Source: Magnetococcales bacterium
GTDB lineage: Bacteria; Pseudomonadota; Magnetococcia; Magnetococcales; UBA8363
DNA: 59,613 nt
Reading direction: 5' to 3'
Assembly: GCA_015228975.1 (NCBI GenBank)
Contig: JADGCN010000008.1
Location: forward strand, 1-59,613
The position numbers were made by a program, and so were the translations under genes. This document shows positions 1-59,613 of this stretch, piece by piece. The notes under the pieces were generated by a model. The model searched no databases. It had not been told where the DNA came from and saw nothing but the letters and a program-made list of their open reading frames with translations. How positions within the stretch are numbered: the stretch's first letter is position 1; the number at the start of each line of letters is the position of its first letter.

Positions 1-21
1 CCCCGCTTTCGCGAGGATGAC
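1..21. repeat. Partial copy of a dispersed GC-rich palindromic repeat
   Basis: The first 21 bases match, with one change, the inner arm of the palindromic element at 15551-15577 (core CCCCGCTTTCGCG then GGATGAC). The element is cut by the window edge, so its other arm cannot be seen. Intergenic palindromes of this type are widespread in proteobacterial genomes. Confidence 0.6.
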
Positions 22-141
22 AATAACTACACATCCCAAGATAGCTGCGGTTTAGTTGCGGTGGTTTTTCCCCGGGCATGCGGGGGCTCACGCACCCATG
101 GTGTGCAAAACCTTCTGAGCTTCGTGAAATTTACTGCGCAG

Positions 142-1761
142 CTAACGCTTGGATCGGGGGAATTTGGGATCGTCTTTGCCTTGTGTCGATGGGGCGCTGG
201 CTTCCATTTGCCCGCGCTTTTCACGACGGTTGCGGTGGGTTCTGAGAAAGGCTTCGACAACCTGGGGATCAAAATGGGTTCCAGCCCCCCTTTTGATTTC
301 TTCCAGGGCTTCCATTACCGACCAGGCTTTTTTGTAAGGGCGGTCGCTGACAAGGGCATCGAAGACGTCAACCACGGCTACGATGCGGGCTGGGAGGGGA
401 ATTTCTTCGCCTTTCAAACCCATGGGATAGCCGGTACCGTCCCAGCGTTCATGGTGGGATAGGGCTACGTCCAGGGCCATTTTAAAATTGCTGTCCTCGG
501 CCAATATGGAGGCACCGATGCCAGGGTGGGTTTTGATGATCTCGAACTCGTCTTTGGTCAGTGGTCCCGGTTTAAGCAAAACGGCATCGGGTACCCCGAT
601 TTTACCGATATCGTGCATGACGCTGGCCCGTCCCATCTCCTGGGCGGTTTCCTGGGAAAATCCCAATTCCAGGGCGGTCTCAACCGTTTGACGCGCCAGA
701 CGTTTGACGTGATCGCCCGTTTCCGTGTCCTTGAATTCCGCCGCTACCGCCAACATGCGCATGGCATTGCGATTGGCTGCTGCCAGGGCTTCATACAGAC
801 GTAAGTTTTCCATGGCACCGGCGCATTGTACGGCGTACACCTCCAACAGGCAGCGTTCGTTTTCTGAAATATTGGTAATATTTTCGAGGTAGATGATTCC
901 AAGGATGTTGTGATGGACCAGCAGCGGCAACATGACATGGCCTTCTGCCAGTACCAATCCTGCTTGGGTTGTTTTAATTTTGGGAAGTTCTTCAGTCAGC
1001 ATCTGAAGTTTGGCATTGTCCGATTCATCCCATTTCCAACGGGCGCGAATTTCGAGGGTCTCCCGGTTATTCAATATGGCCAGGAAGCCAATGATGTTTC
1101 GGTGCTTGGTTGACGCGGGTTCCAGGAAGGTACACGTTGATTCGCACAAGCGAATGATTTGCCCCAAAGCCTCCAAGAAAAATTTATCGGGCTGATCGAC
1201 GGGATGCAGATACATCCCCGGTGCGGCCCGGAGGACCATTTCCAAACCATGGCGACTTTGTTGCAACATTTTCAGATCGCGGAAGGATTTCAGGGCGGAA
1301 CGCACGGTGGTGTAGAGTTTGCTGGCGGTCAGTTCGGTTTTGTCTTTGTAATCGTCGATATCGTAGGTGTCTATGACCATTCGTTCCGGGGCATGTCCGG
1401 GTTGACCGGTGCGAATGATCAGGCGAATTGTGTGATTATTAAGGTCGTTGCGGATGGTTTGTACCAGCCTGAGGCCGGCATCGTCGGTTTCCATGACCAC
1501 ATCAACGAGGGCCAGGGCGATTTCGGGTACTCGATGGTAAATTTCCAGGGCTTCTTTGGCGCTTTGGGCGAAATATAAGCAAACAGGACGCCCGGAGAAG
1601 CGGCAATCCTTGAGGGCGAGGCGGGTGATGGCCAAGATATCGGGATCATCGTCGACGACCAGTACAGGCCAGGAATCAGCGGGTGGCGGCGAAGGGGAGG
1701 GCTGGGTTGGGATGGTGCCGGACTCAGGGACTCCAGGGGAAGGGGTGCGGATAATTTTCAT
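142..1761 (-). CDS. Response regulator with HD-GYP cyclic-di-GMP phosphodiesterase domain
   Basis: About 539 aa. An N-terminal receiver domain (about residues 30-155, VLVVDDDP and the phosphoacceptor region ALVDVVME) is followed by a DUF3369-like sensory region (about 160-330) and a C-terminal HD-GYP domain (about 345-515) with HDIGKIG and HHERWDGTGYP. HD-GYP domains hydrolyse cyclic di-GMP. The start at 1761 overlaps the stop of the upstream histidine kinase (TGATG), so the pair is almost certainly co-transcribed and translationally coupled, and the kinase is the likely phosphodonor. A longer upstream frame exists to 1869 but lies inside the kinase gene, so the coupled ATG is preferred. The REC-DUF3369-HD-GYP order is a recognised family; the input signal is inferred from the neighbour. 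Confidence 0.9.
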   Translation of the reverse strand: MKIIRTPSPGVPESGTIPTQPSPSPPPADSWPVLVVDDDPDILAITRLALKDCRFSGRPVCLYFAQSAKEALEIYHRVPEIALALVDVVMETDDAGLRLVQTIRNDLNNHTIRLIIRTGQPGHAPERMVIDTYDIDDYKDKTELTASKLYTTVRSALKSFRDLKMLQQSRHGLEMVLRAAPGMYLHPVDQPDKFFLEALGQIIRLCESTCTFLEPASTKHRNIIGFLAILNNRETLEIRARWKWDESDNAKLQMLTEELPKIKTTQAGLVLAEGHVMLPLLVHHNILGIIYLENITNISENERCLLEVYAVQCAGAMENLRLYEALAAANRNAMRMLAVAAEFKDTETGDHVKRLARQTVETALELGFSQETAQEMGRASVMHDIGKIGVPDAVLLKPGPLTKDEFEIIKTHPGIGASILAEDSNFKMALDVALSHHERWDGTGYPMGLKGEEIPLPARIVAVVDVFDALVSDRPYKKAWSVMEALEEIKRGAGTHFDPQVVEAFLRTHRNRREKRGQMEASAPSTQGKDDPKFPRSKR

Positions 1762-4748
1762 CAGTTCGTGCCCCCGATGGGAAAAGTAATGTGGTACCGC
1801 ACGCCTTGCCCCGGTGAGCTTTCGCAGGAGATGACACCATGCAACCTGGACGTCACTATATTGTAACATAAGTAGAGCCCCAATCCACTACCCCCCTGCG
1901 CTCTCCTGGTGGTAAAAAAAGGTTCGAACACCAAGCTGCGGACCGATTCTTCCATGCCACAACCATCGTCGGTGTAGTCCAGTACCATGGTGTTGTTTTC
2001 GATGCGGGCGGCAAGGGTGATCTGCCCCTTCGGGTCATCGGAAGGGTAGCCGTGGGTCAAACTGTTAATGATGAAGTTGGTTACGATCTGATCGAGCAAT
2101 CCGGGCCATCCCAAGACATTCAGCGCGGGGTCCACATGGACATGGAAGGTGATTCCGGTTTTCTTGATTTTATTGTGCAAGGAGCGGATGACATCGGTGA
2201 AAATTTCACGGACGTTGAATATTCTCTGGTCATCCGAACTTTGGTCAACGGAAGTACGTTTGAAGCTGGCCACCAGTTCTCCAGCCCGGCTAATGTTGGC
2301 CAGTGCCAGTTCGGCGGCTTCCCGGGCTGTGGAGATGATTTGGCGAAACTCGTCCTCGCGCACTTCCTCCTGCATGAGTAGTGCTTCCATGGTATTCAGG
2401 GTGTCACCGATCAAGGAGAAGCCCGTCACGGCGACACCGATCGGGGTATTGATTTCATGGGCGAATCCGGCGACCAAGCGCCCGAGGGAGGCCATTTTTT
2501 CACTTTTCACCAATTCATTGCGGGTGTGTTCCAATTCGGCAATTTTATCTTTCAATTCCCGGGTACGTTCCATGACCCGAATGTCCAGGGTACTCAGCAG
2601 TTCGGCCAGATCGGTTTCCAATTGTTTGCGCTGGGTGACATCTTCTTTGACCGCCAGGAAATAGCGAACCTTGCCGTTGTCATAGCGAATGGGACTGATA
2701 GAGATATCTTCCCAATAGGGTTCGCCATTTTTTCTGCGGTTGCGCAATTCGCCGCGCCAAACCTTTCCGGAGAGAATCGTATCCCACAACCCCTTGTACA
2801 CGGGTGTCGGTATTTCCCCGGATTTGAGTACGCTGGGTTTTTGCCCCAAAAGTTCGTGGGCTTCGTACCCTGAGACGCGACAGCAACACGGGTTAACGTA
2901 TTCGATATGGCCCTGAAGATCGGTAATGACGACGCTGACCGGACTTTGCTCCATCGCTTGGTAGAGATAGCGCAATTTGCGTTCGCTCATTTTGCGCTCG
3001 ATCAATCCGGCCAAGGTTTGGGCTACGGTTTCCAGGAAGCGGATATCTTCGACTTCCCGCACATGGCCAACCTGGAGGTACAGATTTAATACGCCCAGCA
3101 AGCGTTCTTCCAGCAGGATCGGGACACAATAGTGTCCATGGGGCTGAATGCCATCAAAGCGTACCGTATGCTGGTCGTCCACCGTGCTGGAGAATACGAT
3201 TTTCTTGGTTGCGGCTGCCTGACCACACAGGCAGGAACCCAAGGCGACTTCTTTGCATGAAAGTACAATTTGTTCGCCAAGCCCTTGATTGACCGATATT
3301 TCCAGGTTGCCACTCTTGGAATTATACAGAAATATGGCTCCCTTGTACTGCAAAGAGAGCCAGGGCACCGCCAGAATGATTTGCAGGGATTTGGTCAATT
3401 GTTCCTGGAGGGGAATCGATTTCAATGCCACTTCCAGAATACTGTTGATGGCCATGCGGGACATGAAATCACGATGATTTTTCTCGGCATTTTTCTTTCG
3501 TTTACTGATATCACGGATAATGGCGGTAAAATAGCGCCGGCCTGAGAGGGACCAAGTGGAAAGGGCCACTTCGAGGGCGACATGGAGACCGTCTTTCCTG
3601 ATTCCCTGGACTTCCTGCGTTTCCCCTTGATGTCGGGTGCTTCCGCTGGCAATGGCGCTGGCGAAGCCGCTCAAGTGGCTCGGAAGAAATTTGGGGGGGA
3701 TCAGCAGGGTGATCGGTTTTCCCATCATTTCCTGTTCCGAATAGCCAAAAATACGTTCGGCACCCCGATTCCAGGAACTGACATGCCCATTTTCATCGGC
3801 GGAAACAATGGCATCCACTGCGGACTGTGTCAGGGCGCGAAAACGATTTTCCTCCTCGGCCAATTCTTGTAAACCGGCATTGAGGGAGGCTTGGGAATGC
3901 AACAGATTTTGCCCGATTTGCGCAAAGGCGCGATGCAATCGTTGCAATTCCTCGGGTAGGCGTGATTGGGCGAGACCCTCCCTGTTCGGTGCCGCCGCAA
4001 AGCGTTCCAGGGTCTGGGAGGTTATGGAGAGTGGTTTGAGTATCCATTTGCCGGCCAATATCCACAATGCAAGACTCGCCAATGCGATCATGATCGCAAG
4101 GACAATATGCGGGGGGGATGTGAGGGAATTGGAGGGGTGTTGGAGTACATCAATGTAGACGAACGTGGCGGCTTCAACGGAACGACCGTTGGGGGAGGGG
4201 GTATCCTGTCCGGCATCCGCATGGGTTGTGGCAGGGCCATGACAGGACAGACACCCTGCCGAGAAGTGTATGGGGCGTGCCACGGTGTACCAAGGGATGT
4301 CATCCTGGGTGATGATTTCCCCTTGGGATTGGGACACCCCTTGTTCAGACAGAATGGACAGGATGGAACGTTCGCGGGCGGACGGGTGGTTCAGGGGATT
4401 GATTGGTTTCAGGCTTTTATTTTTAATCAAAAATTTCGATTGGCTGCTGGTGTTTGAATAGTTGCTCGTGTTGCACCAGGGACTTTTTTCGTTCGGATTT
4501 GTTGCGCCTATGGATTGCGTGGACCGAAAATGCTGGACCAAGCTTAAAATGTGGTTGGCTTCTATTTGGTAGGCGCGTTGCCGGTCCAGATTTTGATAAT
4601 GATCCACCACACCGACGATAGCGACATACAGGACAACGCCGAAGACGGCAATCCATCGTTGAAGTCGTGTTGCCAATGACATGGAATGGGGATCCCATCG
4701 CGCTTTTATATTGATTGGTAATTTTACAATTGATGATGCTTCATCCAT
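1761..4748 (-). CDS. Haem-type periplasmic sensor PAS/GAF histidine kinase
   Basis: About 995 aa. One N-terminal membrane segment (about residues 25-45) precedes a periplasmic Tll0287-like/DUF3365 domain with a haem c motif CLSCH at residues 166-170, then a second membrane segment (about 212-232), a HAMP-like linker, a PAS domain (about 300-415), a GAF domain (about 435-585, with a CLCG motif), another PAS/PAC (about 595-715), a coiled coil and a HisKA/HATPase module. The phosphoacceptor is H764 in AHEINTP; the ATP site shows DGCGM and GLGLYLC. This suggests a redox- or gas-sensing kinase acting on the HD-GYP protein that overlaps its 3' end. The ATG at 4748 is chosen over a GTG at 4757; neither has a strong ribosome site. 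The 209 bases upstream are very AT-rich and presumably carry the promoter. Confidence 0.88.
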   Translation of the reverse strand: MDEASSIVKLPINIKARWDPHSMSLATRLQRWIAVFGVVLYVAIVGVVDHYQNLDRQRAYQIEANHILSLVQHFRSTQSIGATNPNEKSPWCNTSNYSNTSSQSKFLIKNKSLKPINPLNHPSARERSILSILSEQGVSQSQGEIITQDDIPWYTVARPIHFSAGCLSCHGPATTHADAGQDTPSPNGRSVEAATFVYIDVLQHPSNSLTSPPHIVLAIMIALASLALWILAGKWILKPLSITSQTLERFAAAPNREGLAQSRLPEELQRLHRAFAQIGQNLLHSQASLNAGLQELAEEENRFRALTQSAVDAIVSADENGHVSSWNRGAERIFGYSEQEMMGKPITLLIPPKFLPSHLSGFASAIASGSTRHQGETQEVQGIRKDGLHVALEVALSTWSLSGRRYFTAIIRDISKRKKNAEKNHRDFMSRMAINSILEVALKSIPLQEQLTKSLQIILAVPWLSLQYKGAIFLYNSKSGNLEISVNQGLGEQIVLSCKEVALGSCLCGQAAATKKIVFSSTVDDQHTVRFDGIQPHGHYCVPILLEERLLGVLNLYLQVGHVREVEDIRFLETVAQTLAGLIERKMSERKLRYLYQAMEQSPVSVVITDLQGHIEYVNPCCCRVSGYEAHELLGQKPSVLKSGEIPTPVYKGLWDTILSGKVWRGELRNRRKNGEPYWEDISISPIRYDNGKVRYFLAVKEDVTQRKQLETDLAELLSTLDIRVMERTRELKDKIAELEHTRNELVKSEKMASLGRLVAGFAHEINTPIGVAVTGFSLIGDTLNTMEALLMQEEVREDEFRQIISTAREAAELALANISRAGELVASFKRTSVDQSSDDQRIFNVREIFTDVIRSLHNKIKKTGITFHVHVDPALNVLGWPGLLDQIVTNFIINSLTHGYPSDDPKGQITLAARIENNTMVLDYTDDGCGMEESVRSLVFEPFFTTRRAQGGSGLGLYLCYNIVTSRLHGVISCESSPGQGVRYHITFPIGGTN

Positions 4749-4957
4749 GTTTATCACTAACTAAAATGGATTTTCAATGTTTTTCTACAACATATTAGGC
4801 CATAATTTTTTTGTCAATTTCGGGTCTGGATACTGTGTGTCAACTGTTCTGATGAAATAAAAATTAAAATATATAGTTAAAAAAATTAATATTATATTAT
4901 CGTTGCATTTTTGTGGAATGGTTGGCCCCCTGCGCCGATGCCGGACACCATTTTCCA

Positions 4958-6775
4958 CTAAAAATTTCGTTGGAGTGCCCGGGATAGGGCATGACCTAAG
5001 GCGAGCAAGGCCCCTTCCATGTCAGGGGGGAATGGGGGGACGCCATGGGTGGGGTACACGACCAAAGCGCCTGGGAAAGGGACCTGGATCGCCAATGGGA
5101 TGATCAGGTGGTGCCCGTCACATGGATTATTGCCGTCGGTTTGCTGCGAACGCCCGACCATGGTGTCTTCATGGTGTGTCATGTGTGTTGGTACGTCCAG
5201 GCCGCACAGGCATTTGCCCAACGGGATACCGGGGAGTTCTTCAACGTTAAATCCGTGTTGAATGACGAGAACGGTATCGTCATTTCGGGGGGATGGTACG
5301 AGGATGGCCCCCCGAGGCGCGTTGCCAAGCCAGGGAATTGCCAAGATTTCGGACAATACCTCTTCAAGTTGGATGGAGAGGTCGGCAGGGGACAATAAGA
5401 CTTCATAGATTGCGATCTTGATCTTTTGCGTGATCATCTCCAGCGTGCGGTGTTGCAACTCCTGGACTCGTGTGCTGATGTCATGGAAAGTAACCACTGC
5501 ACCCACGATAAGGTCATCTTGCAAAACGGGTGTGGAGGTGTATTCCACAGGGAAGCAGGAACCATCCCGACGCCAAAACAGCTCGTCGCTTAATGTGCGC
5601 GTATGACCATCGGTCAAGGTACTCAACACGGGACATTGGGTATGGGGATAGGGGGAACCATCGGGATGGGTGTGGTGAAACAGATCGTGGCCGTGATTTC
5701 CGAGCAACTCTTCCACGCGCCAGCCCAGCATGGAGGCACCGACCGGATTGATGAACGTAAGCCGTTCGTGCATATCGACGCCATAGATCCCTTCGCCGAT
5801 GGATTGCAACAGCAATTGATTGTGTTGTTCCAAAGATTTCATGGCGGCATTGGCATCGGCTTGTTCTTCAGTTTTATTTCGTAAGGCGATGGAGCGTTCT
5901 TGAACCTTGCGTTCCATTTCCAGGTACGCGTCTCGCATGGTGTTGGTCATGCGGTTGAAGGCTCTGACGAGCGAACCGAATTCATCCCGGGTTTCTTCGG
6001 GGAGTTGTTTCGTGGCATGAACATTGTCCCCCATGGCCTGGATAGCAGTGGTCACTTGCAACATTCGGCGCAAGATCAAACGCTCGAACAGCAGGAGATG
6101 CACGCCGATGAACAGGATGAGCAGAAAAAATACGCTGGCGGCAAACAATAAATGGCGATCATGCTGGATGGCGATTTCTTTTTCGACCGGGATCTGGACG
6201 ATGGTGGCGCTGACAACTTTTCCCAGTGGCCAATGAAACCCAGAGGTTGACCCATAGTTTTCTGTCAGTCCGGGAGGGGCCTCCTTCGGGTCGCCATGAC
6301 AGGTGAGACAAGACTCTTCAACGAATACTGGATGGGCAACATAATAGAAAATTTGGTCATCCGTTTTTCTGAATCCGCTTACGGTTGTCAGAGAAGGTTC
6401 GTCCTGAAACTTGAGGATGATGTCGGATTCAAAGGGGGAGGCTTGGTTTTTTGGGTTCAGGGGATGAAATGCGGGTTGACGATAGCTGTAATCGGGAAAG
6501 ATCTTGTTGAATTGTGCAAAAATTCCGTTGGTGACATACGAGCTGGATTTGCCCTGAAGGATGAATTCATGAGTCCGAGCGTCCAGGGCCGGGCGCAGCT
6601 CTTGGATGACATAGTCACGTGAAGCCCCGGCAAAACTGGCCAGAAGTTCGGTGTGTCGATTGATATGTTTCTCCATCTGGATTTTTTCCAGGTGTCCCAA
6701 TAGCAAGGTTGCCAACAGGAGGGCTGTGGCCATGATCAGGGACATGGAGAGAAGATAACGATGTTTGATCGACAT
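4958..6775 (-). CDS. Haem-type sensor protein with DUF3365, HAMP, PAS and GAF domains, no output domain
   Basis: About 605 aa. An N-terminal membrane segment (about residues 7-27) is followed by a periplasmic Tll0287-like domain with haem c motif CLTCH at 156-160, a second membrane segment (about 210-230), HAMP, coiled coil, PAS (about 310-430) and a C-terminal GAF with the same GKCLCG motif as the neighbouring kinase. There is no kinase, cyclase or methyl-accepting region after the GAF, so it ends without a recognisable effector. Its domain order repeats the input half of the kinase at 1761-4748, suggesting duplication and loss of the HisKA/HATPase end. It may act as a decoy or partner of that kinase, which is inference. 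It lies upstream on the same strand, 209 bases away. Confidence 0.85.
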   Translation of the reverse strand: MSIKHRYLLSMSLIMATALLLATLLLGHLEKIQMEKHINRHTELLASFAGASRDYVIQELRPALDARTHEFILQGKSSSYVTNGIFAQFNKIFPDYSYRQPAFHPLNPKNQASPFESDIILKFQDEPSLTTVSGFRKTDDQIFYYVAHPVFVEESCLTCHGDPKEAPPGLTENYGSTSGFHWPLGKVVSATIVQIPVEKEIAIQHDRHLLFAASVFFLLILFIGVHLLLFERLILRRMLQVTTAIQAMGDNVHATKQLPEETRDEFGSLVRAFNRMTNTMRDAYLEMERKVQERSIALRNKTEEQADANAAMKSLEQHNQLLLQSIGEGIYGVDMHERLTFINPVGASMLGWRVEELLGNHGHDLFHHTHPDGSPYPHTQCPVLSTLTDGHTRTLSDELFWRRDGSCFPVEYTSTPVLQDDLIVGAVVTFHDISTRVQELQHRTLEMITQKIKIAIYEVLLSPADLSIQLEEVLSEILAIPWLGNAPRGAILVPSPRNDDTVLVIQHGFNVEELPGIPLGKCLCGLDVPTHMTHHEDTMVGRSQQTDGNNPCDGHHLIIPLAIQVPFPGALVVYPTHGVPPFPPDMEGALLALGHALSRALQRNF

Positions 6776-6874
6776 GGTTTTTTATTTATAATTATTTTAT
6801 TGAATTATTATGGGCGCACAGTACTAGAATTAAAGATATTCATCCATGCCTTTTCGTGCAGCGATTGGCCGTCT

Positions 6875-7795
6875 TCAGCCTATAAAATACCAGAACTTTG
6901 GAGACGTTCCCAACTCTTCTTTAAGACGATAGACCGATTTGTTTTCAATGACGTAACGAATTTCAGAGTTCGGATCGAGTATATTGCCGAAGATACGCGC
7001 CCCGGTGGGACAGGCTTCCAGGCAGGCGGGTAATAATCCCTTGCGGGTGCGTTGCAAGCAAAACGTACATTTTTCCATGACCCCGGCGGGGCGGGGCCGA
7101 TTGCCCAGATAATCGGTTCGCGCTTGATAGTCTTCCGGTGGTATGTGAGGTTTTCCCCAGTTGAAATGACGGGCGCCATAGGGGCAACTTACGGCACAAT
7201 AGCGACAACCGATACACCAATCATAATCGACAACGACGATGCCGTCGGGTTCTTTCCAGGTTGCCTGAACCGGGCAGGCTTGGACACACGGTGGATTGTC
7301 ACAGTGTTGGCAACTGACGGGCAAATATTTTTGCCCTGTTTCCGGCACCTGGGGCGGATTAAAATAGGGGTCGGCCCGCTCCAGGTCGACCGCGGTCTGC
7401 GGCATGGACAATACCCGTATGTTTTCCAGGTGCCCACCGCGGCCACAATTGTTTTCTCGTACACAGGCTTCGACACACCGTCGGGTTCCCTTGCACACCG
7501 CCAGATTCAGGGCTTGGGCAAAGTGGACTTGCGGGAGGGGCGGTGTCGCTTCGCATGTGACGGCGAGGCCATGGTGTCGTTGGGCATCACGTTCAATTCT
7601 TTGCAAGGCTTCTCGTACTTCGGCAGGGGACATTTTGGTGAAATGGCGTTGCAGCAGGCGCTCCAGGGTATCACTGAAGGAGGTCGTGGTATCCATTGCG
7701 GATGCGGTTCCCAGGGAGGCCGTGGCGGTGATGGCGATACCCTTGAGGAAAGTGCGGCGCTTGTGGGCGTGGGGGGAGAGGGCGTTTTTTGTCAT
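6875..7795 (-). CDS. Tat-exported 4Fe-4S ferredoxin-like electron transfer subunit (DsrO/HybA-like)
   Basis: About 306 aa. The N-terminus has a twin-arginine signal (RRTFLKG followed by a hydrophobic stretch). Downstream are cysteine groups typical of periplasmic four-cluster ferredoxins: CKGTRRCVEAC with NNCGRGG, CQHCDNPPCVQACPV, CIGCRYCAVSCPYGAR and CTFC...CLEACPTGAR. This is the family of DsrO, HybA and HmcB, which pass electrons between a periplasmic partner and a membrane quinone module. The ATG at 7795 overlaps the stop of the upstream cytochrome gene (ATGA), so a longer frame reaching 8023 is rejected. No NrfD/DsrP-type membrane subunit is adjacent, so its quinone partner must be elsewhere. 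Naming it DsrO would be premature. Confidence 0.88.
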   Translation of the reverse strand: MTKNALSPHAHKRRTFLKGIAITATASLGTASAMDTTTSFSDTLERLLQRHFTKMSPAEVREALQRIERDAQRHHGLAVTCEATPPLPQVHFAQALNLAVCKGTRRCVEACVRENNCGRGGHLENIRVLSMPQTAVDLERADPYFNPPQVPETGQKYLPVSCQHCDNPPCVQACPVQATWKEPDGIVVVDYDWCIGCRYCAVSCPYGARHFNWGKPHIPPEDYQARTDYLGNRPRPAGVMEKCTFCLQRTRKGLLPACLEACPTGARIFGNILDPNSEIRYVIENKSVYRLKEELGTSPKFWYFIG

Positions 7796-8430
7796 GGTTG
7801 GCGGGTCTGCGGTTGGGTTGGTGGTGTCACAGGTTTCCAGGGACGGATGGTACCCGGTTGCGCCGGAGGTGAGGAGGGGACCAGGGGCCGTGTTTTTGGT
7901 TGATGCGGATTGTGGCAGGCGGAACAGGGCTGGATTTTTCGTGGTCCCTGCCAGTTGCCGATGCGCTTGCCATGGGCACCAAACTGCCAATCCCTGACTT
8001 TGGCACCGTGGCATTGGCCGCATAGCAGGTGGGCATCCTTGAAATCAACGGTTTGATCATGATGCAAAATCAATCGTCGTGGTTCGGTTGGTTTGTGACA
8101 ATGATCACACCACGGGCCGGGTTGGGGCCAATGGGTGAACATAAGGGTATCGTGGGGTTTTTTCAGTGTTCTGGGAGCCAGATCGGCTTGGCGCCATCCG
8201 TGGCAGGAAGCACATTTGTCGGGACCGGGTGGGTTGGCAACCGTAAATGGTGGTGGGCTCGTGAAAGGTTGTGCCCGGGCTTGATGCATGTTGGCGGCGG
8301 CAAAAAAAAGAGTGACCAGGAGTGCCGCGTTGAAAAGCAGGATACTGGCATACAGTGTTTTAACTCCCCGGGAAGGGGATGGGCGCTGGGGCGGCACGCC
8401 AAAGTCGGGATCTGCGCGTTGGCCTTCCAT
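7792..8430 (-). CDS. Membrane-anchored tetrahaem cytochrome c
   Basis: About 212 aa. An N-terminal hydrophobic segment (about residues 25-47) serves as uncleaved anchor or signal. Four CXXCH haem c sites follow: CASCH, CDHCH, CGQCH and CSACH, so this is a tetrahaem periplasmic cytochrome of the cytochrome c3/doubled-CXXCH type. DsrJ has three haems and a different N-terminus, so this is not an obvious DsrJ. A good ribosome site (AGGAGA) lies upstream of the ATG. It is translationally coupled to the Tat ferredoxin, and the two probably form one electron-transfer relay. The C-terminal region is proline-rich. Confidence 0.87.
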   Translation of the reverse strand: MEGQRADPDFGVPPQRPSPSRGVKTLYASILLFNAALLVTLFFAAANMHQARAQPFTSPPPFTVANPPGPDKCASCHGWRQADLAPRTLKKPHDTLMFTHWPQPGPWCDHCHKPTEPRRLILHHDQTVDFKDAHLLCGQCHGAKVRDWQFGAHGKRIGNWQGPRKIQPCSACHNPHQPKTRPLVPSSPPAQPGTIRPWKPVTPPTQPQTRQP

Positions 8431-8569
8431 CTTGTCTCCTCATCCTGGTCCATGTTGGGGTTCTTCTGCCATAGTGACCAGAAAGAAGCAACCATTTTTT
8501 CATCATGGCATCGTTGTGGATCGGGTGGCAGCGGTTTTCACGGGATGATCCCATGATTCGCGCCTGTTC

Positions 8570-10930
8570 TCATGGATCCTGCCGACTGACGACAATTTTG
8601 ACTTCCTCCATGGCGGATACAGGGAGGGTCATCCGTAACAAACCCTCATGATCGGACGCGATGACAATGTGACCCTGTTGCATGGGTACGTTGTTGTGAT
8701 CGAAAGTTTCCACACGATAATTTCCCGGTTTCGGGACTTTCCAAGCCATGTCACCTTTGCCAAAACCGTGGGCGTTGAAGGTGAACCGGTGCGGTTCGAT
8801 GATCGTGAGCCCGAAAATGCGCCAGCGACTTTCGAGTAGATAAGGTCGCGGGGCAGGCGGGGGGCGTGCGGGTGTCTGGTAGGGTATGATCATGATTTGG
8901 GGGGTGTTGATAGCTTGGTCCAGGGCAACGTACAGGCTCCCCTGAAAATGCCGCTGGCCTATGATCCCTTTGGATTGGGCAAAATCGACCTGTTTGAGGG
9001 TAGCATGGTCGAAGCGGATGGTTTGCAGGTTGCCTCGATTGCGAATTTCTACGGCCCCTGATGGCAGTCGGTAAAGATTGGCCTGAATGGCGCCCTCGGC
9101 AATCGATGCGTAAAAGCTGGTGGCCACCGGGGCCAATGCTTGTGACCGGGCATAGTCCAGATTGCTTTTCAATGCGTTGAGACTGGCCAGTTTTTCCCCG
9201 GAATACAGGTGGTAATAAATATTGAAAGGAATGAGGCGTCGCGGAGTTTCGGAGTTCTTGACGGTATGGATTAAATATTTAAAACCGAAAAACTGATCGG
9301 TCCACAGGTTGGTATAGGTATTTTCGTTGCTGGCGGATGCGTAACACTGCCACTCCGACTGGACTTGACGCCCCAGGGGGGCGATCCAGGCGATTGAGGG
9401 AAATTTGGCATCAAATCGGGTATTGCCTCCGTTAAGATTGGCCATTTTGGCTTGGCGGGTGGCAGCCAGGGCTGCCTGGAATGGCAGGGTGTTTCCCGAC
9501 CATTGCAGGAGTCGGACGGTTTTATTGGGGGGGAGGAGTTGTTGCATGGTCCGGTTGGCGCCCTCGATTTCGTCGAACAGACTGAATGGCTTGCTGGCGT
9601 AGGAACGGGGTGTTTTATAATTCCTGTAACTTTCTTTGTTCTTTGCATCATCAGTATTGTGATTCTTGTCTTCCGAGGTGGTACTCTCCTGGAACAGGGA
9701 GGTGTCGATGGCTGCCGCGGTGTTTTTCTTCTTGAAGCCGAGAAATTCAAGGATACCATTGGATAGCAGGGCGTTTTCCCGTTCGGGATAATTTTTCAGA
9801 TAGGGGGTTTCGCGAGTTGCATCATAATGTTCAAAAAAGGCCCAGTCCAAGGGATGACTCAAGGTATGATTGCCCGCTTCAACCTGGGGGGGGGCAAATA
9901 AGGCTTTGGCAATCATCCGGTATTTGTCGGAACCGTACCAGGCGGGGTCCAGATCACCGACAACCGGGGCGACGGTTACAGGGAGTTCGGGATAGCCCTC
10001 GATGATTTCCTTGAGGATAACTTCGGCAACGGTCATCCTTCTGTCGTTATAAGGTTTGACTTCGGTCAGATTGCGCAGTCCATCACCGTCGATATGACTG
10101 TAGTAGATGCGTCGATTGGACAGGGTGGTGGCATCGGGTTTCGGCAAGTCGTCGGTGGCAAAGGCCAGTCGAAAAAACTCAAAGGGATTGATGATCCACT
10201 GAAAAAATTTATGATCCTCGAAGGGATCCTGATCCATGAACAGGGCGTAGTCGCCGGCAACGAAGCCGCCACGGGGACTGGTTGCGATGAGGACATGATC
10301 CTGTGTTGGCGTTGCAGCACTGCGGGCCAACAAATGGGGGGTGGCATCGGCTTGATCGGGGATTATGGCAAAATAGCCAGGGAGTTGTTTGGGCAGGGGA
10401 TGTTCAAAGCCGACGATCATTTTATCCTGGAGAATGATTTCTACATCCCGGGTCAGGGATACCCACTGGTCCTGGAAAGTAAAACCCATTGTCTGCCAAA
10501 ATGTTACCGTCAAAGGGAGTGGGGGGGGGATATCTTTCAGGTTGGTGGACCAGGGGGGACTTCCGAACAGGACCAACCGTTTGCCCGCATTCATGAAGCG
10601 AATCGCCCAGTTGAGAAAAATTTCCGGGTTTTCCGTCTGCGTGAAGTCGGTCCAGATGAGGGCACCCCGTACATCGGGCAGGGTGGCTGGGTCGGGCAGG
10701 GGATTCTGGATGTCCAGGTAACGGACACGCAAACCAAGATAATTAAGCGGCATTTCGGCAAATTTGTGTGTTTGGCCAAACCAGGCTTCGCCATTGTGTT
10801 GCTTTGAGTTGTAGAAAGCCAGGATGACGCGGGGAATAAGCGATGGTGCGGGCGCGGCCTCATCGGCACGGGCGGACGATGACATGATGCAAGCCACGAT
10901 CACGACCAATACATGACGAAAAAAAATCAT
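8570..10930 (-). CDS. PelA-like polysaccharide deacetylase with Rossmann-like and beta-sandwich regions
   Basis: About 786 aa, signal peptide at the N-terminus ending near SSSARA. The region of about residues 30-210 resembles the Rossmann-like middle domain of PelA. The next part is a CE4-like NodB-fold domain with HIDGDG (D281 and D283) and HTLSHP (H355, H359), matching the Asp plus His-x3-His metal site of PelA deacetylases. The last about 200 residues look beta-rich and fit the PelA C-terminal jelly roll. The ATG at 10930 overlaps the GH114 gene stop (ATGA). In Pseudomonas PelA the GH114 hydrolase and this deacetylase are one polypeptide that trims and deacetylates Pel exopolysaccharide; here they are two genes. 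No pelC-G is visible nearby, so a Pel role is inferred from architecture. Confidence 0.8.
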   Translation of the reverse strand: MIFFRHVLVVIVACIMSSSARADEAAPAPSLIPRVILAFYNSKQHNGEAWFGQTHKFAEMPLNYLGLRVRYLDIQNPLPDPATLPDVRGALIWTDFTQTENPEIFLNWAIRFMNAGKRLVLFGSPPWSTNLKDIPPPLPLTVTFWQTMGFTFQDQWVSLTRDVEIILQDKMIVGFEHPLPKQLPGYFAIIPDQADATPHLLARSAATPTQDHVLIATSPRGGFVAGDYALFMDQDPFEDHKFFQWIINPFEFFRLAFATDDLPKPDATTLSNRRIYYSHIDGDGLRNLTEVKPYNDRRMTVAEVILKEIIEGYPELPVTVAPVVGDLDPAWYGSDKYRMIAKALFAPPQVEAGNHTLSHPLDWAFFEHYDATRETPYLKNYPERENALLSNGILEFLGFKKKNTAAAIDTSLFQESTTSEDKNHNTDDAKNKESYRNYKTPRSYASKPFSLFDEIEGANRTMQQLLPPNKTVRLLQWSGNTLPFQAALAATRQAKMANLNGGNTRFDAKFPSIAWIAPLGRQVQSEWQCYASASNENTYTNLWTDQFFGFKYLIHTVKNSETPRRLIPFNIYYHLYSGEKLASLNALKSNLDYARSQALAPVATSFYASIAEGAIQANLYRLPSGAVEIRNRGNLQTIRFDHATLKQVDFAQSKGIIGQRHFQGSLYVALDQAINTPQIMIIPYQTPARPPPAPRPYLLESRWRIFGLTIIEPHRFTFNAHGFGKGDMAWKVPKPGNYRVETFDHNNVPMQQGHIVIASDHEGLLRMTLPVSAMEEVKIVVSRQDP

Positions 10931-11778
10931 GGGTGGGGCTCGGGGATCACTTGGTTTAATTCCCGGGTGGCCACGTAGGGAAGCAAACCATGGCTCCGTT
11001 GTTGGCGATAAATGGCGACCAGGCCAGGGATATCGCTGGGGAGCCAATAATCAAGTGAGAAAAGGCTTAAGTGGGGACGGATTTCTTTAAATCGTTGCAG
11101 TTGGGCCAGGATGGCGTTGTATTCGGCATCGGGGGTGAGAACGTAGGTTTGGCTTGCGGCATCATAGTGGCTGCGGATTGACTCCGCCAGGATCATGTCC
11201 ACATCGTAGAGCAGGTGTTCCAGGAGGTCAAAGCCGCGGTTGATCATGATCGGAACCTGGGGATAATGACGATGGATGGCCCGGATCAGGTCGATGCCCC
11301 CTTGTCGCATGCCAGCAAAGCGCTCGGGGTCCAACGATTCCAGATAGCCCGGATTATCCATGGTATCGATAAAAATACCGTGAAATCCCTGTTGCAAAAT
11401 CTCGGGTACCAACGTTTCAATGACCATCTGCGTCCAAATGGGGTTGCGAACATCCACCATGTAACTCCCCGGCCAATTCTTGTTTTCCATGAGCAACAGA
11501 TTGCGTTCCAACGCCGTGTGATAGTACGGTCGATGATTTTCCACTTCTCCCAGACTCAGATAACCCAGGATGGTCTTGCCCCGTTCTTTCAGGCGTTGCA
11601 GGGGGGGGTGGGACATGCTGTCGAAAACAATCAGGCTGTAGGATTCAAAACGCGATTCGGGTTCCTTGTCGGCGTAATAAACGACCCAGGAATTGGCGAA
11701 CGCCCCGTTGATCCAGGTCAGAAAGGTGAACAGGAACACCAGCGCGAAAGAGGGCTTTTCTCTGAAACAGGAGGGCAT
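10927..11778 (-). CDS. GH114-type endo-alpha-1,4-galactosaminidase (PelA hydrolase half)
   Basis: About 283 aa with a signal peptide (hydrophobic stretch then GAFA-N). The mature part is a TIM-barrel GH114 protein: WVVYYADKEP at the first strand, GYLSLGEVE, YMVDVRNP and FIDTMDNPGY, then ILAESIRSHY, which carries a likely catalytic acid. GH114 enzymes cut galactosamine-containing polysaccharides such as Pel. The ATG at 11778 is preferred over a TTG two codons upstream. It is the first gene of a two-gene unit with the deacetylase, and divergent from the TPR gene at 12024. Confidence 0.82.
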   Translation of the reverse strand: MPSCFREKPSFALVFLFTFLTWINGAFANSWVVYYADKEPESRFESYSLIVFDSMSHPPLQRLKERGKTILGYLSLGEVENHRPYYHTALERNLLLMENKNWPGSYMVDVRNPIWTQMVIETLVPEILQQGFHGIFIDTMDNPGYLESLDPERFAGMRQGGIDLIRAIHRHYPQVPIMINRGFDLLEHLLYDVDMILAESIRSHYDAASQTYVLTPDAEYNAILAQLQRFKEIRPHLSLFSLDYWLPSDIPGLVAIYRQQRSHGLLPYVATRELNQVIPEPHP

Positions 11779-12023
11779 GGCCAAGACTCATGAATGTACG
11801 TTTATATGGAAGGATGCCTTGATAAGGCGGTAAAAGCAAATGATTACGTGCAAGGGTCGGGGCATTTTTCCTGTCACAAGGAACAATCCTGTCGAGGTGT
11901 GCATCCATCGCGTCTTGCCCGGGGATTTCCATATTCCCGGTGATGGTTTTATCCGACAAACGGTATCATGGGAAAGCGATGGGCTGATTGGGCTTTGGGA
12001 CACCTGAAGTCAGGTTGGGGCGA

Positions 12024-14744
12024 ATGGCTCGATATTATTCCATAGGTTTGGTTTTGTGCATGGTGGGTATAGGCCTGGGGTATTTGTTGCTGCCGTCAGC
12101 CCATACGCTGGCGTTGATCTATTTGCGCGACCATGATTATGCCCGGGCCTTGGAATTGTTGGAAGGGGACCAGGTGACAACGGTTGCGGAAGCCTTGCGG
12201 TTATCCAACCTTTACTTGCAAAACGGCCAGGTTGATCAGGCGATCCAGGTTTTGGAAGCGATGGTGAAAAAACATCCAGGTCATCATGAGTTACGCCAGG
12301 AACTGGGAAAACTGTACCAGTATGCCCAAAGGGAGAAGGATTATCTGGCCAACCTTGAAGAGAGTCGGCAGACGCATCCCTCCCTGGAAGTGTTACAGCA
12401 ATTGGCCAACCTGTACAGTTTTTATTCGGATCCTGAGAAACAGATCCATGTCCTTGAAGAGATGGTCAAACGATATCCCAGGCAGATTACTGGATATCGG
12501 GATCTTGCCGCAGTTTTGATGGCGGAGTCCCGGTTTGAACGGGTGGTGACCACCTTGCAGGCCATGAAAACGCAGCATCCCCGGAGCATGGATGGGGAAA
12601 GCTTGCACAGATTGGTGTATGCCTTGCTCAAACTGGGCCAGGAGCGGGAAGCCCTGGCGGAAGCCCGTTCCTGGCTGGCCGGTCCGGTTGATGAACAAAC
12701 CATCGGTATGATCGAAGAATTGTTGTATCAGGGGGGATCCCCGGAGTTGGCGTGGCTGTGGCTGGAGGATGTGCGGCGGAAGCTGCCGAACTCCATGGAT
12801 GTGATGTTGCGCTGGGGGCGTATGGCGGCGCAGACGGGGCGCGGGGAAAACGTGTTGCCGGTATTGGAGGGATATTGGCGCCGAGGGGAATTACCGGCAG
12901 CGGGAATCATGTTGATGTCGGAAGTGGCCGTGCGCTTGCGCTGGTATGGCAAGGCGTTGCGCATCATGGCGAGTTTGCCCGTGGGGCAGCGACCGTATTG
13001 GTTACAGCGTGCCTTGGGCGAGGGGGTGCTTGCGGAAAGTGGAAGCTTTGCGGCACGGGGGGTCATGCAGGTGGTTGAATCCGGCTTTTTGGAAGATTAT
13101 CCCGTGTTGGCGGCGGAACTTTCATTACGTGCCGGCGTGAGCCAGGAGGATTTGCAGCATTGGTTGGACCGTGGGAAAGAAGTTTCCCTGGAACCTGAGT
13201 GGCGTGTGCGACTGGCGATTTTGTTTTTGCGTCTCGGGCGGTTGGCGGAAGGGGGTGGCATGTTGCGGGCACTGGCCAGGGAGACAACCGTGCCCCCGGC
13301 GGTATTCCGGGAGTTGGCCGGGTATTATATCCAAACCGGGGATATCAAAGGCGGGATTGCGTTCTTTGCGCAACTCCGGCAAGGGCAAACAAATGAATCC
13401 GTCGAAGAGGCCTGGGTGGTGTTGTTGGTCAGCAGTGGCGACCATCAGGGGGAATCTTTGGCTTGGTTGGCCGCTCGCACGGAGTTATCCGAAGCCTTTC
13501 TCAGTGACTTGGCCAATCGGGCGTTGGATACCGGGCAGCTCAAGTTGGCCCACACGTTGGTGGAGCGACTGGGACATGACGATGGTCAGGGGGGGATGAT
13601 CGTGGGCCAGGAAAGTTTGGCGCGGACCTTGTTGCGTGCGCGGTTGGATTGGGCGGATGGCAAATTCATGGCGGCAATGCAAAGATTGCGACCGTTGTAC
13701 CCTGTTTTGGATGCAAATGGCCACCAGTTCTATGAAGACGTGGTCATCGCGGCTTGGCGCGACAAACAGCCGGTACGCCCGGAAGTGCTGGCTTTGGTGC
13801 GCCGTCACCTGGGAACCCCTGGCCGGGTGGGGGACCTGGAACGACTTCGGCTCTATGGCATGTTGGCTTGGGAAGTGGGGGAACGGGGGCTCGGGGCGAA
13901 AGCTCTGATGGACGCGGCTGCGCATGCGACACCGGATAGCCCGGAAATGAAACAATTGTTGTATGTTTTGGGTCCGAGACCGGAGAAAGCCGCCTTGGAT
14001 TGGCTGTTAGCACGCACCCGGGGGGCTGGGGAGCGTGATTTGGCGGGTTGGGTGGATGTTATGACCGGGGTTGGGCAGGCGGAGATGGCATTGTCGATCG
14101 CTGAAGCGAGGCGGCCCATTCCTGGACGGGATCCCGCCTTGGCGGATGCCATGGCGCGGGCTTGCAGGTCGGCGAAAAATGTTGAAAAAATGGTGGCGAT
14201 TATCGATGGGGAAGTGTCGGTGACCTCGGACATCCCCCGATTGCATGCCTTGGCGGGCCTGGCGGAAGGGGGTGATCAGTCCAAGCTGGTGGAAAAGATT
14301 TATCAAAAGGTACTCAGTGGGGATGCCAATGATGAAAAGGCCTTGAAACGTCTGGGATACATGGCTTTTTATGCGGGCGAATGGGAACGGGCGATTGGCC
14401 TTCTCGGTCGTTATGTATCGCGCTATGACGACAATTACGAACCGTTTTTTTTTCTTGCCGAAGTGTATCGTTCTTTGGGGATGATGGAGAAGGCCAAACC
14501 TTTTTATCTGAAAGCATTGGCCAAGATTGACAGGATGGACCGACTTGAGCATTCGGTTCGGGTGGCACGGACGCGCATGACAGAGCGTGTGGGCCGTTGG
14601 GCCGAGGCGTTGAAAGGGTATGCGGGATTGTTACGGGAACAACCTGGTGATAAGCGATTGAAGGCGGACTATGTGGAGCTGCTGTTGGCGCGGGGCATGA
14701 CCCAGGAAGCCAATCAGGTATTGCGTGCGGCGGGGGTGCATTGA
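12024..14744 (+). CDS. Large membrane-anchored TPR protein, possibly PelB-like scaffold
   Basis: About 906 aa. A single N-terminal membrane segment (about residues 6-24) is followed by an almost continuous array of TPR-like helical repeats to the C-terminus (for example DYARALELLEGDQ, QVDQAIQVLEAM, EWERAIGLLGRYV). PelB has the same start, a membrane anchor and periplasmic TPRs that bind PelA, but ends in an outer-membrane porin barrel that is absent here. The divergent PelA-like genes at 8570-11778 make a split PelB/PelA relation plausible; this is inference, because TPR similarity alone is not diagnostic. The ATG at 12024 is chosen; a TTG at 11988 is an alternative. Confidence 0.72.
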   Translation: MARYYSIGLVLCMVGIGLGYLLLPSAHTLALIYLRDHDYARALELLEGDQVTTVAEALRLSNLYLQNGQVDQAIQVLEAMVKKHPGHHELRQELGKLYQYAQREKDYLANLEESRQTHPSLEVLQQLANLYSFYSDPEKQIHVLEEMVKRYPRQITGYRDLAAVLMAESRFERVVTTLQAMKTQHPRSMDGESLHRLVYALLKLGQEREALAEARSWLAGPVDEQTIGMIEELLYQGGSPELAWLWLEDVRRKLPNSMDVMLRWGRMAAQTGRGENVLPVLEGYWRRGELPAAGIMLMSEVAVRLRWYGKALRIMASLPVGQRPYWLQRALGEGVLAESGSFAARGVMQVVESGFLEDYPVLAAELSLRAGVSQEDLQHWLDRGKEVSLEPEWRVRLAILFLRLGRLAEGGGMLRALARETTVPPAVFRELAGYYIQTGDIKGGIAFFAQLRQGQTNESVEEAWVVLLVSSGDHQGESLAWLAARTELSEAFLSDLANRALDTGQLKLAHTLVERLGHDDGQGGMIVGQESLARTLLRARLDWADGKFMAAMQRLRPLYPVLDANGHQFYEDVVIAAWRDKQPVRPEVLALVRRHLGTPGRVGDLERLRLYGMLAWEVGERGLGAKALMDAAAHATPDSPEMKQLLYVLGPRPEKAALDWLLARTRGAGERDLAGWVDVMTGVGQAEMALSIAEARRPIPGRDPALADAMARACRSAKNVEKMVAIIDGEVSVTSDIPRLHALAGLAEGGDQSKLVEKIYQKVLSGDANDEKALKRLGYMAFYAGEWERAIGLLGRYVSRYDDNYEPFFFLAEVYRSLGMMEKAKPFYLKALAKIDRMDRLEHSVRVARTRMTERVGRWAEALKGYAGLLREQPGDKRLKADYVELLLARGMTQEANQVLRAAGVH

Positions 14745-14858
14745 CATACGCTACTAAAATATCGTTGTTTTTCAATATTATAATGAGATTCGGCTTGCCA
14801 TGGGAGAGGTTCGTGGTTACTTTAGAAAGGACAGGTAAACGTACAACAGGAGGTTGCC

Positions 14859-15140
14859 ATGGCTGTCCTACCCGAAATGGTTCCCGTATCTGACTTGCGC
14901 CAAGATGCCGCTGCTACTCTTAAGCGGTTGGAGCATTCCCGCGATCCCATTGTCATTACCCAACGGGGACGGGCCGCCGCTATCCTGATGGGGATTGAGG
15001 CCTACGAACGCGGTGAAGAAGAACGCCTTCTCCTTCGGCGTCTGGTCAAAGGCGATCAGGAGATCCAGAGTGGCCAGGGGCACTCCCTGGAGGAGGTCTT
15101 GGGCGAAGCCGAGGCGTTTTTGCACCGCGAATCTGCATGA
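14859..15140 (+). CDS. Type II antitoxin, Phd/YefM family
   Basis: About 93 aa. The N-terminal DNA-binding half has the Phd/YefM pattern: VPVSDLRQDAAATLKRL, then PIVITQRGRAAAILM and YERGEEE. The C-terminal tail is acidic and would wrap the toxin. A strong ribosome site (AGGAGG) lies seven bases before the ATG. Its stop overlaps the toxin start (ATGA at 15137), the usual coupling in such modules. The antitoxin is expected to repress its own promoter. Confidence 0.9.
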   Translation: MAVLPEMVPVSDLRQDAAATLKRLEHSRDPIVITQRGRAAAILMGIEAYERGEEERLLLRRLVKGDQEIQSGQGHSLEEVLGEAEAFLHRESA

Positions 15141-15427
15141 AGCTTCGGTTTACAACCTCGGCGCGGACTGAGTTTTTGGCGGCCTTCAAAACTATCTGCC
15201 GGGAGAATCCCACGGCAGCTCAGGCATATTTCCAGCGCGCCAAGCATGTGTTGCAACGCCTGGAGCCGTTTCCATACTCCGGGCGTTCTCTCCCAGAATT
15301 CCCCGACCTGCCGCATCGGGAGGTTATCGTGCCGCCCTACCGATTCATCTACCGGGTTTCTGATGATACTGTTTGGGTCGTCGCGGTCTGGCATGGGGCG
15401 AGACTTCTCGCAAACCCGGAGTTCTGA
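15137..15427 (+). CDS. RelE/ParE-family toxin
   Basis: About 96 aa. The fold signature is clear: an N-terminal beta strand (LRFTTSARTEF), two helices, then REVIVPPYRFIYRV and a C-terminal strand ending VVAVWHGAR. ParE/RelE toxins inhibit gyrase or cut ribosome-bound mRNA; the sequence does not decide which, although the YRFIYRV and HGAR pattern is common to the ParE side. Overlapped by the antitoxin gene upstream, forming a complete module. Confidence 0.88.
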   Translation: MKLRFTTSARTEFLAAFKTICRENPTAAQAYFQRAKHVLQRLEPFPYSGRSLPEFPDLPHREVIVPPYRFIYRVSDDTVWVVAVWHGARLLANPEF

Positions 15428-15517
15428 GCCATTATGACTTAACCAAGGTTGCGTCCATGATTGAGACGCAATTGCAGGTATTGCTGGCAATATGAGCGAT
15501 GGAGCGATGCTATTTTC

Positions 15518-15678
15518 TTAATTCTACTTTATCACATTAGAATATACGCCCTGGATCGCCGCTTTCGCGGGGATGACAGAGCAGAAAATCCGTTGAAAAA
15601 AAGCAACCGTCATCCCCGCGAAAGCGGGGATCCAGAAGCTACAAACGCCGAGCTGGAAATGTGACAAAGTAGAATTAA
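15518..15678. mobile_element. MITE-like nested palindrome without coding capacity
   Basis: A 161-base element with two nested inverted repeats. The outer arms are 15518-15538 and 15658-15678 (21 bases, one mismatch, TTAATTCTAC at the left tip). The inner arms are 15551-15577 and 15609-15635 (27 bases, one mismatch, core CCGCTTTCGCGGGGATGAC). The inner arm also matches bases 1-21 of this window. The two ends lie in intergenic DNA between the toxin gene and the LRV gene. No clear target duplication is seen. Non-coding size and terminal inverted repeats suggest a miniature transposable element or a composite of one with an extragenic palindrome. Confidence 0.65.
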
Positions 15679-15694
15679 AGTGAGTATCAAGGCT

Positions 15695-16837
15695 CTAACG
15701 GGTGAAGGAATCCATGACCTTTTGCTTGCTGCATTTCAGGCAATGAGATCCCATCATTTGGTTGATGCGGGATAACGTTTGGCCGCAATTCAGGCAAAGA
15801 CGGTTTTGTTGCCGGCGCTTGAGTTCAGCGGGATTTGCCGCCAGGGCGTTGCGGACACTGAGGGATGGATCCTCGGCGAATAGCGTGAGGATGCTTTCCG
15901 GTGCTTGCGGAAAGCTGGCGACGGCGGTACGCACGCGATCATCGGTGTCTCGGGCCAATGTTTGCAGGATTGTCATATCCAGGCGGGAATGACCCAGCAA
16001 TGTCATTTTAACCATGGAATTTTTTTGTTGGGTGAGTGCGAGCAGCACCTCCATGGGCGTATTGGGATTTCTGGCCAGGGCGAGGCCAATGGTTTCCTGT
16101 GGAAAAGCGGCCAGAGAGGTCAAAAGGGTGCTGGTTGTTTTCGGGGAGGCCGCCATGGCTTCCATGCGGGTGATGGCGGCCCGATGGACATCCCGATTGT
16201 CATCACGATAGAGTATTTCCAATATATCCAGTGTGATGGTTGGGTTGGCGCATACGGAAATCCGTACATCGGGGATGGCGCAGCGTGCGAACAGTTGGAC
16301 GAGGGGGGGATGGCTGGCTTCCCGGGCACGCTGGGCCACTCTTTTTTGTACCCTTTCGGAGCGATCCGATGCCAATAAATTGATTATTTTCAGGGTCAGA
16401 TGGTCGTTTTCCAGGACGGCTTCGCGGATGGTGGTTGAATTCTCCCGCGCCAGTGTTTCAATGGTCTGTACTGGCAGGGCGGGATTTTTGGCCGCTGCCA
16501 AGCGAACCTCCTTGAAATAGTCACCGGTGAGGCGGACCAGTTGTTCTTGAGGGGTGTGGGGGTTGCCGGCAACGCACTGGCGTATTTCCAGGTCTTCATC
16601 CTGTGCCAATTGTGTCAGTATGGCGGCACAGTGGGGATGTTCCAGGTTGAGAAAGGTTCCGACAACCTTTTTGGTGGATGGACAGTGGGACAGGAGGAAC
16701 AGCAGCACATCCCCGGGTAAGTCGGCGATCCAGAAGGTTTGGATGTGTACGTCAAAGATACCTTCCTTGATTTCATCCCGATTGTTCTGGGTAAATGCGA
16801 TGCAATCCTGCACCGATATGGGTTTGATGGCTGGCAT
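15695..16837 (-). CDS. Leucine-rich-repeat-variant (LRV) protein with C-terminal zinc ribbon
   Basis: About 380 aa, no signal peptide. From about residue 60 to 330 it is built of 24-residue helical repeats of the LRV/HEAT-like type, with recurring phrases such as VAGNPHTP, AAKNPALP, LARNPNTP and LAANPAE. The C-terminus holds CLNCG and CLKC, spaced like a small zinc ribbon. The founding LRV protein of Azotobacter carries a cysteine-rich Fe-S segment at its N-terminus next to nitrogen-fixation genes; here the cysteines are at the other end. Function is unknown; repeat proteins of this kind usually bind other proteins. It stands alone on its strand. Confidence 0.7.
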   Translation of the reverse strand: MPAIKPISVQDCIAFTQNNRDEIKEGIFDVHIQTFWIADLPGDVLLFLLSHCPSTKKVVGTFLNLEHPHCAAILTQLAQDEDLEIRQCVAGNPHTPQEQLVRLTGDYFKEVRLAAAKNPALPVQTIETLARENSTTIREAVLENDHLTLKIINLLASDRSERVQKRVAQRAREASHPPLVQLFARCAIPDVRISVCANPTITLDILEILYRDDNRDVHRAAITRMEAMAASPKTTSTLLTSLAAFPQETIGLALARNPNTPMEVLLALTQQKNSMVKMTLLGHSRLDMTILQTLARDTDDRVRTAVASFPQAPESILTLFAEDPSLSVRNALAANPAELKRRQQNRLCLNCGQTLSRINQMMGSHCLKCSKQKVMDSFTR

Positions 16838-16879
16838 AGGGCGAACGCTTTGAATGAGTGTGTGCGTACTGTATGTAAA

Positions 16880-18277
16880 TTAGAGTTTTTTCAGTTCTAC
16901 ACAAGCCATAAAACCGCCCCCTTCCGGGAAGCTGAATCGGATAGAGCCCTGGTGATCGCGAATGACCGCATCCGCGATGGCGAGACCGAGTCCCACCCCT
17001 CCGGTATCGGGGCTTCGGGAAGGTTCCAGGCGGAGAAATGGTTTGAAAACATGGTCCCACTCTTCCTTGGGGATACCGGGTCCGGGATCGCGGATGGCAA
17101 CGACCAATTTTTTCCCTGAGTCTTGTAACGAAACTTGGGCCGCCCCCCCGTACTGTACCGCATTATGGATGAGGTTCGTCAAGGCCCGTTTCATGGCCAG
17201 GGGGCGACACGAACAGGTTTGTTTGTCGGCTTCGACGAAGACAACCTGGTGTCCGGCATCGACCATATCGGCACAGATGGCGGAGAGGAGGCTGTTCATG
17301 TTGACGGGTTGTTTGGCTTCGCTACTCATGCTGTCCCGGGCAAACGTCAGGGTGGATGAAAGCATGAAGGCCATTTCATCCAGGGTGGCTATCATTTGTT
17401 TGCGCGTGGTTTCGTCGTCAACAAATTCGGCCAGCAGTTTGAGTTTGGTCAATGGGGTGCGCAGGTCGTGGGAAATGGCGGCGATCATCCGTAGCCGCTC
17501 TTCGACGAATTCGCGAAGTCGGCGATTCATGCGATTGAAGGCCCGGGCAACGGCAACGACTTCCGATGGTCCGTTCTCGGGGAGTTGAACGATGGAACGA
17601 TCCTGGCCTATGGTGTCGGCTGCGGCGACGATGCGTTTCAGGGGTTGGGTCATGTAGCCCGCAATGATCAGGGCGAATACCAAGGTGGCTCCCGTCATGA
17701 TGATTACCGACAGGGTGGCGTGGCGAAACAAAGGGACATGATTGGCCGCCAGGCGTGTTTCCAGCAGGAGTCGGTTTTCCCCGGGCAGATCGATCCAGGC
17801 ATGTAATTCTCGTTCCATGACGGTATCGTGCATCAACCGGATAATGTCCATTTCAAGATGGAACAGAAAGCGGTGGAACGATCCGTGGTGGTGGTTCCAA
17901 TCGGGCAGAGTGGCGTTGACCGCCGCAACGTGGGCCAGGGGGGCATGCAGCAGGGTTTCCAGGCGTTGTCGCAGGTGTTCATCGTTTTGTTCCGGGGGTG
18001 GGTTGAAATGCGGTCCTGATGCGGGAATGAGCCGACCATGCAGGTCATGGCGATTGATGGCGGACAAGACCGTCTCGTGCAGGGATGCCGGTGTTTCCAG
18101 GAGCAACCGCGTAATGACGGCCATCCGTGCCAGCAGTTCCTCTTCATTGGTGAGTACCGCAGGCTCCAATTTTTCGCTGGTGAATACCAGGATGCTCAGG
18201 ATATGGGAAAAAGTCAGGCCAACCAGTAAAATGACCAGTGTTCGTCCCGCCAAACTGATGGAAAACAAGGGCCTCAT
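16880..18277 (-). CDS. EnvZ/CpxA-type sensor histidine kinase
   Basis: About 465 aa. Two membrane segments (about residues 8-28 and 190-210) enclose a periplasmic sensor region of roughly 160 residues. HAMP, HisKA (ISHDLRTPLTKL) and HATPase (NLIHNAVQYGG, DPGPGIP, GVGLGLAIA) follow. It overlaps the response-regulator gene by ATGA, so the ATG at 18277 is used instead of an upstream in-frame start. The divergent metal efflux operon suggests that the pair senses a periplasmic metal and controls efflux, as CusS or CzcS do; the metal cannot be read from the sequence. Confidence 0.92.
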   Translation of the reverse strand: MRPLFSISLAGRTLVILLVGLTFSHILSILVFTSEKLEPAVLTNEEELLARMAVITRLLLETPASLHETVLSAINRHDLHGRLIPASGPHFNPPPEQNDEHLRQRLETLLHAPLAHVAAVNATLPDWNHHHGSFHRFLFHLEMDIIRLMHDTVMERELHAWIDLPGENRLLLETRLAANHVPLFRHATLSVIIMTGATLVFALIIAGYMTQPLKRIVAAADTIGQDRSIVQLPENGPSEVVAVARAFNRMNRRLREFVEERLRMIAAISHDLRTPLTKLKLLAEFVDDETTRKQMIATLDEMAFMLSSTLTFARDSMSSEAKQPVNMNSLLSAICADMVDAGHQVVFVEADKQTCSCRPLAMKRALTNLIHNAVQYGGAAQVSLQDSGKKLVVAIRDPGPGIPKEEWDHVFKPFLRLEPSRSPDTGGVGLGLAIADAVIRDHQGSIRFSFPEGGGFMACVELKKL

Positions 18278-18993
18278 TGCGAGTGGACATCGGCTGAGAA
18301 CAGGTACCCGCCTCCCCAAACCGTTTTGATGATCCGGGGATCTTTGGGGTTGGCTTCAATTTTGCGGCGCAAGCGCATGATTTGCGTATCAATACTGCGG
18401 TCGAATTTTTCGACGCGGGAACCATGGATCAGGTCCAGGAGTCGCTCTCGACTGAGTACCTTGCCGGGGTGACTGAGGAAGGCCAGAAGCAAATCAAACT
18501 CTCCGGAACTCAAAGGTTCCACCAATCCTTCGCTGTTGACCAGTTCTCGTCGATCCTGGTGTAATATCCAGTTGGCAAAGTGCATCCGCGAACCCATGGT
18601 GGGGGTTGCGAGTTGGTCATGATTGTGGCAACGCCGCAGAACTGCCTTGATGCGGGCCAGTAATTCGCGGGGATCGAACGGTTTGCTGATGTAATCATCG
18701 GCCCCCATCTCCAAACCGACGACCCGGTCGCTGTGTTCGCCCAAGGCGGTCAACATGATGACCGGAATGCTGGTGTGTTCCCGCAGTTTACGGCAAACGG
18801 ACAAGCCGTCTTCGCCAGGCAGCATGACATCCAGTATGACAAGGTCGATTGACTTCTTTTCCAGTATTGCTCGCATGGCGCGGGCATCAGCCACTCCTGT
18901 GGCGATCATACCGTGTTCATTCAGATATCGGACAACCAGTTCCTTGATTTCCCGGTTATCCTCCACCACCAGAATGCTCGGTTGTTTGTCCAC
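18274..18993 (-). CDS. OmpR-family response regulator
   Basis: About 239 aa, GTG start. Receiver domain with ILVVEDN, phosphoacceptor in VILDVMLPGEDG and the YISKPFDP lysine loop, then a winged-helix DNA-binding domain ending RRKIEANPKDPRIIKTVWGGGYLF. First gene of a two-gene unit with the kinase at 16880-18277. A palindromic array at 19010-19049, just upstream of its start and between it and the efflux operon, is the likely binding site, implying control of both directions. Confidence 0.93.
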   Translation of the reverse strand: MDKQPSILVVEDNREIKELVVRYLNEHGMIATGVADARAMRAILEKKSIDLVILDVMLPGEDGLSVCRKLREHTSIPVIMLTALGEHSDRVVGLEMGADDYISKPFDPRELLARIKAVLRRCHNHDQLATPTMGSRMHFANWILHQDRRELVNSEGLVEPLSSGEFDLLLAFLSHPGKVLSRERLLDLIHGSRVEKFDRSIDTQIMRLRRKIEANPKDPRIIKTVWGGGYLFSADVHSQ

Positions 18994-19009
18994 GGTGCTT
19001 GTTCCAGAT

Positions 19010-19049
19010 TGTCATACTTTTGTGACAATTGTGTCATTCATTCGTGACA
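19010..19049. promoter_or_regulatory. Probable operator for the OmpR-type regulator: two tandem inverted repeats
   Basis: The pattern is TGTCA, 8 bases, TGACA, then ATTG, then TGTCA, 8 bases, TGACA. Each half is an inverted repeat of 18 bases, the two repeats are 22 bases apart (two helical turns), and the middle TGACA-ATTG-TGTCA is itself a palindrome. It sits between the divergent regulator (18993) and adaptor (19106) genes. Regular spacing of this kind fits cooperative binding of response-regulator dimers. Binding is inferred. Confidence 0.6.
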
Positions 19050-19105
19050 GGGGCGTGGTAACGTCCACCTGGGAAACTGACATTGAACAGGGATTGTTAC
19101 CAACA

Positions 19106-20656
19106 ATGGAAAACAAAGCAATGCCAATTGTCACCCTGTTCCTGGTGATGCTGGGTTTGGTCGTATTTCCGACTGGCTTGACCTGGGGACATGGTGGTGA
19201 GGATCATGGTGCCGGGGATCATGGTGCTGCCAAGGTTATACAGCAGCCAAGTGTTTCCTCTGGCCTGGGGTATGGGGCCCAGGGGGATCGATTTGAAGGG
19301 GTGGTTGTTCCCACGGAAGGCCCATTGACGTGGCTCTATCTGTCTGACGTGGCCAGCAACGCCGCTGTGGCCCAGGCGACGGTCGAAGTGGAGGCGACTG
19401 GCAATCCGGGCTGGACGGACACATGGAAACCAACGCCTGTGGCGGGGGTGTATCGTTTGGAACGCTTGTTGTCTTCGCAGGAGGCGGTTACGTTAACCAT
19501 TACCGTGACCCATGCCGATGGTTCCGACTTGCTCCTGATCGCCGTGCCGTCTCACAACCATCCACCAGCCACCTCCCCGGAATCCCCAGAGTCGAAGTAT
19601 CAGCACTTGTTCACTCCGGTGGGTGTGGTTTTCGTGGTCGTTTTTTGCATGGTCATGTTGTTAAGACGGAAAAAGGCGGCTGCGATGCTGGTCGGGTTGC
19701 TGCTCATGGCGACGGCGGGTCATCTCCATGCCCATGGCGGTGAGGATCACAAAGCGCCATCGCAGCAACCATCGATGATTGTGCCCGGGTCGGGCCGTGA
19801 GGTTGCCTTACCCAAGTCGAGTCAATTTTTGTTGGATGTACGGACTGCGGCGGCAGCGAGCCGTGAAGTGATCCAGACCATTCGCCTGGTGGGACGGGTG
19901 ATAGCCGATCCCGCTTTTCATGTGCGCGTCCATCCGCAATTACCTTCCCGCATTGGTTACGATCCGTTGTTTCCGCCGCCCCGATCGGGACAATGGATCA
20001 AACGGGGGCAACCATTGGCGGTTCTGGATCCGTTGTTGTCACTCGGGGAGAAGGCGGGGCAGCGTCAATCCTTGTTGAAAGGGGAGCAGATGGAATTCTC
20101 GGTTGGCCGGGAAATGGTTCTGGCCCCCATCGACGGGCAAATGACCGATGTCCACATTGTTCCGGGAGACGTGGTGACGCAAAACGATGTGTTGGCGGAA
20201 ATCATTGATCCCGCGCACCTGTGGATTGAAGCGGTTTTGTACGATATTTCCGTGGCGGAGCGGATCATCGGGGGAACGGCGGCGACGCGGCAGATCCCGG
20301 GTAAACATTTTCCGCTTGTCTTGATGGGGATCAGTCCCAAGGTGAATCCGGAAAATCTAGGTTTGCACCTGCAATTTGCCTTGGGTGACAACACTGCACC
20401 GGTCAAAGTTGGAATGCCCATGGATGTGTATGCCCATACCGGTGCTGAATTGTTTGGCATTGCGATTCCACGGGTGGCGCTCCTTGATCAAGGGGGGATC
20501 CCCATGGTTTGGGTCAAAACGGCCCCGGAAAGGTTCGTCAGTCGTCCGGTGGCTCTGGGACGAAAAACGGCGGAATGGGTGGAAGTGTTGCAGGGGATTG
20601 GACCCGCTGAAAAAGTTGTGGTCCAGGGTCACAACCAGCTCAATGCCATGCGGTGA
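19106..20656 (+). CDS. RND metal-efflux periplasmic adaptor with extra N-terminal His-rich membrane-anchored domain
   Basis: About 516 aa. Residues 1-28 are a signal or anchor, followed by HGGEDHGAGDHG and a beta-rich periplasmic domain (about 45-160), then a membrane segment (about 170-188) ending RRKK. Immediately after comes a second signal-like stretch starting at M194 (MLVGLLLMATAGHLHA) and another HGGEDH, followed by an ordinary CzcB/CusB-type adaptor with barrel-sandwich and beta-barrel regions. The gene thus looks like two proteins joined: a His-rich anchored domain and the adaptor. An internal start at 19685 could release the adaptor alone. It directly precedes the pump (6-base gap), so it is its first adaptor; a second adaptor lies at 25497. 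Confidence 0.83.
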   Translation: MENKAMPIVTLFLVMLGLVVFPTGLTWGHGGEDHGAGDHGAAKVIQQPSVSSGLGYGAQGDRFEGVVVPTEGPLTWLYLSDVASNAAVAQATVEVEATGNPGWTDTWKPTPVAGVYRLERLLSSQEAVTLTITVTHADGSDLLLIAVPSHNHPPATSPESPESKYQHLFTPVGVVFVVVFCMVMLLRRKKAAAMLVGLLLMATAGHLHAHGGEDHKAPSQQPSMIVPGSGREVALPKSSQFLLDVRTAAAASREVIQTIRLVGRVIADPAFHVRVHPQLPSRIGYDPLFPPPRSGQWIKRGQPLAVLDPLLSLGEKAGQRQSLLKGEQMEFSVGREMVLAPIDGQMTDVHIVPGDVVTQNDVLAEIIDPAHLWIEAVLYDISVAERIIGGTAATRQIPGKHFPLVLMGISPKVNPENLGLHLQFALGDNTAPVKVGMPMDVYAHTGAELFGIAIPRVALLDQGGIPMVWVKTAPERFVSRPVALGRKTAEWVEVLQGIGPAEKVVVQGHNQLNAMR

Positions 20657-20662
20657 CCAGAC

Positions 20663-23600
20663 ATGCCCGGTCTCTTGGACGCGATTATTCGGTTGGCCTT
20701 GCAGCAACGCTTGTTTGTTGTTGCGGCGTCGATCCTGCTGTTGGTTTACGGTGGTTGGGTGGTTGCGGGTTTGCCGGTTGATATTTTTCCTGACCTGAAT
20801 CGTCCAACGGTGACCATCATGACCGAAGCCCCCGGGTTGGCACCCGAGGAGGTGGAATCCCTGGTGACCATGCGTATTGAGTCGGTGTTGAATGGCATGC
20901 CGGGGGTTTCCCGTCTGCGCAGCAATTCCGGTGTCGGATTGTCCATTGTATTTGTTGAGTTTTCATGGGGAACCGATGTGTATCGTAACCGGCAGTTGGT
21001 TGCGGAAAAATTGGCGACCACCGTTGAATTTTTGCCGCGTGACGTTGTGCCGGTCATGGGTCCGGTGAGTTCCCTCATGGGTGAAATCATGCTGATCGGC
21101 CTCAGAAGCGACAAGGGTACAACTTCACCCATGGCATTGCGTTCCATCGCCGATTGGACCTTGCGCCCGCAATTGTTGGGCATGGCCGGGGTGGCCCAGG
21201 TGATTCCCATCGGTGGCGAGGTGAAACAATACCAGGTACTCGTCGATCCGACGCGCATGATCGCCTTGGGGCTCTCATTTGAAGCCTTGGAACAATCTCT
21301 CACCAGTTTTGCCAAAAACAGCACGGGCGGCTTTCTGTCGCAACACGGGAGGGAGTTTCTCATTCGCAATCTGGGTCAGACGACCGATTTGGAAGATTTG
21401 CAACAAACGGTGGTGGCCGTCAACAAAGGCGAATCGATTACGTTGGGTCAAGTGGCTGATGTACGGTTCGGTGCCGGGGTCAAACGGGGCGATGCCAGCA
21501 TCAATGGTCAGGCGGCGGTCATCCTGGCGGTGCAAAAACAGCCCGGGGCCGATACCGTGACCTTGACGAGGCGTCTGGAGGGTGTTTTAGCGACCATCCA
21601 GCGCACGTTGCCCGATGATGTGAAAGTGGATCCGATTCTTTTCAAACAAGCCGATTTTATCGAACGTGCCATTGCCAATGTCGAGGAGGCGTTGCGTGAT
21701 GGGGCTGTATTGGTGGCGGTGATCTTGTTCTTATTCCTCATGAATGTGCGGACAACGTTCATCAGTCTGACGGCCATTCCTTTGTCATTGGTGGTGACAG
21801 CCCTTATTTTTCAATGGTTTGGATTATCCATCAACACCATGACCCTGGGGGGATTGGCGGTGGCCATCGGTGAACTGGTGGATGATGCCGTGGTCGATGT
21901 GGAAAATGTATTTCGGCGGTTGCGGGAAAATGCGCATTCCGCGGCCCCCCGTCCAACCCTGGATGTGGTTTGGCAGGCCTCCAGTGAGGTCAGAAACGCC
22001 ATCGTCTATGCCACCATCATCGTCCTGCTGGTTTTTGTACCCGTTTTCGCTTTGTCGGGCATTGAAGGGCGACTTTTTGCCCCGTTGGGCATCGCCTATA
22101 TCGTTTCCATTCTGACCTCTCTCCTGGTTTCCCTGACCGTGACACCTGTACTTTGTTTTTTGTTGCTGCCGCGCATCACCAGGATGACCCGGGGTGATTC
22201 CTGGCTGGTGCGGCACCTCAAGGCGATGGATCGCCACGTATTGTACTGGTCCTTTGGACACGCCCGGCTGTTGATTGGTGTCACGTTGGTATTGGTGGTT
22301 GCGGCGGCGCTTTCGGTTCCTTGGCTCGGGCGCACGTTCCTGCCCTCCTTCAATGAGGGAACCGTGACGATCAGCGTGATCATGGCTCCGGGCACATCCC
22401 TGGAGGAGTCCAATCGCATTGGCACCATTGCCGAGGGTTTGTTGCATCGAACCCCGGAAGTTATTTCCACGGGACGCCGCACCGGGCGTGCGGAATTGGA
22501 TGAACATGCCGAAGGGGTGCATTTTTCCGAAATAGACGTGGATCTCAGAGCTTCTGGACGCAAGCGCGAGGCGATTCTCGGGGAGATACGGGGCAATCTG
22601 GGTCTGATCCCCGGAGTCAGTATCAATGTCGGGCAACCGATTTCCCATCGGTTGGATCATTTGTTGTCCGGGGTCCGGGCGGAGATTGCTGTTAAAATTT
22701 TTGGTAACGATTTGGATGAGTTGCGTGCCAAAGCCGAAGAAGTCAGACAACACATGGCGACCGTGCCCGGGGTGACCGACCTGCAGGTGGAAAAACAGGT
22801 TCTCATTCCCCAGTTGCAAATTCGCCTCGACCGGCAAGAGGCCCGCAAATACGGGCTTTCCCTGAACCAATTGACCGGGATTCTGCAAACGGCATTGAGC
22901 GGCAAGGTGGTGTCTCAAGTTCTTGAAGGGCAGCAGAGCTATGACGTGGTGTTGCGTTTGGCCGAGGCTTGGCGTGCCGAAACCGGGGATTTTCATCAAA
23001 TCCTTATCGATACCCCGGCGGGCAAGATTCCCCTGGAATTGGTGGCTGAGGTGGTGGAAACCACGGGACCCAACATGATCAACCGGGATGACCGGCTGCG
23101 ACGCATCGTCGTATTGGCCAACACCCAGGGGCGTGATCTCGCTGCGGTGGTCGACGACATCCAGGGGCGCGTGGCCCGGGTGACCTTGCCGACGGGGTAT
23201 CATATTTCGTTTGAAGGGCAGTTTCGCAGCCAGCAGGAGGCGACCCGCACCATGGCCTTGCTCTCCCTTATTTCTTTGTCGGGTATTTTTCTGGTCCTTT
23301 ACAGTCATTTCCGTTCGTCGGTCTTGACGATGATCATCATGGCCAATATCCCCATGGCCCTGGTCGGCAGCGTTTTGGCCCTGTGGTTGACGCAAACCCC
23401 ATTGTCGGTAGCCAGTTTGGTCGGCTTCATCACCCTGACCGGCATCGCGGCCAGGAACGGCATCCTCAAGGTAACCCATTATCTCCACCTGATGCGGGTG
23501 GAAGGTGAGCCGTTTGGACCTGAAATGGTGGTGCGTGGCTCGTTGGAACGCTTGACTCCGGTACTGATGACGGCCCTGGTGGCGGCCCTGGCTCTGATTC

Positions 23601-23764
23601 CATTGATTGTCGATGCCGGGGCGGCGGGCAAGGAGATTTTACACCCGGTGGCGGTGGTGATCTTTGGTGGTTTGCTGTCATCAACCTTGCTGGATACTGT
23701 GGTGACTCCTGTGGTGTTTTTACAAATGGGTAATCGGTTTAAAGTTATGGAGCAAAGGCGATAA
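20663..23764 (+). CDS. CzcA/CusA-type heavy-metal RND efflux pump
   Basis: About 1033 aa, full length for an HME-RND pump. Two repeats of membrane segments (TM1 near residues 13-32; TM2-6 about 340-500; TM7 about 535; TM8-12 about 860-1020) with two large periplasmic loops. The TM4 proton-relay motif is GELVDDAVVDVEN with D407, D408, D412 and E414, the layout used to recognise metal rather than drug pumps. It exports a metal cation across the cell envelope together with the adaptors and the TolC-like protein encoded downstream. Motifs do not settle Zn/Co/Cd versus Cu/Ag. Confidence 0.93.
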   Translation: MPGLLDAIIRLALQQRLFVVAASILLLVYGGWVVAGLPVDIFPDLNRPTVTIMTEAPGLAPEEVESLVTMRIESVLNGMPGVSRLRSNSGVGLSIVFVEFSWGTDVYRNRQLVAEKLATTVEFLPRDVVPVMGPVSSLMGEIMLIGLRSDKGTTSPMALRSIADWTLRPQLLGMAGVAQVIPIGGEVKQYQVLVDPTRMIALGLSFEALEQSLTSFAKNSTGGFLSQHGREFLIRNLGQTTDLEDLQQTVVAVNKGESITLGQVADVRFGAGVKRGDASINGQAAVILAVQKQPGADTVTLTRRLEGVLATIQRTLPDDVKVDPILFKQADFIERAIANVEEALRDGAVLVAVILFLFLMNVRTTFISLTAIPLSLVVTALIFQWFGLSINTMTLGGLAVAIGELVDDAVVDVENVFRRLRENAHSAAPRPTLDVVWQASSEVRNAIVYATIIVLLVFVPVFALSGIEGRLFAPLGIAYIVSILTSLLVSLTVTPVLCFLLLPRITRMTRGDSWLVRHLKAMDRHVLYWSFGHARLLIGVTLVLVVAAALSVPWLGRTFLPSFNEGTVTISVIMAPGTSLEESNRIGTIAEGLLHRTPEVISTGRRTGRAELDEHAEGVHFSEIDVDLRASGRKREAILGEIRGNLGLIPGVSINVGQPISHRLDHLLSGVRAEIAVKIFGNDLDELRAKAEEVRQHMATVPGVTDLQVEKQVLIPQLQIRLDRQEARKYGLSLNQLTGILQTALSGKVVSQVLEGQQSYDVVLRLAEAWRAETGDFHQILIDTPAGKIPLELVAEVVETTGPNMINRDDRLRRIVVLANTQGRDLAAVVDDIQGRVARVTLPTGYHISFEGQFRSQQEATRTMALLSLISLSGIFLVLYSHFRSSVLTMIIMANIPMALVGSVLALWLTQTPLSVASLVGFITLTGIAARNGILKVTHYLHLMRVEGEPFGPEMVVRGSLERLTPVLMTALVAALALIPLIVDAGAAGKEILHPVAVVIFGGLLSSTLLDTVVTPVVFLQMGNRFKVMEQRR

Positions 23765-23801
23765 GTCTGGGTAAAATATTAATTAACAGGAGAAACAGGC
23801 G

Positions 23802-24182
23802 ATGCTTCACACTGGAAAAATAATCTTAGCGCTGGTGGGGTTTCTTTCCTCCTGGTCCGCCTGGGCACATGGTTCGTTAGTGCCCCAACATGGAGGACGT
23901 GTGGTGGAAACCGAGGGCGTTCGACTGGAATTGGTGGCCAAAGACACCAAGGTCGATCTTTATGTGACTGACCACGATGATAAGCCGATAACGGTCACAA
24001 GGGCTTCGGCCAAAGTTGTCATTTTGGCGGGGGGGAAGAAACTGGAGGCTGCCTTACAGGGGGCGGATGGAAACCTGCTTTCCGGTACGACCCAGACGCC
24101 GGTTGGTGATGACTTTTCGGCGGTGATCACTGTTTCAGGTTTGGCAAAACCGATTTCCGCCCGTTTGCCAGCGCAACATTGA
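23802..24182 (+). CDS. Small periplasmic protein of the metal-efflux operon
   Basis: About 126 aa. Signal peptide ending SWSAWA, then HGSLVPQHGGRVVE and a short beta-rich domain with DLYVTDHDDKPI. Similar small secreted proteins occur between pump and outer-membrane genes of Czc-like operons and may bind the metal before efflux; the two N-terminal histidines support this weakly. Ribosome site AGGAGA. No named family is recognised with certainty. Confidence 0.75.
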   Translation: MLHTGKIILALVGFLSSWSAWAHGSLVPQHGGRVVETEGVRLELVAKDTKVDLYVTDHDDKPITVTRASAKVVILAGGKKLEAALQGADGNLLSGTTQTPVGDDFSAVITVSGLAKPISARLPAQH

Positions 24183-24201
24183 ACCGGATTGGGAGTGCGC
24201 C

Positions 24202-25500
24202 ATGCTGTGTCCTGAGAGATCAGGTTGTCACGTATTCGGGATCGTCTTGTTTTTGGTGACGGGACTCGGGTTGTCCGGTGTTGCGGAAGCCGCGGAGTCG
24301 CATGCGCATGGGCAGGTGGTGGGCGCTTCGGTGGCCGATCTCCTCACGCTGGCCAAAGAAATGAACCCGGAGTTGTTGGCCTCGCGCTTGGACGCCGATG
24401 CGGCCGCTGCCCGGGTGGCAGGGGCGGGGGTGTTGCCAAATCCCAAATTGCAGATGACCCTGGAGGATGTGAGCAAAAACCGTGATGGTTTGCCCGGACG
24501 GGTGGCGACGGAAAAATTTCTCATGCAACAAGAGTTGCCCTGGTGGGGAAAACGGGATTCACAACGGACCATTGCCGAGGCGGAAAATCGCGAGGCGTTG
24601 GGCAAGCTGGCGGATGTCGAGGCGGACATCGCCCTGCGTATCAAAACGGCCTATGCCGACTACCATCGGGTCCACCTCACCATGGATCAGACGGAGGAAT
24701 GGATCCAGATCATGCGCACTCTGGTTCGCATGGCGCAATTTCGTTACGCGCAAAACAGGGCTATGCAATCGGAAGTGACAACGGCGGAAGCGGAACGGGG
24801 GGCGCTGGAAGTGGACAAGGTGCGCCTGGGCAAAGAGCGCAGTCGCATTCGCGCACGCTTGAATGCCTTGGTCAATCGTGCGCCGGATGCGCCAATCGTG
24901 GAACATCCTGAATTGCGTCCGCTGCCAGCCGCGGAAATTTTGGATTATGCCAAATTGTTGGAACGTGCGTTGAGGGACAATCCCGTGCAGAGCATGGTTG
25001 CGGCACGGGCCGATGCTGTCGATGAGAATCAACGGCTGGTTGAGAAAGGGTGGTATCCCGATATCACCCTCGGGATGGGGTTGGTGCAACGCCGCAATCC
25101 CGAGGAAAAGGATAGCTTTGAAGCCCAGGTGGAATTGACACTACCCGTGCCATGGGACGGGTACCGGGCGCGGCAATGGGAGGCCGTCGCCCGAAACGGG
25201 GCGGTGCAGGCACAATTGCAAGCGGAACACGTGCGTATCGCATCGACACTCAAAGAAAATCTGTTAAGCCTGGAAGAGGCTCGGGAAGTGGCGCAAGTGA
25301 CCGAGAATACGTTGTTGCCGCAGGCGCGCATGGCGTTGCAATCCGCCTTGAAAAGTTACCAAACCGGATCCACGGAGTCGGTTGCGGTATTGGATGCAGC
25401 TCAAAGATTGAAAAAATTTCAAATCGATTGGCTCAAGGCTCAATTTGAGGCCCAAATCCGTCTGGCAGAAGTGGAACGGTTGATCGGGGGTGATTTATGA
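24202..25500 (+). CDS. TolC-family outer-membrane efflux protein (CzcC-like)
   Basis: About 432 aa. N-terminal signal sequence, then the long alpha-helical repeats of outer-membrane factors (LADVEADIALRIKTAYADYHRV in the first hairpin and a matching second half, about 270-430). HAHGQV after the signal is a small His-rich start. It is the outer-membrane channel of the efflux complex. Its stop overlaps the start of the second adaptor (ATGA at 25497). Confidence 0.9.
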   Translation: MLCPERSGCHVFGIVLFLVTGLGLSGVAEAAESHAHGQVVGASVADLLTLAKEMNPELLASRLDADAAAARVAGAGVLPNPKLQMTLEDVSKNRDGLPGRVATEKFLMQQELPWWGKRDSQRTIAEAENREALGKLADVEADIALRIKTAYADYHRVHLTMDQTEEWIQIMRTLVRMAQFRYAQNRAMQSEVTTAEAERGALEVDKVRLGKERSRIRARLNALVNRAPDAPIVEHPELRPLPAAEILDYAKLLERALRDNPVQSMVAARADAVDENQRLVEKGWYPDITLGMGLVQRRNPEEKDSFEAQVELTLPVPWDGYRARQWEAVARNGAVQAQLQAEHVRIASTLKENLLSLEEAREVAQVTENTLLPQARMALQSALKSYQTGSTESVAVLDAAQRLKKFQIDWLKAQFEAQIRLAEVERLIGGDL

Positions 25501-26597
25501 AGTGCGCCAAGCTTGTTTCCATGATGGCATGCGTGCTGGCCATGATGGTGGTCGATACGGCGACGGCTGAAGTGGCTGATAAAGGGGATGGGTTGATTCG
25601 TATCGATGTGGACAAGATTCAACAATGGGGGGTCAAGAGCGAAGGGGTCGTTCGGCGATCCTTGGCCCGTTCCATCCGAGCTGTGGGCACTGTCCAGGTG
25701 GATGAGCGCAGGCTCCAGATCATCAATCTGAAGTATGAAGCCTGGATTGAAAAGCTCCATGCCAACACCACCGGGCAGGTGGTGCAGAAAGGGCAATCGT
25801 TGATGGAGGTCTATAGCCCGGCGTTGATCTTGACGCAAAGTGAATATTTGGCCGCGGCCAGGTCGGAGCAGTCGCTTCACGGGGCCGATGCCGAGACCCG
25901 GGCTACGGCCCATGAGCTGACTGAAAGTGCGTTGATGCGTTTGCGCAACTGGGATATTTCCGAAAATCAGATCAAACGCTTGCGTAACACGGGTCAATTT
26001 GGGCGGACCATGAGTGTCATTTCCCCGGTGAGCGGGATCATTTTGGAAAAAGCTGCTATTCAGGGGATGCGCGTCCTGCCGGGTGAGATGCTGTATCGTG
26101 TTGCCGATTTGACAACTGTTTGGGTGGTGGCGGATGTGTACGAACAGGATGTGGGTTTGATACGTGAAGGAGTGCCCGCCGAGGTTGTTTTAAAGGCGAT
26201 TCCCAACAAGACATTCCACGGCAAAGTGACCTTGATTTATCCCACGCTGTCCGCTGAGACCCGCACGGTTCAGGTGCGTATTGAACTGGCCAATCCTGAT
26301 GGTTTGTTGCGGCCCGCTCTGTATGCCGTTGTGCATCTTTCGGCGCCAACTACCGGTGCCATGGTTCTTGCCATTCCCGACTCGGCACTCCTGGATCACG
26401 GTACCCGCCAGATTGTCCTGGTGGAACACGGTGCCGGGGTATTGGAACCACGTTCGGTAGTGGCAGGAAACAAGGGTGATGGATTTATCGAGGTATTGGA
26501 AGGAGTGAAAGAGGGAGAAAAGGTTGTGGTGCAGGTGCGATCTTTGTTTGCAGCGGATGCCAATCTACGCTCCCTCCTGGGCCGTTCCATCCAGTGA
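25497..26597 (+). CDS. Second RND efflux periplasmic adaptor (CusB-like)
   Basis: About 366 aa with a signal peptide (ending near TATA). Beta-barrel and lipoyl-like segments are recognisable: WIEKLHANTTGQVVQKGQ, a helical hairpin with SEYLAAARSEQ, SPVSGIILEK, then VWVVADVYEQDVGLIREG, all of the CusB/HlyD family. Compared with the adaptor at 19106 it lacks the extra anchored domain. Two adaptors per pump may assemble as mixed hexamers or serve two pumps; this is inference. Confidence 0.9.
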   Translation: MKCAKLVSMMACVLAMMVVDTATAEVADKGDGLIRIDVDKIQQWGVKSEGVVRRSLARSIRAVGTVQVDERRLQIINLKYEAWIEKLHANTTGQVVQKGQSLMEVYSPALILTQSEYLAAARSEQSLHGADAETRATAHELTESALMRLRNWDISENQIKRLRNTGQFGRTMSVISPVSGIILEKAAIQGMRVLPGEMLYRVADLTTVWVVADVYEQDVGLIREGVPAEVVLKAIPNKTFHGKVTLIYPTLSAETRTVQVRIELANPDGLLRPALYAVVHLSAPTTGAMVLAIPDSALLDHGTRQIVLVEHGAGVLEPRSVVAGNKGDGFIEVLEGVKEGEKVVVQVRSLFAADANLRSLLGRSIQ

Positions 26598-26634
26598 GCG
26601 TGGCACTATCAAACAGGCCGTCTGGAGAAAATAA

Positions 26635-28389
26635 ATGACCATCACGCAAAGCAGTTCATGGAAACGCACTGGTTTCATTGCATTGATTGTTTTATGGGTT
26701 TCCATGGTTACGGCGCCCGGTACCTTTGCCCAGAGCGCGCACGAACATGAAAGTCACGGGATCGTCACACCCGCCCCGAGCGCGCACGATCATGGCACAT
26801 CGCAGGGCGATCATGGGAGTCATGCGACGACAGGACATGGGGATCATGGTGCCGGGGGCGGTCATCAGCATCCGGGCTTGCCGATGGTCTATGTCTGGAG
26901 TGTCGTGGCCATCATGGTTGTCATGATGCTCTGGGGTGTATGGGCCGGAGCGCGCAAGGAACGTCCACAAGCCACGTACAATCTGGCACGAATGCCCCTG
27001 TTTGGCAGGGTCGTTCGTTGGCTCAATCGTTCCCCCTGGCCATTGGTAGGGCTTAAAATGATTGCCCTGCTCGTTTTTTTTGGGGTCGTTACCGCAGGAT
27101 TGGTGGGTACGTCATTACCGGAGCGTAATCTGGCCACTTTTTTTGTCTGGAACCTGTGGTGGCCTTTGGTGGTGGTATCGGTATTTTTTATCGGAACGGC
27201 TTGGTGTGCCATTTGCCCCTGGGATACCCTGGCAACCTGGTTGGTACGGCGTCGGCTTTGGCAGCGGGTTGTGCCGCCTCCAGGTTTGAATTTGAAGGTT
27301 CCACGGCTGTTACGGAGTGTTTGGCCGGCATTGGTCATGTTCATGGGGTTGACTTGGCTTGAGTTGGGTATTGGTGTCACGGGTATTCCCAAGGCAACGG
27401 CTTTGATGGCTTTATTGATGGTGATATTGGCCCTGGTTTCCTTGTTGGTGTTTGAGCGGAAGGCTTTTTGCCGCTATTTTTGCCCTGTGGGGCGGACGTT
27501 GGGCTTTTACTCACGTCTGGCGCCCATCGGGGTGCGGGCGCAGGAGCAGGACCTGTGTACCAACTGCACAACCATGGAATGTTACAATGGATCGGCCACG
27601 ATTGAACCCTGTCCCACCCATCTGACGATTGGCCGTTTTTCCCAAAATACCTTTTGTATCTCGTGTGGCCAATGTGCTTTGAGTTGTCCATACGGCAATG
27701 TTTCCTGGCGCTTGCGCCCCCCGGGAGCGGAGGCGTTGGCCGAGGCGCGACCCATGTGGGATGGGGCCTGGTTCATGTTGGCATTGCTGGGGATCACCAG
27801 TTTTCATGGCGTGACCATGATGCCAATTTGGGGCACATGGATGGCGGGTATGGCGCAATGGCTCGGGGAAACGGGCAAGCCCATCATCAGTTTCACCCTG
27901 GGCATGGTGGGAGGTTTTTTGTTTCCGGTGGTGGTGTATGCCCTGGCTATCGGGGTGACGCGCATGCTGATGCCGAAGGCGTTGGGCTATCGTCGTCTGT
28001 TTGTGACCTTGCCCTTTTCGACATTGCCGTTGGCATTTGTTTACCATCTTTCCCATAATTTGGATCATCTTTATCGTGAGACGGGAGGTGCCTGGGAGGT
28101 GTTGGCCAATCCGTTGGGAACGGGAATGGCGGCATTGAGTGCGGCGGAGAGGGCGGCGCGTATGGCCGGAAGCGGGGGTGGGGAACAGGTGCTGTTCCTG
28201 GCACAGACGGGTCTCATGGCCTTGGGGGTGGGATTGGCGGTGGTGATTTTGCGGCACCGGGGATGGAGCTTGCAGGCGGGCGGGGTACGTTTGGCGGGCT
28301 GGCGGCTCATTCCCATGCTCTCTTTCATTGCTGCTATGAGCGCGGCCAACCTGTGGTTGATGTCACAAAGCATGGGCATGCGGTTTTAA
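26635..28389 (+). CDS. His-rich polytopic 4Fe-4S protein (CcoG/NapH-like, putative metal reductase)
   Basis: About 584 aa. Signal-like segment (residues 10-32), then a periplasmic His-rich stretch (about 36-80) with more than ten histidines in HEHESHG, HDHGTSQGDHGSH and GHGDHGAGGGHQHPG. About ten membrane segments follow, and a cytoplasmic ferredoxin-like insert with ICPW, CRYFCPVGR, CTNCTTMECY...EPCP and CISCGQCALSCPYG. This resembles the CcoG/FixG/NapH polyferredoxins; CcoG is known to reduce Cu(II). A metal reductase feeding the efflux pump would fit the histidines and the operon, but that is inference. Ribosome site GGAGA, 37 bases after the adaptor. Confidence 0.82.
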   Translation: MTITQSSSWKRTGFIALIVLWVSMVTAPGTFAQSAHEHESHGIVTPAPSAHDHGTSQGDHGSHATTGHGDHGAGGGHQHPGLPMVYVWSVVAIMVVMMLWGVWAGARKERPQATYNLARMPLFGRVVRWLNRSPWPLVGLKMIALLVFFGVVTAGLVGTSLPERNLATFFVWNLWWPLVVVSVFFIGTAWCAICPWDTLATWLVRRRLWQRVVPPPGLNLKVPRLLRSVWPALVMFMGLTWLELGIGVTGIPKATALMALLMVILALVSLLVFERKAFCRYFCPVGRTLGFYSRLAPIGVRAQEQDLCTNCTTMECYNGSATIEPCPTHLTIGRFSQNTFCISCGQCALSCPYGNVSWRLRPPGAEALAEARPMWDGAWFMLALLGITSFHGVTMMPIWGTWMAGMAQWLGETGKPIISFTLGMVGGFLFPVVVYALAIGVTRMLMPKALGYRRLFVTLPFSTLPLAFVYHLSHNLDHLYRETGGAWEVLANPLGTGMAALSAAERAARMAGSGGGEQVLFLAQTGLMALGVGLAVVILRHRGWSLQAGGVRLAGWRLIPMLSFIAAMSAANLWLMSQSMGMRF

Positions 28390-28534
28390 ACGAAGTTGGG
28401 AAGAATGGTACGCCCTTTGCTTAGGAGTGCCGTAAGACTATCGAAAGTCTGAGCGGTCGTTGCTCCGGCTCGTTGGCTTGAGCAGCAGGTGGCACGTACG
28501 GTACAAGGGAAAAAACCATTACTAAGGATCGGTT

Positions 28535-28687
28535 ATGCTCGCTACTATCTTCCTGGTCTTCTTTGTTGCTATCAGTTTTGTCTACGGGCTTGGGATTTCC
28601 AATCCAGCCCAGTACTCCATGAAATCCCTCATGGGGAGGCTTAAAGGGCAGAAGCCCATTCAGGAATTGTCCCACGTGAAGTCCTGA
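28535..28687 (+). CDS. Small single-span membrane protein (50 aa)
   Basis: A 50-codon gene with a ribosome site AAGGA before its ATG. The N-terminal 20 residues (MLATIFLVFFVAISFVYGLG) form one membrane segment; the rest is basic and polar, ending KPIQELSHVKS. It lies 145 bases after the His-rich ferredoxin gene on the same strand and before a terminator. No family is recognised. Start, membrane segment and context support it as real. Confidence 0.55.
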   Translation: MLATIFLVFFVAISFVYGLGISNPAQYSMKSLMGRLKGQKPIQELSHVKS

Positions 28688-28775
28688 CAGGTTTTGGTAG
28701 GGTTTTCGCAAATGTCAGTTTTTTGTCTTTTTCGGAATGGCAGCGCCCCGTTGTTGTGATCGGAACGTCTGCGCC

Positions 28776-28819
28776 AAAAAAAACGGCTCCCAATTGATGT
28801 TTGGAAGCCGTTTTTTTTT
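28776..28819. terminator. Bidirectional rho-independent terminator
   Basis: A hairpin with arms CGGCTCCCAA (28784-28793) and TTGGAAGCCG (28801-28810), one mismatch, flanked by a run of A on the left and a run of nine T on the right, so it can end transcription on both strands. It lies between the plus-strand gene ending at 28687 and the minus-strand gene ending at 28844. Confidence 0.85.
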
Positions 28820-28843
28820 GTACCATCTTCCAGACTGCACTGG

Positions 28844-29290
28844 CTATTTTTTGTCTGGCTTGGCTGCGTCTGGTTTGGCTGCTGCCGGGGCTGCGGGTGC
28901 TGCCGCTGGGGCTGCTGGGGTGGCGGGTTTGGCTGCTGCCGGGGCACCGGCTGCTGGAGCTGCTGCTGGAGCTGCTGCTGGAGCTGCTGCTGGAGCTGCC
29001 GCTGGAGCTGCCGCACCAGCGGGTTTGCCGGCTGCCGGGGCACCACTCGTCGGAGGGGCGTTGTCCGGGATCGCGTCCTGACCACCATAGGTGTCTACTG
29101 TTCCAGCCAATTCCGCCATACACTTGCTGATGTAGCCTTCCATCTTGTCGGCGGCAATGCCATCTTCCTGCGCCCATTTTTGGCAGGTACGCTTGTCAAT
29201 TTCTTGATCTTCCTGGGGGGCAGCGGCCATCGCGAGTGTGGACACGAATAAGCTGGAGACTACCAATAGTCCCATTTTTTTGATCATCAT
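28844..29290 (-). CDS. Secreted Ala/Pro-rich low-complexity protein
   Basis: About 148 aa. Signal peptide (KKMGLLVVSSLFVSTLAMA), a short folded part with two cysteines (about residues 30-65, CQKWAQEDGIAADKMEGYISKC), then a tail of APAAAP-type repeats (about 85-148) ending DAAKPDKK. The repeats are encoded by a GCTGCTGGAGCTG-like tract on the plus strand. The two cysteines could form a disulfide. Ribosome site AGGAGAGG. The tail resembles cell-wall or envelope linkers; no function is known. Confidence 0.75.
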   Translation of the reverse strand: MMIKKMGLLVVSSLFVSTLAMAAAPQEDQEIDKRTCQKWAQEDGIAADKMEGYISKCMAELAGTVDTYGGQDAIPDNAPPTSGAPAAGKPAGAAAPAAAPAAAPAAAPAAAPAAGAPAAAKPATPAAPAAAPAAPAAAKPDAAKPDKK

Positions 29291-29677
29291 GTTTTTTCCT
29301 CTCCTGTAATGCCAATAGTGGCGTGTTCCATCCCTATTGTGTTCAGTATGGGGTCCTATGCCGCTTGGCATGGAAGATTGCCGGTGGATGGGATACGGCG
29401 GTGGAATGCATCATAATTCTTTTAAAGGCCTTGCGCAATTATTGCCTCTTAGTGAGGAATGGGTGTGTCGCAGGCCGTGTCTTCCACGGGTATGGGGATC
29501 GGGTGCGGAATGGGGAATCAACGAACCGACCATTTTTTTACGTTGTCCCTTGGGGTGGGGAACGGTATTTTCAGCGGATACCTTATGAAAGATTGGCAGG
29601 ATATTGTTTCCAGCGACAGCCTGTCTGTTGCTCGGGCATGTGGAAGGACCGCTTGTCTCTTTAAAGAGGAGAGGGTC
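29291..29677. other. Intergenic region of 387 bases
   Basis: Divergent spacer between the Ala/Pro-rich gene and the repeat-containing gene at 29678. It holds a weak inverted repeat (CAATAG about 29312 and CTATTG about 29335) and the ribosome site of the downstream gene. An open frame runs in from 29459 ahead of the chosen ATG but has no ribosome site. Nothing else is recognised. Confidence 0.5.
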
Positions 29678-30409
29678 ATGGAGAGGATCGCCGCATCCAT
29701 AGCCGAACGATTTAATCATGATGGCCATGTTTTTCAAACCGTTGCCGGGGAGTATCTCGATTCCGTATGCGGCGGGCAGGCCATCCGGGTGGATGAGGGA
29801 TTTGGAAAAAAACGTTTTATTTTTCAAGACGGTTCCTCCATTACCATCGGTGATGGACGGTGGTATCTGGGCTTTGAGCATTGCTTTTGCGGCTTGGGTG
29901 ACGGGCATTTCCCCGGTTGTCACAATCAGGAAACCGTTCCAATTTCTTCTCCCGTTCTATCAGAAGTGCCCAAACCCGATGCGGTTGTTGCCACTGTTAT
30001 CGAAGAGACGCCTTCCATCCCGTCCGCCGATGTTGTCGAAGAGACGCCTTCCATCCCGTCCGCCGATGTTGTCGAAGAGACGCCTCCCATTCCGTCCGCC
30101 GACGTTGTTGAAGAGGAGGCACTTATCCCTCCTGCCGAGTGCGTGCCGAATCCCCCGGCGTTTACCATTCGGACTTATGGAAAGATCAACTCAACGATTG
30201 CCATGGAGGGGAGCCGTAACCAGGCCCGGCGTCAGGCGCGGGGGCTGCTTTCTCTTGCGGCGGGGGTGACGCATTCGTGTTTGATGGATGCCCGTGGCCG
30301 GATTATTGATGCGTATGAGTTGGTGCCCCTGGCGCATGGGGAGGGCAAAATTAAAAAGATTAAACCGGGAGATTTGAGTCAACTCAATCAGATTGAATTG
30401 CCTTTTTAA
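29678..30409 (+). CDS. Unknown protein with tandem acidic Pro-rich linker
   Basis: About 243 aa, no signal peptide. The N-terminal about 85 residues form a small domain with several cysteines (SVCGG, HCFCGLGDGHFPGCH). A linker of three 12-residue repeats of the EETPSIPSADVV type (about 109-145) connects to a C-terminal domain (about 160-243, QARRQARGLLSLAAGVTHS). A strong ribosome site (AAAGAGGAGAG) fixes the ATG. It precedes a 76-aa gene by 17 bases, and both lie upstream of dsrA. No family is recognised. Confidence 0.6.
   Translation: MERIAASIAERFNHDGHVFQTVAGEYLDSVCGGQAIRVDEGFGKKRFIFQDGSSITIGDGRWYLGFEHCFCGLGDGHFPGCHNQETVPISSPVLSEVPKPDAVVATVIEETPSIPSADVVEETPSIPSADVVEETPPIPSADVVEEEALIPPAECVPNPPAFTIRTYGKINSTIAMEGSRNQARRQARGLLSLAAGVTHSCLMDARGRIIDAYELVPLAHGEGKIKKIKPGDLSQLNQIELPF
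30002..30109 (+). repeat. Three tandem 36-base coding repeats
   Basis: Copies at 30002-30037, 30038-30073 and 30074-30109. The first two are identical, the third has four base changes. The unit encodes EETPSIPSADVV and forms an acidic, proline-containing linker, so the copy number can vary without breaking the frame. Confidence 0.9.
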
Positions 30410-30426
30410 GGGGGAGCGCCCAAAAG

Positions 30427-30657
30427 ATGCGGGGTAGGGAACAGATCGTTGCCTGGATGGCTCAGGGAGTGTTGCAGCGGGAAGAACTGGCGCGTTTGTT
30501 CGTGGAATTTGCCGGCTATGCGGCGGCGGTGGTGGGTGATGATGGAGAAATTCAGGTTTACGGTGGGGGGCAGTGTGCCTGTGCCGATGTCCTGGCATCG
30601 GACCATGAACTGATGGAATTTATAAAATTTATCAAATATACCAGGAATGTAACGTAA
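30427..30657 (+). CDS. Small unknown protein (76 aa)
   Basis: About 76 aa starting MRGREQIVAWMAQ. Predicted mainly helical, with a CACAD cysteine pair (about residues 49-52) and a basic C-terminus. A purine-rich ribosome site (AAGGGGGAG) lies upstream and the gene follows the repeat-containing gene closely on the same strand. Family unknown; real status rests on spacing and ribosome site. Confidence 0.45.
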   Translation: MRGREQIVAWMAQGVLQREELARLFVEFAGYAAAVVGDDGEIQVYGGGQCACADVLASDHELMEFIKFIKYTRNVT

Positions 30658-30927
30658 TGCTGACGTACAGGATGACGTGAAAATGCGTGGAATTTGTTTG
30701 GCTGGCCCTTGAAGAATGGGGAATCTTGAAGAAGAATAGCGAAAACGGGGAGGAAATGATCTTTCAAAGTTGTCATGTCTGCATCAGCCATGTAGAATCC
30801 CGGTATACCGAAGTATCTGTGATTCTCTCGCGCCCTTAAGGCGTGACGGATCCCTTGCGTGCTTGAAGCGTTTCATGTTGCGGGGGCATGCATCCAATGA
30901 AGCCGAAACCTATCGAGGAGTTTTGAT

Positions 30928-32196
30928 ATGAGTACTGAAAGAATGCCGTTGAACACAACGATGCTGAATGAGTTGGAGTCTGGTCCGTGGCCAAGTTTTG
31001 TCACCGATCTGAAGGAATATTCCAAGAAGCGGCCCGTTGTTGCGCAACTTTTGAATCAATTGGAAGAATCCTACCAGAATAAATGGAATTATTGGCAGGG
31101 CAAGATCCTCAATGCCCCCGGTTACGGTGGCGGCATCATCGCCCGGGTGTCCGACAAAGCGAGCAAATATCCCGGTCTGGCCAATTTCCACACCGTGCGC
31201 GTCATTGAACCGCCGGGTTGGGTGTACAGCACCGATGCCCTGCGCGATCTGGCCGACATCGCCGAGAAGAATGGCGCCGGCATCCTGCAATTCCATGGCA
31301 TGTCGGGTGACGTCCTCCTGTTGGGTTTTGACGATGCCGGCTCCCTGCAATGCGCCGAAGACTTGATGAGCAATGGTTGGGACATCGGCGGTTCCGGTGC
31401 CGCCATGCGGACCCTGCAATGCTGCGTTGGTCAGGCCCGCTGCGAAATGGCCTGCTACGACACCATGAAGATGACCAAGCATATCACGGACACCTTCATC
31501 CACTATCTGCACCGCCCTGAGTTCGTCTACAAGTTCAAGTTTAAACTTTCCGGCTGTCCCAACGATTGCGCCAATGCCATCGTCCGCTCTGACATGCCCA
31601 TCATCGGTACCTGGCGGGGTGACATGCAGGTCAACCAAGCCAAGGTTGCCGAGTTCATCGAACAAAAGGGGATGGAGTACCTGATCGATAACGTCCTTAC
31701 CCGGTGTCCCACCCGCTGCTTGTCGGTTCGCGGCAAGGAATTGGTTGTGGACAACAGCGATTGCGTGCGTTGCATGCACTGTATCAATGTCATGCACAAG
31801 GCGCTCAAGCCCGGTAAAGATCGTGGGGCCACCATCCTGGTCGGCGGCAAGCGGACCCTCAAGATCGGTGACACCATGGGATCGGTTCTGGTGCCGTTCG
31901 TGAAGCTTGAAACCGACGAGGATCGGAGCAATTTCACCGACTTTGTCGAGAAGGTGTGGGAATTCTGGAATGACAATGGTATGGACCACGAGCGGATCGG
32001 TGAATTCATCTACCGTATCGGTATGTTGACTTTCCTTAAAGGTGTTGAGATCGAGCCTGATCCGCGGATGATCAGCCGTCCCCGCACCACGTCGTACATC
32101 AAGTTTGAAGAGCTGGGGCCAAGCAGGTTTGAAGGTGAACGGGTGCAAAATCCCCCCGTTTGGAATCGTGAATCGGAGTCTCGGGAAAGCCTGTAG
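30928..32196 (+). CDS. dsrA: Dissimilatory sulfite reductase alpha subunit DsrA (oxidative type)
   Basis: About 422 aa, normal length. Sirohaem/[4Fe-4S] ligands lie in CCVGQARCEMAC and SGCPNDCANA, and a ferredoxin-like insert has CVRCMHC after CPTRC. The alpha2beta2 enzyme with DsrB acts on sulfite and sulfide; with DsrL it usually works in the oxidative direction, turning stored or bound sulfur to sulfite in the cytoplasm. Preceded by 270 bases without a gene and a modest ribosome site (GAGGAG). The codon pattern (many C-ending codons, unusually regular) differs from flanking genes and suggests high expression. Confidence 0.97.
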   Translation: MSTERMPLNTTMLNELESGPWPSFVTDLKEYSKKRPVVAQLLNQLEESYQNKWNYWQGKILNAPGYGGGIIARVSDKASKYPGLANFHTVRVIEPPGWVYSTDALRDLADIAEKNGAGILQFHGMSGDVLLLGFDDAGSLQCAEDLMSNGWDIGGSGAAMRTLQCCVGQARCEMACYDTMKMTKHITDTFIHYLHRPEFVYKFKFKLSGCPNDCANAIVRSDMPIIGTWRGDMQVNQAKVAEFIEQKGMEYLIDNVLTRCPTRCLSVRGKELVVDNSDCVRCMHCINVMHKALKPGKDRGATILVGGKRTLKIGDTMGSVLVPFVKLETDEDRSNFTDFVEKVWEFWNDNGMDHERIGEFIYRIGMLTFLKGVEIEPDPRMISRPRTTSYIKFEELGPSRFEGERVQNPPVWNRESESRESL

Positions 32197-32251
32197 GATT
32201 CTCGTCTGTCGCCAACACGGTAAGGTTCAATATAAAGGAGTCAAGAGCGTT

Positions 32252-33325
32252 ATGAGTCAACCCACGTTGGCGCCCCGGGACCAGGGCGCCCCCGATTACA
32301 CCAAGTATTTGCACCCACTCATGGCCAAGAATTATGGCAAGTGGGACTACCATGAAAGGTTGCGCCCAGGCGTACTGGTCCATGTAGCCGAAAATGGTGA
32401 CAAGCTCTATACCGTCCGGGCCGGTTCACCCCGGACCATGAGTGCTGATACGGTTCGCAAGGTGTGTGCGATCGCCGACAAGTATTGCGAAGGCCATCTG
32501 CGTTTCACCACCCGGTCGAACATTGAGTTTTTGGTGGGCAAGAAAGAAAACCTGGATCCCCTGATTCAAGCCGTCGAGAAGGATTTGGGCTGGCCTCTGG
32601 GTGGCACCGGACCTTCGGTGTCCAATATTTCCCATACCCAAGGTTGGTTGCATTGTAACCTTCCAGGGTCCGATGCGGCGGGTTCGGTGAAGGCGTTGAT
32701 GGATGATCTCATCCACGACTTCAAGCATGAAGAACTCCCCAACCGGGTCCATATTTCCTCGTCGTGCTGCCAGATCAACTGCGCCAGCCACGGTGACATC
32801 TCCATCATTGTGCAACACCATCATCCACCTCGCATCAACCACAAAAACATGCAGATTTGTGAGTTGCCCAAGGTGGTTGCCATCTGCCCCGCTGCGGCTA
32901 TCCGCCCAGCGGTGGTTGATGGTGTGGAAACGGTGGAAGTGGTGGAAGAAAAATGCATGTATTGCGGCGCGTGCCACGGGCAATGTCCCAGCATGGAAAT
33001 CCGGGATGCCCAAACCGATACCCTCTCCATTTGGGTCGGTGGCAAGATGTCCAACGCCCGCAGCGCACCGACCTTCATGAAACTGGCTGTCTGGGGTATT
33101 GCCAACAATCCCCCGCGTTGGCCTGAAGTGTCGGCTGCGGTCAAGACAATCCTGAAGGCCTATAAGGAGGGTGGCAAACCCTGGGAGCGTCTTGGGGAGT
33201 GGATCGAAAGGATCGGTTGGCAACGATTCTTTGAAAAGACAGGCTTTCCGTTTACCCGCTATCATATCGATGATAGCCCGGAAGCCCTTTCTACTCTCAA
33301 CAGATCGGCCATGCTCCGACTCTGA
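32252..33325 (+). CDS. dsrB: Dissimilatory sulfite reductase beta subunit DsrB
   Basis: About 357 aa. Conserved cofactor ligands are visible in SSCCQINCASHG and the ferredoxin motif CMYCGACHGQCP. The ribosome site AAAGGAG precedes the ATG at 32252; an earlier in-frame start overlapping dsrA is rejected. Encoded 55 bases after dsrA. Together with DsrA it forms the sirohaem enzyme of the Dsr pathway. Confidence 0.97.
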   Translation: MSQPTLAPRDQGAPDYTKYLHPLMAKNYGKWDYHERLRPGVLVHVAENGDKLYTVRAGSPRTMSADTVRKVCAIADKYCEGHLRFTTRSNIEFLVGKKENLDPLIQAVEKDLGWPLGGTGPSVSNISHTQGWLHCNLPGSDAAGSVKALMDDLIHDFKHEELPNRVHISSSCCQINCASHGDISIIVQHHHPPRINHKNMQICELPKVVAICPAAAIRPAVVDGVETVEVVEEKCMYCGACHGQCPSMEIRDAQTDTLSIWVGGKMSNARSAPTFMKLAVWGIANNPPRWPEVSAAVKTILKAYKEGGKPWERLGEWIERIGWQRFFEKTGFPFTRYHIDDSPEALSTLNRSAMLRL

Positions 33326-33366
33326 TGAAAGTTTGGTAACCTGTTCACTCCGGGAGGAATCCTTTA

Positions 33367-35244
33367 ATGCTAGAGTCGACTATACTGACACAGATTTCCA
33401 GGGAGGATCTGGAAGCCAAGCTCGGGCGTGGTGTTGTTGAAGAAATTGTTGTTCGTAATGGCACTAGTTGGAAGTGTCCCACCTATGTGCAAAGAATTCC
33501 TCCCTGCCGGGATGCGTGTCCCAGCAGTGAGGACATTCGTGGCTATCTGACGACCATTGCCCAGGCTGGAATGCGCAAGGTGAGCCACGATGTCGCTTTG
33601 GATGAAGCGTGGGAACTCTTGACCGACAAAAATCCGCTGCCATCCACCCACGGGCGCATTTGTCCGCATCCGTGTGAATCAGGATGTAATCGGCAGCACT
33701 TGCCGGATGGTTCCGTAGCCATCAACAACATGGAACGGTTTATTGGCGACCATGGTCTTAACCGCAAATTGAAGTATAAAAAATTGACCGACAAAGTGTC
33801 GGGCAAAAAAGTTGCGGTGGTGGGGTCTGGACCGGCCGGGCTATCTTGTGCTTACCAACTGGCACGCAGAGGGCACAAGGTAACCATCTTTGAAGCGTTT
33901 GCGAAGACCGGCGGCATGCTCAGGTATGGCATTCCTTCCTATCGTCTTCCGGACGATATCCTTGATGCAGAAGTACAAAACATCCTCGATCTGGGTATTG
34001 AATTGAAGTGTAATACCCGTATCGGTCGGGACATTTCTTTCGACGACCTGAGAAAGCAGTTTGACGCCGTCTTTTTGGGCCTGGGTGCCCACAAAGGGAG
34101 CGTCATGAACATTCCCGGGGAAAATTCCGCGAATGTGTTTACTGCGGCCAGCTTCCTTAATCGGGTCAACTCCGGGGCCAAGGTGGAAATCGGTTCCCAG
34201 GTGATTGTCATCGGTGGTGGTGACAGCGCCATGGACGCCGCACGTGTTTCATTGCGGTTACAGGCGGAATTGGATGCCGCCGATGCCTCGGGGGATGCCA
34301 AAGCCTATGATCAGGCTTGGGAAGAAGCCGACAAAAAAGCGTTGCATGATGAAGAGACCGTTTCCATTGAAAAAACTGCCCTGGATTCGGCCCGTTCGGC
34401 CATCAGGGTGTCGAAGTATACCAAAGTGACCGTGTTGTATCGTCGGACCAAGGATGAAATGCCGGCGATCGCCAAGGACGTGGTGGAAGCAGAACACGAA
34501 GGGATTCATTTTGAATTGTTGACCGCTCCCGTGGAGATTGTCACCGAAGGTGGGCGGGCAACGGGTGTCAAGTGCATTCGCATGGAACTGGGTGCCCCGG
34601 ATCAATCGGGACGGCGGCGTCCAGTCCCAGTCAAGGGGTCTGAATTCACCATTGCCTGTGATACCATCATCATGGGCATTGGTCAGGTTCCCGAGTTGGA
34701 AAAAGGGATGGAAGCCTTGGCCGATAAATCGGGATGGCTGAACATTGACAAAACCTTTACCACGGGGACCCCGGGGGTGTTTGCAGGAGGGGATGTCATC
34801 GGTTTGGGCATTTCCACCCGCTCCGTGGGTCATGGACGTCTTGCGGCACGGGCCATTCATGCGTTTCTGATGGGCGAAAACATGAATCTGGTTCACAAAG
34901 CCCGTCCGGTCAAGCATACGGAGATGCGTTTGGGTTTCTACCCGGCGATGCCACGGAATGAAGAAAAGCAGATTCCGGTGGACGAGGCGGTTACAACCTT
35001 CAAGGAAACAACGCAGACCATCCCCTTTGAGCAGGCCTTGTCTGAATCCAAACGGTGCATGAGTTGTGGATTGTGCTTTGTGTGCGATCAGTGCCGTATC
35101 TATTGTCCCAGGGAGGCGATTGAGCGTGATTTCAAACGTCCCCAGGGCAAAGTGATGCATACTGACTATACCCGTTGTAATGGGTGTCATGTGTGTCATC
35201 AGGCCTGTCCCTGCGGTTATATTCAGATGGGGATGGGGTTGTAG
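33367..35244 (+). CDS. dsrL: DsrL, NAD(P)H-linked iron-sulfur flavoprotein of the Dsr pathway
   Basis: About 625 aa. N-terminal Fe-S part with CPTYVQRIPPCRDAC and CPHPCESGC (GltB-small-subunit-like), an FAD fold with VAVVGSGPAGLSC, an NAD(P)-binding fold with VIVIGGGDSAMDAA, and a C-terminal ferredoxin with CMSCGLCFVCDQCRIYC and CNGCHVCHQAC. DsrL moves electrons from the DsrAB reaction to NAD(P) in sulfur oxidisers and is required for that direction. Ribosome site GGGAGG. Ends before a terminator; its last 56 codons reappear at 36088-36253. Confidence 0.96.
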   Translation: MLESTILTQISREDLEAKLGRGVVEEIVVRNGTSWKCPTYVQRIPPCRDACPSSEDIRGYLTTIAQAGMRKVSHDVALDEAWELLTDKNPLPSTHGRICPHPCESGCNRQHLPDGSVAINNMERFIGDHGLNRKLKYKKLTDKVSGKKVAVVGSGPAGLSCAYQLARRGHKVTIFEAFAKTGGMLRYGIPSYRLPDDILDAEVQNILDLGIELKCNTRIGRDISFDDLRKQFDAVFLGLGAHKGSVMNIPGENSANVFTAASFLNRVNSGAKVEIGSQVIVIGGGDSAMDAARVSLRLQAELDAADASGDAKAYDQAWEEADKKALHDEETVSIEKTALDSARSAIRVSKYTKVTVLYRRTKDEMPAIAKDVVEAEHEGIHFELLTAPVEIVTEGGRATGVKCIRMELGAPDQSGRRRPVPVKGSEFTIACDTIIMGIGQVPELEKGMEALADKSGWLNIDKTFTTGTPGVFAGGDVIGLGISTRSVGHGRLAARAIHAFLMGENMNLVHKARPVKHTEMRLGFYPAMPRNEEKQIPVDEAVTTFKETTQTIPFEQALSESKRCMSCGLCFVCDQCRIYCPREAIERDFKRPQGKVMHTDYTRCNGCHVCHQACPCGYIQMGMGL

Positions 35245-35276
35245 GTCGCACAAGAAGGTTTGAATGTTGGGATAAA

Positions 35277-35317
35277 CAGGCGGTCGGAGAGGTTTTCCGG
35301 TCGCCTGTTTTTTTTTC
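35277..35317 (+). terminator. Rho-independent terminator after dsrL
   Basis: Hairpin with arms CAGGCG (35277) and CGCCTG (ending 35307), followed by a run of T. It ends the dsrABL transcript. A related but diverged hairpin follows the second dsrL 3' copy. Confidence 0.85.
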
Positions 35318-35384
35318 GGGAAACCGTGTTGAACCTTACTCGGCATTTTGCTATTGACCAACCTTCCAAAGCAGGAAAGAGTTG

Positions 35385-35423
35385 TGATTATACGCGTCAT
35401 GTAGTACGATCATGCCATAATCA
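35385..35423. promoter_or_regulatory. Possible HigA operator upstream of the toxin gene
   Basis: Inverted repeat TGATTAT (35385-35391) and ATAATCA (35417-35423), spaced 25 bases, immediately at the upstream edge of the toxin reading frame. HigA-type antitoxins usually repress through such palindromes. Functional role inferred only. Confidence 0.35.
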
Positions 35424-35494
35424 AGTCATGGCGCAATGCTGTTACGTTTAAGGTTTGGAATGGGAAAAAAACCAATCAATTTCGCGGTGTTGAC

Positions 35495-35704
35495 GTGGAT
35501 GCCGCGATTGATTTGTTGTTGGCCTTGAACGTAGCAAAATCCTTGAACGATCTTAGTCCATTGGCGAGCGTGGGATTGCACAAGCTGAAGGGGGATCGTG
35601 AAGGTCAGTGGGCCATGACCATCAATGGACCCTGGCGTATTTGTTTTGAGTTTCGGGATGGCCATGCCTATCTGGTGGAAATAACCGACTACCACAAGGG
35701 GTAA
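35495..35704 (+). CDS. higB: HigB/RelE-type toxin (possibly N-terminally damaged)
   Basis: About 69 aa from GTG. The recognisable part has SLNDLSPLASVGLHKLKGDREG followed by WAMTINGPWRICF and EITDYHKG, the HigB family. The same frame is open 26 codons farther upstream (35417-35494, IIKSWRNAVTFKVWNG), which matches the usual HigB N-terminus, but it begins with ATA rather than ATG or GTG. Either the toxin uses a non-standard start or has lost its start and is inactive. Followed by the antitoxin after 3 bases. The reading as HigB is firm; activity is uncertain. Confidence 0.75.
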   Translation: MDAAIDLLLALNVAKSLNDLSPLASVGLHKLKGDREGQWAMTINGPWRICFEFRDGHAYLVEITDYHKG

Positions 35705-35707
35705 ACT

Positions 35708-35998
35708 ATGACTCCTATAGCACACCCTGGTCGTTTGCTAAAGCGAGAATTGCAAGCACGTTGTCTAAGCGCCAACCGCTTGGCTTTGGAGCTAGGGGTT
35801 CCTTCTGGACGCATTATTGACATTTTAAATGGCCGTCGCAGCATCAGTGCGGATACGGCGGTTCGGCTTGGTCGTTACTTTGGCAATGGGGCGCAATTCT
35901 GGATTAACTTACAGGGTCAATATGATATTGCTGTGGTGGAGCGAGATCGGGGAGAAGAGATTGATCGGCGGGTTCACCCGGTGGTGACCATGGCCTGA
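35708..35998 (+). CDS. higA: HigA-type antitoxin with XRE helix-turn-helix
   Basis: About 96 aa. HPGRLLKREL at the N-terminus and the helix-turn-helix LSANRLALELGVPSGRIIDILNGRR are typical of the HigA family; ISADTAVRLGRYFGNGAQFWINLQ completes it. Antitoxin and repressor of the module. Encoded three bases after the toxin; toxin-first order is usual for higBA. Confidence 0.92.
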   Translation: MTPIAHPGRLLKRELQARCLSANRLALELGVPSGRIIDILNGRRSISADTAVRLGRYFGNGAQFWINLQGQYDIAVVERDRGEEIDRRVHPVVTMA

Positions 35999-36087
35999 TT
36001 TTGGGGAAAAAATTTTTCCTTGACTTTGACCATTGATACCGTGGCGGCGCATTGATTTTGCAGAGCATCCCACATACGGTTCGGCAA

Positions 36088-36253
36088 TGTGTGCGATCAG
36101 TGCCGTATCTATTGTCCCAGAGAGGCGATTGAGCGTGATTTCAAACGTCCCCAGGGCAAAGTGATGCATACCGACTATACCCGTTGTAATGGGTGTCATG
36201 TGTGTCATCAGGCCTGTCCCTGTGGTTATATTCAGATGGGGATGGGGCTGTAG
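36088..36253 (+). pseudogene. dsrL: Second, diverged copy of the dsrL 3' end
   Basis: The 166 coding bases match 35079-35244 (offset 1009) with four differences, all silent (AGG/AGA Arg, ACT/ACC Thr, TGC/TGT Cys, TTG/CTG Leu); the match runs on to 36257. Downstream it keeps a related terminator (36288-36330). The copy has no start and is only the last 55 codons plus stop. It must derive from a functional dsrL that had diverged under selection, and flanks the HigBA module together with the intact dsrL. Confidence 0.93.
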
Positions 36254-36287
36254 GTCGGCGGTATCATAAAAAAGTTTGAAATCACAT

Positions 36288-36330
36288 CAGGCGATCGGGA
36301 GAGAAAATTTCCCGGTCGCCTATTTTTTTT
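36288..36330 (+). terminator. Terminator of the dsrL remnant
   Basis: Hairpin CAGGCGATCGGGA to TTTCCCGGTCGCCTA with a T run. Homologous to the dsrL terminator at 35277 but with different stem bases and spacing, consistent with an allele from another lineage. Confidence 0.8.
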
Positions 36331-36613
36331 CCAGGAATGGAAGCCTTGAAAAGCATCAAAAATACACGATGTTGAATATAAAGAATATAGAAATAATATT
36401 TTTATAAAAGCTCTCGCGATGGAAATCATGGGTAATTGGTGGTAGATTTGCTTCATGCTTCATTCTTTCATCCGCAACAGCAACCCAATGGTCAAACAGG
36501 GCTATCCAAGGTGGAAAGGCGATCCTGCGCCAAACGAAAAAATGTGCATTTTCAGTTTGTTAGAGGCATTAATCCTCGACAGGCTGCTGCATGACCAACA
36601 CGGGAGGTGGATC

Positions 36614-36973
36614 ATGAACGAACTTGCTCAACAACAGTGCCGCCCATGTCATGGGGGAGCGCTTCCCCTGGACAGGCAAGAGGTGGACAGGTTGCTCGGT
36701 GAACTAACGGATTGGAAGCTGAACGATTCGGCGACACGCATCAGTCGGCTTTTCCAATGGCGTGATTTTTATCAAACCATGGCGTTTGTGAATGCGGTAG
36801 CCTGGGTGGCGCACCAGGAGGATCACCATCCGGATTTGGAGATCGGTTACAATCGGTGTTTGGTACAATACACAACCCATGGCGTAGGTGGCTTGTCACA
36901 CAATGATTTTATCTGTGCCGCCAAAGTGGATGCCATGGTTGCCAGGGAAGGATTGGCCATGCGGAAACCATGA
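36614..36973 (+). CDS. phhB: Pterin-4a-carbinolamine dehydratase
   Basis: About 119 aa. The family signature is present: LTDWKL, a central EDHHPDLEIGYNRC and LVQYTTHGVGGLSHNDFICAAKVD, where HHP is the catalytic histidine region. The enzyme dehydrates 4a-hydroxytetrahydropterin after aromatic amino-acid hydroxylation; outside that pathway it can act on other pterins. No hydroxylase gene is nearby. ATG at 36614 follows GGAGG; the frame extends farther upstream (to 36455), which is not convincing. The 283 bases from 36331 to 36613 hold nothing recognised. Confidence 0.93.
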   Translation: MNELAQQQCRPCHGGALPLDRQEVDRLLGELTDWKLNDSATRISRLFQWRDFYQTMAFVNAVAWVAHQEDHHPDLEIGYNRCLVQYTTHGVGGLSHNDFICAAKVDAMVAREGLAMRKP

Positions 36974-36989
36974 CCTTTTTTCCAGGATG

Positions 36990-37075
36990 ACCCGGGATTT
37001 TGGGACATTCGGGCTGATTGGGCAGTCGATCATGGCATGACTGGCGGTTTTGCCTGGAGAGTCATGATCCCGGGT
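36990..37075. repeat. Nested inverted repeats between convergent genes
   Basis: Outer arms ACCCGGGAT (36990-36998) and ATCCCGGGT (37067-37075); inner arms CATGACT (37036-37042) and AGTCATG (37060-37066). The region lies between the ends of the pterin dehydratase and the NuoM-like gene. It could fold as a two-stem structure and end transcription, but no T run follows. Confidence 0.4.
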
Positions 37076-37133
37076 ACCTTGGATAGGGGGGGGGGGCTGA
37101 CGCGCCCTTGCCGTTCAAGTCGTTTGGCAAAGG

Positions 37134-38624
37134 TCACGGTTGGTTTGTTTGGATATGTTGCAGCCAGGATGCGGCGGTTGCCGATAGTTGGTCCAGGAGA
37201 AGATGGGGGAAAATACCCAACAGGATGACCACGCTGGCCAATGTCAGGACAACACCCAGTTCCCGTTTTGTCAAATCTTCCAGGATGCCATCGGTTTCGC
37301 TGAGGGCCGGACCAAAGAAACATTTTCTGAATAAATTCAGAAAATAACCGGCCCCGAGAATCATTGTTGCCAAGGCGGCCAAGCCGACGCCGGTGTGGGC
37401 GTCAAGGATACCCATGAGGAGGAGGAATTCGGCGGGAAAACCACTGGTTCCGGGGATGCCCATGGAGGCCAAGCCCAGGAGTAAATACAGTGCGGTCAAC
37501 ATGGGCATGCGGCGTGCCAGTCCCCCCAGGTTGACCGCCTCGGTGGACTGGGTGCGGTGTTGGATGAACCCGGTGAGGAAAAACAATCCCGAGGTGATCA
37601 GGGAAAAATTGATCAACTGAAAAATGGCCCCCTGCAGGCCGGAAAGATTCATCGCCGCCAAGCCCAGGAGTACCAGACCGACATGGCTGATACTGGCATA
37701 GGCCAATAGGGTCAGCAGATTGGTCTGGGACAATGCCAGAAAAGCCCCATACAAAAGACCTGCGGTGCCCAGGCCGGTGAGCAGCCAATGGTATTCGCGC
37801 ATCGCCAGGGGGGCCAGGGGGATTAAAAAGCGTAATATGGCGTAGGCGCCCAATTTAAGGCCGGTCATGATGGCCAGAACGACAACAGGCCCCTCCCTGG
37901 CCATGGTTGGCAGCCAGACGTGCAGGGGCACCATGGGTAATTTGGGGGCCAAGGATGCCAGCAATAAAAAGAACAGCAGCGTCTGGAAAGGTTTGGAGGC
38001 GGGAGTGGCCAGGAGGTCGGGCAAAGAGAACGTCAAACCCTGGCCATGGACCAAGTGCGCATGGTCCACTGCGAGCAGGACAAAGGCCATCAGCATGGGA
38101 ATGCCACTGGCGATCATCAGCAGGGTGTATTGTACCGCTGCGTAGCGTCTGTGGGGACCCACCCCCCACAAACTGACCAAAAAGTAGACGGGGATCAGGG
38201 CCAATTCCCAGAAAAAGAAAAACAGGATGGTATCCAGGGCCGAGAAGATTCCGTAGGTGACGGTTTTGAGCAACAGCAGCAAGGTATAGTACAGCCGGGG
38301 CATGGTTGTGACCCGGTTCCAGGAGCTGAGGATGGTTCCCAGGAAGAGCAGTGCGTTCAGCGGCAGGAACCAGACCGATAGCCCGTCCACGCCCACCCGA
38401 TAGAAAATAGGGATGGAAGGGATCCAGGCATGGGTTTCCACCCATTGGAACCCCGGCACCCGGGCGTCAAATCCCAGGAGGATGATGAGACTGACCAGGA
38501 GTTCCAAGATAACGGTGATCAGTGCAATCCGGCGTATTTGGCAACTATTCCGGGCGCGCCATATGAAGAGGGCCGAAAGGGGGAACATCACCAGAAGCAG
38601 GCTGATCAAGGGTAATTTGTCCAT
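37134..38624 (-). CDS. NuoM-like antiporter subunit of a DAB-type cluster
   Basis: About 496 aa with about 14 membrane segments of the proton-conducting membrane transporter family. The TM5 glutamate is intact: FFFWELALIPVYF with E140. GHxHxP-type helix VPLHVWLPTMAREGP is present. Last gene of the five-gene unit that contains DabA. It starts five bases after the preceding gene ends. It probably couples an ion gradient to inorganic-carbon uptake rather than being part of respiratory complex I, since no other nuo genes are here. Confidence 0.85.
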   Translation of the reverse strand: MDKLPLISLLLVMFPLSALFIWRARNSCQIRRIALITVILELLVSLIILLGFDARVPGFQWVETHAWIPSIPIFYRVGVDGLSVWFLPLNALLFLGTILSSWNRVTTMPRLYYTLLLLLKTVTYGIFSALDTILFFFFWELALIPVYFLVSLWGVGPHRRYAAVQYTLLMIASGIPMLMAFVLLAVDHAHLVHGQGLTFSLPDLLATPASKPFQTLLFFLLLASLAPKLPMVPLHVWLPTMAREGPVVVLAIMTGLKLGAYAILRFLIPLAPLAMREYHWLLTGLGTAGLLYGAFLALSQTNLLTLLAYASISHVGLVLLGLAAMNLSGLQGAIFQLINFSLITSGLFFLTGFIQHRTQSTEAVNLGGLARRMPMLTALYLLLGLASMGIPGTSGFPAEFLLLMGILDAHTGVGLAALATMILGAGYFLNLFRKCFFGPALSETDGILEDLTKRELGVVLTLASVVILLGIFPHLLLDQLSATAASWLQHIQTNQP

Positions 38625-38629
38625 CGGGT

Positions 38630-40165
38630 TCACCAGGGTGACCTCCCTGTCGGCAGGGGGTGAGTGAACAAGGCCCCAAGTCCTTCCAAGGAGTGATCGA
38701 TCAGGAGTATCCATGGTTCGGAGTAAAACCCCAGGGCCAGCAGGGCGAACACCACCATGACGGCAATGGCGCGCTCCTCAAGTTTGGGTTGCTCCATGGC
38801 TATTTTAAGATCTTTCTGGTTTTTGGCCAGGAAGGTGCGGTGAAAGGCCCAGAGCAAAAAGCCGGCGGAGACCACGTTGCCCAAGGCGGCGAGAACGGTT
38901 ACCAAGGCGCCGAAGCGGCCAATAGCGGCTTCCAATATCAGATGAACGGCGTCAAAACCGGGTGTTCCGGGCATGCAGATGATGGAGAGACCGGAGATCA
39001 GGAAGACGCTGCCGATGATGGGGAAATGGTCGAACAAACCGCCGAGTCGATCCATGAACATGGTTTTGGTGCGACGGTGGACGAAGCCGGCGGAAAAGAG
39101 CATGCCGGCGGTGGCGAGACCGAGGTTGACCGATAGGAGTACGGTTCCTTTCAGGGCGCGGTGGTCCAGGCTGAACAGTCCGATGGTGAGGATACCGGTG
39201 TGGCTGATGACGGCGTAAGCGAGCAGGCGGCGTATATTGGCCTGCATCAGGGCGAGAACGGCGGCATAGAAGATACCGGTAACGGCAATGGCAACGACAT
39301 ATTTGTGCCAATATTGAACGGCATTGGGGACCAGGGGCAGGACAAAGCGCAGGATGCCAAAGATGCCGATTTTAAAACTCAGGAGAAAGACGGGGACGAC
39401 GGCCACCATGCCGTGTTGCATGACATCCGGCAGCCAACCGTGCAACGGAAACAAGGGGATCCGTATGGCTAAGCCGTAGAACAGAAGGAAAAAGACCACC
39501 ATTTGCATGGGGGTATCCATGGGTGTTTTCAGCAGATCCACTAGGTCAAAACTCCAGATTCCCCCGGTTACCTGGTTGTGATGCCACCCCAACAACCCGG
39601 CTCCCAGGAGTAACAGAATCAGGCTGATGGCCATGAACTGGGTAAAGCGGATACGTGGAAAAATAGTGCTTTCGGTTGTGGACCAGGAGTGCAACAGGAG
39701 GCTGACGAGGATCATCTGGAGCATGGAACCCCAGGCGAACAGGACGATGTCGAGGACAAAGAACTGGAACATGAGCGTCGCTTCCTGCAGGAACACCACG
39801 ATGAGGAAGCGCGATTGGGGTTGGATGCGCTGGGAATGCCCGTAGAGGATGATCATCAGGGTCATAAAGCTGGTCAGGAGGGCGAACAGGGCACCAACGC
39901 CATCGACGGCGGCATGGTATTGAAAGGGGCCATAAAGTTGAATGCGCTCGGCATATTGCAAGGTTGCGGTTTGCGGATTGAAGTCGGCGACCAGGGTGAT
40001 GGCGAGGAACAGGTGCAGAATGGATCCCATGATGCCAAGCAAGAACAATCCAGATTTGTTGCGTAACAGGGCAATGGCCAGGGCCAGGGCAGCGGGAAAC
40101 AATTGCAACAACCCCAGGAGCGGCAGGGAGGCGTGGAGCGACCAGTGGATTTCGTTGTAGGGCAT
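38630..40165 (-). CDS. NuoM-like antiporter subunit with altered TM5 site
   Basis: About 511 aa, about 14 membrane segments. It matches NuoM over the segment LDIVLFAWGSMLQMILVSLLL, but where NuoM-type proteins have WE it has WG, at residue G146. The TM8 lysine helix (LLSFKIGIFGILRF) and FPLHGWLPDVMQHG are present. The subunit may therefore not conduct protons by the normal path and may be structural or modified. It is the fourth gene of the DAB-type unit. Confidence 0.83.
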   Translation of the reverse strand: MPYNEIHWSLHASLPLLGLLQLFPAALALAIALLRNKSGLFLLGIMGSILHLFLAITLVADFNPQTATLQYAERIQLYGPFQYHAAVDGVGALFALLTSFMTLMIILYGHSQRIQPQSRFLIVVFLQEATLMFQFFVLDIVLFAWGSMLQMILVSLLLHSWSTTESTIFPRIRFTQFMAISLILLLLGAGLLGWHHNQVTGGIWSFDLVDLLKTPMDTPMQMVVFFLLFYGLAIRIPLFPLHGWLPDVMQHGMVAVVPVFLLSFKIGIFGILRFVLPLVPNAVQYWHKYVVAIAVTGIFYAAVLALMQANIRRLLAYAVISHTGILTIGLFSLDHRALKGTVLLSVNLGLATAGMLFSAGFVHRRTKTMFMDRLGGLFDHFPIIGSVFLISGLSIICMPGTPGFDAVHLILEAAIGRFGALVTVLAALGNVVSAGFLLWAFHRTFLAKNQKDLKIAMEQPKLEERAIAVMVVFALLALGFYSEPWILLIDHSLEGLGALFTHPLPTGRSPW

Positions 40166-40180
40166 GGAGTTTATTGCTCT

Positions 40181-41737
40181 TTAAAGAATGATCACAAAGG
40201 TCAGGGCAATCATGAGGATGAGATAACGGGGTTGGCTGAGTAAATGATCGATGAGTATCAAGCGTTTGCCAACGAGTTGCAAAACTTCCATCAAACCAGC
40301 CCCGCCCCCCTTCAGAATCATATTTTCTTCAAAGGAATACAGGATGCTTGCCAATCCTTGAATCATCTTGCCAGCCACGCCGGTGCTGCGATCAACCGCA
40401 TAGCCGGAAGCTGGAATGGCACCGGTTTGCTGTTCTTGCCATTGGGCCAGTGTAGAGATGGCATTGGCATGGGCGGGAAGGCCTGCCAACGGGGTGATGG
40501 CCCGGTGTTCCAGGAGACGCATATCGGCAGCCAGTTTCATGGTTGGGGCCACGATCATGGCATCGCCCAGATGTTCCAACCAAAATCGTTGCAGGAGAGC
40601 CGTATGCAATCGTTGCCAACGGGTGAGCCAACGTGGGGCCGGCGGGGCGGGACGATCCAAATCATCCATCAGGGATGGGGCGTGCAGGAATTGCCAGGCA
40701 CGGAAACTGGCATGCAGACCCAGATGCCATGCCGCCAGGGTAAACCAGCCGAGGCCACACCAAAGAAACATGAGCCCGATTTGTGAGATGGTGGCGAATA
40801 TCAGGGAGCTTTTCACATCGCTCTGTCCCTGGGCGGTGATCCAGCCATAGAGTGCGGTGACAAAGCCGATGGCGGCGATGGCTGTCAGAAGGCTCGGGGT
40901 TTGTTGCAGCATGGGTTCCAGGCGCAGAGTCAAAATGACCCCGGCATGGACCATCAAGGAGCCGTAGAAAATGGCACTGGATGGCGTAGGTCCATCCATG
41001 GCGCGGGCAATCCAGGAGGAAAAGGGGATTTGCCCCGATTTGGCGAGGGCGGCGCACAGAAACCCCAGTCCCACCAGGGTGGCACCCATCGTTTCCACCT
41101 GGGGTGCCGCACGGGCTATCTGCCTCCAATCGACACCGCCGCACCAGGTGAATGCCGCAAAAATGCCAAAAAGAAAGCCGGCATCGCCAAAGCGGTTGGT
41201 GATCAGGGCGCGATTGGCGTTTTTCGTGGCGGTGTTGCGCTCAAAGGCGTAACCGATCAGCAAAAAGGAACTGACCCCTGCCAGTTCCCACCCCACAAAG
41301 ACCAGAAGGGCGTTGCCAGCCAGGACGATCAATTGCATGGCACCGATAAACAGGTTCAAGATCATGAAAAATCTTAAAAATCCAGATTCACGGTGCATGT
41401 AGGGGATGGAAAAACGGATAGTCAACAGGGAGATCCAGGCCATCAGTGTGGCCAGAGACAGGCCCAAGCCATCCAGCATCAAGCCCAGGGGAACGGTATA
41501 GGTTCCTGCGCCAAACCATTCCCCCGAGTGGAGTGCCCCTGAGGGACCGAACAATACCGCTTTCACATCGAGCAGGAGGAGGACGAGCAATGCGCCCAGG
41601 GTGGCTGCAAAGGAGATTTTCCCCACGGTTTTTTCTTTTGCTTCGTGCCAAACCGGGTGGAACAGACGTTCCCCGGCCAGGGTCAGTGCCGCTCCCCAGG
41701 GGAGAAAGATGGCCAGCCATGCGCTGTGATCAACCAT
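40181..41737 (-). CDS. dabB: NuoL-like subunit, probable DabB partner of DabA
   Basis: About 518 aa, multi-span NuoL/MrpA-family protein with GWELAGVSSFLLIGY (E151 in TM5) and KSGQIPFSSWIARAMDGPTPSS. It follows DabA directly, with an 8-base overlap, the position of DabB in known DAB operons. DabB forms the ion-conducting membrane half of the DIC accumulator; which ion is used cannot be read. Confidence 0.82.
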   Translation of the reverse strand: MVDHSAWLAIFLPWGAALTLAGERLFHPVWHEAKEKTVGKISFAATLGALLVLLLLDVKAVLFGPSGALHSGEWFGAGTYTVPLGLMLDGLGLSLATLMAWISLLTIRFSIPYMHRESGFLRFFMILNLFIGAMQLIVLAGNALLVFVGWELAGVSSFLLIGYAFERNTATKNANRALITNRFGDAGFLFGIFAAFTWCGGVDWRQIARAAPQVETMGATLVGLGFLCAALAKSGQIPFSSWIARAMDGPTPSSAIFYGSLMVHAGVILTLRLEPMLQQTPSLLTAIAAIGFVTALYGWITAQGQSDVKSSLIFATISQIGLMFLWCGLGWFTLAAWHLGLHASFRAWQFLHAPSLMDDLDRPAPPAPRWLTRWQRLHTALLQRFWLEHLGDAMIVAPTMKLAADMRLLEHRAITPLAGLPAHANAISTLAQWQEQQTGAIPASGYAVDRSTGVAGKMIQGLASILYSFEENMILKGGGAGLMEVLQLVGKRLILIDHLLSQPRYLILMIALTFVIIL

Positions 41738-44700
41738 GGATCCTCTCCTGCCTGGGGTGGATCAGTGCCGGTCCCAGATGGTTGCGATGTCCCCGGTACC
41801 AGTCTGGTGAGCATGCGACTTCGGGGACGGGAATCGGATTGCTTTCCCAGACGACCCAACCCCGTTGCGGTTCAAACATGTGAATCTCCGGGCCATGGGG
41901 GTTTTTCGCCGCCAACAGCACCCAACCGTTGCCCACCCACTCCTGCAACAATGGTTGGCGCAAATAGATTTCGGTCAGAATGCGCGTCTCCGCTTCAATA
42001 ATGAGCTGCAGGCGCATGGCCTCGTGTATTTCGATCATCTGCAACGGCAGTCCGGTCCGTAAATCCGATTCCGTACCATCCATGATGCCAAAGAAACCGG
42101 TCAGGTTGTGGGTGACTTTGGAGCCACATCCCAGGCGTTCGTTGTTGACGGTCGAAAAATAGTATTCCAGGTTGATGCCACCACCGACAGGGGTGACGTT
42201 GAGGAGGATTCTTTCCAAAACCTCCCCGTTGGGATCGGTTTCCGGGTTGTAGGAAATCAGGAATACCCGCCGATCCAGAAACAAGCCGCGACTGAAACTG
42301 CGGCGTCCGACGAAGGCGGCGGCATTGGTGGCATGCCCCAATTCGGGACGCGCCTGACTGACATCCAGCCGGCGTCCCTGCATATGCATGAGTGCGGTTT
42401 CCGGATCGGGATCATCCGGGGCGGAGGCCACCTTGCGACACCGTTCCTGGGCACTCATGCGGGCGGCGTGTTCCAGATCGGCGATGCACTGTGCCAAGTT
42501 TGTGACCGCGTATGGTGGCAGGAGCGAGCGGTCAAACCAAGTGAATTCTTCATCGCAGGTATTGTGATTGGCACCGACGAACCAGGTATCATCCGGGATG
42601 ACGATCCCGTCTTTGATCAATAGGGTACGGACTTCAGGGCGATTGGCCATGGCGGCGAACACCCGGGCGTTGGGACCGCCGTGGCGACCGGAACAGGCAC
42701 CGCAATCGTATGCGGCACGATGGGGATTGTTTTTGCTGCCGGAACCGTGGCCCATCAGGATCACCAAAGGGGCGAAGTCCGAAGTCAAACCGATGGTGCG
42801 TAAAAACCGCCCAACCCGTTCCGCCTGTTCCTGATCGGTAAATCCAGAACGATTTTGTTCTGGAGAGGCGATACTGCCATCATCGGTGGCGGTCAGCGTG
42901 ATGGTGGTATCCAAGGTGGGTAGCAGACGGGCATGGACTGCCTGCATCATGCGGCCATGCTGTTGCGGACGCCATTGTTTGAAGGTCAGGGCAACGAGGA
43001 GCCAGGGTGCCGCAAGGGTCAGCACCCCCATGCTGCGGAGTAATCCATGGCGTGTGGCGTTGAACAGGAGATCCTTGAAGCGCGACAGTTGGGTTCGGCT
43101 GCGGTCATAGATTCCTTTTTGGGCCTCTTCCCGAGGGGTGACGCATTCATGAACCCGGTGCGAAGGCTTGTCCACGATGGGACAGAGGGCGGATTCAAAC
43201 GTGTCGTCCAGCCCTTTCCAATTGATGGCGATGCCAAAAAAACCGGCGGCACCCAGTGTTTCGATGGCGGGATTGTGTTCTTCCAGATGCCGGCGTATCC
43301 CTTCCTCGCGATCATCCATGCAAAATACAATCTGACTTTTGGGACGCTCTTCGCGTCTGGCCCAGGCCCCCTGACCATGGTTAAGGATGACGGCAGCGTA
43401 CAGGTGGTCCCGATAGTGATATTCATAGGCTTGCAGCCAAAGAAAACCGAAGACTTCCGGGGTCAGGAGATCCAGGCAAGCCAGCATGTGTTCGATTTGG
43501 GGCAGGGAGAGTTCGCGGATGCCGCGACCGCAAAGCCCCAAATGTTGCGTCAGCCGGAACAGGCGCCAACCATTGTGGTGCAGGGTATGCGTGACCGTTT
43601 GACCGGTGGGTTGACTGCGGTACCAGGTCCACATCACGTGCGCCACGGCGCGCCACTCATCGATCCCCGGTGGCGGATCCGTGTTGATCAATTCCTGGGC
43701 ACGATGGATGAAATAATCGGGCAAGGCTTGGTTGAACAGGGCATGCCGCACCAGCAGCTCTGATTTGTTGTTGTTAAAATACCAGCGCAGGAAAAAAAGA
43801 TTGGGGGCGATTTTCCACGTTTTCAGACACAGACGCCGGGCAAACAGCCGTTCCAGAATCAGGCGTACCGCCAGATATTCGGCCAAATCAAAACGGGCGG
43901 TGGAAGCGGCATGGTGGGGATGGCTTTGGCGCCAGGCAAACATGCCTGACCACCCGGGAATTTCCTGACACAGCCGTTCCAAATAATTGGGCCACAGTTC
44001 TTCGTCCAATCCCAGGGCGAGCATTTCCGCCATGATGGAATCCAAGGGATCATCCGGCAATTCGCCCAACTGTTCTTCCCAATCGGGCATTTCAGCAAAA
44101 ACCCACCCCATATCGGTATGCGCTCTTTGGCGCCAGAAAGTGTAGAATCCCTGTATTCCGATATTTTCCTGCCAGGCACCCACCCCCAGATCCATGTAAT
44201 GGGTCAGGTAGCGGATCAGTGTCGGTTGGATGGTATCGAGAATATCGTGTCCGGTCAGGGCCAGCAGGAAACGCCGCAAGGTCCATTCCCGACCGATTTT
44301 ATGGATCATATTTTCCAGCAGGGCATCGGCTTCCATGCGTACTTGGGTGCGTACCCGGAATGCCCCTTCCTCTTGCGAGGGATCTTTGTGGGCGAAATCG
44401 CTGATCATCGCCTCGGCCTGATCGGCTGACAGGTCCAACAAGGCTTCCGGATGGACCCACTCTTCGTTCAGTCCCAACACGGCGAGGCATTGGCTCCACA
44501 GGTCGAACACGGCTGCGGTTTCCGAGGATAGACCACTCTCTTGTACAATGTTCTGTCCGATTTCCGGGGGAAGATCCTCTTGAAAACGATACCGGGCTTG
44601 TTTTTCTTCCAGATGCCAGGTGAGTTTCAGGGCGGAAAGGGGTGCCATATTCCACTGCAGCCCCGCCAAAATCACATCTTTTCGATAAAGTTGCCGGTTG

Positions 44701-45017
44701 CCCAAACGGGCGATCATGGCATCACCGTCCAGAGTGGGCATGTTGTGGATCGCCTGCAACAATCCTTCCCGGGTGATGCGTCCCTGGGCGAACAGTTCGC
44801 GAAACCGTTGGTCGGGGAGAAAAGGGATGATGCCGGTTTCTGACCGTGCCAGGGATAACGCCTTGAGAAAGGGGTGTTCCTGATAGGCGTGCAAGGTGTT
44901 GTGGTGGACGAAATCCTTGAGGGGGGCCTGGGCCGTCAGGCGGTGTTCCATGTGCGCAATGGCATGGCGCAGGCGGTGCAAAATCTCATGGTTTTCCGAA
45001 TGGGGATGGTTGCTCAT
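41730..45017 (-). CDS. dabA: DabA, inorganic-carbon concentrating subunit (DUF2309)
   Basis: About 1095 aa, cytoplasmic, no signal. The start is MSNHPHSENHEILHRLRH, and FVHHNTLHAYQEHPF is the conserved N-terminal phrase. The carbonic-anhydrase-like zinc site can be placed: CMDD with C566 and D568, GHGSGSKNNP with H757 and YDCGACSG with C772 (C775 next to it). Spacing H757 to C772 is 15, as in characterised DabA. The DAB system takes up CO2 and hydrates it unidirectionally to bicarbonate. The five-gene unit contains one DabA and four antiporter-like proteins, more than the usual DabA plus DabB. No regulator is adjacent. Confidence 0.93.
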   Translation of the reverse strand: MSNHPHSENHEILHRLRHAIAHMEHRLTAQAPLKDFVHHNTLHAYQEHPFLKALSLARSETGIIPFLPDQRFRELFAQGRITREGLLQAIHNMPTLDGDAMIARLGNRQLYRKDVILAGLQWNMAPLSALKLTWHLEEKQARYRFQEDLPPEIGQNIVQESGLSSETAAVFDLWSQCLAVLGLNEEWVHPEALLDLSADQAEAMISDFAHKDPSQEEGAFRVRTQVRMEADALLENMIHKIGREWTLRRFLLALTGHDILDTIQPTLIRYLTHYMDLGVGAWQENIGIQGFYTFWRQRAHTDMGWVFAEMPDWEEQLGELPDDPLDSIMAEMLALGLDEELWPNYLERLCQEIPGWSGMFAWRQSHPHHAASTARFDLAEYLAVRLILERLFARRLCLKTWKIAPNLFFLRWYFNNNKSELLVRHALFNQALPDYFIHRAQELINTDPPPGIDEWRAVAHVMWTWYRSQPTGQTVTHTLHHNGWRLFRLTQHLGLCGRGIRELSLPQIEHMLACLDLLTPEVFGFLWLQAYEYHYRDHLYAAVILNHGQGAWARREERPKSQIVFCMDDREEGIRRHLEEHNPAIETLGAAGFFGIAINWKGLDDTFESALCPIVDKPSHRVHECVTPREEAQKGIYDRSRTQLSRFKDLLFNATRHGLLRSMGVLTLAAPWLLVALTFKQWRPQQHGRMMQAVHARLLPTLDTTITLTATDDGSIASPEQNRSGFTDQEQAERVGRFLRTIGLTSDFAPLVILMGHGSGSKNNPHRAAYDCGACSGRHGGPNARVFAAMANRPEVRTLLIKDGIVIPDDTWFVGANHNTCDEEFTWFDRSLLPPYAVTNLAQCIADLEHAARMSAQERCRKVASAPDDPDPETALMHMQGRRLDVSQARPELGHATNAAAFVGRRSFSRGLFLDRRVFLISYNPETDPNGEVLERILLNVTPVGGGINLEYYFSTVNNERLGCGSKVTHNLTGFFGIMDGTESDLRTGLPLQMIEIHEAMRLQLIIEAETRILTEIYLRQPLLQEWVGNGWVLLAAKNPHGPEIHMFEPQRGWVVWESNPIPVPEVACSPDWYRGHRNHLGPALIHPRQERIHG

Positions 45018-45028
45018 GATCGGCCACC

Positions 45029-46495
45029 CTAAAATCCTGGAGGAAAAGAGGCGCTGAAGGTGGCCACCGAAGCGGTGAGAATACGAATGACCGGATCGGG
45101 ATACCAACCGAACAGGAGTGTTGTCGCCGCCAAGAGGGAGGTGGCGGTCAGTTCAAAGGGGGTCAGGTCGGTCACGGAACGCATGTTGGGGCGTACTGGC
45201 CCGGTAAAGAGTCGGCCAATGGTACGAAAGGCGTAGGCGGCACTGATGAGTACTGACAGCGATAACAGGACGATGACCCACCCCCAGCGTTCGTAACCGC
45301 CGATCAGGGTGTGCAGTTCGGCGATGAAACCCACGGTTCCGGGAAATCCCATGGCGGCCAGCAGGGCCAGGACGGTGAACAGGGCGAAGCGGGGAGTGAT
45401 TTGGATCAAGGAGCTGTAGTTGGTGATATCCCGGGTATGGGTTCGTTCGTACAGCAGGCCGATCAGCAAAAACAGGCTGCCGGCGACCAGACCATGGGCG
45501 AGCATTTGCAACGTTGCTCCCATCATGGCGGTTTGATTCAAGGATGCAATGCCCAGGACGACCACGCCCATGTGACTGACCGAGGAGTAGGCGATCATTC
45601 GTTTTAGGTCATGCTGGCGCCAAGCGAGGAGACCGCCGTAAAGCAGGCCAACAAACGCGACCGTGGCCAGTGCCGGTTGCAACATCACCATGGCGTGCGG
45701 CAACGTCAAGGCGGCGCGGATCAGGCCATAGGCACCCATTTTCAGAAGGATGCCCGAGAGGAGGATGCTGATGGGGCTGGGGGCTTCAACATGGGCCAGG
45801 GGGAGCCATCCGTGCAGCGGTACCAAGGGAATTTTCACCCCGAACCCAAGGAGGAATCCAGAGAAGATCAACAGTTGGGTCCCCGGGGACAAGCCGGCGG
45901 CCCCGCTGGCAATGGAACTCATCTCAAAGGAATGGTTGGTGGAGGTATCGAACAGCACCAGAAGGCTCATCAGCATGAAAACCGATCCCCCCATGGTGTA
46001 CAGGACGAAATTGATGGCGGCACTATCCCGATTGGCTCCACCCCAGCGGCTGATGAGAAAAAACAGCGGGATGAGCGTCAACTCCCAAAACAGGTAGAAC
46101 AGTGCCCAGTCCTGGGCCATGAACACCCCGAGAATGGCGGTTTCCAGGACCAATACCAATGCGTAATAACTCTTGATCCCTTGCTGGATGCTGCGTGAGG
46201 CGATGATGGCAATCAGGCAAAGCAACGTGGTCAAGATGACCATGGGATAGGAGAAACCATCGATTCCCAGGGCATAGTAGGTCCCCAGTTGGGTATTCCA
46301 GGAAAAACGTTCGCTCAACTGCATGGAGCTGGATGCGGGATCAAACCAATACCAAAGTCCCAGGGACATGATAAGGGCGCTGAGGGCGTGAGCCAGGGCG
46401 GCACCACGAATCATTCCGGTATTGTTTCCCGGGATGATGGCGATGGCCAGGGCACCGACAAGAGGGATGATCAACAACAGGCTCAGCAGCAACAA
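45029..46495 (-). CDS. NuoM-like antiporter subunit, first gene of the DAB-type unit
   Basis: About 488 aa, TTG start. About 14 membrane segments, TM5 motif LFWELTLIPLFF (E138) and VPLHGWLPLAHVEAPSP. Starts an operon of five genes on the minus strand (this gene, dabA, dabB, two more antiporter-like genes). It is separated from speA upstream by 121 bases. Complex I genes are absent, so a role in carbon uptake with DabA is more likely. Confidence 0.85.
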   Translation of the reverse strand: MLLLSLLLIIPLVGALAIAIIPGNNTGMIRGAALAHALSALIMSLGLWYWFDPASSSMQLSERFSWNTQLGTYYALGIDGFSYPMVILTTLLCLIAIIASRSIQQGIKSYYALVLVLETAILGVFMAQDWALFYLFWELTLIPLFFLISRWGGANRDSAAINFVLYTMGGSVFMLMSLLVLFDTSTNHSFEMSSIASGAAGLSPGTQLLIFSGFLLGFGVKIPLVPLHGWLPLAHVEAPSPISILLSGILLKMGAYGLIRAALTLPHAMVMLQPALATVAFVGLLYGGLLAWRQHDLKRMIAYSSVSHMGVVVLGIASLNQTAMMGATLQMLAHGLVAGSLFLLIGLLYERTHTRDITNYSSLIQITPRFALFTVLALLAAMGFPGTVGFIAELHTLIGGYERWGWVIVLLSLSVLISAAYAFRTIGRLFTGPVRPNMRSVTDLTPFELTATSLLAATTLLFGWYPDPVIRILTASVATFSASFPPGF

Positions 46496-46616
46496 GGTCA
46501 GGTTTCTTTCAGCACGTTATTGGTCGCACGGGGGAAAGATCCAGACTACCAAAACCCGAAGCCGCCGCAAAGGCATTACATTCAATAACGCCCTGAGCAA
46601 CACTTCGATAGTGCGG

Positions 46617-48629
46617 TCAGGTTGTCTCCAGGTAGGTATAATCGTTCAGGGCGGCGACATAGTCACGGAGATAGAGGCGTCCTTGCTCCTTGCTGACGCG
46701 CCCCTCGGAGACGGCCTTGCGGGTTAATTTATCCACCTTTTGCACCAAATCTTCCGGATCGTAGGAGACGTGGCGTAGGACATCGCGCACCAATTGACCC
46801 GAAACCACCTGGCAAAAGCTCCATCCGCGCTCATCGTCGGACTGGGAGACATGGACCACGTTGGTATCACCGAACAGATTGTGCAGATCCCCAAGAATTT
46901 CCTGGTAGGCTCCGGTGAGGAAAATACCCAGAACGTAAGGTTCGCCCTTTTTAAACGAGTGGAGTTCCAACGCCGGTTTCCATCCTCGTTCCCAATCGAT
47001 GAAGCGGTCGATGTGACCATCGGAATCGCAGGTGATATCCTGCAGGGTGGCCAGATTGCCCGGACGTTCGTCCAGGCGGTGGATCGGGGCGATGGGAAAC
47101 AATTGGTCGATGGCCCAATGATCGGGGAGCGATTGGAATACGGAAAAATTGCAATAATACCGGTTGATCAAATACTCTTGGGCTTCCACAAGTTCCGGGG
47201 GGGGGTTGATCATGTCACGTGCCAGGGAACCAATCTTGGTGGCAATGTGGTAGATCATCCGCTCCCCTTTGGAGCGTTTGGCCAGATCCAGGGAACCGAG
47301 AACAAACATTTTTTGCAAATCTTCCCGTACCTGCATGGTATCGTGCCAGATGGCGCGGGCATTGCGGTTGTTCAGGTTGTCGAGCATTTCGGCAAGCTCA
47401 CGAATTTCCAGAACGTCCCCCTCTTCAACGGATAAATTTTCTTCGTCGATGGGCAGGCTTGATGTTTCCAGGACATTGATGAGCAGCATGGCATGGTGGG
47501 CGGTGAGGGCGCGGCCACTTTCGGTGATAATATTCGGATGGGGCAGGTTTTTCTTTTCGCACACATCGTGCAAGTAGCCTACCACGTCATCGGCATATTC
47601 CTGGATGGAATAATTGACGGAGGAATCGTTGGTGGAACTGGAACCGTCATAATCGACCCCCAGACCGCCGCCAACATCGCAATATTCCAGGTTGCAGCCC
47701 AGGCTGCGCAATTCGACATAATAGCGCGCCAGTTCCGCCAAGCCATTTTTGAAGCGGCGAATGTTGCTGATTTGCGAGCCCAGGTGAAAATGCAACAGTT
47801 GCAGGCAATCCAGCATGTCCATGGAGGCCAGCACCCGGACCATGTCGAGAACTTCGGTTGCTGATAGACCGAATTTGGAGAACGGACCACCGGAAGAGAT
47901 CCATTTGCCTTGTCCGGTTGCCTCGGGTTTGATACGCACGCCGATGAGAGGCCGGGTTTGCATCTCCTTGGATATTTCCAGGAGCAGGGATAATTCCTGG
48001 GGCTTTTCGATGACGATGTGGACTTTCCGTCCCATTTTCACCCCCATCAGCGCCAAGCGGATGAACTCCCGATCCTTGTAGCCGTTGCAAACGATGGGCG
48101 ATTCCAAATTTTCCAGCATGGCCAGGGCAATTTGCAATTCGGGACGCGAACCCGCTTCCAGGCCCATGAGGTAGGGGCAACCAAATTGCACCAGTTCTTC
48201 GACGACCTGCCGTTGTTGATTGACCTTGATGGGGTAGATGCCGACATACCTGCCACGATAACCGTATTCCGTAATGGCGTTGGAGAAGGAATTGTTCAGA
48301 TGTTCGATGCGCGAGCGCAAAATATCGGAAAAGCGCACCAGGACCGGCAGGGAGATGCCTTGGGATTGGATTTCGTCGGCCAATTCCTTGAGATCGATGG
48401 AGCGATTGGAGTCCTTGGAGGGGGAGACGGTCAGGTTGCCTTTGTCGTTGGCGCAGAAATACCCATCACCCCAGGCCAGGACATGGTAAAGGTCCAGGGA
48501 ATCCTTGATGGACCACGGTATGCCCGGTGTGGTCGCAGCGCGATAGTTCGATTCCGTCTCCCGCGCCCCGGGGGAACGGGCTGGGAGTGCATCGGGAAGG
48601 AGGCTTGGGTTGTCAGTGGGACCGAGCAT
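46617..48629 (-). CDS. speA: Biosynthetic arginine decarboxylase
   Basis: About 670 aa, full-length SpeA (PLP, alanine-racemase fold type III). The PLP lysine lies in GIYPIKVNQQR; substrate and PLP loops include DVGGGLGVDYDG and ESGRALTAHHA. It converts arginine to agmatine for polyamine synthesis. The C-terminal extension (about residues 600-670) is typical. It stands alone and is 121 bases upstream of the DAB unit on the same strand. Confidence 0.95.
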   Translation of the reverse strand: MLGPTDNPSLLPDALPARSPGARETESNYRAATTPGIPWSIKDSLDLYHVLAWGDGYFCANDKGNLTVSPSKDSNRSIDLKELADEIQSQGISLPVLVRFSDILRSRIEHLNNSFSNAITEYGYRGRYVGIYPIKVNQQRQVVEELVQFGCPYLMGLEAGSRPELQIALAMLENLESPIVCNGYKDREFIRLALMGVKMGRKVHIVIEKPQELSLLLEISKEMQTRPLIGVRIKPEATGQGKWISSGGPFSKFGLSATEVLDMVRVLASMDMLDCLQLLHFHLGSQISNIRRFKNGLAELARYYVELRSLGCNLEYCDVGGGLGVDYDGSSSTNDSSVNYSIQEYADDVVGYLHDVCEKKNLPHPNIITESGRALTAHHAMLLINVLETSSLPIDEENLSVEEGDVLEIRELAEMLDNLNNRNARAIWHDTMQVREDLQKMFVLGSLDLAKRSKGERMIYHIATKIGSLARDMINPPPELVEAQEYLINRYYCNFSVFQSLPDHWAIDQLFPIAPIHRLDERPGNLATLQDITCDSDGHIDRFIDWERGWKPALELHSFKKGEPYVLGIFLTGAYQEILGDLHNLFGDTNVVHVSQSDDERGWSFCQVVSGQLVRDVLRHVSYDPEDLVQKVDKLTRKAVSEGRVSKEQGRLYLRDYVAALNDYTYLETT

Positions 48630-48733
48630 GGGCTTTAAGTGAACTCCGAATGGGATGACGATAAGGCACCCTTGATCTTTTGATCTTTTTTTCCCGTCCT
48701 GTAAAGGTCCGATGGTCGGGCAGGTGGGATTTT

Positions 48734-49250
48734 TCAGGGGGAGAATCGGTGTGTGGACAGTTTATGGATACGCTGGGTCAATTCCAGGTCAGGCACATGA
48801 CATCTTGTGTCTGCAAGCATCTTTTTAAGTGCTTCTAAAATACGATCTGGTGGAACAATTTTCTTTGAAATCATATGATCCATGATCCATAAAATACCAT
48901 GGACTTCGATTCCATCAGCTTCAGCACTTGTTCGCATGGACTGGTCGCCTGTGAGAAGAGCGTATTTCTTGCTCGACGACAAAACGAGGGCAAAACAGTC
49001 AACTACGCTCAATCGACGACTCTTGGATCGATAAGAGTATGCGACCAAGACGTCGTCCGAATCAAGCGCCTCAACATTCAATCCAAATTTTATCAAGTCA
49101 TTTCGGTTGTATTCTCTCGAGATCGATCAGTTCCTCCTCAAAAAGCACGTCTGGAACGACAAACTTAAAGGGTAGATGAAACATTTCCTTCAGAAGGTCA
49201 CGTTTGGACAGTTCGATCAATAGAGAACTATCGCTGACGAGAACTTTCAC
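48734..49250 (-). pseudogene. Frameshifted PIN-domain protein
   Basis: Frame one from GTG at 49250 reads VKVLVSDSSLLIELSKRDLL (PIN acidic residue D in VSDSS), then FVVPDVLFEEEL and stops near 49100. The next frame continues with SREYNRNDLIKFGLNVEALDSDDV and VVDCFALVLSSSKKYALLTGDQ, including the conserved PIN acids. The two join as one protein of about 170 residues if a single base is removed near 49120. The gene follows the XRE/ImmA regulator by 6 bases, so they formed one toxin-like unit. Sequencing error cannot be excluded. Confidence 0.7.
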
Positions 49251-49256
49251 TCGTCA

Positions 49257-50309
49257 TCACTCCAGAGGTCCAGACAGAATGCGTTCCATCTTGCTGACCG
49301 GAAGGCCCATTAGCTCTGCAGCTTTAGACCCGGAAATAGCCTTCTCGGCCAATGCCCGGAAACATAGACGCTGGAACCGACGGGGCGACTCATCGCGTTC
49401 CAAGGGAGAGGGCTCTTGTTTTCTCCAATGCCGGCCCATGCCAGAAAAAATCTTTCTAAGCGTTGCTTCGTTAATGATACCAAGATCACGAAAACGAACG
49501 ACAAGGGCTGCCGCGCTGACTCCAAACATTTTTTTGATTTCGATTATTTCCCCATATCCAAAAGCATGTCGTCCCGTTCCCACCTCTCCAAACAGTTCTT
49601 CCCTGGGTACGAGAAATGCGCTGGCAAATCGTTGGCAAGCCTTCTCCGCGTCAAAACCACCCTTCACATCAAGCAGCAAATGTCCAAGTTCGTGGGCCAG
49701 TGTAAATCGTTGGCGTTCAATTGACTTGTTGGTGGAGCAAATCACAGTGGGAACCCCATCAGTTCCAGAACGCCGTATATTGCAAGTGAAACCATCAACA
49801 GACGATGGAAAATCCAACTTAAGAACCTTGATGCCACGTTCTTCCAAAAGTTCTGTCATATCCAGAATAGGGTCCCCTCCGAGATTCCAGGCAGAACGGA
49901 CAGATTCCGCAGCATGTTCAATATCTTCGGGACCATGAACCGGAAATGGTGTCTCAGCGGGCTGATCCCATTGAACACTTGAGAGATTGAGCAATTCTTC
50001 TATCTGGAGATAGCGATCGACATGGTCGAGGACAGCTCCTTCGACCAATGCACGTTCTCGAGCTTTTGTCGATACAAGTTTCCTGAACTCCACATTTTCC
50101 AAAACAATATCGGAAGGGCTCAACAGGTAACTCACTGAGACTCCGAGAGCTTTTGATAAGGCAATGCATACGGTCGAACTCGGCATCATCTCGCCGCGCT
50201 CGTATTTGCCAATGGCTTGCGCGGAGACGGCCCCGTTGATACGGGTCGCCAAGTTACGAAGCGACAAGCCTTTGCACCGTCTGGCAAGTTTCAGACGTTC
50301 ATGAAACAT
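49257..50309 (-). CDS. XRE-family regulator with ImmA/IrrE metallopeptidase domain
   Basis: About 350 aa. N-terminal helix-turn-helix (RCKGLSLRNLATRINGAVSAQAIGKYERG, residues 9-37). The central peptidase domain has HELGH (H206, E207, H210), as in ImmA/IrrE/COG2856. The C-terminal part is unknown. Such proteins cleave a repressor or regulate a downstream toxin; here the next gene is a PIN protein. A good ribosome site (AAAGGAG) precedes the ATG, and an operator-like inverted repeat lies just upstream. Confidence 0.9.
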   Translation of the reverse strand: MFHERLKLARRCKGLSLRNLATRINGAVSAQAIGKYERGEMMPSSTVCIALSKALGVSVSYLLSPSDIVLENVEFRKLVSTKARERALVEGAVLDHVDRYLQIEELLNLSSVQWDQPAETPFPVHGPEDIEHAAESVRSAWNLGGDPILDMTELLEERGIKVLKLDFPSSVDGFTCNIRRSGTDGVPTVICSTNKSIERQRFTLAHELGHLLLDVKGGFDAEKACQRFASAFLVPREELFGEVGTGRHAFGYGEIIEIKKMFGVSAAALVVRFRDLGIINEATLRKIFSGMGRHWRKQEPSPLERDESPRRFQRLCFRALAEKAISGSKAAELMGLPVSKMERILSGPLE

Positions 50310-50324
50310 GGTGGTCTCCTTTAC

Positions 50325-50363
50325 AGTTTACATATTACATGAAATTGTCATGATTTGTAAACT
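50325..50363. promoter_or_regulatory. Probable autoregulatory operator of the XRE gene
   Basis: Perfect inverted repeat AGTTTACA (50325-50332) and TGTAAACT (50356-50363) with a 23-base AT-rich spacer, directly upstream of the XRE/ImmA gene start at 50309. Autoregulation is typical of XRE-type module regulators; binding is inferred. Confidence 0.55.
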
Positions 50364-50388
50364 GAAGGAGAAAATTTCAACCAAGAGT

Positions 50389-51087
50389 TCAGCCCAGTAG
50401 CAGGCGATAGCCGACCCCGGATTCGGTGAGGATATGTTTGGGTCTGTTGGGATCGTTTTCCAGCTTGCGGCGCAGATGCGACATGTAGACCCGCAGGTAA
50501 TGGATGTTTTCGGTTTGGTTGGGACCCCAAACGTCACGCAACAGGGTCCGATGGGTCAGGACGCGTCCTGCGTTGGCGATGAGGGCGGTAAGGAGACGGT
50601 ATTCAATGACGCTGAGATGCACCATGGTACCGCTGCGGGTGATGGTACGCTCGCTCAGATTGACCTCCACATCCCCAAAGCGGGTGATCGCAGGATCTTC
50701 CGCATGGGGGCGGGCCGCACGCCGCAGCAAGGCGCGCACGCGGGCCAACAATTCCGGGATGCCAAACGGTTTGGTCAAATAATCATCAGCTCCGGCGTCC
50801 AAGGCGGTGACCTTCTCCGATTCTTGGGTGCGCGCCGAAAGGATTAAAATGGGTAAATGGCTCCAGGAACGCATATCCCGGATAACCTCGACGCCATCGC
50901 AGTCCGGCAGGCCCAGATCGACGATGACCATGTCGGGTCGACGGGTTGCCGTTTCGATCAAACCACGTTTGCCGGTTTCCGCATCGACGACGGCATAGCC
51001 TTCGGCTTCCAGAGCAGCACGCACAAATCGGCGAATTTGCGGTTCATCTTCGATCAGGACAATCTGGAATGGCGGCAGATCAGGCAT
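50389..51087 (-). CDS. kdpE: KdpE, response regulator of the kdp operon
   Basis: About 232 aa: receiver (IVLIEDEPQIRRFVRAAL, phosphoacceptor in IVDLGLPDCDG, DDYLTKPF) and OmpR-type winged helix ending NRPKHILTESGVGYRLL. Activates kdpFABC under low potassium or high osmolarity. Overlaps the stop of kdpD by 8 bases. Last gene of the operon. Confidence 0.95.
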   Translation of the reverse strand: MPDLPPFQIVLIEDEPQIRRFVRAALEAEGYAVVDAETGKRGLIETATRRPDMVIVDLGLPDCDGVEVIRDMRSWSHLPILILSARTQESEKVTALDAGADDYLTKPFGIPELLARVRALLRRAARPHAEDPAITRFGDVEVNLSERTITRSGTMVHLSVIEYRLLTALIANAGRVLTHRTLLRDVWGPNQTENIHYLRVYMSHLRRKLENDPNRPKHILTESGVGYRLLLG

Positions 51088-53773
51088 TGATATTATCTTC
51101 GGGCAGGAGTGGCGGTGGGGATCCCAATGGCAAGTGGATTGTGAAACAGGCACCACCCGCGGGATGGTTTTCGGCGCGAATCGTCCCATGGTGCGCCTCG
51201 ACAATGGCACGCACAATGGTGAGACCCAGGCCAAAACCGGATGCGGACATCTCCATTTTGCCCCGCTGGAACATTGTGAACAATTTATTTTCCAAACCAG
51301 GTGGCAGACCGGGACCATCGTCTTGAACGACAATTTCGACAAACGCATCGTGAATCCGGGCAACGATGGCAACCGTGCTGCCCGGTGGCGTGTGACGTGC
51401 GGCGTTTTCAAGGAGATTATTGAAAACCCGCGTCATTAATGCGGTATCCATCGGGATCAACGGCAGGTCTTCGGGGAGATTGATTGTTGTATGATGACGG
51501 CTGAGGACTGCGGCACAGTGTTCCAGAGACAAACCGATGATTTCTTCCAATGTTTGCCATTCCTGGTGCAGTGTGACCGTGCCCATTTGCATGCGTGCCA
51601 TGTCGAGAAGATTGTTGGCCATGGAGGTGATGCGTGTCACTTCATCGCGAATGGCCCGCGCCAAGCCGGCATGAGGTTCGGCGAGTTCGGGCGTGGCGAG
51701 GATCATGGCATCAGCCAACCCTGATACGATGGTCAGGGGTGTACGCAAATCGTGGGAGACCGCCGACAGGAGGGAATTGCGCAATCGTTCCGACTCGACA
51801 CTGATCTGCGCGTCACGCGTTATGGTGACGTAGTGGACACGCTCCAGGGCGATGGCGATCAGGGTAACGCACGTATCCAACATGTGTTGCTGATCAAGGG
51901 GGAGATCCCAGGGTCTCCCTTCCGGGGAAATGGCCAAAACTCCGCAACGTGTGGAAGAGGCCTTGATCGGGACGTAGAGGACTTGGGCCGAAGGCAGGGT
52001 ATCGGTCCCCAGGCCGGCACTTCGTTCATGGTCGTGGCTCCACTGGACGATACCCTCATCGACATCCTTGAGGGTTGAAGACCCTTCTGCCAGGACCATG
52101 CCCCCCGCCCCCCCCGGCAGGTAAATCGCCACTGCGACATCAAATCCCCGTTTAAAAAAAGTGCGGCCTATTTCGACGATTTGCTCGATGCTTAAAGCTC
52201 TGGAGAGTTCTCGCGACATCTCAAACAACGCCCGCATGCGTTGCTCGCGTTTTCTGGCCACGGCGGCCTGGAACTGTAGGCCGGCGGTCAATTGTCCCAC
52301 CACCAGGGCCACTGTCAACATGACCCCGAAAGTAACCAGATATTGGGCGTCCGTTACCGCGAAAGAAAAATAGGGGGGGACGAAAAAAAAGTCGAAAGAG
52401 GCCACCGACAGGAACGCTCCGAGGATGGCGGCCCATTTTCCCAGACGTACCGCGATGAAGACCACCGCCAGCAGGAAAATCATGACGATGTTGGCGGCGT
52501 CCAGGACGCCACGCAACGGTGTGCTGACTCCTGTCACCAGGGCCGCGATTATGAAGGTCTCCCAAATGGAACGCCAAAAGTGGGGTGTTTTTCCTGATGC
52601 GCGACTGGGGGAGGAGGATGGTGTTCGTGGTTCATCATCGCGAGCAACCTGAAGGATTTCCAGATCCGCTGCCATGCGACCGAGTTTTTCGGCAAAGCCG
52701 TGTTGCCAGGGCAGGCGCCGGTAGCGGTCCCTGCCGACCAAGAGGGTGCCCAGGTTGTTTTCCCTGGCATAGTGGATGGTTGCCTCTACGGCGTCTGGGG
52801 CTGTAAGGCTTGCGGTATGTGCGCCAAGATCCCGGGCTAGTTTGAGAATGCCCAGGATGCGGGATTTTGCGGTATCCGGCAGGGATTGCATGGCCGGGGT
52901 CTCGATGGAGATGGCGTGCCAGGGGGCACTGGTCTGATTGGCGCGGCGGGCGGCGCGGCGCACCAATTTTTCGCTGTCTGGTCCTGGCCCGACGCATACC
53001 AGGACCGCTTCCCGAGTTGGCCAGACGGTCGCAACCGATTTTTCCCGTCGCCAGGCGCGCATGTCACCATCGACCCGATCAGCAGCGCGACGCAGGGCCA
53101 GTTCCCGCAGTGCCAGAAGGTTGCCTTTACGGAAAAAATTGTTTTCGGCACGTTGGGCTTGTTGGGGAAGATACACTTTACCTTCCCGTAACCGTTGCAT
53201 GAGGTCATCGGGTGGCAAATCCACCAAAACCATTTCATCCGCTGTGTCGATCACGTGATCGGGCACCCGTTCCCAGACCCGCACGCCGGTAATCTGGCCG
53301 ACAACGTCGTTGAGGCTTTCGACGTGTTGCACATTGACGGTGGTGAAGACATCAATGCCCGCCATTAGTAATTCATCGATATCTTGCCAGCGCTTGGGGT
53401 GCCGGGAACTGGTGACGTTGGAGTGGGCCAGTTCGTCGACCAGAATCAATTGCGGACGAAGCGCCAAGGCGGCATCCAGGTCAAATTCCTCCAGGGTGTA
53501 GCCCTTGTAGTCGATGATACGGCGCGGCAGGATCTCCAGACCTGCCATCAAGGTTGCGGTGTCCTCCCGTCCATGAGTTTCGACGATGCCCACGATCACC
53601 TTGACGCCCTGTTCGCGCAATACGCGTGCGGCGACGAGCATGGCGTAGGTCTTACCGACGCCGGGGCAGGCGCCAAAAAAGATTTTTAGCTTGCCCCGGC
53701 GTTCCTTGGCGTTGGCATGCTCAATACGCGCCAGCAAGGCATCTGGGTCAGGACGGGAGGTTTCGCGATTCAT
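51080..53773 (-). CDS. kdpD: KdpD, potassium-responsive sensor kinase
   Basis: About 897 aa, canonical architecture: N-terminal KdpD domain with Walker A GACPGVGKT (about residues 33-41) and ILVDELAHSN, a USP-like domain, four membrane segments (about 400-500), a GAF-like region (about 520-640), and HisKA/HATPase (SHDLRTPL; GFGLGLTIV). Senses potassium and turgor-related signals and phosphorylates KdpE. ATGA overlap with kdpC upstream. Confidence 0.96.
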   Translation of the reverse strand: MNRETSRPDPDALLARIEHANAKERRGKLKIFFGACPGVGKTYAMLVAARVLREQGVKVIVGIVETHGREDTATLMAGLEILPRRIIDYKGYTLEEFDLDAALALRPQLILVDELAHSNVTSSRHPKRWQDIDELLMAGIDVFTTVNVQHVESLNDVVGQITGVRVWERVPDHVIDTADEMVLVDLPPDDLMQRLREGKVYLPQQAQRAENNFFRKGNLLALRELALRRAADRVDGDMRAWRREKSVATVWPTREAVLVCVGPGPDSEKLVRRAARRANQTSAPWHAISIETPAMQSLPDTAKSRILGILKLARDLGAHTASLTAPDAVEATIHYARENNLGTLLVGRDRYRRLPWQHGFAEKLGRMAADLEILQVARDDEPRTPSSSPSRASGKTPHFWRSIWETFIIAALVTGVSTPLRGVLDAANIVMIFLLAVVFIAVRLGKWAAILGAFLSVASFDFFFVPPYFSFAVTDAQYLVTFGVMLTVALVVGQLTAGLQFQAAVARKREQRMRALFEMSRELSRALSIEQIVEIGRTFFKRGFDVAVAIYLPGGAGGMVLAEGSSTLKDVDEGIVQWSHDHERSAGLGTDTLPSAQVLYVPIKASSTRCGVLAISPEGRPWDLPLDQQHMLDTCVTLIAIALERVHYVTITRDAQISVESERLRNSLLSAVSHDLRTPLTIVSGLADAMILATPELAEPHAGLARAIRDEVTRITSMANNLLDMARMQMGTVTLHQEWQTLEEIIGLSLEHCAAVLSRHHTTINLPEDLPLIPMDTALMTRVFNNLLENAARHTPPGSTVAIVARIHDAFVEIVVQDDGPGLPPGLENKLFTMFQRGKMEMSASGFGLGLTIVRAIVEAHHGTIRAENHPAGGACFTIHLPLGSPPPLLPEDNINA

Positions 53774-54351
53774 GGTTTGGCTCTGCCCTGGTCCAACGCT
53801 TGGTTGAGGGTGAGGATGTTGACACGTGGTTCACCCAGGATGCCAAAGGTGCGTCCTTCGGTATGTTGAGTGACCAGATCGCCCAGCGCTTGTTCGGACA
53901 ATCCACGTGCCTGTGCTACCCGGGGAATCTGCCATTGGGCTGCTGCCGGACTGATGTGGGGGTCCAGGCCGCTGGCTGAGGCGGTTACCAGATCGACCGG
54001 GATGGGAAGTTTTTGTTGCGGATTGCTTTCCTTAAGTGACGTTATGCGGTCTTTGACGATGGTTTCCAGATCGGGATTGGTTGGCCCGGTATTGGAGCCG
54101 CTGGAGGAGCCGGCATTGTACGGCATGGGCGTGGTGGCCGATGGACGGCTCCAAAAATATCCGGCATCGGAAAAGGGCTGCCCGATCAGGTTGGACCCAA
54201 CAATTGTTCCCTGATGGTGTATCAGACTACCATGGGCCTGATAGGGGAAGAGTGTTTGCGACAATCCCGTAATCAGCGCCGGGTAAAGCCCTCCGGTCAA
54301 CAAGGTCATCAGGAGCAGCATGAACAGGGCGGATTTGAATTCTTTGAGCAT
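53770..54351 (-). CDS. kdpC: KdpC, potassium-transporting ATPase subunit C
   Basis: About 193 aa, one N-terminal membrane segment then the periplasmic domain with LIGQPFSDAGYFWSRPSATTP and YNAGSSSGSN, all KdpC signatures, and VTASASGLDPHISPAAA. Stabilises and assists KdpFABC assembly. ATGA overlap with kdpD. Confidence 0.96.
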   Translation of the reverse strand: MLKEFKSALFMLLLMTLLTGGLYPALITGLSQTLFPYQAHGSLIHHQGTIVGSNLIGQPFSDAGYFWSRPSATTPMPYNAGSSSGSNTGPTNPDLETIVKDRITSLKESNPQQKLPIPVDLVTASASGLDPHISPAAAQWQIPRVAQARGLSEQALGDLVTQHTEGRTFGILGEPRVNILTLNQALDQGRAKP

Positions 54352-54362
54352 GGGTCGTGTCC

Positions 54363-56426
<2,064 letters not shown>

Positions 56427-56442
56427 GGGTGTGACTCCTCAA

Positions 56443-58251
56443 TTAGTGTCCGTTGATCATGTGGACATGTTCGACGATGGGACCCAGGGCTAGGGCTGGA
56501 AGAAAGGTCAAGGCACCAACGATGATGATTACACCGATGAGAAAGGCCACGAACAAGGGCGTATGGGTGGGCAGGGTGCCTGCCGATGAAGGGATGGTTT
56601 TTTTGGCGGCGAGCGACCCGGCGATGGCCAGTACCGGGATGATGACCCAATAACGTGATAGCAGCATGGCCAATCCCAGCAGTATGTTGTAGAAGGGCGT
56701 ATTGGCCGACAATCCCGCAAAGGCGCTGCCGTTGTTGTTGCCTGCGGAGGAGAAGGCGTAGAGGATTTCGGAAAATCCATGGACCCCCGGGTTGGCAATC
56801 CCTGCCCGTCCAGCTTCTGTTACGACGGCGACAGCCGTCCCCAGCAATACCGCGATTAAGGGAATGAGAATGGCAATGGAGGCCATTTTTATTTCAAAGG
56901 CTTCGATCTTTTTTCCCAGGTATTCGGGGGTGCGCCCGATCATCAACCCGGAGACGAATACCCCAACCAAAGCAAAGAGGAGCATGCCGTAGAGCCCCGA
57001 CCCCACGCCACCAAAAATAACCTCACCCAATTGCATCAGGGCCATGGGGGCCAGTCCACCCAACGGGGTGAAGGAATCATGCATGGCGTTGACCGAACCA
57101 TTGGATGCTGCCGTCGTGGCGGTTGCCCAGATGGCCGAATTGACGATGCCAAAGCGGACCTCTTTGCCTTCCATGTTGCCGCCTGGAGTCTGGTTGGAGG
57201 CGATGACATCCAGCCCAAGTTTGTCAAACAGGGGATTGCCGCTCTGTTCTGCTTGGACGCACAGGGTCAAGAATGCCATGAAAACGATCACCATGGCGGC
57301 CAGAATGGCCACACCCTGTCTGTCATCACCCACAAACCTCCCGAATGTGAAGCAGAGTGCGGTTGGGATCAGGAGAATTGCAAGCATTTCCATCAGGTTG
57401 GACAATGGTGTGGGATTTTCCAGGGGGTGGGCCGAATTGACGTTGAAAAAACCACCGCCATTGGTCCCCAATTGTTTGATGGCCACTTGCGAGGCGACCG
57501 GTCCCAGGGCAATGACCTGCTCTGTTGCCGTTTGTTTTTTGGTAACAGCTTGTCCGTTGGCATCCTTGAGAGGTTGGCCGTCTGGACCATTGACGGGTTC
57601 CTCATAGGTCACTGGTTGCAGCAGTTTGGCGGACTGATAGGGGGAGAATGTTTGAACCACCCCTTGCTGAACCAGCAGCAGGGAGAGAATCAGACTCAAG
57701 GGCAAAAGGATGTAAAGGGTAGATCGGGTCATGTCCACCCAAAAATTGCCGATGACCTGTACCTCTCTGCGGGTGAAGGCGCGCATCAAAGCGACCAAAA
57801 CTGCCATGCCCGTGGCTGCCGAGACAAAATTTTGTACTGTCAGACCGAGCATTTGTGTCAGATAAGAGAGGGTGGTTTCGCCACCATAACTTTGCCAGTT
57901 GGTGTTGCTGACAAAACTGATGGCGGTATTGAAGGATAAATCCGGGGAAACGTTGGCTTGGGATTGGGGATTGAGTGGCAGCCAAATCTGGGTGCGCTGG
58001 AGGAGATACACGGCCAGAATGCCCAGCAGGTTGAAGATCAATACGGCTAGGGCATAGCGGGTCCAGGACATTTCCTCGTCCACCTTGACGCCACACAACC
58101 GATACAAACCCCGTTCTACAGGAGACATCCAGCGCAACCCCATGGGAAGTTCTTTGGCGTAAATGCGTGCCATGGTCACTCCCAAGGGCCAGGCAAGAAA
58201 CAGCAAAACCGACAGATAAAACACAATCTGGAAAATACCGTTGGCAGTCAT
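56443..58251 (-). CDS. kdpA: KdpA, potassium-binding and channel subunit
   Basis: About 602 aa with about ten membrane segments. Selectivity-filter loops are visible: NTNWQSYGGETTLSY, GTNGGGFFNVNSAHP, TTAASNGSVNAM and AGNNNGSAFAG. Forms the potassium channel-like half of the ATPase. Confidence 0.97.
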   Translation of the reverse strand: MTANGIFQIVFYLSVLLFLAWPLGVTMARIYAKELPMGLRWMSPVERGLYRLCGVKVDEEMSWTRYALAVLIFNLLGILAVYLLQRTQIWLPLNPQSQANVSPDLSFNTAISFVSNTNWQSYGGETTLSYLTQMLGLTVQNFVSAATGMAVLVALMRAFTRREVQVIGNFWVDMTRSTLYILLPLSLILSLLLVQQGVVQTFSPYQSAKLLQPVTYEEPVNGPDGQPLKDANGQAVTKKQTATEQVIALGPVASQVAIKQLGTNGGGFFNVNSAHPLENPTPLSNLMEMLAILLIPTALCFTFGRFVGDDRQGVAILAAMVIVFMAFLTLCVQAEQSGNPLFDKLGLDVIASNQTPGGNMEGKEVRFGIVNSAIWATATTAASNGSVNAMHDSFTPLGGLAPMALMQLGEVIFGGVGSGLYGMLLFALVGVFVSGLMIGRTPEYLGKKIEAFEIKMASIAILIPLIAVLLGTAVAVVTEAGRAGIANPGVHGFSEILYAFSSAGNNNGSAFAGLSANTPFYNILLGLAMLLSRYWVIIPVLAIAGSLAAKKTIPSSAGTLPTHTPLFVAFLIGVIIIVGALTFLPALALGPIVEHVHMINGH

Positions 58252-58327
58252 GGGGATCCTTTCTTGGAAAACGGTGGTACCGTTTGTTTGGGCACTTGGT
58301 AAACACCGACATGGCGATTATCGGCAT

Positions 58328-58420
58328 TCATGTGAATTTTTCCGGAAACAATAAAACCACGAAAAGATAGACAAAAATTCCAACAGCCAGGATGGTTCCG
58401 ATCAGGTAAAGAATGGACAT
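58328..58420 (-). CDS. kdpF: KdpF, small potassium-ATPase subunit
   Basis: 30 codons: MSILYLIGTILAVGIFVYLF then VVLLFPEKFT, the KdpF pattern of one membrane segment followed by a P-E-K/R-F end. It stabilises the KdpABC complex. Its ATG shares one base with the stop of the upstream small gene (TAATG). Too short for usual annotation. Confidence 0.92.
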   Translation of the reverse strand: MSILYLIGTILAVGIFVYLFVVLLFPEKFT

Positions 58421-58509
58421 TAGCGTCTCCGCAACTGTTCAATCAGTGGGATGAGGGAAGCCGATGCGGCAAAGAAAACGAGTATGAGTACAAGAAGAAA
58501 CAGTTCCAT
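58420..58509 (-). CDS. 29-residue membrane peptide upstream of kdpF
   Basis: An open frame MELFLLVLILVFFAASASLI followed by PLIEQLRRR, a single membrane segment and a basic tail. GGAG lies ten bases before the ATG, and its stop overlaps the kdpF start (TAATG), showing translational coupling. Similar short hydrophobic ORFs precede kdpF in other bacteria, so it may be an undescribed accessory peptide of the Kdp pump; function unknown. Confidence 0.6.
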   Translation of the reverse strand: MELFLLVLILVFFAASASLIPLIEQLRRR

Positions 58510-58657
58510 GACGTTTTGCTCCCATTTAGAGGAATTCCAATTGCGCCATCCTATGGGAGGAAAAATCAAAATAGGCTTTAAAGAGGGCAAGAAGACATAA
58601 AAATTTTATCAAACCGGTTGATGCTGATAACATTTCCAGAAAAAAAGGTTGCAAGCG

Positions 58658-58688
58658 TAGCCCCCTCTTCCCGGAAGAAGAGGGGCTA
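58658..58688 (-). terminator. Probable terminator downstream of the DUF1640-like gene
   Basis: Hairpin with near-perfect arms TAGCCCC/TCTTC and GAAGAGGGGCTA, followed on the minus strand, about ten bases later, by seven T. Gene 58768-59295 is read toward it. Weak only because of the spacing of the T run. Confidence 0.6.
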
Positions 58689-58767
58689 TGGAAACAAAGG
58701 AGTATCAGGCTACCAAGTGATTCCGGGTACCCTTGATGGTTCCATCAGACAGGACTGTCTTAAATTG

Positions 58768-59295
58768 TCAGTGTGAAAGTGAAACAGGTGGTTGTGCGGG
58801 TGCTGGTGGTACAAGCATATGTTTTTCCTGGGTGGCAGGTGGGGAAACATACTGCACAGGTAAAGGCCACGCACGCATGAGTCCGAACAAAATACCGATC
58901 CCACCAAGAATCATGGCCCCCGTTTTGATCACCATTCGGAGTTCAAGTTCTTTAAGGTCGCGTTTGATCTCGGTTTTCGTGGTTTCCGTCTTGCTGTCCA
59001 GTTCCTTAAAACGGATTTCAGTTTTGGCGTCCAGTTCCTTGAATCTGGTTTCGGTTTTGACATCCAGTTCCTTAATATCTCGCTTCAGATCGGCGCGTAC
59101 GGACTCAATTTTAGCATCTATCTCCTTGATATCACGTTTTAAATCAGTACGAATCGTTTCCAATTCCACCTTGGTGGCCAAGCGGTCTTCCATCCATTCC
59201 ATAATGGTTTCGGCCTGTACCTCCGCTTGAGGCTCAGGCATCCCGGCGGCTTTCAGTTTTTTCACGTATGCCAAAGAATCAAACATGACCGACAT
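58768..59295 (-). CDS. DUF1640-like coiled-coil membrane protein
   Basis: About 175 aa. FDSLAYVKKLKAAGMPEPQAEVQAE is the DUF1640 opening. A long coiled coil with 11-residue repeats (KTETRFKELDA type, residues about 75-105) leads to one membrane segment (about 123-140) and a Pro-rich tail (PPATQEKHMLVPPAPAQPP). The family includes the CCDC90/MCUR1-like proteins; bacterial function is unknown. The ATG at 59295 has an AGGGG ribosome site. Confidence 0.75.
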   Translation of the reverse strand: MSVMFDSLAYVKKLKAAGMPEPQAEVQAETIMEWMEDRLATKVELETIRTDLKRDIKEIDAKIESVRADLKRDIKELDVKTETRFKELDAKTEIRFKELDSKTETTKTEIKRDLKELELRMVIKTGAMILGGIGILFGLMRAWPLPVQYVSPPATQEKHMLVPPAPAQPPVSLSH

Positions 59296-59518
59296 GGTAT
59301 TGCCCCTGCCAGAAGAAATCCCAGGAAATAGGGTACCAAGTCCAAAGACGTTTGACAACGTTCACAGCAGGAGATAATGTTAAACTGAAGTTCCCCCGGT
59401 CATTTTCTAAGAAGTACTTATTTTTCAGTTGCTTGGAAGAATATCCCCTGAATAATGTAGTCATGTAAATAAATTTAAAATTCTTGATTATCAGTTTATT
59501 GAATGTTATTCTGTAGGC

Positions 59519-59613
59519 ATGTATATCTCAAAAATACCAAATCGCACATCACCCCCCACCTATCTCCTCCGCGAAAGCTATCGCGACGGTGGTAAAGTAA
59601 AGACGCGCACCCT
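59519..59613 (+). CDS. Partial IS1634-type transposase, N-terminus only
   Basis: 31 complete codons run off the window end: MYISKIPNRTSPPTYLLRES then YRDGGKVKTRTL, which is the start pattern of IS1634-family (IS4-like) transposases. An insertion sequence therefore begins near here; its left inverted end, expected in the AT-rich DNA before 59519, could not be fixed. Confidence 0.75.
   Translation, partial: MYISKIPNRTSPPTYLLRESYRDGGKVKTRT

Follow-up and report, generated by a model that had tools for sequence, protein, structure and literature searches.

A polyferredoxin with a histidine-rich tail at the end of a heavy-metal RND efflux operon in Magnetococcales

The window, a 59,613-nucleotide stretch of contig JADGCN010000008.1, comes from a Magnetococcales MAG of 3.75 Mb that is 75.9% complete. 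It contains a tightly packed heavy-metal RND operon whose last gene encodes a membrane polyferredoxin with a histidine tail (PFd; Table 1). The gaps from the first periplasmic adaptor (MFP1) through the RND permease (RND1), a 126-residue exported protein, the outer-membrane channel (OEP), and the second adaptor (MFP2) to PFd measure 6, 37, 19, -4, and 37 bases, and the last contains no terminator-like site (the whole region has 10 such sites, and shuffled sequences average 13.7). The 126-residue protein matches no family in Pfam or NCBIfam.

Table 1. Genes of the operon and sequence features of PFd, in positions of the window
Feature	Position	Strand	Basis or remark
Sensor histidine kinase, divergent	16880..18319	-	Pfam
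OmpR-type response regulator, divergent	18274..18993	-	Pfam
MFP1, periplasmic adaptor	19106..20656	+	HlyD_3, 42.7 bits; start chosen by inspection
RND1, heavy-metal RND permease with NieA-type His motifs	20663..23764	+	TIGR00914, 793.9 bits (cut-off 701.45)
126-aa exported protein	23802..24182	+	Kept in operon of relatives
OEP, outer-membrane efflux channel	24202..25500	+	PF02321, 85.8 bits
MFP2, CusB-like periplasmic adaptor	25497..26597	+	HlyD_D23, 260 bits; CusB model, 147 bits (cut-off 390)
PFd, membrane polyferredoxin with His tail	26635..28389	+	584-aa ORF, ATG start
PFd signal-peptide-like N-terminus, residues 1-33	26635..26733	+	Hydrophobic core 14-32; cleavage site by eye
PFd His tract, residues 34-79, 11 His, predicted periplasmic	26734..26871	+	
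PFd CxxCP (C191, C194), cytoplasmic end of TM3	27205..27219	+	32/32 family and 16/16 outgroup rows
PFd CxxxCP (C279, C283), cytoplasmic end of TM5	27469..27486	+	32/32 family and 16/16 outgroup rows
PFd eight Cys, C308 to C351, cytoplasmic loop	27556..27687	+	32/32 family rows
PFd invariant membrane His H391, TM6, periplasmic half	27805..27807	+	32/32 family rows
PFd invariant membrane His H471, H474, H478, TM8, periplasmic half	28045..28068	+	32/32 family rows

An earlier note on this DNA had placed a polyferredoxin with a periplasmic tract of more than 10 histidines exactly here, and both the reading frame and the tract are confirmed, the latter as a prediction with respect to its side of the membrane. 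Fer4_5 is the sole Pfam match of PFd above its cut-off, and hydropathy predicts about 10 transmembrane helices in addition to the signal-peptide-like helix. All 12 cysteines fall in four motifs (C191xxC194P, C279xxxC283P, C308/C311/C316/C326P, and C341xxCxxCxxxC351P), and the eight from C308 to C351, which are also complete in aligned E. coli NapH, a Magnetococcales NapH-like protein, YccM, the CcoG of the same genome, and the C224 protein, would presumably bind two [4Fe-4S] clusters. Lysine and arginine are concentrated in the cytoplasmic loops (30, as opposed to 7 in periplasmic loops), and the same positive-inside bias recurs in all 32 family members (23 to 33 versus 3 to 9), which places the histidine tract in the periplasm and the cysteine motifs in the cytoplasm by prediction. 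An AlphaFold2 model built from 6 sequences reached a pLDDT of 38.7, too low for the model to be of use, and comparison with PDB sequences returned only ferredoxin-like stretches or chance matches.

The binomial chance of at least 11 histidines in 46 residues is 8.7e-8 at the 2.99% histidine frequency of predicted window proteins, and about 1e-3 once 16,090 such stretches are allowed for; these figures are approximate because the rough gene calling over the window took in some doubtful genes. The only other gene of the window to reach 11 histidines encodes DabA (41730-45017). Between 7 and 14 histidines lie within the 60 residues before TM1 in all 13 members of the clade that includes PFd (the His clade), as opposed to at least 7 in only 2 of the 19 family members outside it (L064 and L069), with counts taken from stop-to-stop frames in which some N-termini are approximate.

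The proposal that PFd resembles CcoG, a Cu(II) reductase, did not hold as an identification: PFd gave no match to the CcoG model TIGR02745 at E values up to 0.1 (cut-off 316.7 bits), and the genome encodes a true CcoG on another contig (489.9 bits). Its best curated model is NapH/MauN, at 39.1 bits and far under the cut-off of 213.05, and the comparison with NosR, made through the NosR model only, gave 19 bits. By its sequence, PFd is a member of a four-His subfamily of the NapH/CcoG superfamily without an existing name, which we define by H391, H471, H474, H478, and the 12 cysteines, present together in all 32 rows. The four membrane histidines are missing from the aligned rows of E. coli NapH, YccM, the CcoG of the same genome, and the FtrD-like proteins, and the Magnetococcales NapH-like row has a histidine at 471 only. 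H474 is common to Deinococcus, cyanobacterial, and haloarchaeal rows, the Deinococcus row having H471 and H478 as well, and the cyanobacterial rows H391.

All 12 cysteines of PFd align with those of NapH/MauN, and CcoG/RdxA/FixG likewise has 12 aligned cysteines and a cytoplasmic-side polyferredoxin in the membrane, supporting a cytoplasmic-side electron relay in PFd. Unlike NapH/MauN, PFd adds the histidine tract, extra transmembrane helices, and the four histidines, and Pfam and NCBIfam profiles detect no nap genes in the window operon. CcoG, which reduces Cu(II) and raises copper tolerance according to the review PMC7558416, ends in a periplasmic Ig-like domain by the same account, whereas the C-terminus of PFd consists of further predicted transmembrane helices with no Ig-like domain found by Pfam; YccM homologues also lack this domain, according to that review (PMC7558416). 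The FtrD-like polyferredoxins share a NapH-like core and distant sequence similarity with PFd but occur in an iron-import context, and FtrD is described in PMC11966278 as assigned to no known redox family. Two further distant homologues of about 900 residues lie on cyanobacterial plasmids (L045, 4663-8354; L048, 4681-8318), each directly followed by a cysteine synthase gene and one annotated with a cyclic-nucleotide-binding domain.

The 32 family members form one supported group (99/96), which divides broadly into three. Part A comprises eight stand-alone proteins, five of which (G023, G025, G134, G415, and G441) lie in NapA-like Mo-enzyme operons by gene layout, with the Mo enzyme identified by profile in two of the five. 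Part B comprises 11 proteins in two branches. One, of five, includes a copy on contig C111 next to a P1B-type heavy-metal ATPase whose best subfamily above cut-off is the cadmium type; in the other, of six, five proteins, the C15 copy among them, carry CxxCH motifs of cytochrome c in their N-terminal portion. Part C consists of the 13 His-tailed proteins including PFd, with mixed support (82/99). The five named relatives on genome contigs are all Magnetococcales, and among 397 genomes of the phylum, a set that contains members of the order, near full-length members outside the order occur in only two (43 to 45% identity); targeted searches around these two added two more. Within the order, the single-contig genome G038 (4.7 Mb) gave no match to PFd at E values up to 1e-10. 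Remote matches (L078-L080; 25 to 26% identity by tblastn, 28 to 29% in another search) are not included in the family, and the tree omits a partial copy in G047, which has one in-frame TGA and lies on a 3.2-kb contig. G170 and G231 are in the tree and absent from the His/Cys table, the CcoG of the window genome is in the table and absent from the tree, and the C187 and C201 proteins of that genome are in neither.

Several members of the family have features of their own. The Mo-enzyme operons at L116, L126, L127, L072, and L073 each include a four-His polyferredoxin, and most of them also encode NapH-like proteins and exported proteins of HHVxGRPSY type; the two Mo enzymes scored reached 333 to 351 bits against a NapA cut-off of 904 and may not be nitrate reductases. 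The window genome itself has a family polyferredoxin fused to three cytochrome c domains (contig C15; L051, 4181-6877), and its third member, on C111 (L052, 6015-10374), has an N-terminal domain without a known family and is divergent from the P1B ATPase.

The RND1 operon adjoins the PFd gene in 7 of the 13 His-clade loci. In six genomes of one genus, the window genome and G041 to G045, the PFd gene is at the tail of the operon, and in G036, which belongs to another family, it heads the operon, with 2 bases between it and MFP1. The occurrence of both positions in one operon argues for a functional tie over simple descent. In G029, orthologues of the two-component regulators of the operon lie one gene away, and the contig ends on the other side; in G007, G037, G028, and G024, the PFd gene lies away from the RND1 operon; and in G015, the contig of 3.2 kb is too short to judge. 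G028, which is 98% complete, has neither RND1 nor CusA. In G046, the contig with RND1 ends about 110 bases past MFP2, so an assembly gap could explain the lack of PFd in this genome. Outside the His clade, searches with the operon proteins found the RND1 operon in 0 of 15 loci, two of them on contigs under 6 kb. The earlier note had counted NapH-like cluster cysteines and relatives lacking any metal operon as arguments against its reading; relatives outside the clade indeed lack the RND operon in the 15 loci searched, 7 of the 13 His-clade loci have it, and the cysteine set decides nothing because it is identical in NapH, YccM, and CcoG. A polyferredoxin in an RND metal-efflux operon was not found in the literature, which was covered at the level of titles and abstracts, with subscription papers mostly outside this scope.

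Across 48 genomes of the order, the His clade co-occurs with RND1, matched at an identity of at least 73% (11 of 13 genomes with the clade versus 8 of 35 without; P = 1.7e-4, Fisher exact test), and is negatively associated with CusA, taken as any match at E values up to 1e-200 (4 of 13 versus 26 of 35; P = 0.0085, Fisher exact test). There is no association with DUF411/CopG in these genomes (4 of 13 versus 18 of 35; P = 0.33). Among RND1-positive genomes, CusA is present in 4 of 11 with the His clade and 7 of 8 without it (P = 0.059). G047 was counted as lacking the clade; by arithmetic, counting it as present gives 12 of 14 versus 7 of 34 for RND1 and 5 of 14 versus 25 of 34 for CusA. A tree-aware analysis based on rpoB, over the cut-off in 30 of the 48 genomes and leaving out the window genome, G015, G024, G029, G036, and G037, yielded 4 independent pairs and no power. 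Since the genomes are related, many are incomplete, and the independent pairs number four, the co-occurrence figures are suggestive only.

The position of PFd after CzcA/CusA-type genes, as the earlier note had put it, stands in that RND1 passes the CusA/CzcA family cut-off and the CusB-like adaptor immediately precedes PFd, but RND1 differs from both CusA and CzcA at metal-binding positions. It has S/F/H in place of the Cu(I) triad of E. coli CusA (M573/M623/M672), and it has alanine at CusA position 399, where CzcA of C. metallidurans has aspartate, in a TM4 motif that reads AIGELVDDAVV. RND1 carries instead the NieA motifs HAEGVH (position 615) and HRLDH (662), and HAEGxH occurs exactly once in each of 16 related loci. 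Both motifs, as well as a conserved exported protein, are shared with the NieA-type RND operon of Cupriavidus neocaledonicus, for which no polyferredoxin is mentioned in the section of PMC7060636 that was covered; nickel efflux is only proposed for this motif family (HME5/"class 6") in that paper. Among the 25 plasmid matches to RND1 listed, the neighborhoods of four were inspected. Homologues lie near CusA, cytochrome c, and DUF411 in Magnetospirillum XM-1, near a multicopper oxidase and cytochrome c in Peteryoungia, near FixH-family and DUF305 proteins in Defluviicoccus, and near no such genes in Variovorax. Copper genes thus neighbor RND1 in 2 of the 4, with cytochrome c close downstream, and the plasmid contexts are mixed, leaning to copper.

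The operons of sister genomes provide a second view of the metal. In G043 and G044, a CusA (RND2) sits between MFP2 and PFd; it is 54 to 55% identical to E. coli CusA and retains the M/M/M triad. A DUF411/CopG gene with a CxCC motif occupies the same interval in G043 and G042. A remnant of CusA, its last 73 residues, persists on contig C43 of G042 (L057, 2825-3037) between the CusB-like adaptor and DUF411. No CusA was found in the window genome, G041, or G045. Because CusA is present, decayed, or absent among these sisters, MFP2 appears to be an adaptor whose CusA has been lost.

We tentatively favor, at slightly below an even chance, the reading that PFd transfers electrons across the membrane within a metal-efflux island and most likely reduces periplasmic Cu(II). 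Two [4Fe-4S] clusters on the cytoplasmic side would exchange electrons with a donor, either cytoplasmic or a quinol, and the electrons would then cross the membrane to the site formed by the four membrane histidines at the periplasmic face. The histidine tract and this site together form a plausible metal path, judging from the residues, in which the tract would gather metal and the electrons would meet it at the four histidines. Periplasmic Cu(II), the presumed substrate, would be reduced either directly or via a copper redox partner such as CopG/DUF411, and the reduced copper could then be managed by efflux parts or copper chaperones.

Counted in favor of this copper reduction are the tightly packed RND operon and its retention with PFd at two positions, the triad-intact CusA and the CopG/DUF411 of sister operons, the invariance of the 12 cysteines and of the four periplasm-side histidines, the histidine tract throughout the clade, the co-occurrence with RND1, the copper genes on two plasmids, and the precedent of CcoG. 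Counted against it are the negative association with CusA and the lack of one with DUF411, the RND1 motifs proposed for nickel (which is not redox-active in this setting), the four loci off the operon, and the state of G028. The suggestion that the metal undergoes redox processing before export may hold in a weaker form; a role for PFd solely in making Cu(I) for CusA clashes with the absence of CusA from the window genome and with the negative association, and is weakened accordingly.

The occurrence of other clades with Mo enzymes or cytochromes indicates that the core function of PFd need not be metal redox. PFd might instead act as a NapH-like relay that hands electrons to another redox partner in the periplasm, whether CopG, a reductase, or a cytochrome; it would then sit in the operon because of shared regulation, and its histidine tract would only buffer metal. 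This alternative, which we consider rather unlikely and yet the first to be weighed after copper reduction, agrees with NapH/MauN as the best curated model and with relatives in NapA-like operons or fused to three cytochrome c domains. It accounts poorly for a dense histidine tract that is universal in the clade and rare elsewhere, and for a clade that goes with RND1; moreover, Pfam and NCBIfam profiles detect no periplasmic reductase or cytochrome gene in the window operon.

An improbable alternative reverses the chemistry, with PFd oxidizing periplasmic Cu(I), alone or with CopG, passing the electrons to the quinone pool, and RND1 exporting Cu(II) where CusA has been lost. PFd would then be a valence switch, an O2-independent counterpart of the multicopper oxidase CueO, and RND1 would take over from CusA. 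Such a switch fits the His-clade genomes with RND1 and without CusA (7 of 13), the decay of CusA in G042, and the proposal, described in PMC7558416, that CopG oxidizes Cu(I) and acts without oxygen. Speaking against it are a substrate metal of RND1 that is itself putative, a CusA contrast that reaches only P = 0.059 among RND1-positive genomes, and a tree-aware test without power. Cu(I) oxidation is also thermodynamically awkward for low-potential clusters. Least probable of all is a role in iron redox chemistry comparable to that of FtrD in the ferrous-iron system FtrABCD. In Azospirillum, G169, and G393, genes of FTR1 and P19-like type adjoin distant homologues (25.8 to 29.1% identity in the G169 and G393 rows), but the five aligned FtrD-like rows are missing all four histidines and half of the eight cluster cysteines, and the neighbors of PFd are exporters, with no FTR1 or P19 gene seen near it by Pfam and NCBIfam profiles.

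If PFd does reduce copper in the envelope, its presence in a metal-pump operon suggests that some bacteria alter the redox state of copper-like metals there during efflux. How bacteria set the redox state of envelope copper, above all without oxygen, is poorly known, and a further subfamily of polyferredoxins, the second, that has a membrane histidine site of its own and a metal-binding tail and is genetically tied to an RND exporter would connect electron transfer with metal export in a way that can be tested.

The surroundings of the operon include several other genes. On the minus strand at 28844-29371 is a secreted-looking protein of 175 residues that has a long repeat tail rich in Ala and Pro; residues 1 to 108 of the protein are identical in the sister genome G041. 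Downstream of PFd, at 30928-35244 on the plus strand, are two sulphite-reductase-type genes with NIR_SIR domains and a flavoprotein with Fe-S domains, which we take to be dsrA, dsrB, and dsrL. An operon on the minus strand at 37134-48629 encodes DabA, an inorganic carbon transporter with a His-rich N-terminus, together with several Mrp/Nuo-type proton-antiporter subunits and, after these, an arginine-decarboxylase-type gene.

Follow-up and report, generated by a model that had tools for sequence, protein, structure and literature searches.

Coupling of a carbonic-anhydrase-like subunit to NuoL/NuoM-type channels is known from the cyanobacterial NDH-1MS complex (CupA with NdhD3/F3), in which ferredoxin provides the redox drive through a complete complex I and the carbonic anhydrase (CA) subunit is unrelated to DabA. 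The DIC-accumulating complexes (DACs) have been described with one, two or three subunits in the 2026 paper on DAB2 (PMC13144422). DAB2 of Halothiobacillus neapolitanus (DabA2-DabB2; PDB 9rd0, PMC13144422) is encoded by two genes, that of DabB being the first, and the structural model of its ion-CO2 coupling rests on a few residues: the finger Glu444 and Leu658 of DabA, and Ile151, which takes the place of the TM5 Glu in DabB2 (PMC13144422). DAB1, represented here by the plasmid locus L236 of Nitrobacter hamburgensis with PII and carboxysome genes nearby, has a long DabA1 (about 1040-1060 aa), in which Leu658 and Glu444 are kept, and a small extra protein rather than NuoM subunits.

Operons that join ybcC/dabA with nuoL and nuoM have been known since 2017 (PMC5700660). 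In clade C of these operons ybcC (COG3002) lies upstream of nuoL, often together with COG1008 (NuoM) and COG0659 (SulP), and this clade very probably corresponds to the group described below. The 2017 COGNAT paper made a genome-context remark on clade C, suggested a reverse mode and put forward a correspondence between the count of membrane genes and that of the ions transported, but it gave no subunit count, analysis of coupling residues or carbon role (PMC5700660). We found no description of a five-gene DAC, or of the residue changes reported here, in the open-access literature searched. Arms in which NuoL is joined by several modules of the NuoM type, and in which the pumping residues are conserved, are found in complex I, in the 2M complex I of Nitrospira and in the five-pump Complex_I_3 of Manganitrophaceae, for which the idea of a lateral helix has also been discussed (PMC9040806).

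The DNA analyzed in this study (the window) is a 59,613-nucleotide stretch of a Magnetococcales genome assembled from metagenomic data (3.75 Mb in 234 contigs). It contains five genes on one strand (Table 1), transcribed in the order Ma-DabA-DabB-Mb-Mc, which according to Pfam and NCBIfam models encode a DabA, a single NuoL-like protein and three proteins of the NuoM type. The five-gene unit proposed in the earlier note is thus real. With the likely starts of DabA and Mc, the spacings between consecutive genes read from the sequence are 11, -8, 15 and 5 bp. The cluster is flanked upstream by a speA-like decarboxylase gene and downstream by a pterin dehydratase gene; genes of complex I or Mrp are not found next to it, and a complete nuo locus, with one gene each for L, M and N, is located on another contig, which bears out the claim that the unit is free of complex I genes. 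The closest named record is the Magnetococcales MAG HA3dbin1, with 96-99% identity across all five proteins.

Table 1. Positions in the window of the genes forming the cluster, listed in order of transcription.
Feature	Position	Strand	Assignment
Ma	45029..46495	(-)	NuoM-type antiporter subunit, 488 aa; TIGR01972 491.6 bits
DabA class II	41730..45107	(-)	ORF from TTG 45107; PF10070 E=1.4e-228
DabA likely start	ATG 45017	(-)	1095 aa
DabB class II	40181..41737	(-)	NuoL-type; PF00361+PF00662
Mb	38630..40165	(-)	re-wired NuoM paralogue, 511 aa; TIGR01972 above cut-off
Mc	37134..38714	(-)	NuoM-type antiporter subunit; TIGR01972 415.3 bits
Mc likely start	ATG 38624	(-)	496 aa

The host is a magnetotactic sulfur bacterium: the window also carries dsrA/dsrB-type sulfite reductase genes and a gene for a dsrL-like oxidoreductase (positions 30928-35241), which point to a sulfur oxidizer. 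A potassium uptake operon (kdpD-like sensor kinase, P-type ATPase, kdpA; 51083-58251) is situated a few kb from the cluster.

The operon has the hallmarks of a DAC, i.e. a PF10070 DabA with a Cys2His and Asp-Arg site, as in DAB2, and an adjacent NuoL-type DabB which groups with known DabBs and, like that of DAB2, has most of the conserved proton-path residues. The small membrane protein encoded between DabB1 and DabA1 in all DAB1 loci seen is absent. In contrast to complex I, there is no peripheral redox arm and no NuoH, J, K or N, a carbonic anhydrase being present instead; neither MrpA with its C-terminal extension nor MrpB, C, E, F or G is encoded in the operon.

DabA was found in 28 of the 41 Magnetococcales genomes searched. 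The order Ma-DabA-DabB-Mb-Mc was observed on one contig in 23 Magnetococcales relatives besides the window, at identities down to about 41-43%, and in two further genomes the five genes are divided by contig ends. In another two (G010 and G021) Ma-Mc-DabB-Mb are found together and DabA resides on a separate contig (L222/L223 versus L038/L044), so that the adjacency of DabB and Mb has been retained despite the relocation of DabA. A scan of GTDB genomes with an Mb alignment yielded 317 stretches encoding an Mb relative, and in all of the 80 loci kept from named genomes (Thiodiazotropha, symbionts of the tubeworms Escarpia and Lamellibrachia and of Solemya, Accumulibacter, Sulfuricella, Hydrogenophilales, Venteria and others) the gene order is the same, as far as the contigs reach. 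Such a recurrent order indicates that the cluster did not arise by chance.

Since these 80 loci were chosen through Mb, the association of the genes was judged from surveys based on DabA only. Among genomes of the GTDB class of G198, a NuoM-type gene or a fused Mb adjoins 11 of the 12 DabA loci of the five-gene kind (class II, with His at the Leu658 position), versus 2 of the 49 class I loci (Leu658), the two exceptions being a complex I on the opposite strand and an Mrp hybrid. In a phylum-wide survey none of the 27 two-gene DAB loci had a NuoM-type neighbor. Membership of the operon in a complete nuo or mrp operon of close relatives, named in the earlier note as the case that would speak against a separate system, was looked for and not seen; the loci of relatives exclude it for class II.

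The earlier note had placed the system between complex I/Mrp and DAB. The phylogeny of the four antiporter-like subunits which it proposed was calculated as a quick tree (SH-aLRT support only), and on this tree the system is not an evolutionary intermediate: DabB is sister to other DabBs (support 91), Ma to NuoM (90) and Mb to Mc (97), and all three M proteins fall within the NuoM clade (98). MrpD, or Mrp in general, is thereby rejected as the source of these three proteins.

In DabA (residues numbered from the ORF start at 45107; the DAB2 reference being the 9rd0 sequence and PMC13144422) the zinc site is complete, as the earlier note had also claimed: C596, D598, R600, H787 and C802 correspond to C351, D353, R355, H524 and C539 of DabA2, and the zinc ligands and the Asp-Arg dyad are kept in every class II DabA that covers the region. 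At the position of Leu658, which is strict among 150 homologues (PMC13144422), all 97 class II DabAs have His (H925 in the window). In beta-CAs the equivalent position is taken by a Gln or His, to which stabilization of the transition state is ascribed, and substitutions of Leu658 were tolerated in DAB2 (PMC13144422), so the effect of the His in class II is uncertain and may be small.

The finger Glu444, which is essential in DAB2 (PMC13144422), is Glu in 29 of 29 class I DabA rows of the first set. In no register does the class II finger (residues 658-712) have a column in which an acid is conserved (56% at best), and this absence carries our statement about the finger, because MAFFT and phmmer disagree on the residue opposite Glu444 (T697 or R691); a few class II rows have Asp at the aligned column. 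Basic positions are well conserved (K710 in 98% and R686 in 96% of class II DabAs). An AF2 model of DabA (pLDDT 78.6) contains a helix hairpin (658-684/689-712), and a fold search with this model against the PDB gave no significant match, neither DAB2 nor a beta-CA being among the best hits.

The DabA tree has three clades, namely (i) DAB2-like, (ii) DAB1-like and (iii) class II (support 100), the five-gene clade being closer to DAB1 than to DAB2. For a basal class II DabA (L321:7008-10241, genome G369), neither a DabB nor an antiporter is encoded within about 7 kb.

The match of DabB to NuoL models is confined to residues 6-358. It comprises NuoL-like TM1-11 with the TM5 Glu (Glu151), R182, D185 and K233. 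The TM5 Glu (E144 of NuoL) is present in 101 of 102 class II DabBs versus 0 of 29 in class I; in DAB2 the position is occupied by Ile151, and restoring Glu halves growth (PMC13144422). This Glu lies near the contact with the neighboring antiporter in complex I, and its retention suggests that class II DabB also has such a neighbor. TM12-15 of NuoL are absent from class II DabB; the counterpart of this region in DAB2 holds the DabA finger (PMC13144422).

The C-terminus of DabB is NuoL-HL-like (a helix, more helical segments and a final single TM helix, 503-517), but a profile comparison with NuoL gave an alignment for no more than the beginning of the lateral helix (probability 74%, E 2.8e-5), so that the reading of this tail as a "clamp helix" is only suggestive. 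In a Foldseek search the DabB model found E. coli NuoL first (E=5.9e-20), in an alignment that could span the whole chain across the gap; the AF2 models are single chains, and much of the DabB C-terminus has a pLDDT of about 40-75. Thus, DAB2 has Leu658, Glu444 and a DabB without the TM5 Glu and with the TM12-14 that hold the finger, whereas class II has five genes, His at position 658, a finger in which no acid is conserved, a kept TM5 Glu and a DabB that misses TM12-15.

The M subunits were compared with the pumping residues of E. coli NuoM (E144, K234, K265, E407). Ma has all four (E138, K221, K252, E393), as do 89 of 89 orthologues, and Mc keeps E170, K258, K287 and E429 (numbering relative to the ORF start, 38714), with the pumping residues present in 100-101 of 101 orthologues; both are predicted to be pump-competent. 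In Mb the TM5 E144 and E407 are lost, the TM7 K234 is replaced by Arg235 (Arg in all 110 Mb sequences) and K265 is kept. New residues appear in its TM12, at positions where Ma, Mc and NuoM mostly have hydrophobic side chains: D405 (106 of 110), H408 (110 of 110) and E412, whose count of 110 of 110 is biased by its lying partly inside the scan pattern. H408 was found in 10 and E412 in 8 of 10 loci not selected on Mb, and E412 in 24 of 24 relatives from loci not selected on this residue. Of the four antiporter-like subunits described earlier, Mb is re-wired and probably not a standard pump, its canonical pumping residues being gone, so that to speak of four pumps would overstate the case.

We propose, with a probability of roughly 0.6, that the operon encodes an extended DAC, a third class besides DAB1 and DAB2, in which ion-driven hydration of CO2 would be powered through a complex I-like arm. 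We infer an assembly in which DabA, a cytoplasmic beta-CA-like enzyme, is seated on the NuoL-like channel DabB; Mb would complete DabB, and the putatively pump-competent NuoM-like modules Ma and Mc would extend it, resulting in a complex I-like membrane arm without redox. The direction of flow would be inward, with H+ (or Na+) passing through the DabB/Mb pair as well as through Ma and Mc and its movement relayed via a row of charged residues to DabA, where conversion of the substrate CO2 to HCO3- would become one-way. A stoichiometry of more ions per CO2 would permit a steeper bicarbonate gradient, or function at low ion-motive force. In a fuller form, which we regard as tentative and put somewhat below even odds, the system would be a vectorial CA placed on four antiporter subunits that form a redox-free row like that of complex I, the coupling acid having moved from the DabA finger (Glu444 of DAB2) to TM12 of the re-wired NuoM (D405, H408 and E412 of Mb), and the transition-state His of beta-CAs being back in the active site.

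In two genomes DabB and Mb form a natural fusion of 1045 aa (L293:10299-13436 and L294:2353-5490), which carries the diagnostic residues of both halves and is located near a class II DabA, Ma and Mc being absent. In locus L199 a single divergent antiporter-like (Mb-like) protein, with the Mb-type TM7 Arg, is encoded after DabA and DabB. DabA, DabB and Mb thus look like the core, to which Ma and Mc may have been added as pump modules. Together with the fixed gene order and the matching residue changes, the fusion upholds the view that the extra subunits belong with DabA and DabB.

The same minimal loci indicate that some lineages can do without Ma and Mc, and they fit an alternative in which one operon encodes two machines, a compact DabA-DabB-Mb CO2 hydrase and, apart from it, a cation/proton antiporter made of Ma and Mc, by which the pH or ion balance would be restored when hydration releases protons; NhaD Na+/H+ antiporter genes, which we observed near some clusters, agree with this as well. 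We consider this alternative unlikely, given the strict order of Ma and Mc across deep divergence and the lack of Mrp small subunits in the operon; moreover, NuoM-type proteins are not known to function on their own.

The NhaD neighbors would also suit Na+-coupled bicarbonate uptake in place of proton-driven CO2 hydration, as proposed for the DAC homologue MpsAB, a putative Na+/HCO3- symporter (PMC13144422). However, a complete Zn/Asp-Arg carbonic anhydrase site is retained in class II, and DAB2 takes CO2 and needs no sodium (PMC13144422), which makes this mode improbable. The pump-competence predicted for Ma and Mc is compatible with the reverse mode put forward in 2017 for ybcC-nuoL operons, in which an exergonic DabA reaction powers ion extrusion (PMC5700660), but DAB2 biochemistry indicates PMF-driven hydration (PMC13144422) and, by our reasoning, the energy of CO2 hydration is too small to pump several ions, so we hold a reversal to be very unlikely. 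Least likely of all is an ordinary two-subunit DAB beside vestigial, drifting or mis-associated NuoM duplicates. The loss of three canonical residues from Mb would fit this reading, but their replacements are nearly invariant, the gene order is fixed, two genomes encode Mb fused to DabB, and Ma and Mc keep every pumping residue.

Class II is a natural experiment, since Glu444, Ile151 and Leu658 are changed together and ion-channel modules are added, which offers a direct test of the DAB2 coupling model. It also raises the question of whether the added antiporter units shift the ion/CO2 ratio, a question that runs parallel to that of the 2M complex I. The proposed five-gene DAC seems to be widespread, as a carbon uptake system that has received little study, among sulfur-oxidizing symbionts and free-living chemolithotrophs.

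In other genomes the neighborhoods of class II loci suggest a connection with inorganic carbon: the gene for a SulP permease is found near 32 of them, mostly just upstream and on the same strand, a CsoSCA-like protein (weakly similar to the carboxysome carbonic anhydrase) near 12, and an LCIB-like protein, below the cut-off, near 6. A motif scan for Rubisco within about 10 kb of the clusters found none, but it was insensitive, having missed a LysR that is present. Neither Rubisco nor CODH/ACS was detected in any Magnetococcales genome searched; ATP-citrate lyase is missing from the genus of the window (G000-G007), most relatives outside the genus having it, and DabA showed no positive co-occurrence with this lyase across Magnetococcales. 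A link to carbon fixation is consequently only tentative there. Genes of the 2-oxoacid:ferredoxin oxidoreductase type are present besides the dsrAB/dsrL-like genes, and the genus may use another variant of the rTCA cycle; alternatively, the system may provide bicarbonate for anaplerotic reactions.

A separate case of a DabA with a multi-antiporter arm was encountered in the GTDB class of G198 (L342:8874-19500, genome G330). Its DabA (950 aa, zinc site intact) is part of a DAB/Mrp hybrid operon with the order SulP/STAS-DabA-MrpE-MrpF-MrpG-MbhD/E-MnhB-MrpC-like-MrpD-like-NuoL-NuoM, of which no further example was found among 85 genomes of the order of G330. Finally, two uncharacterized neighbors of class II clusters (L129:1002-2144 and L133:13950-15017) are weakly similar to LCIB-type and carboxysome-type carbonic anhydrases and, on this similarity, possibly represent new CA-like families.
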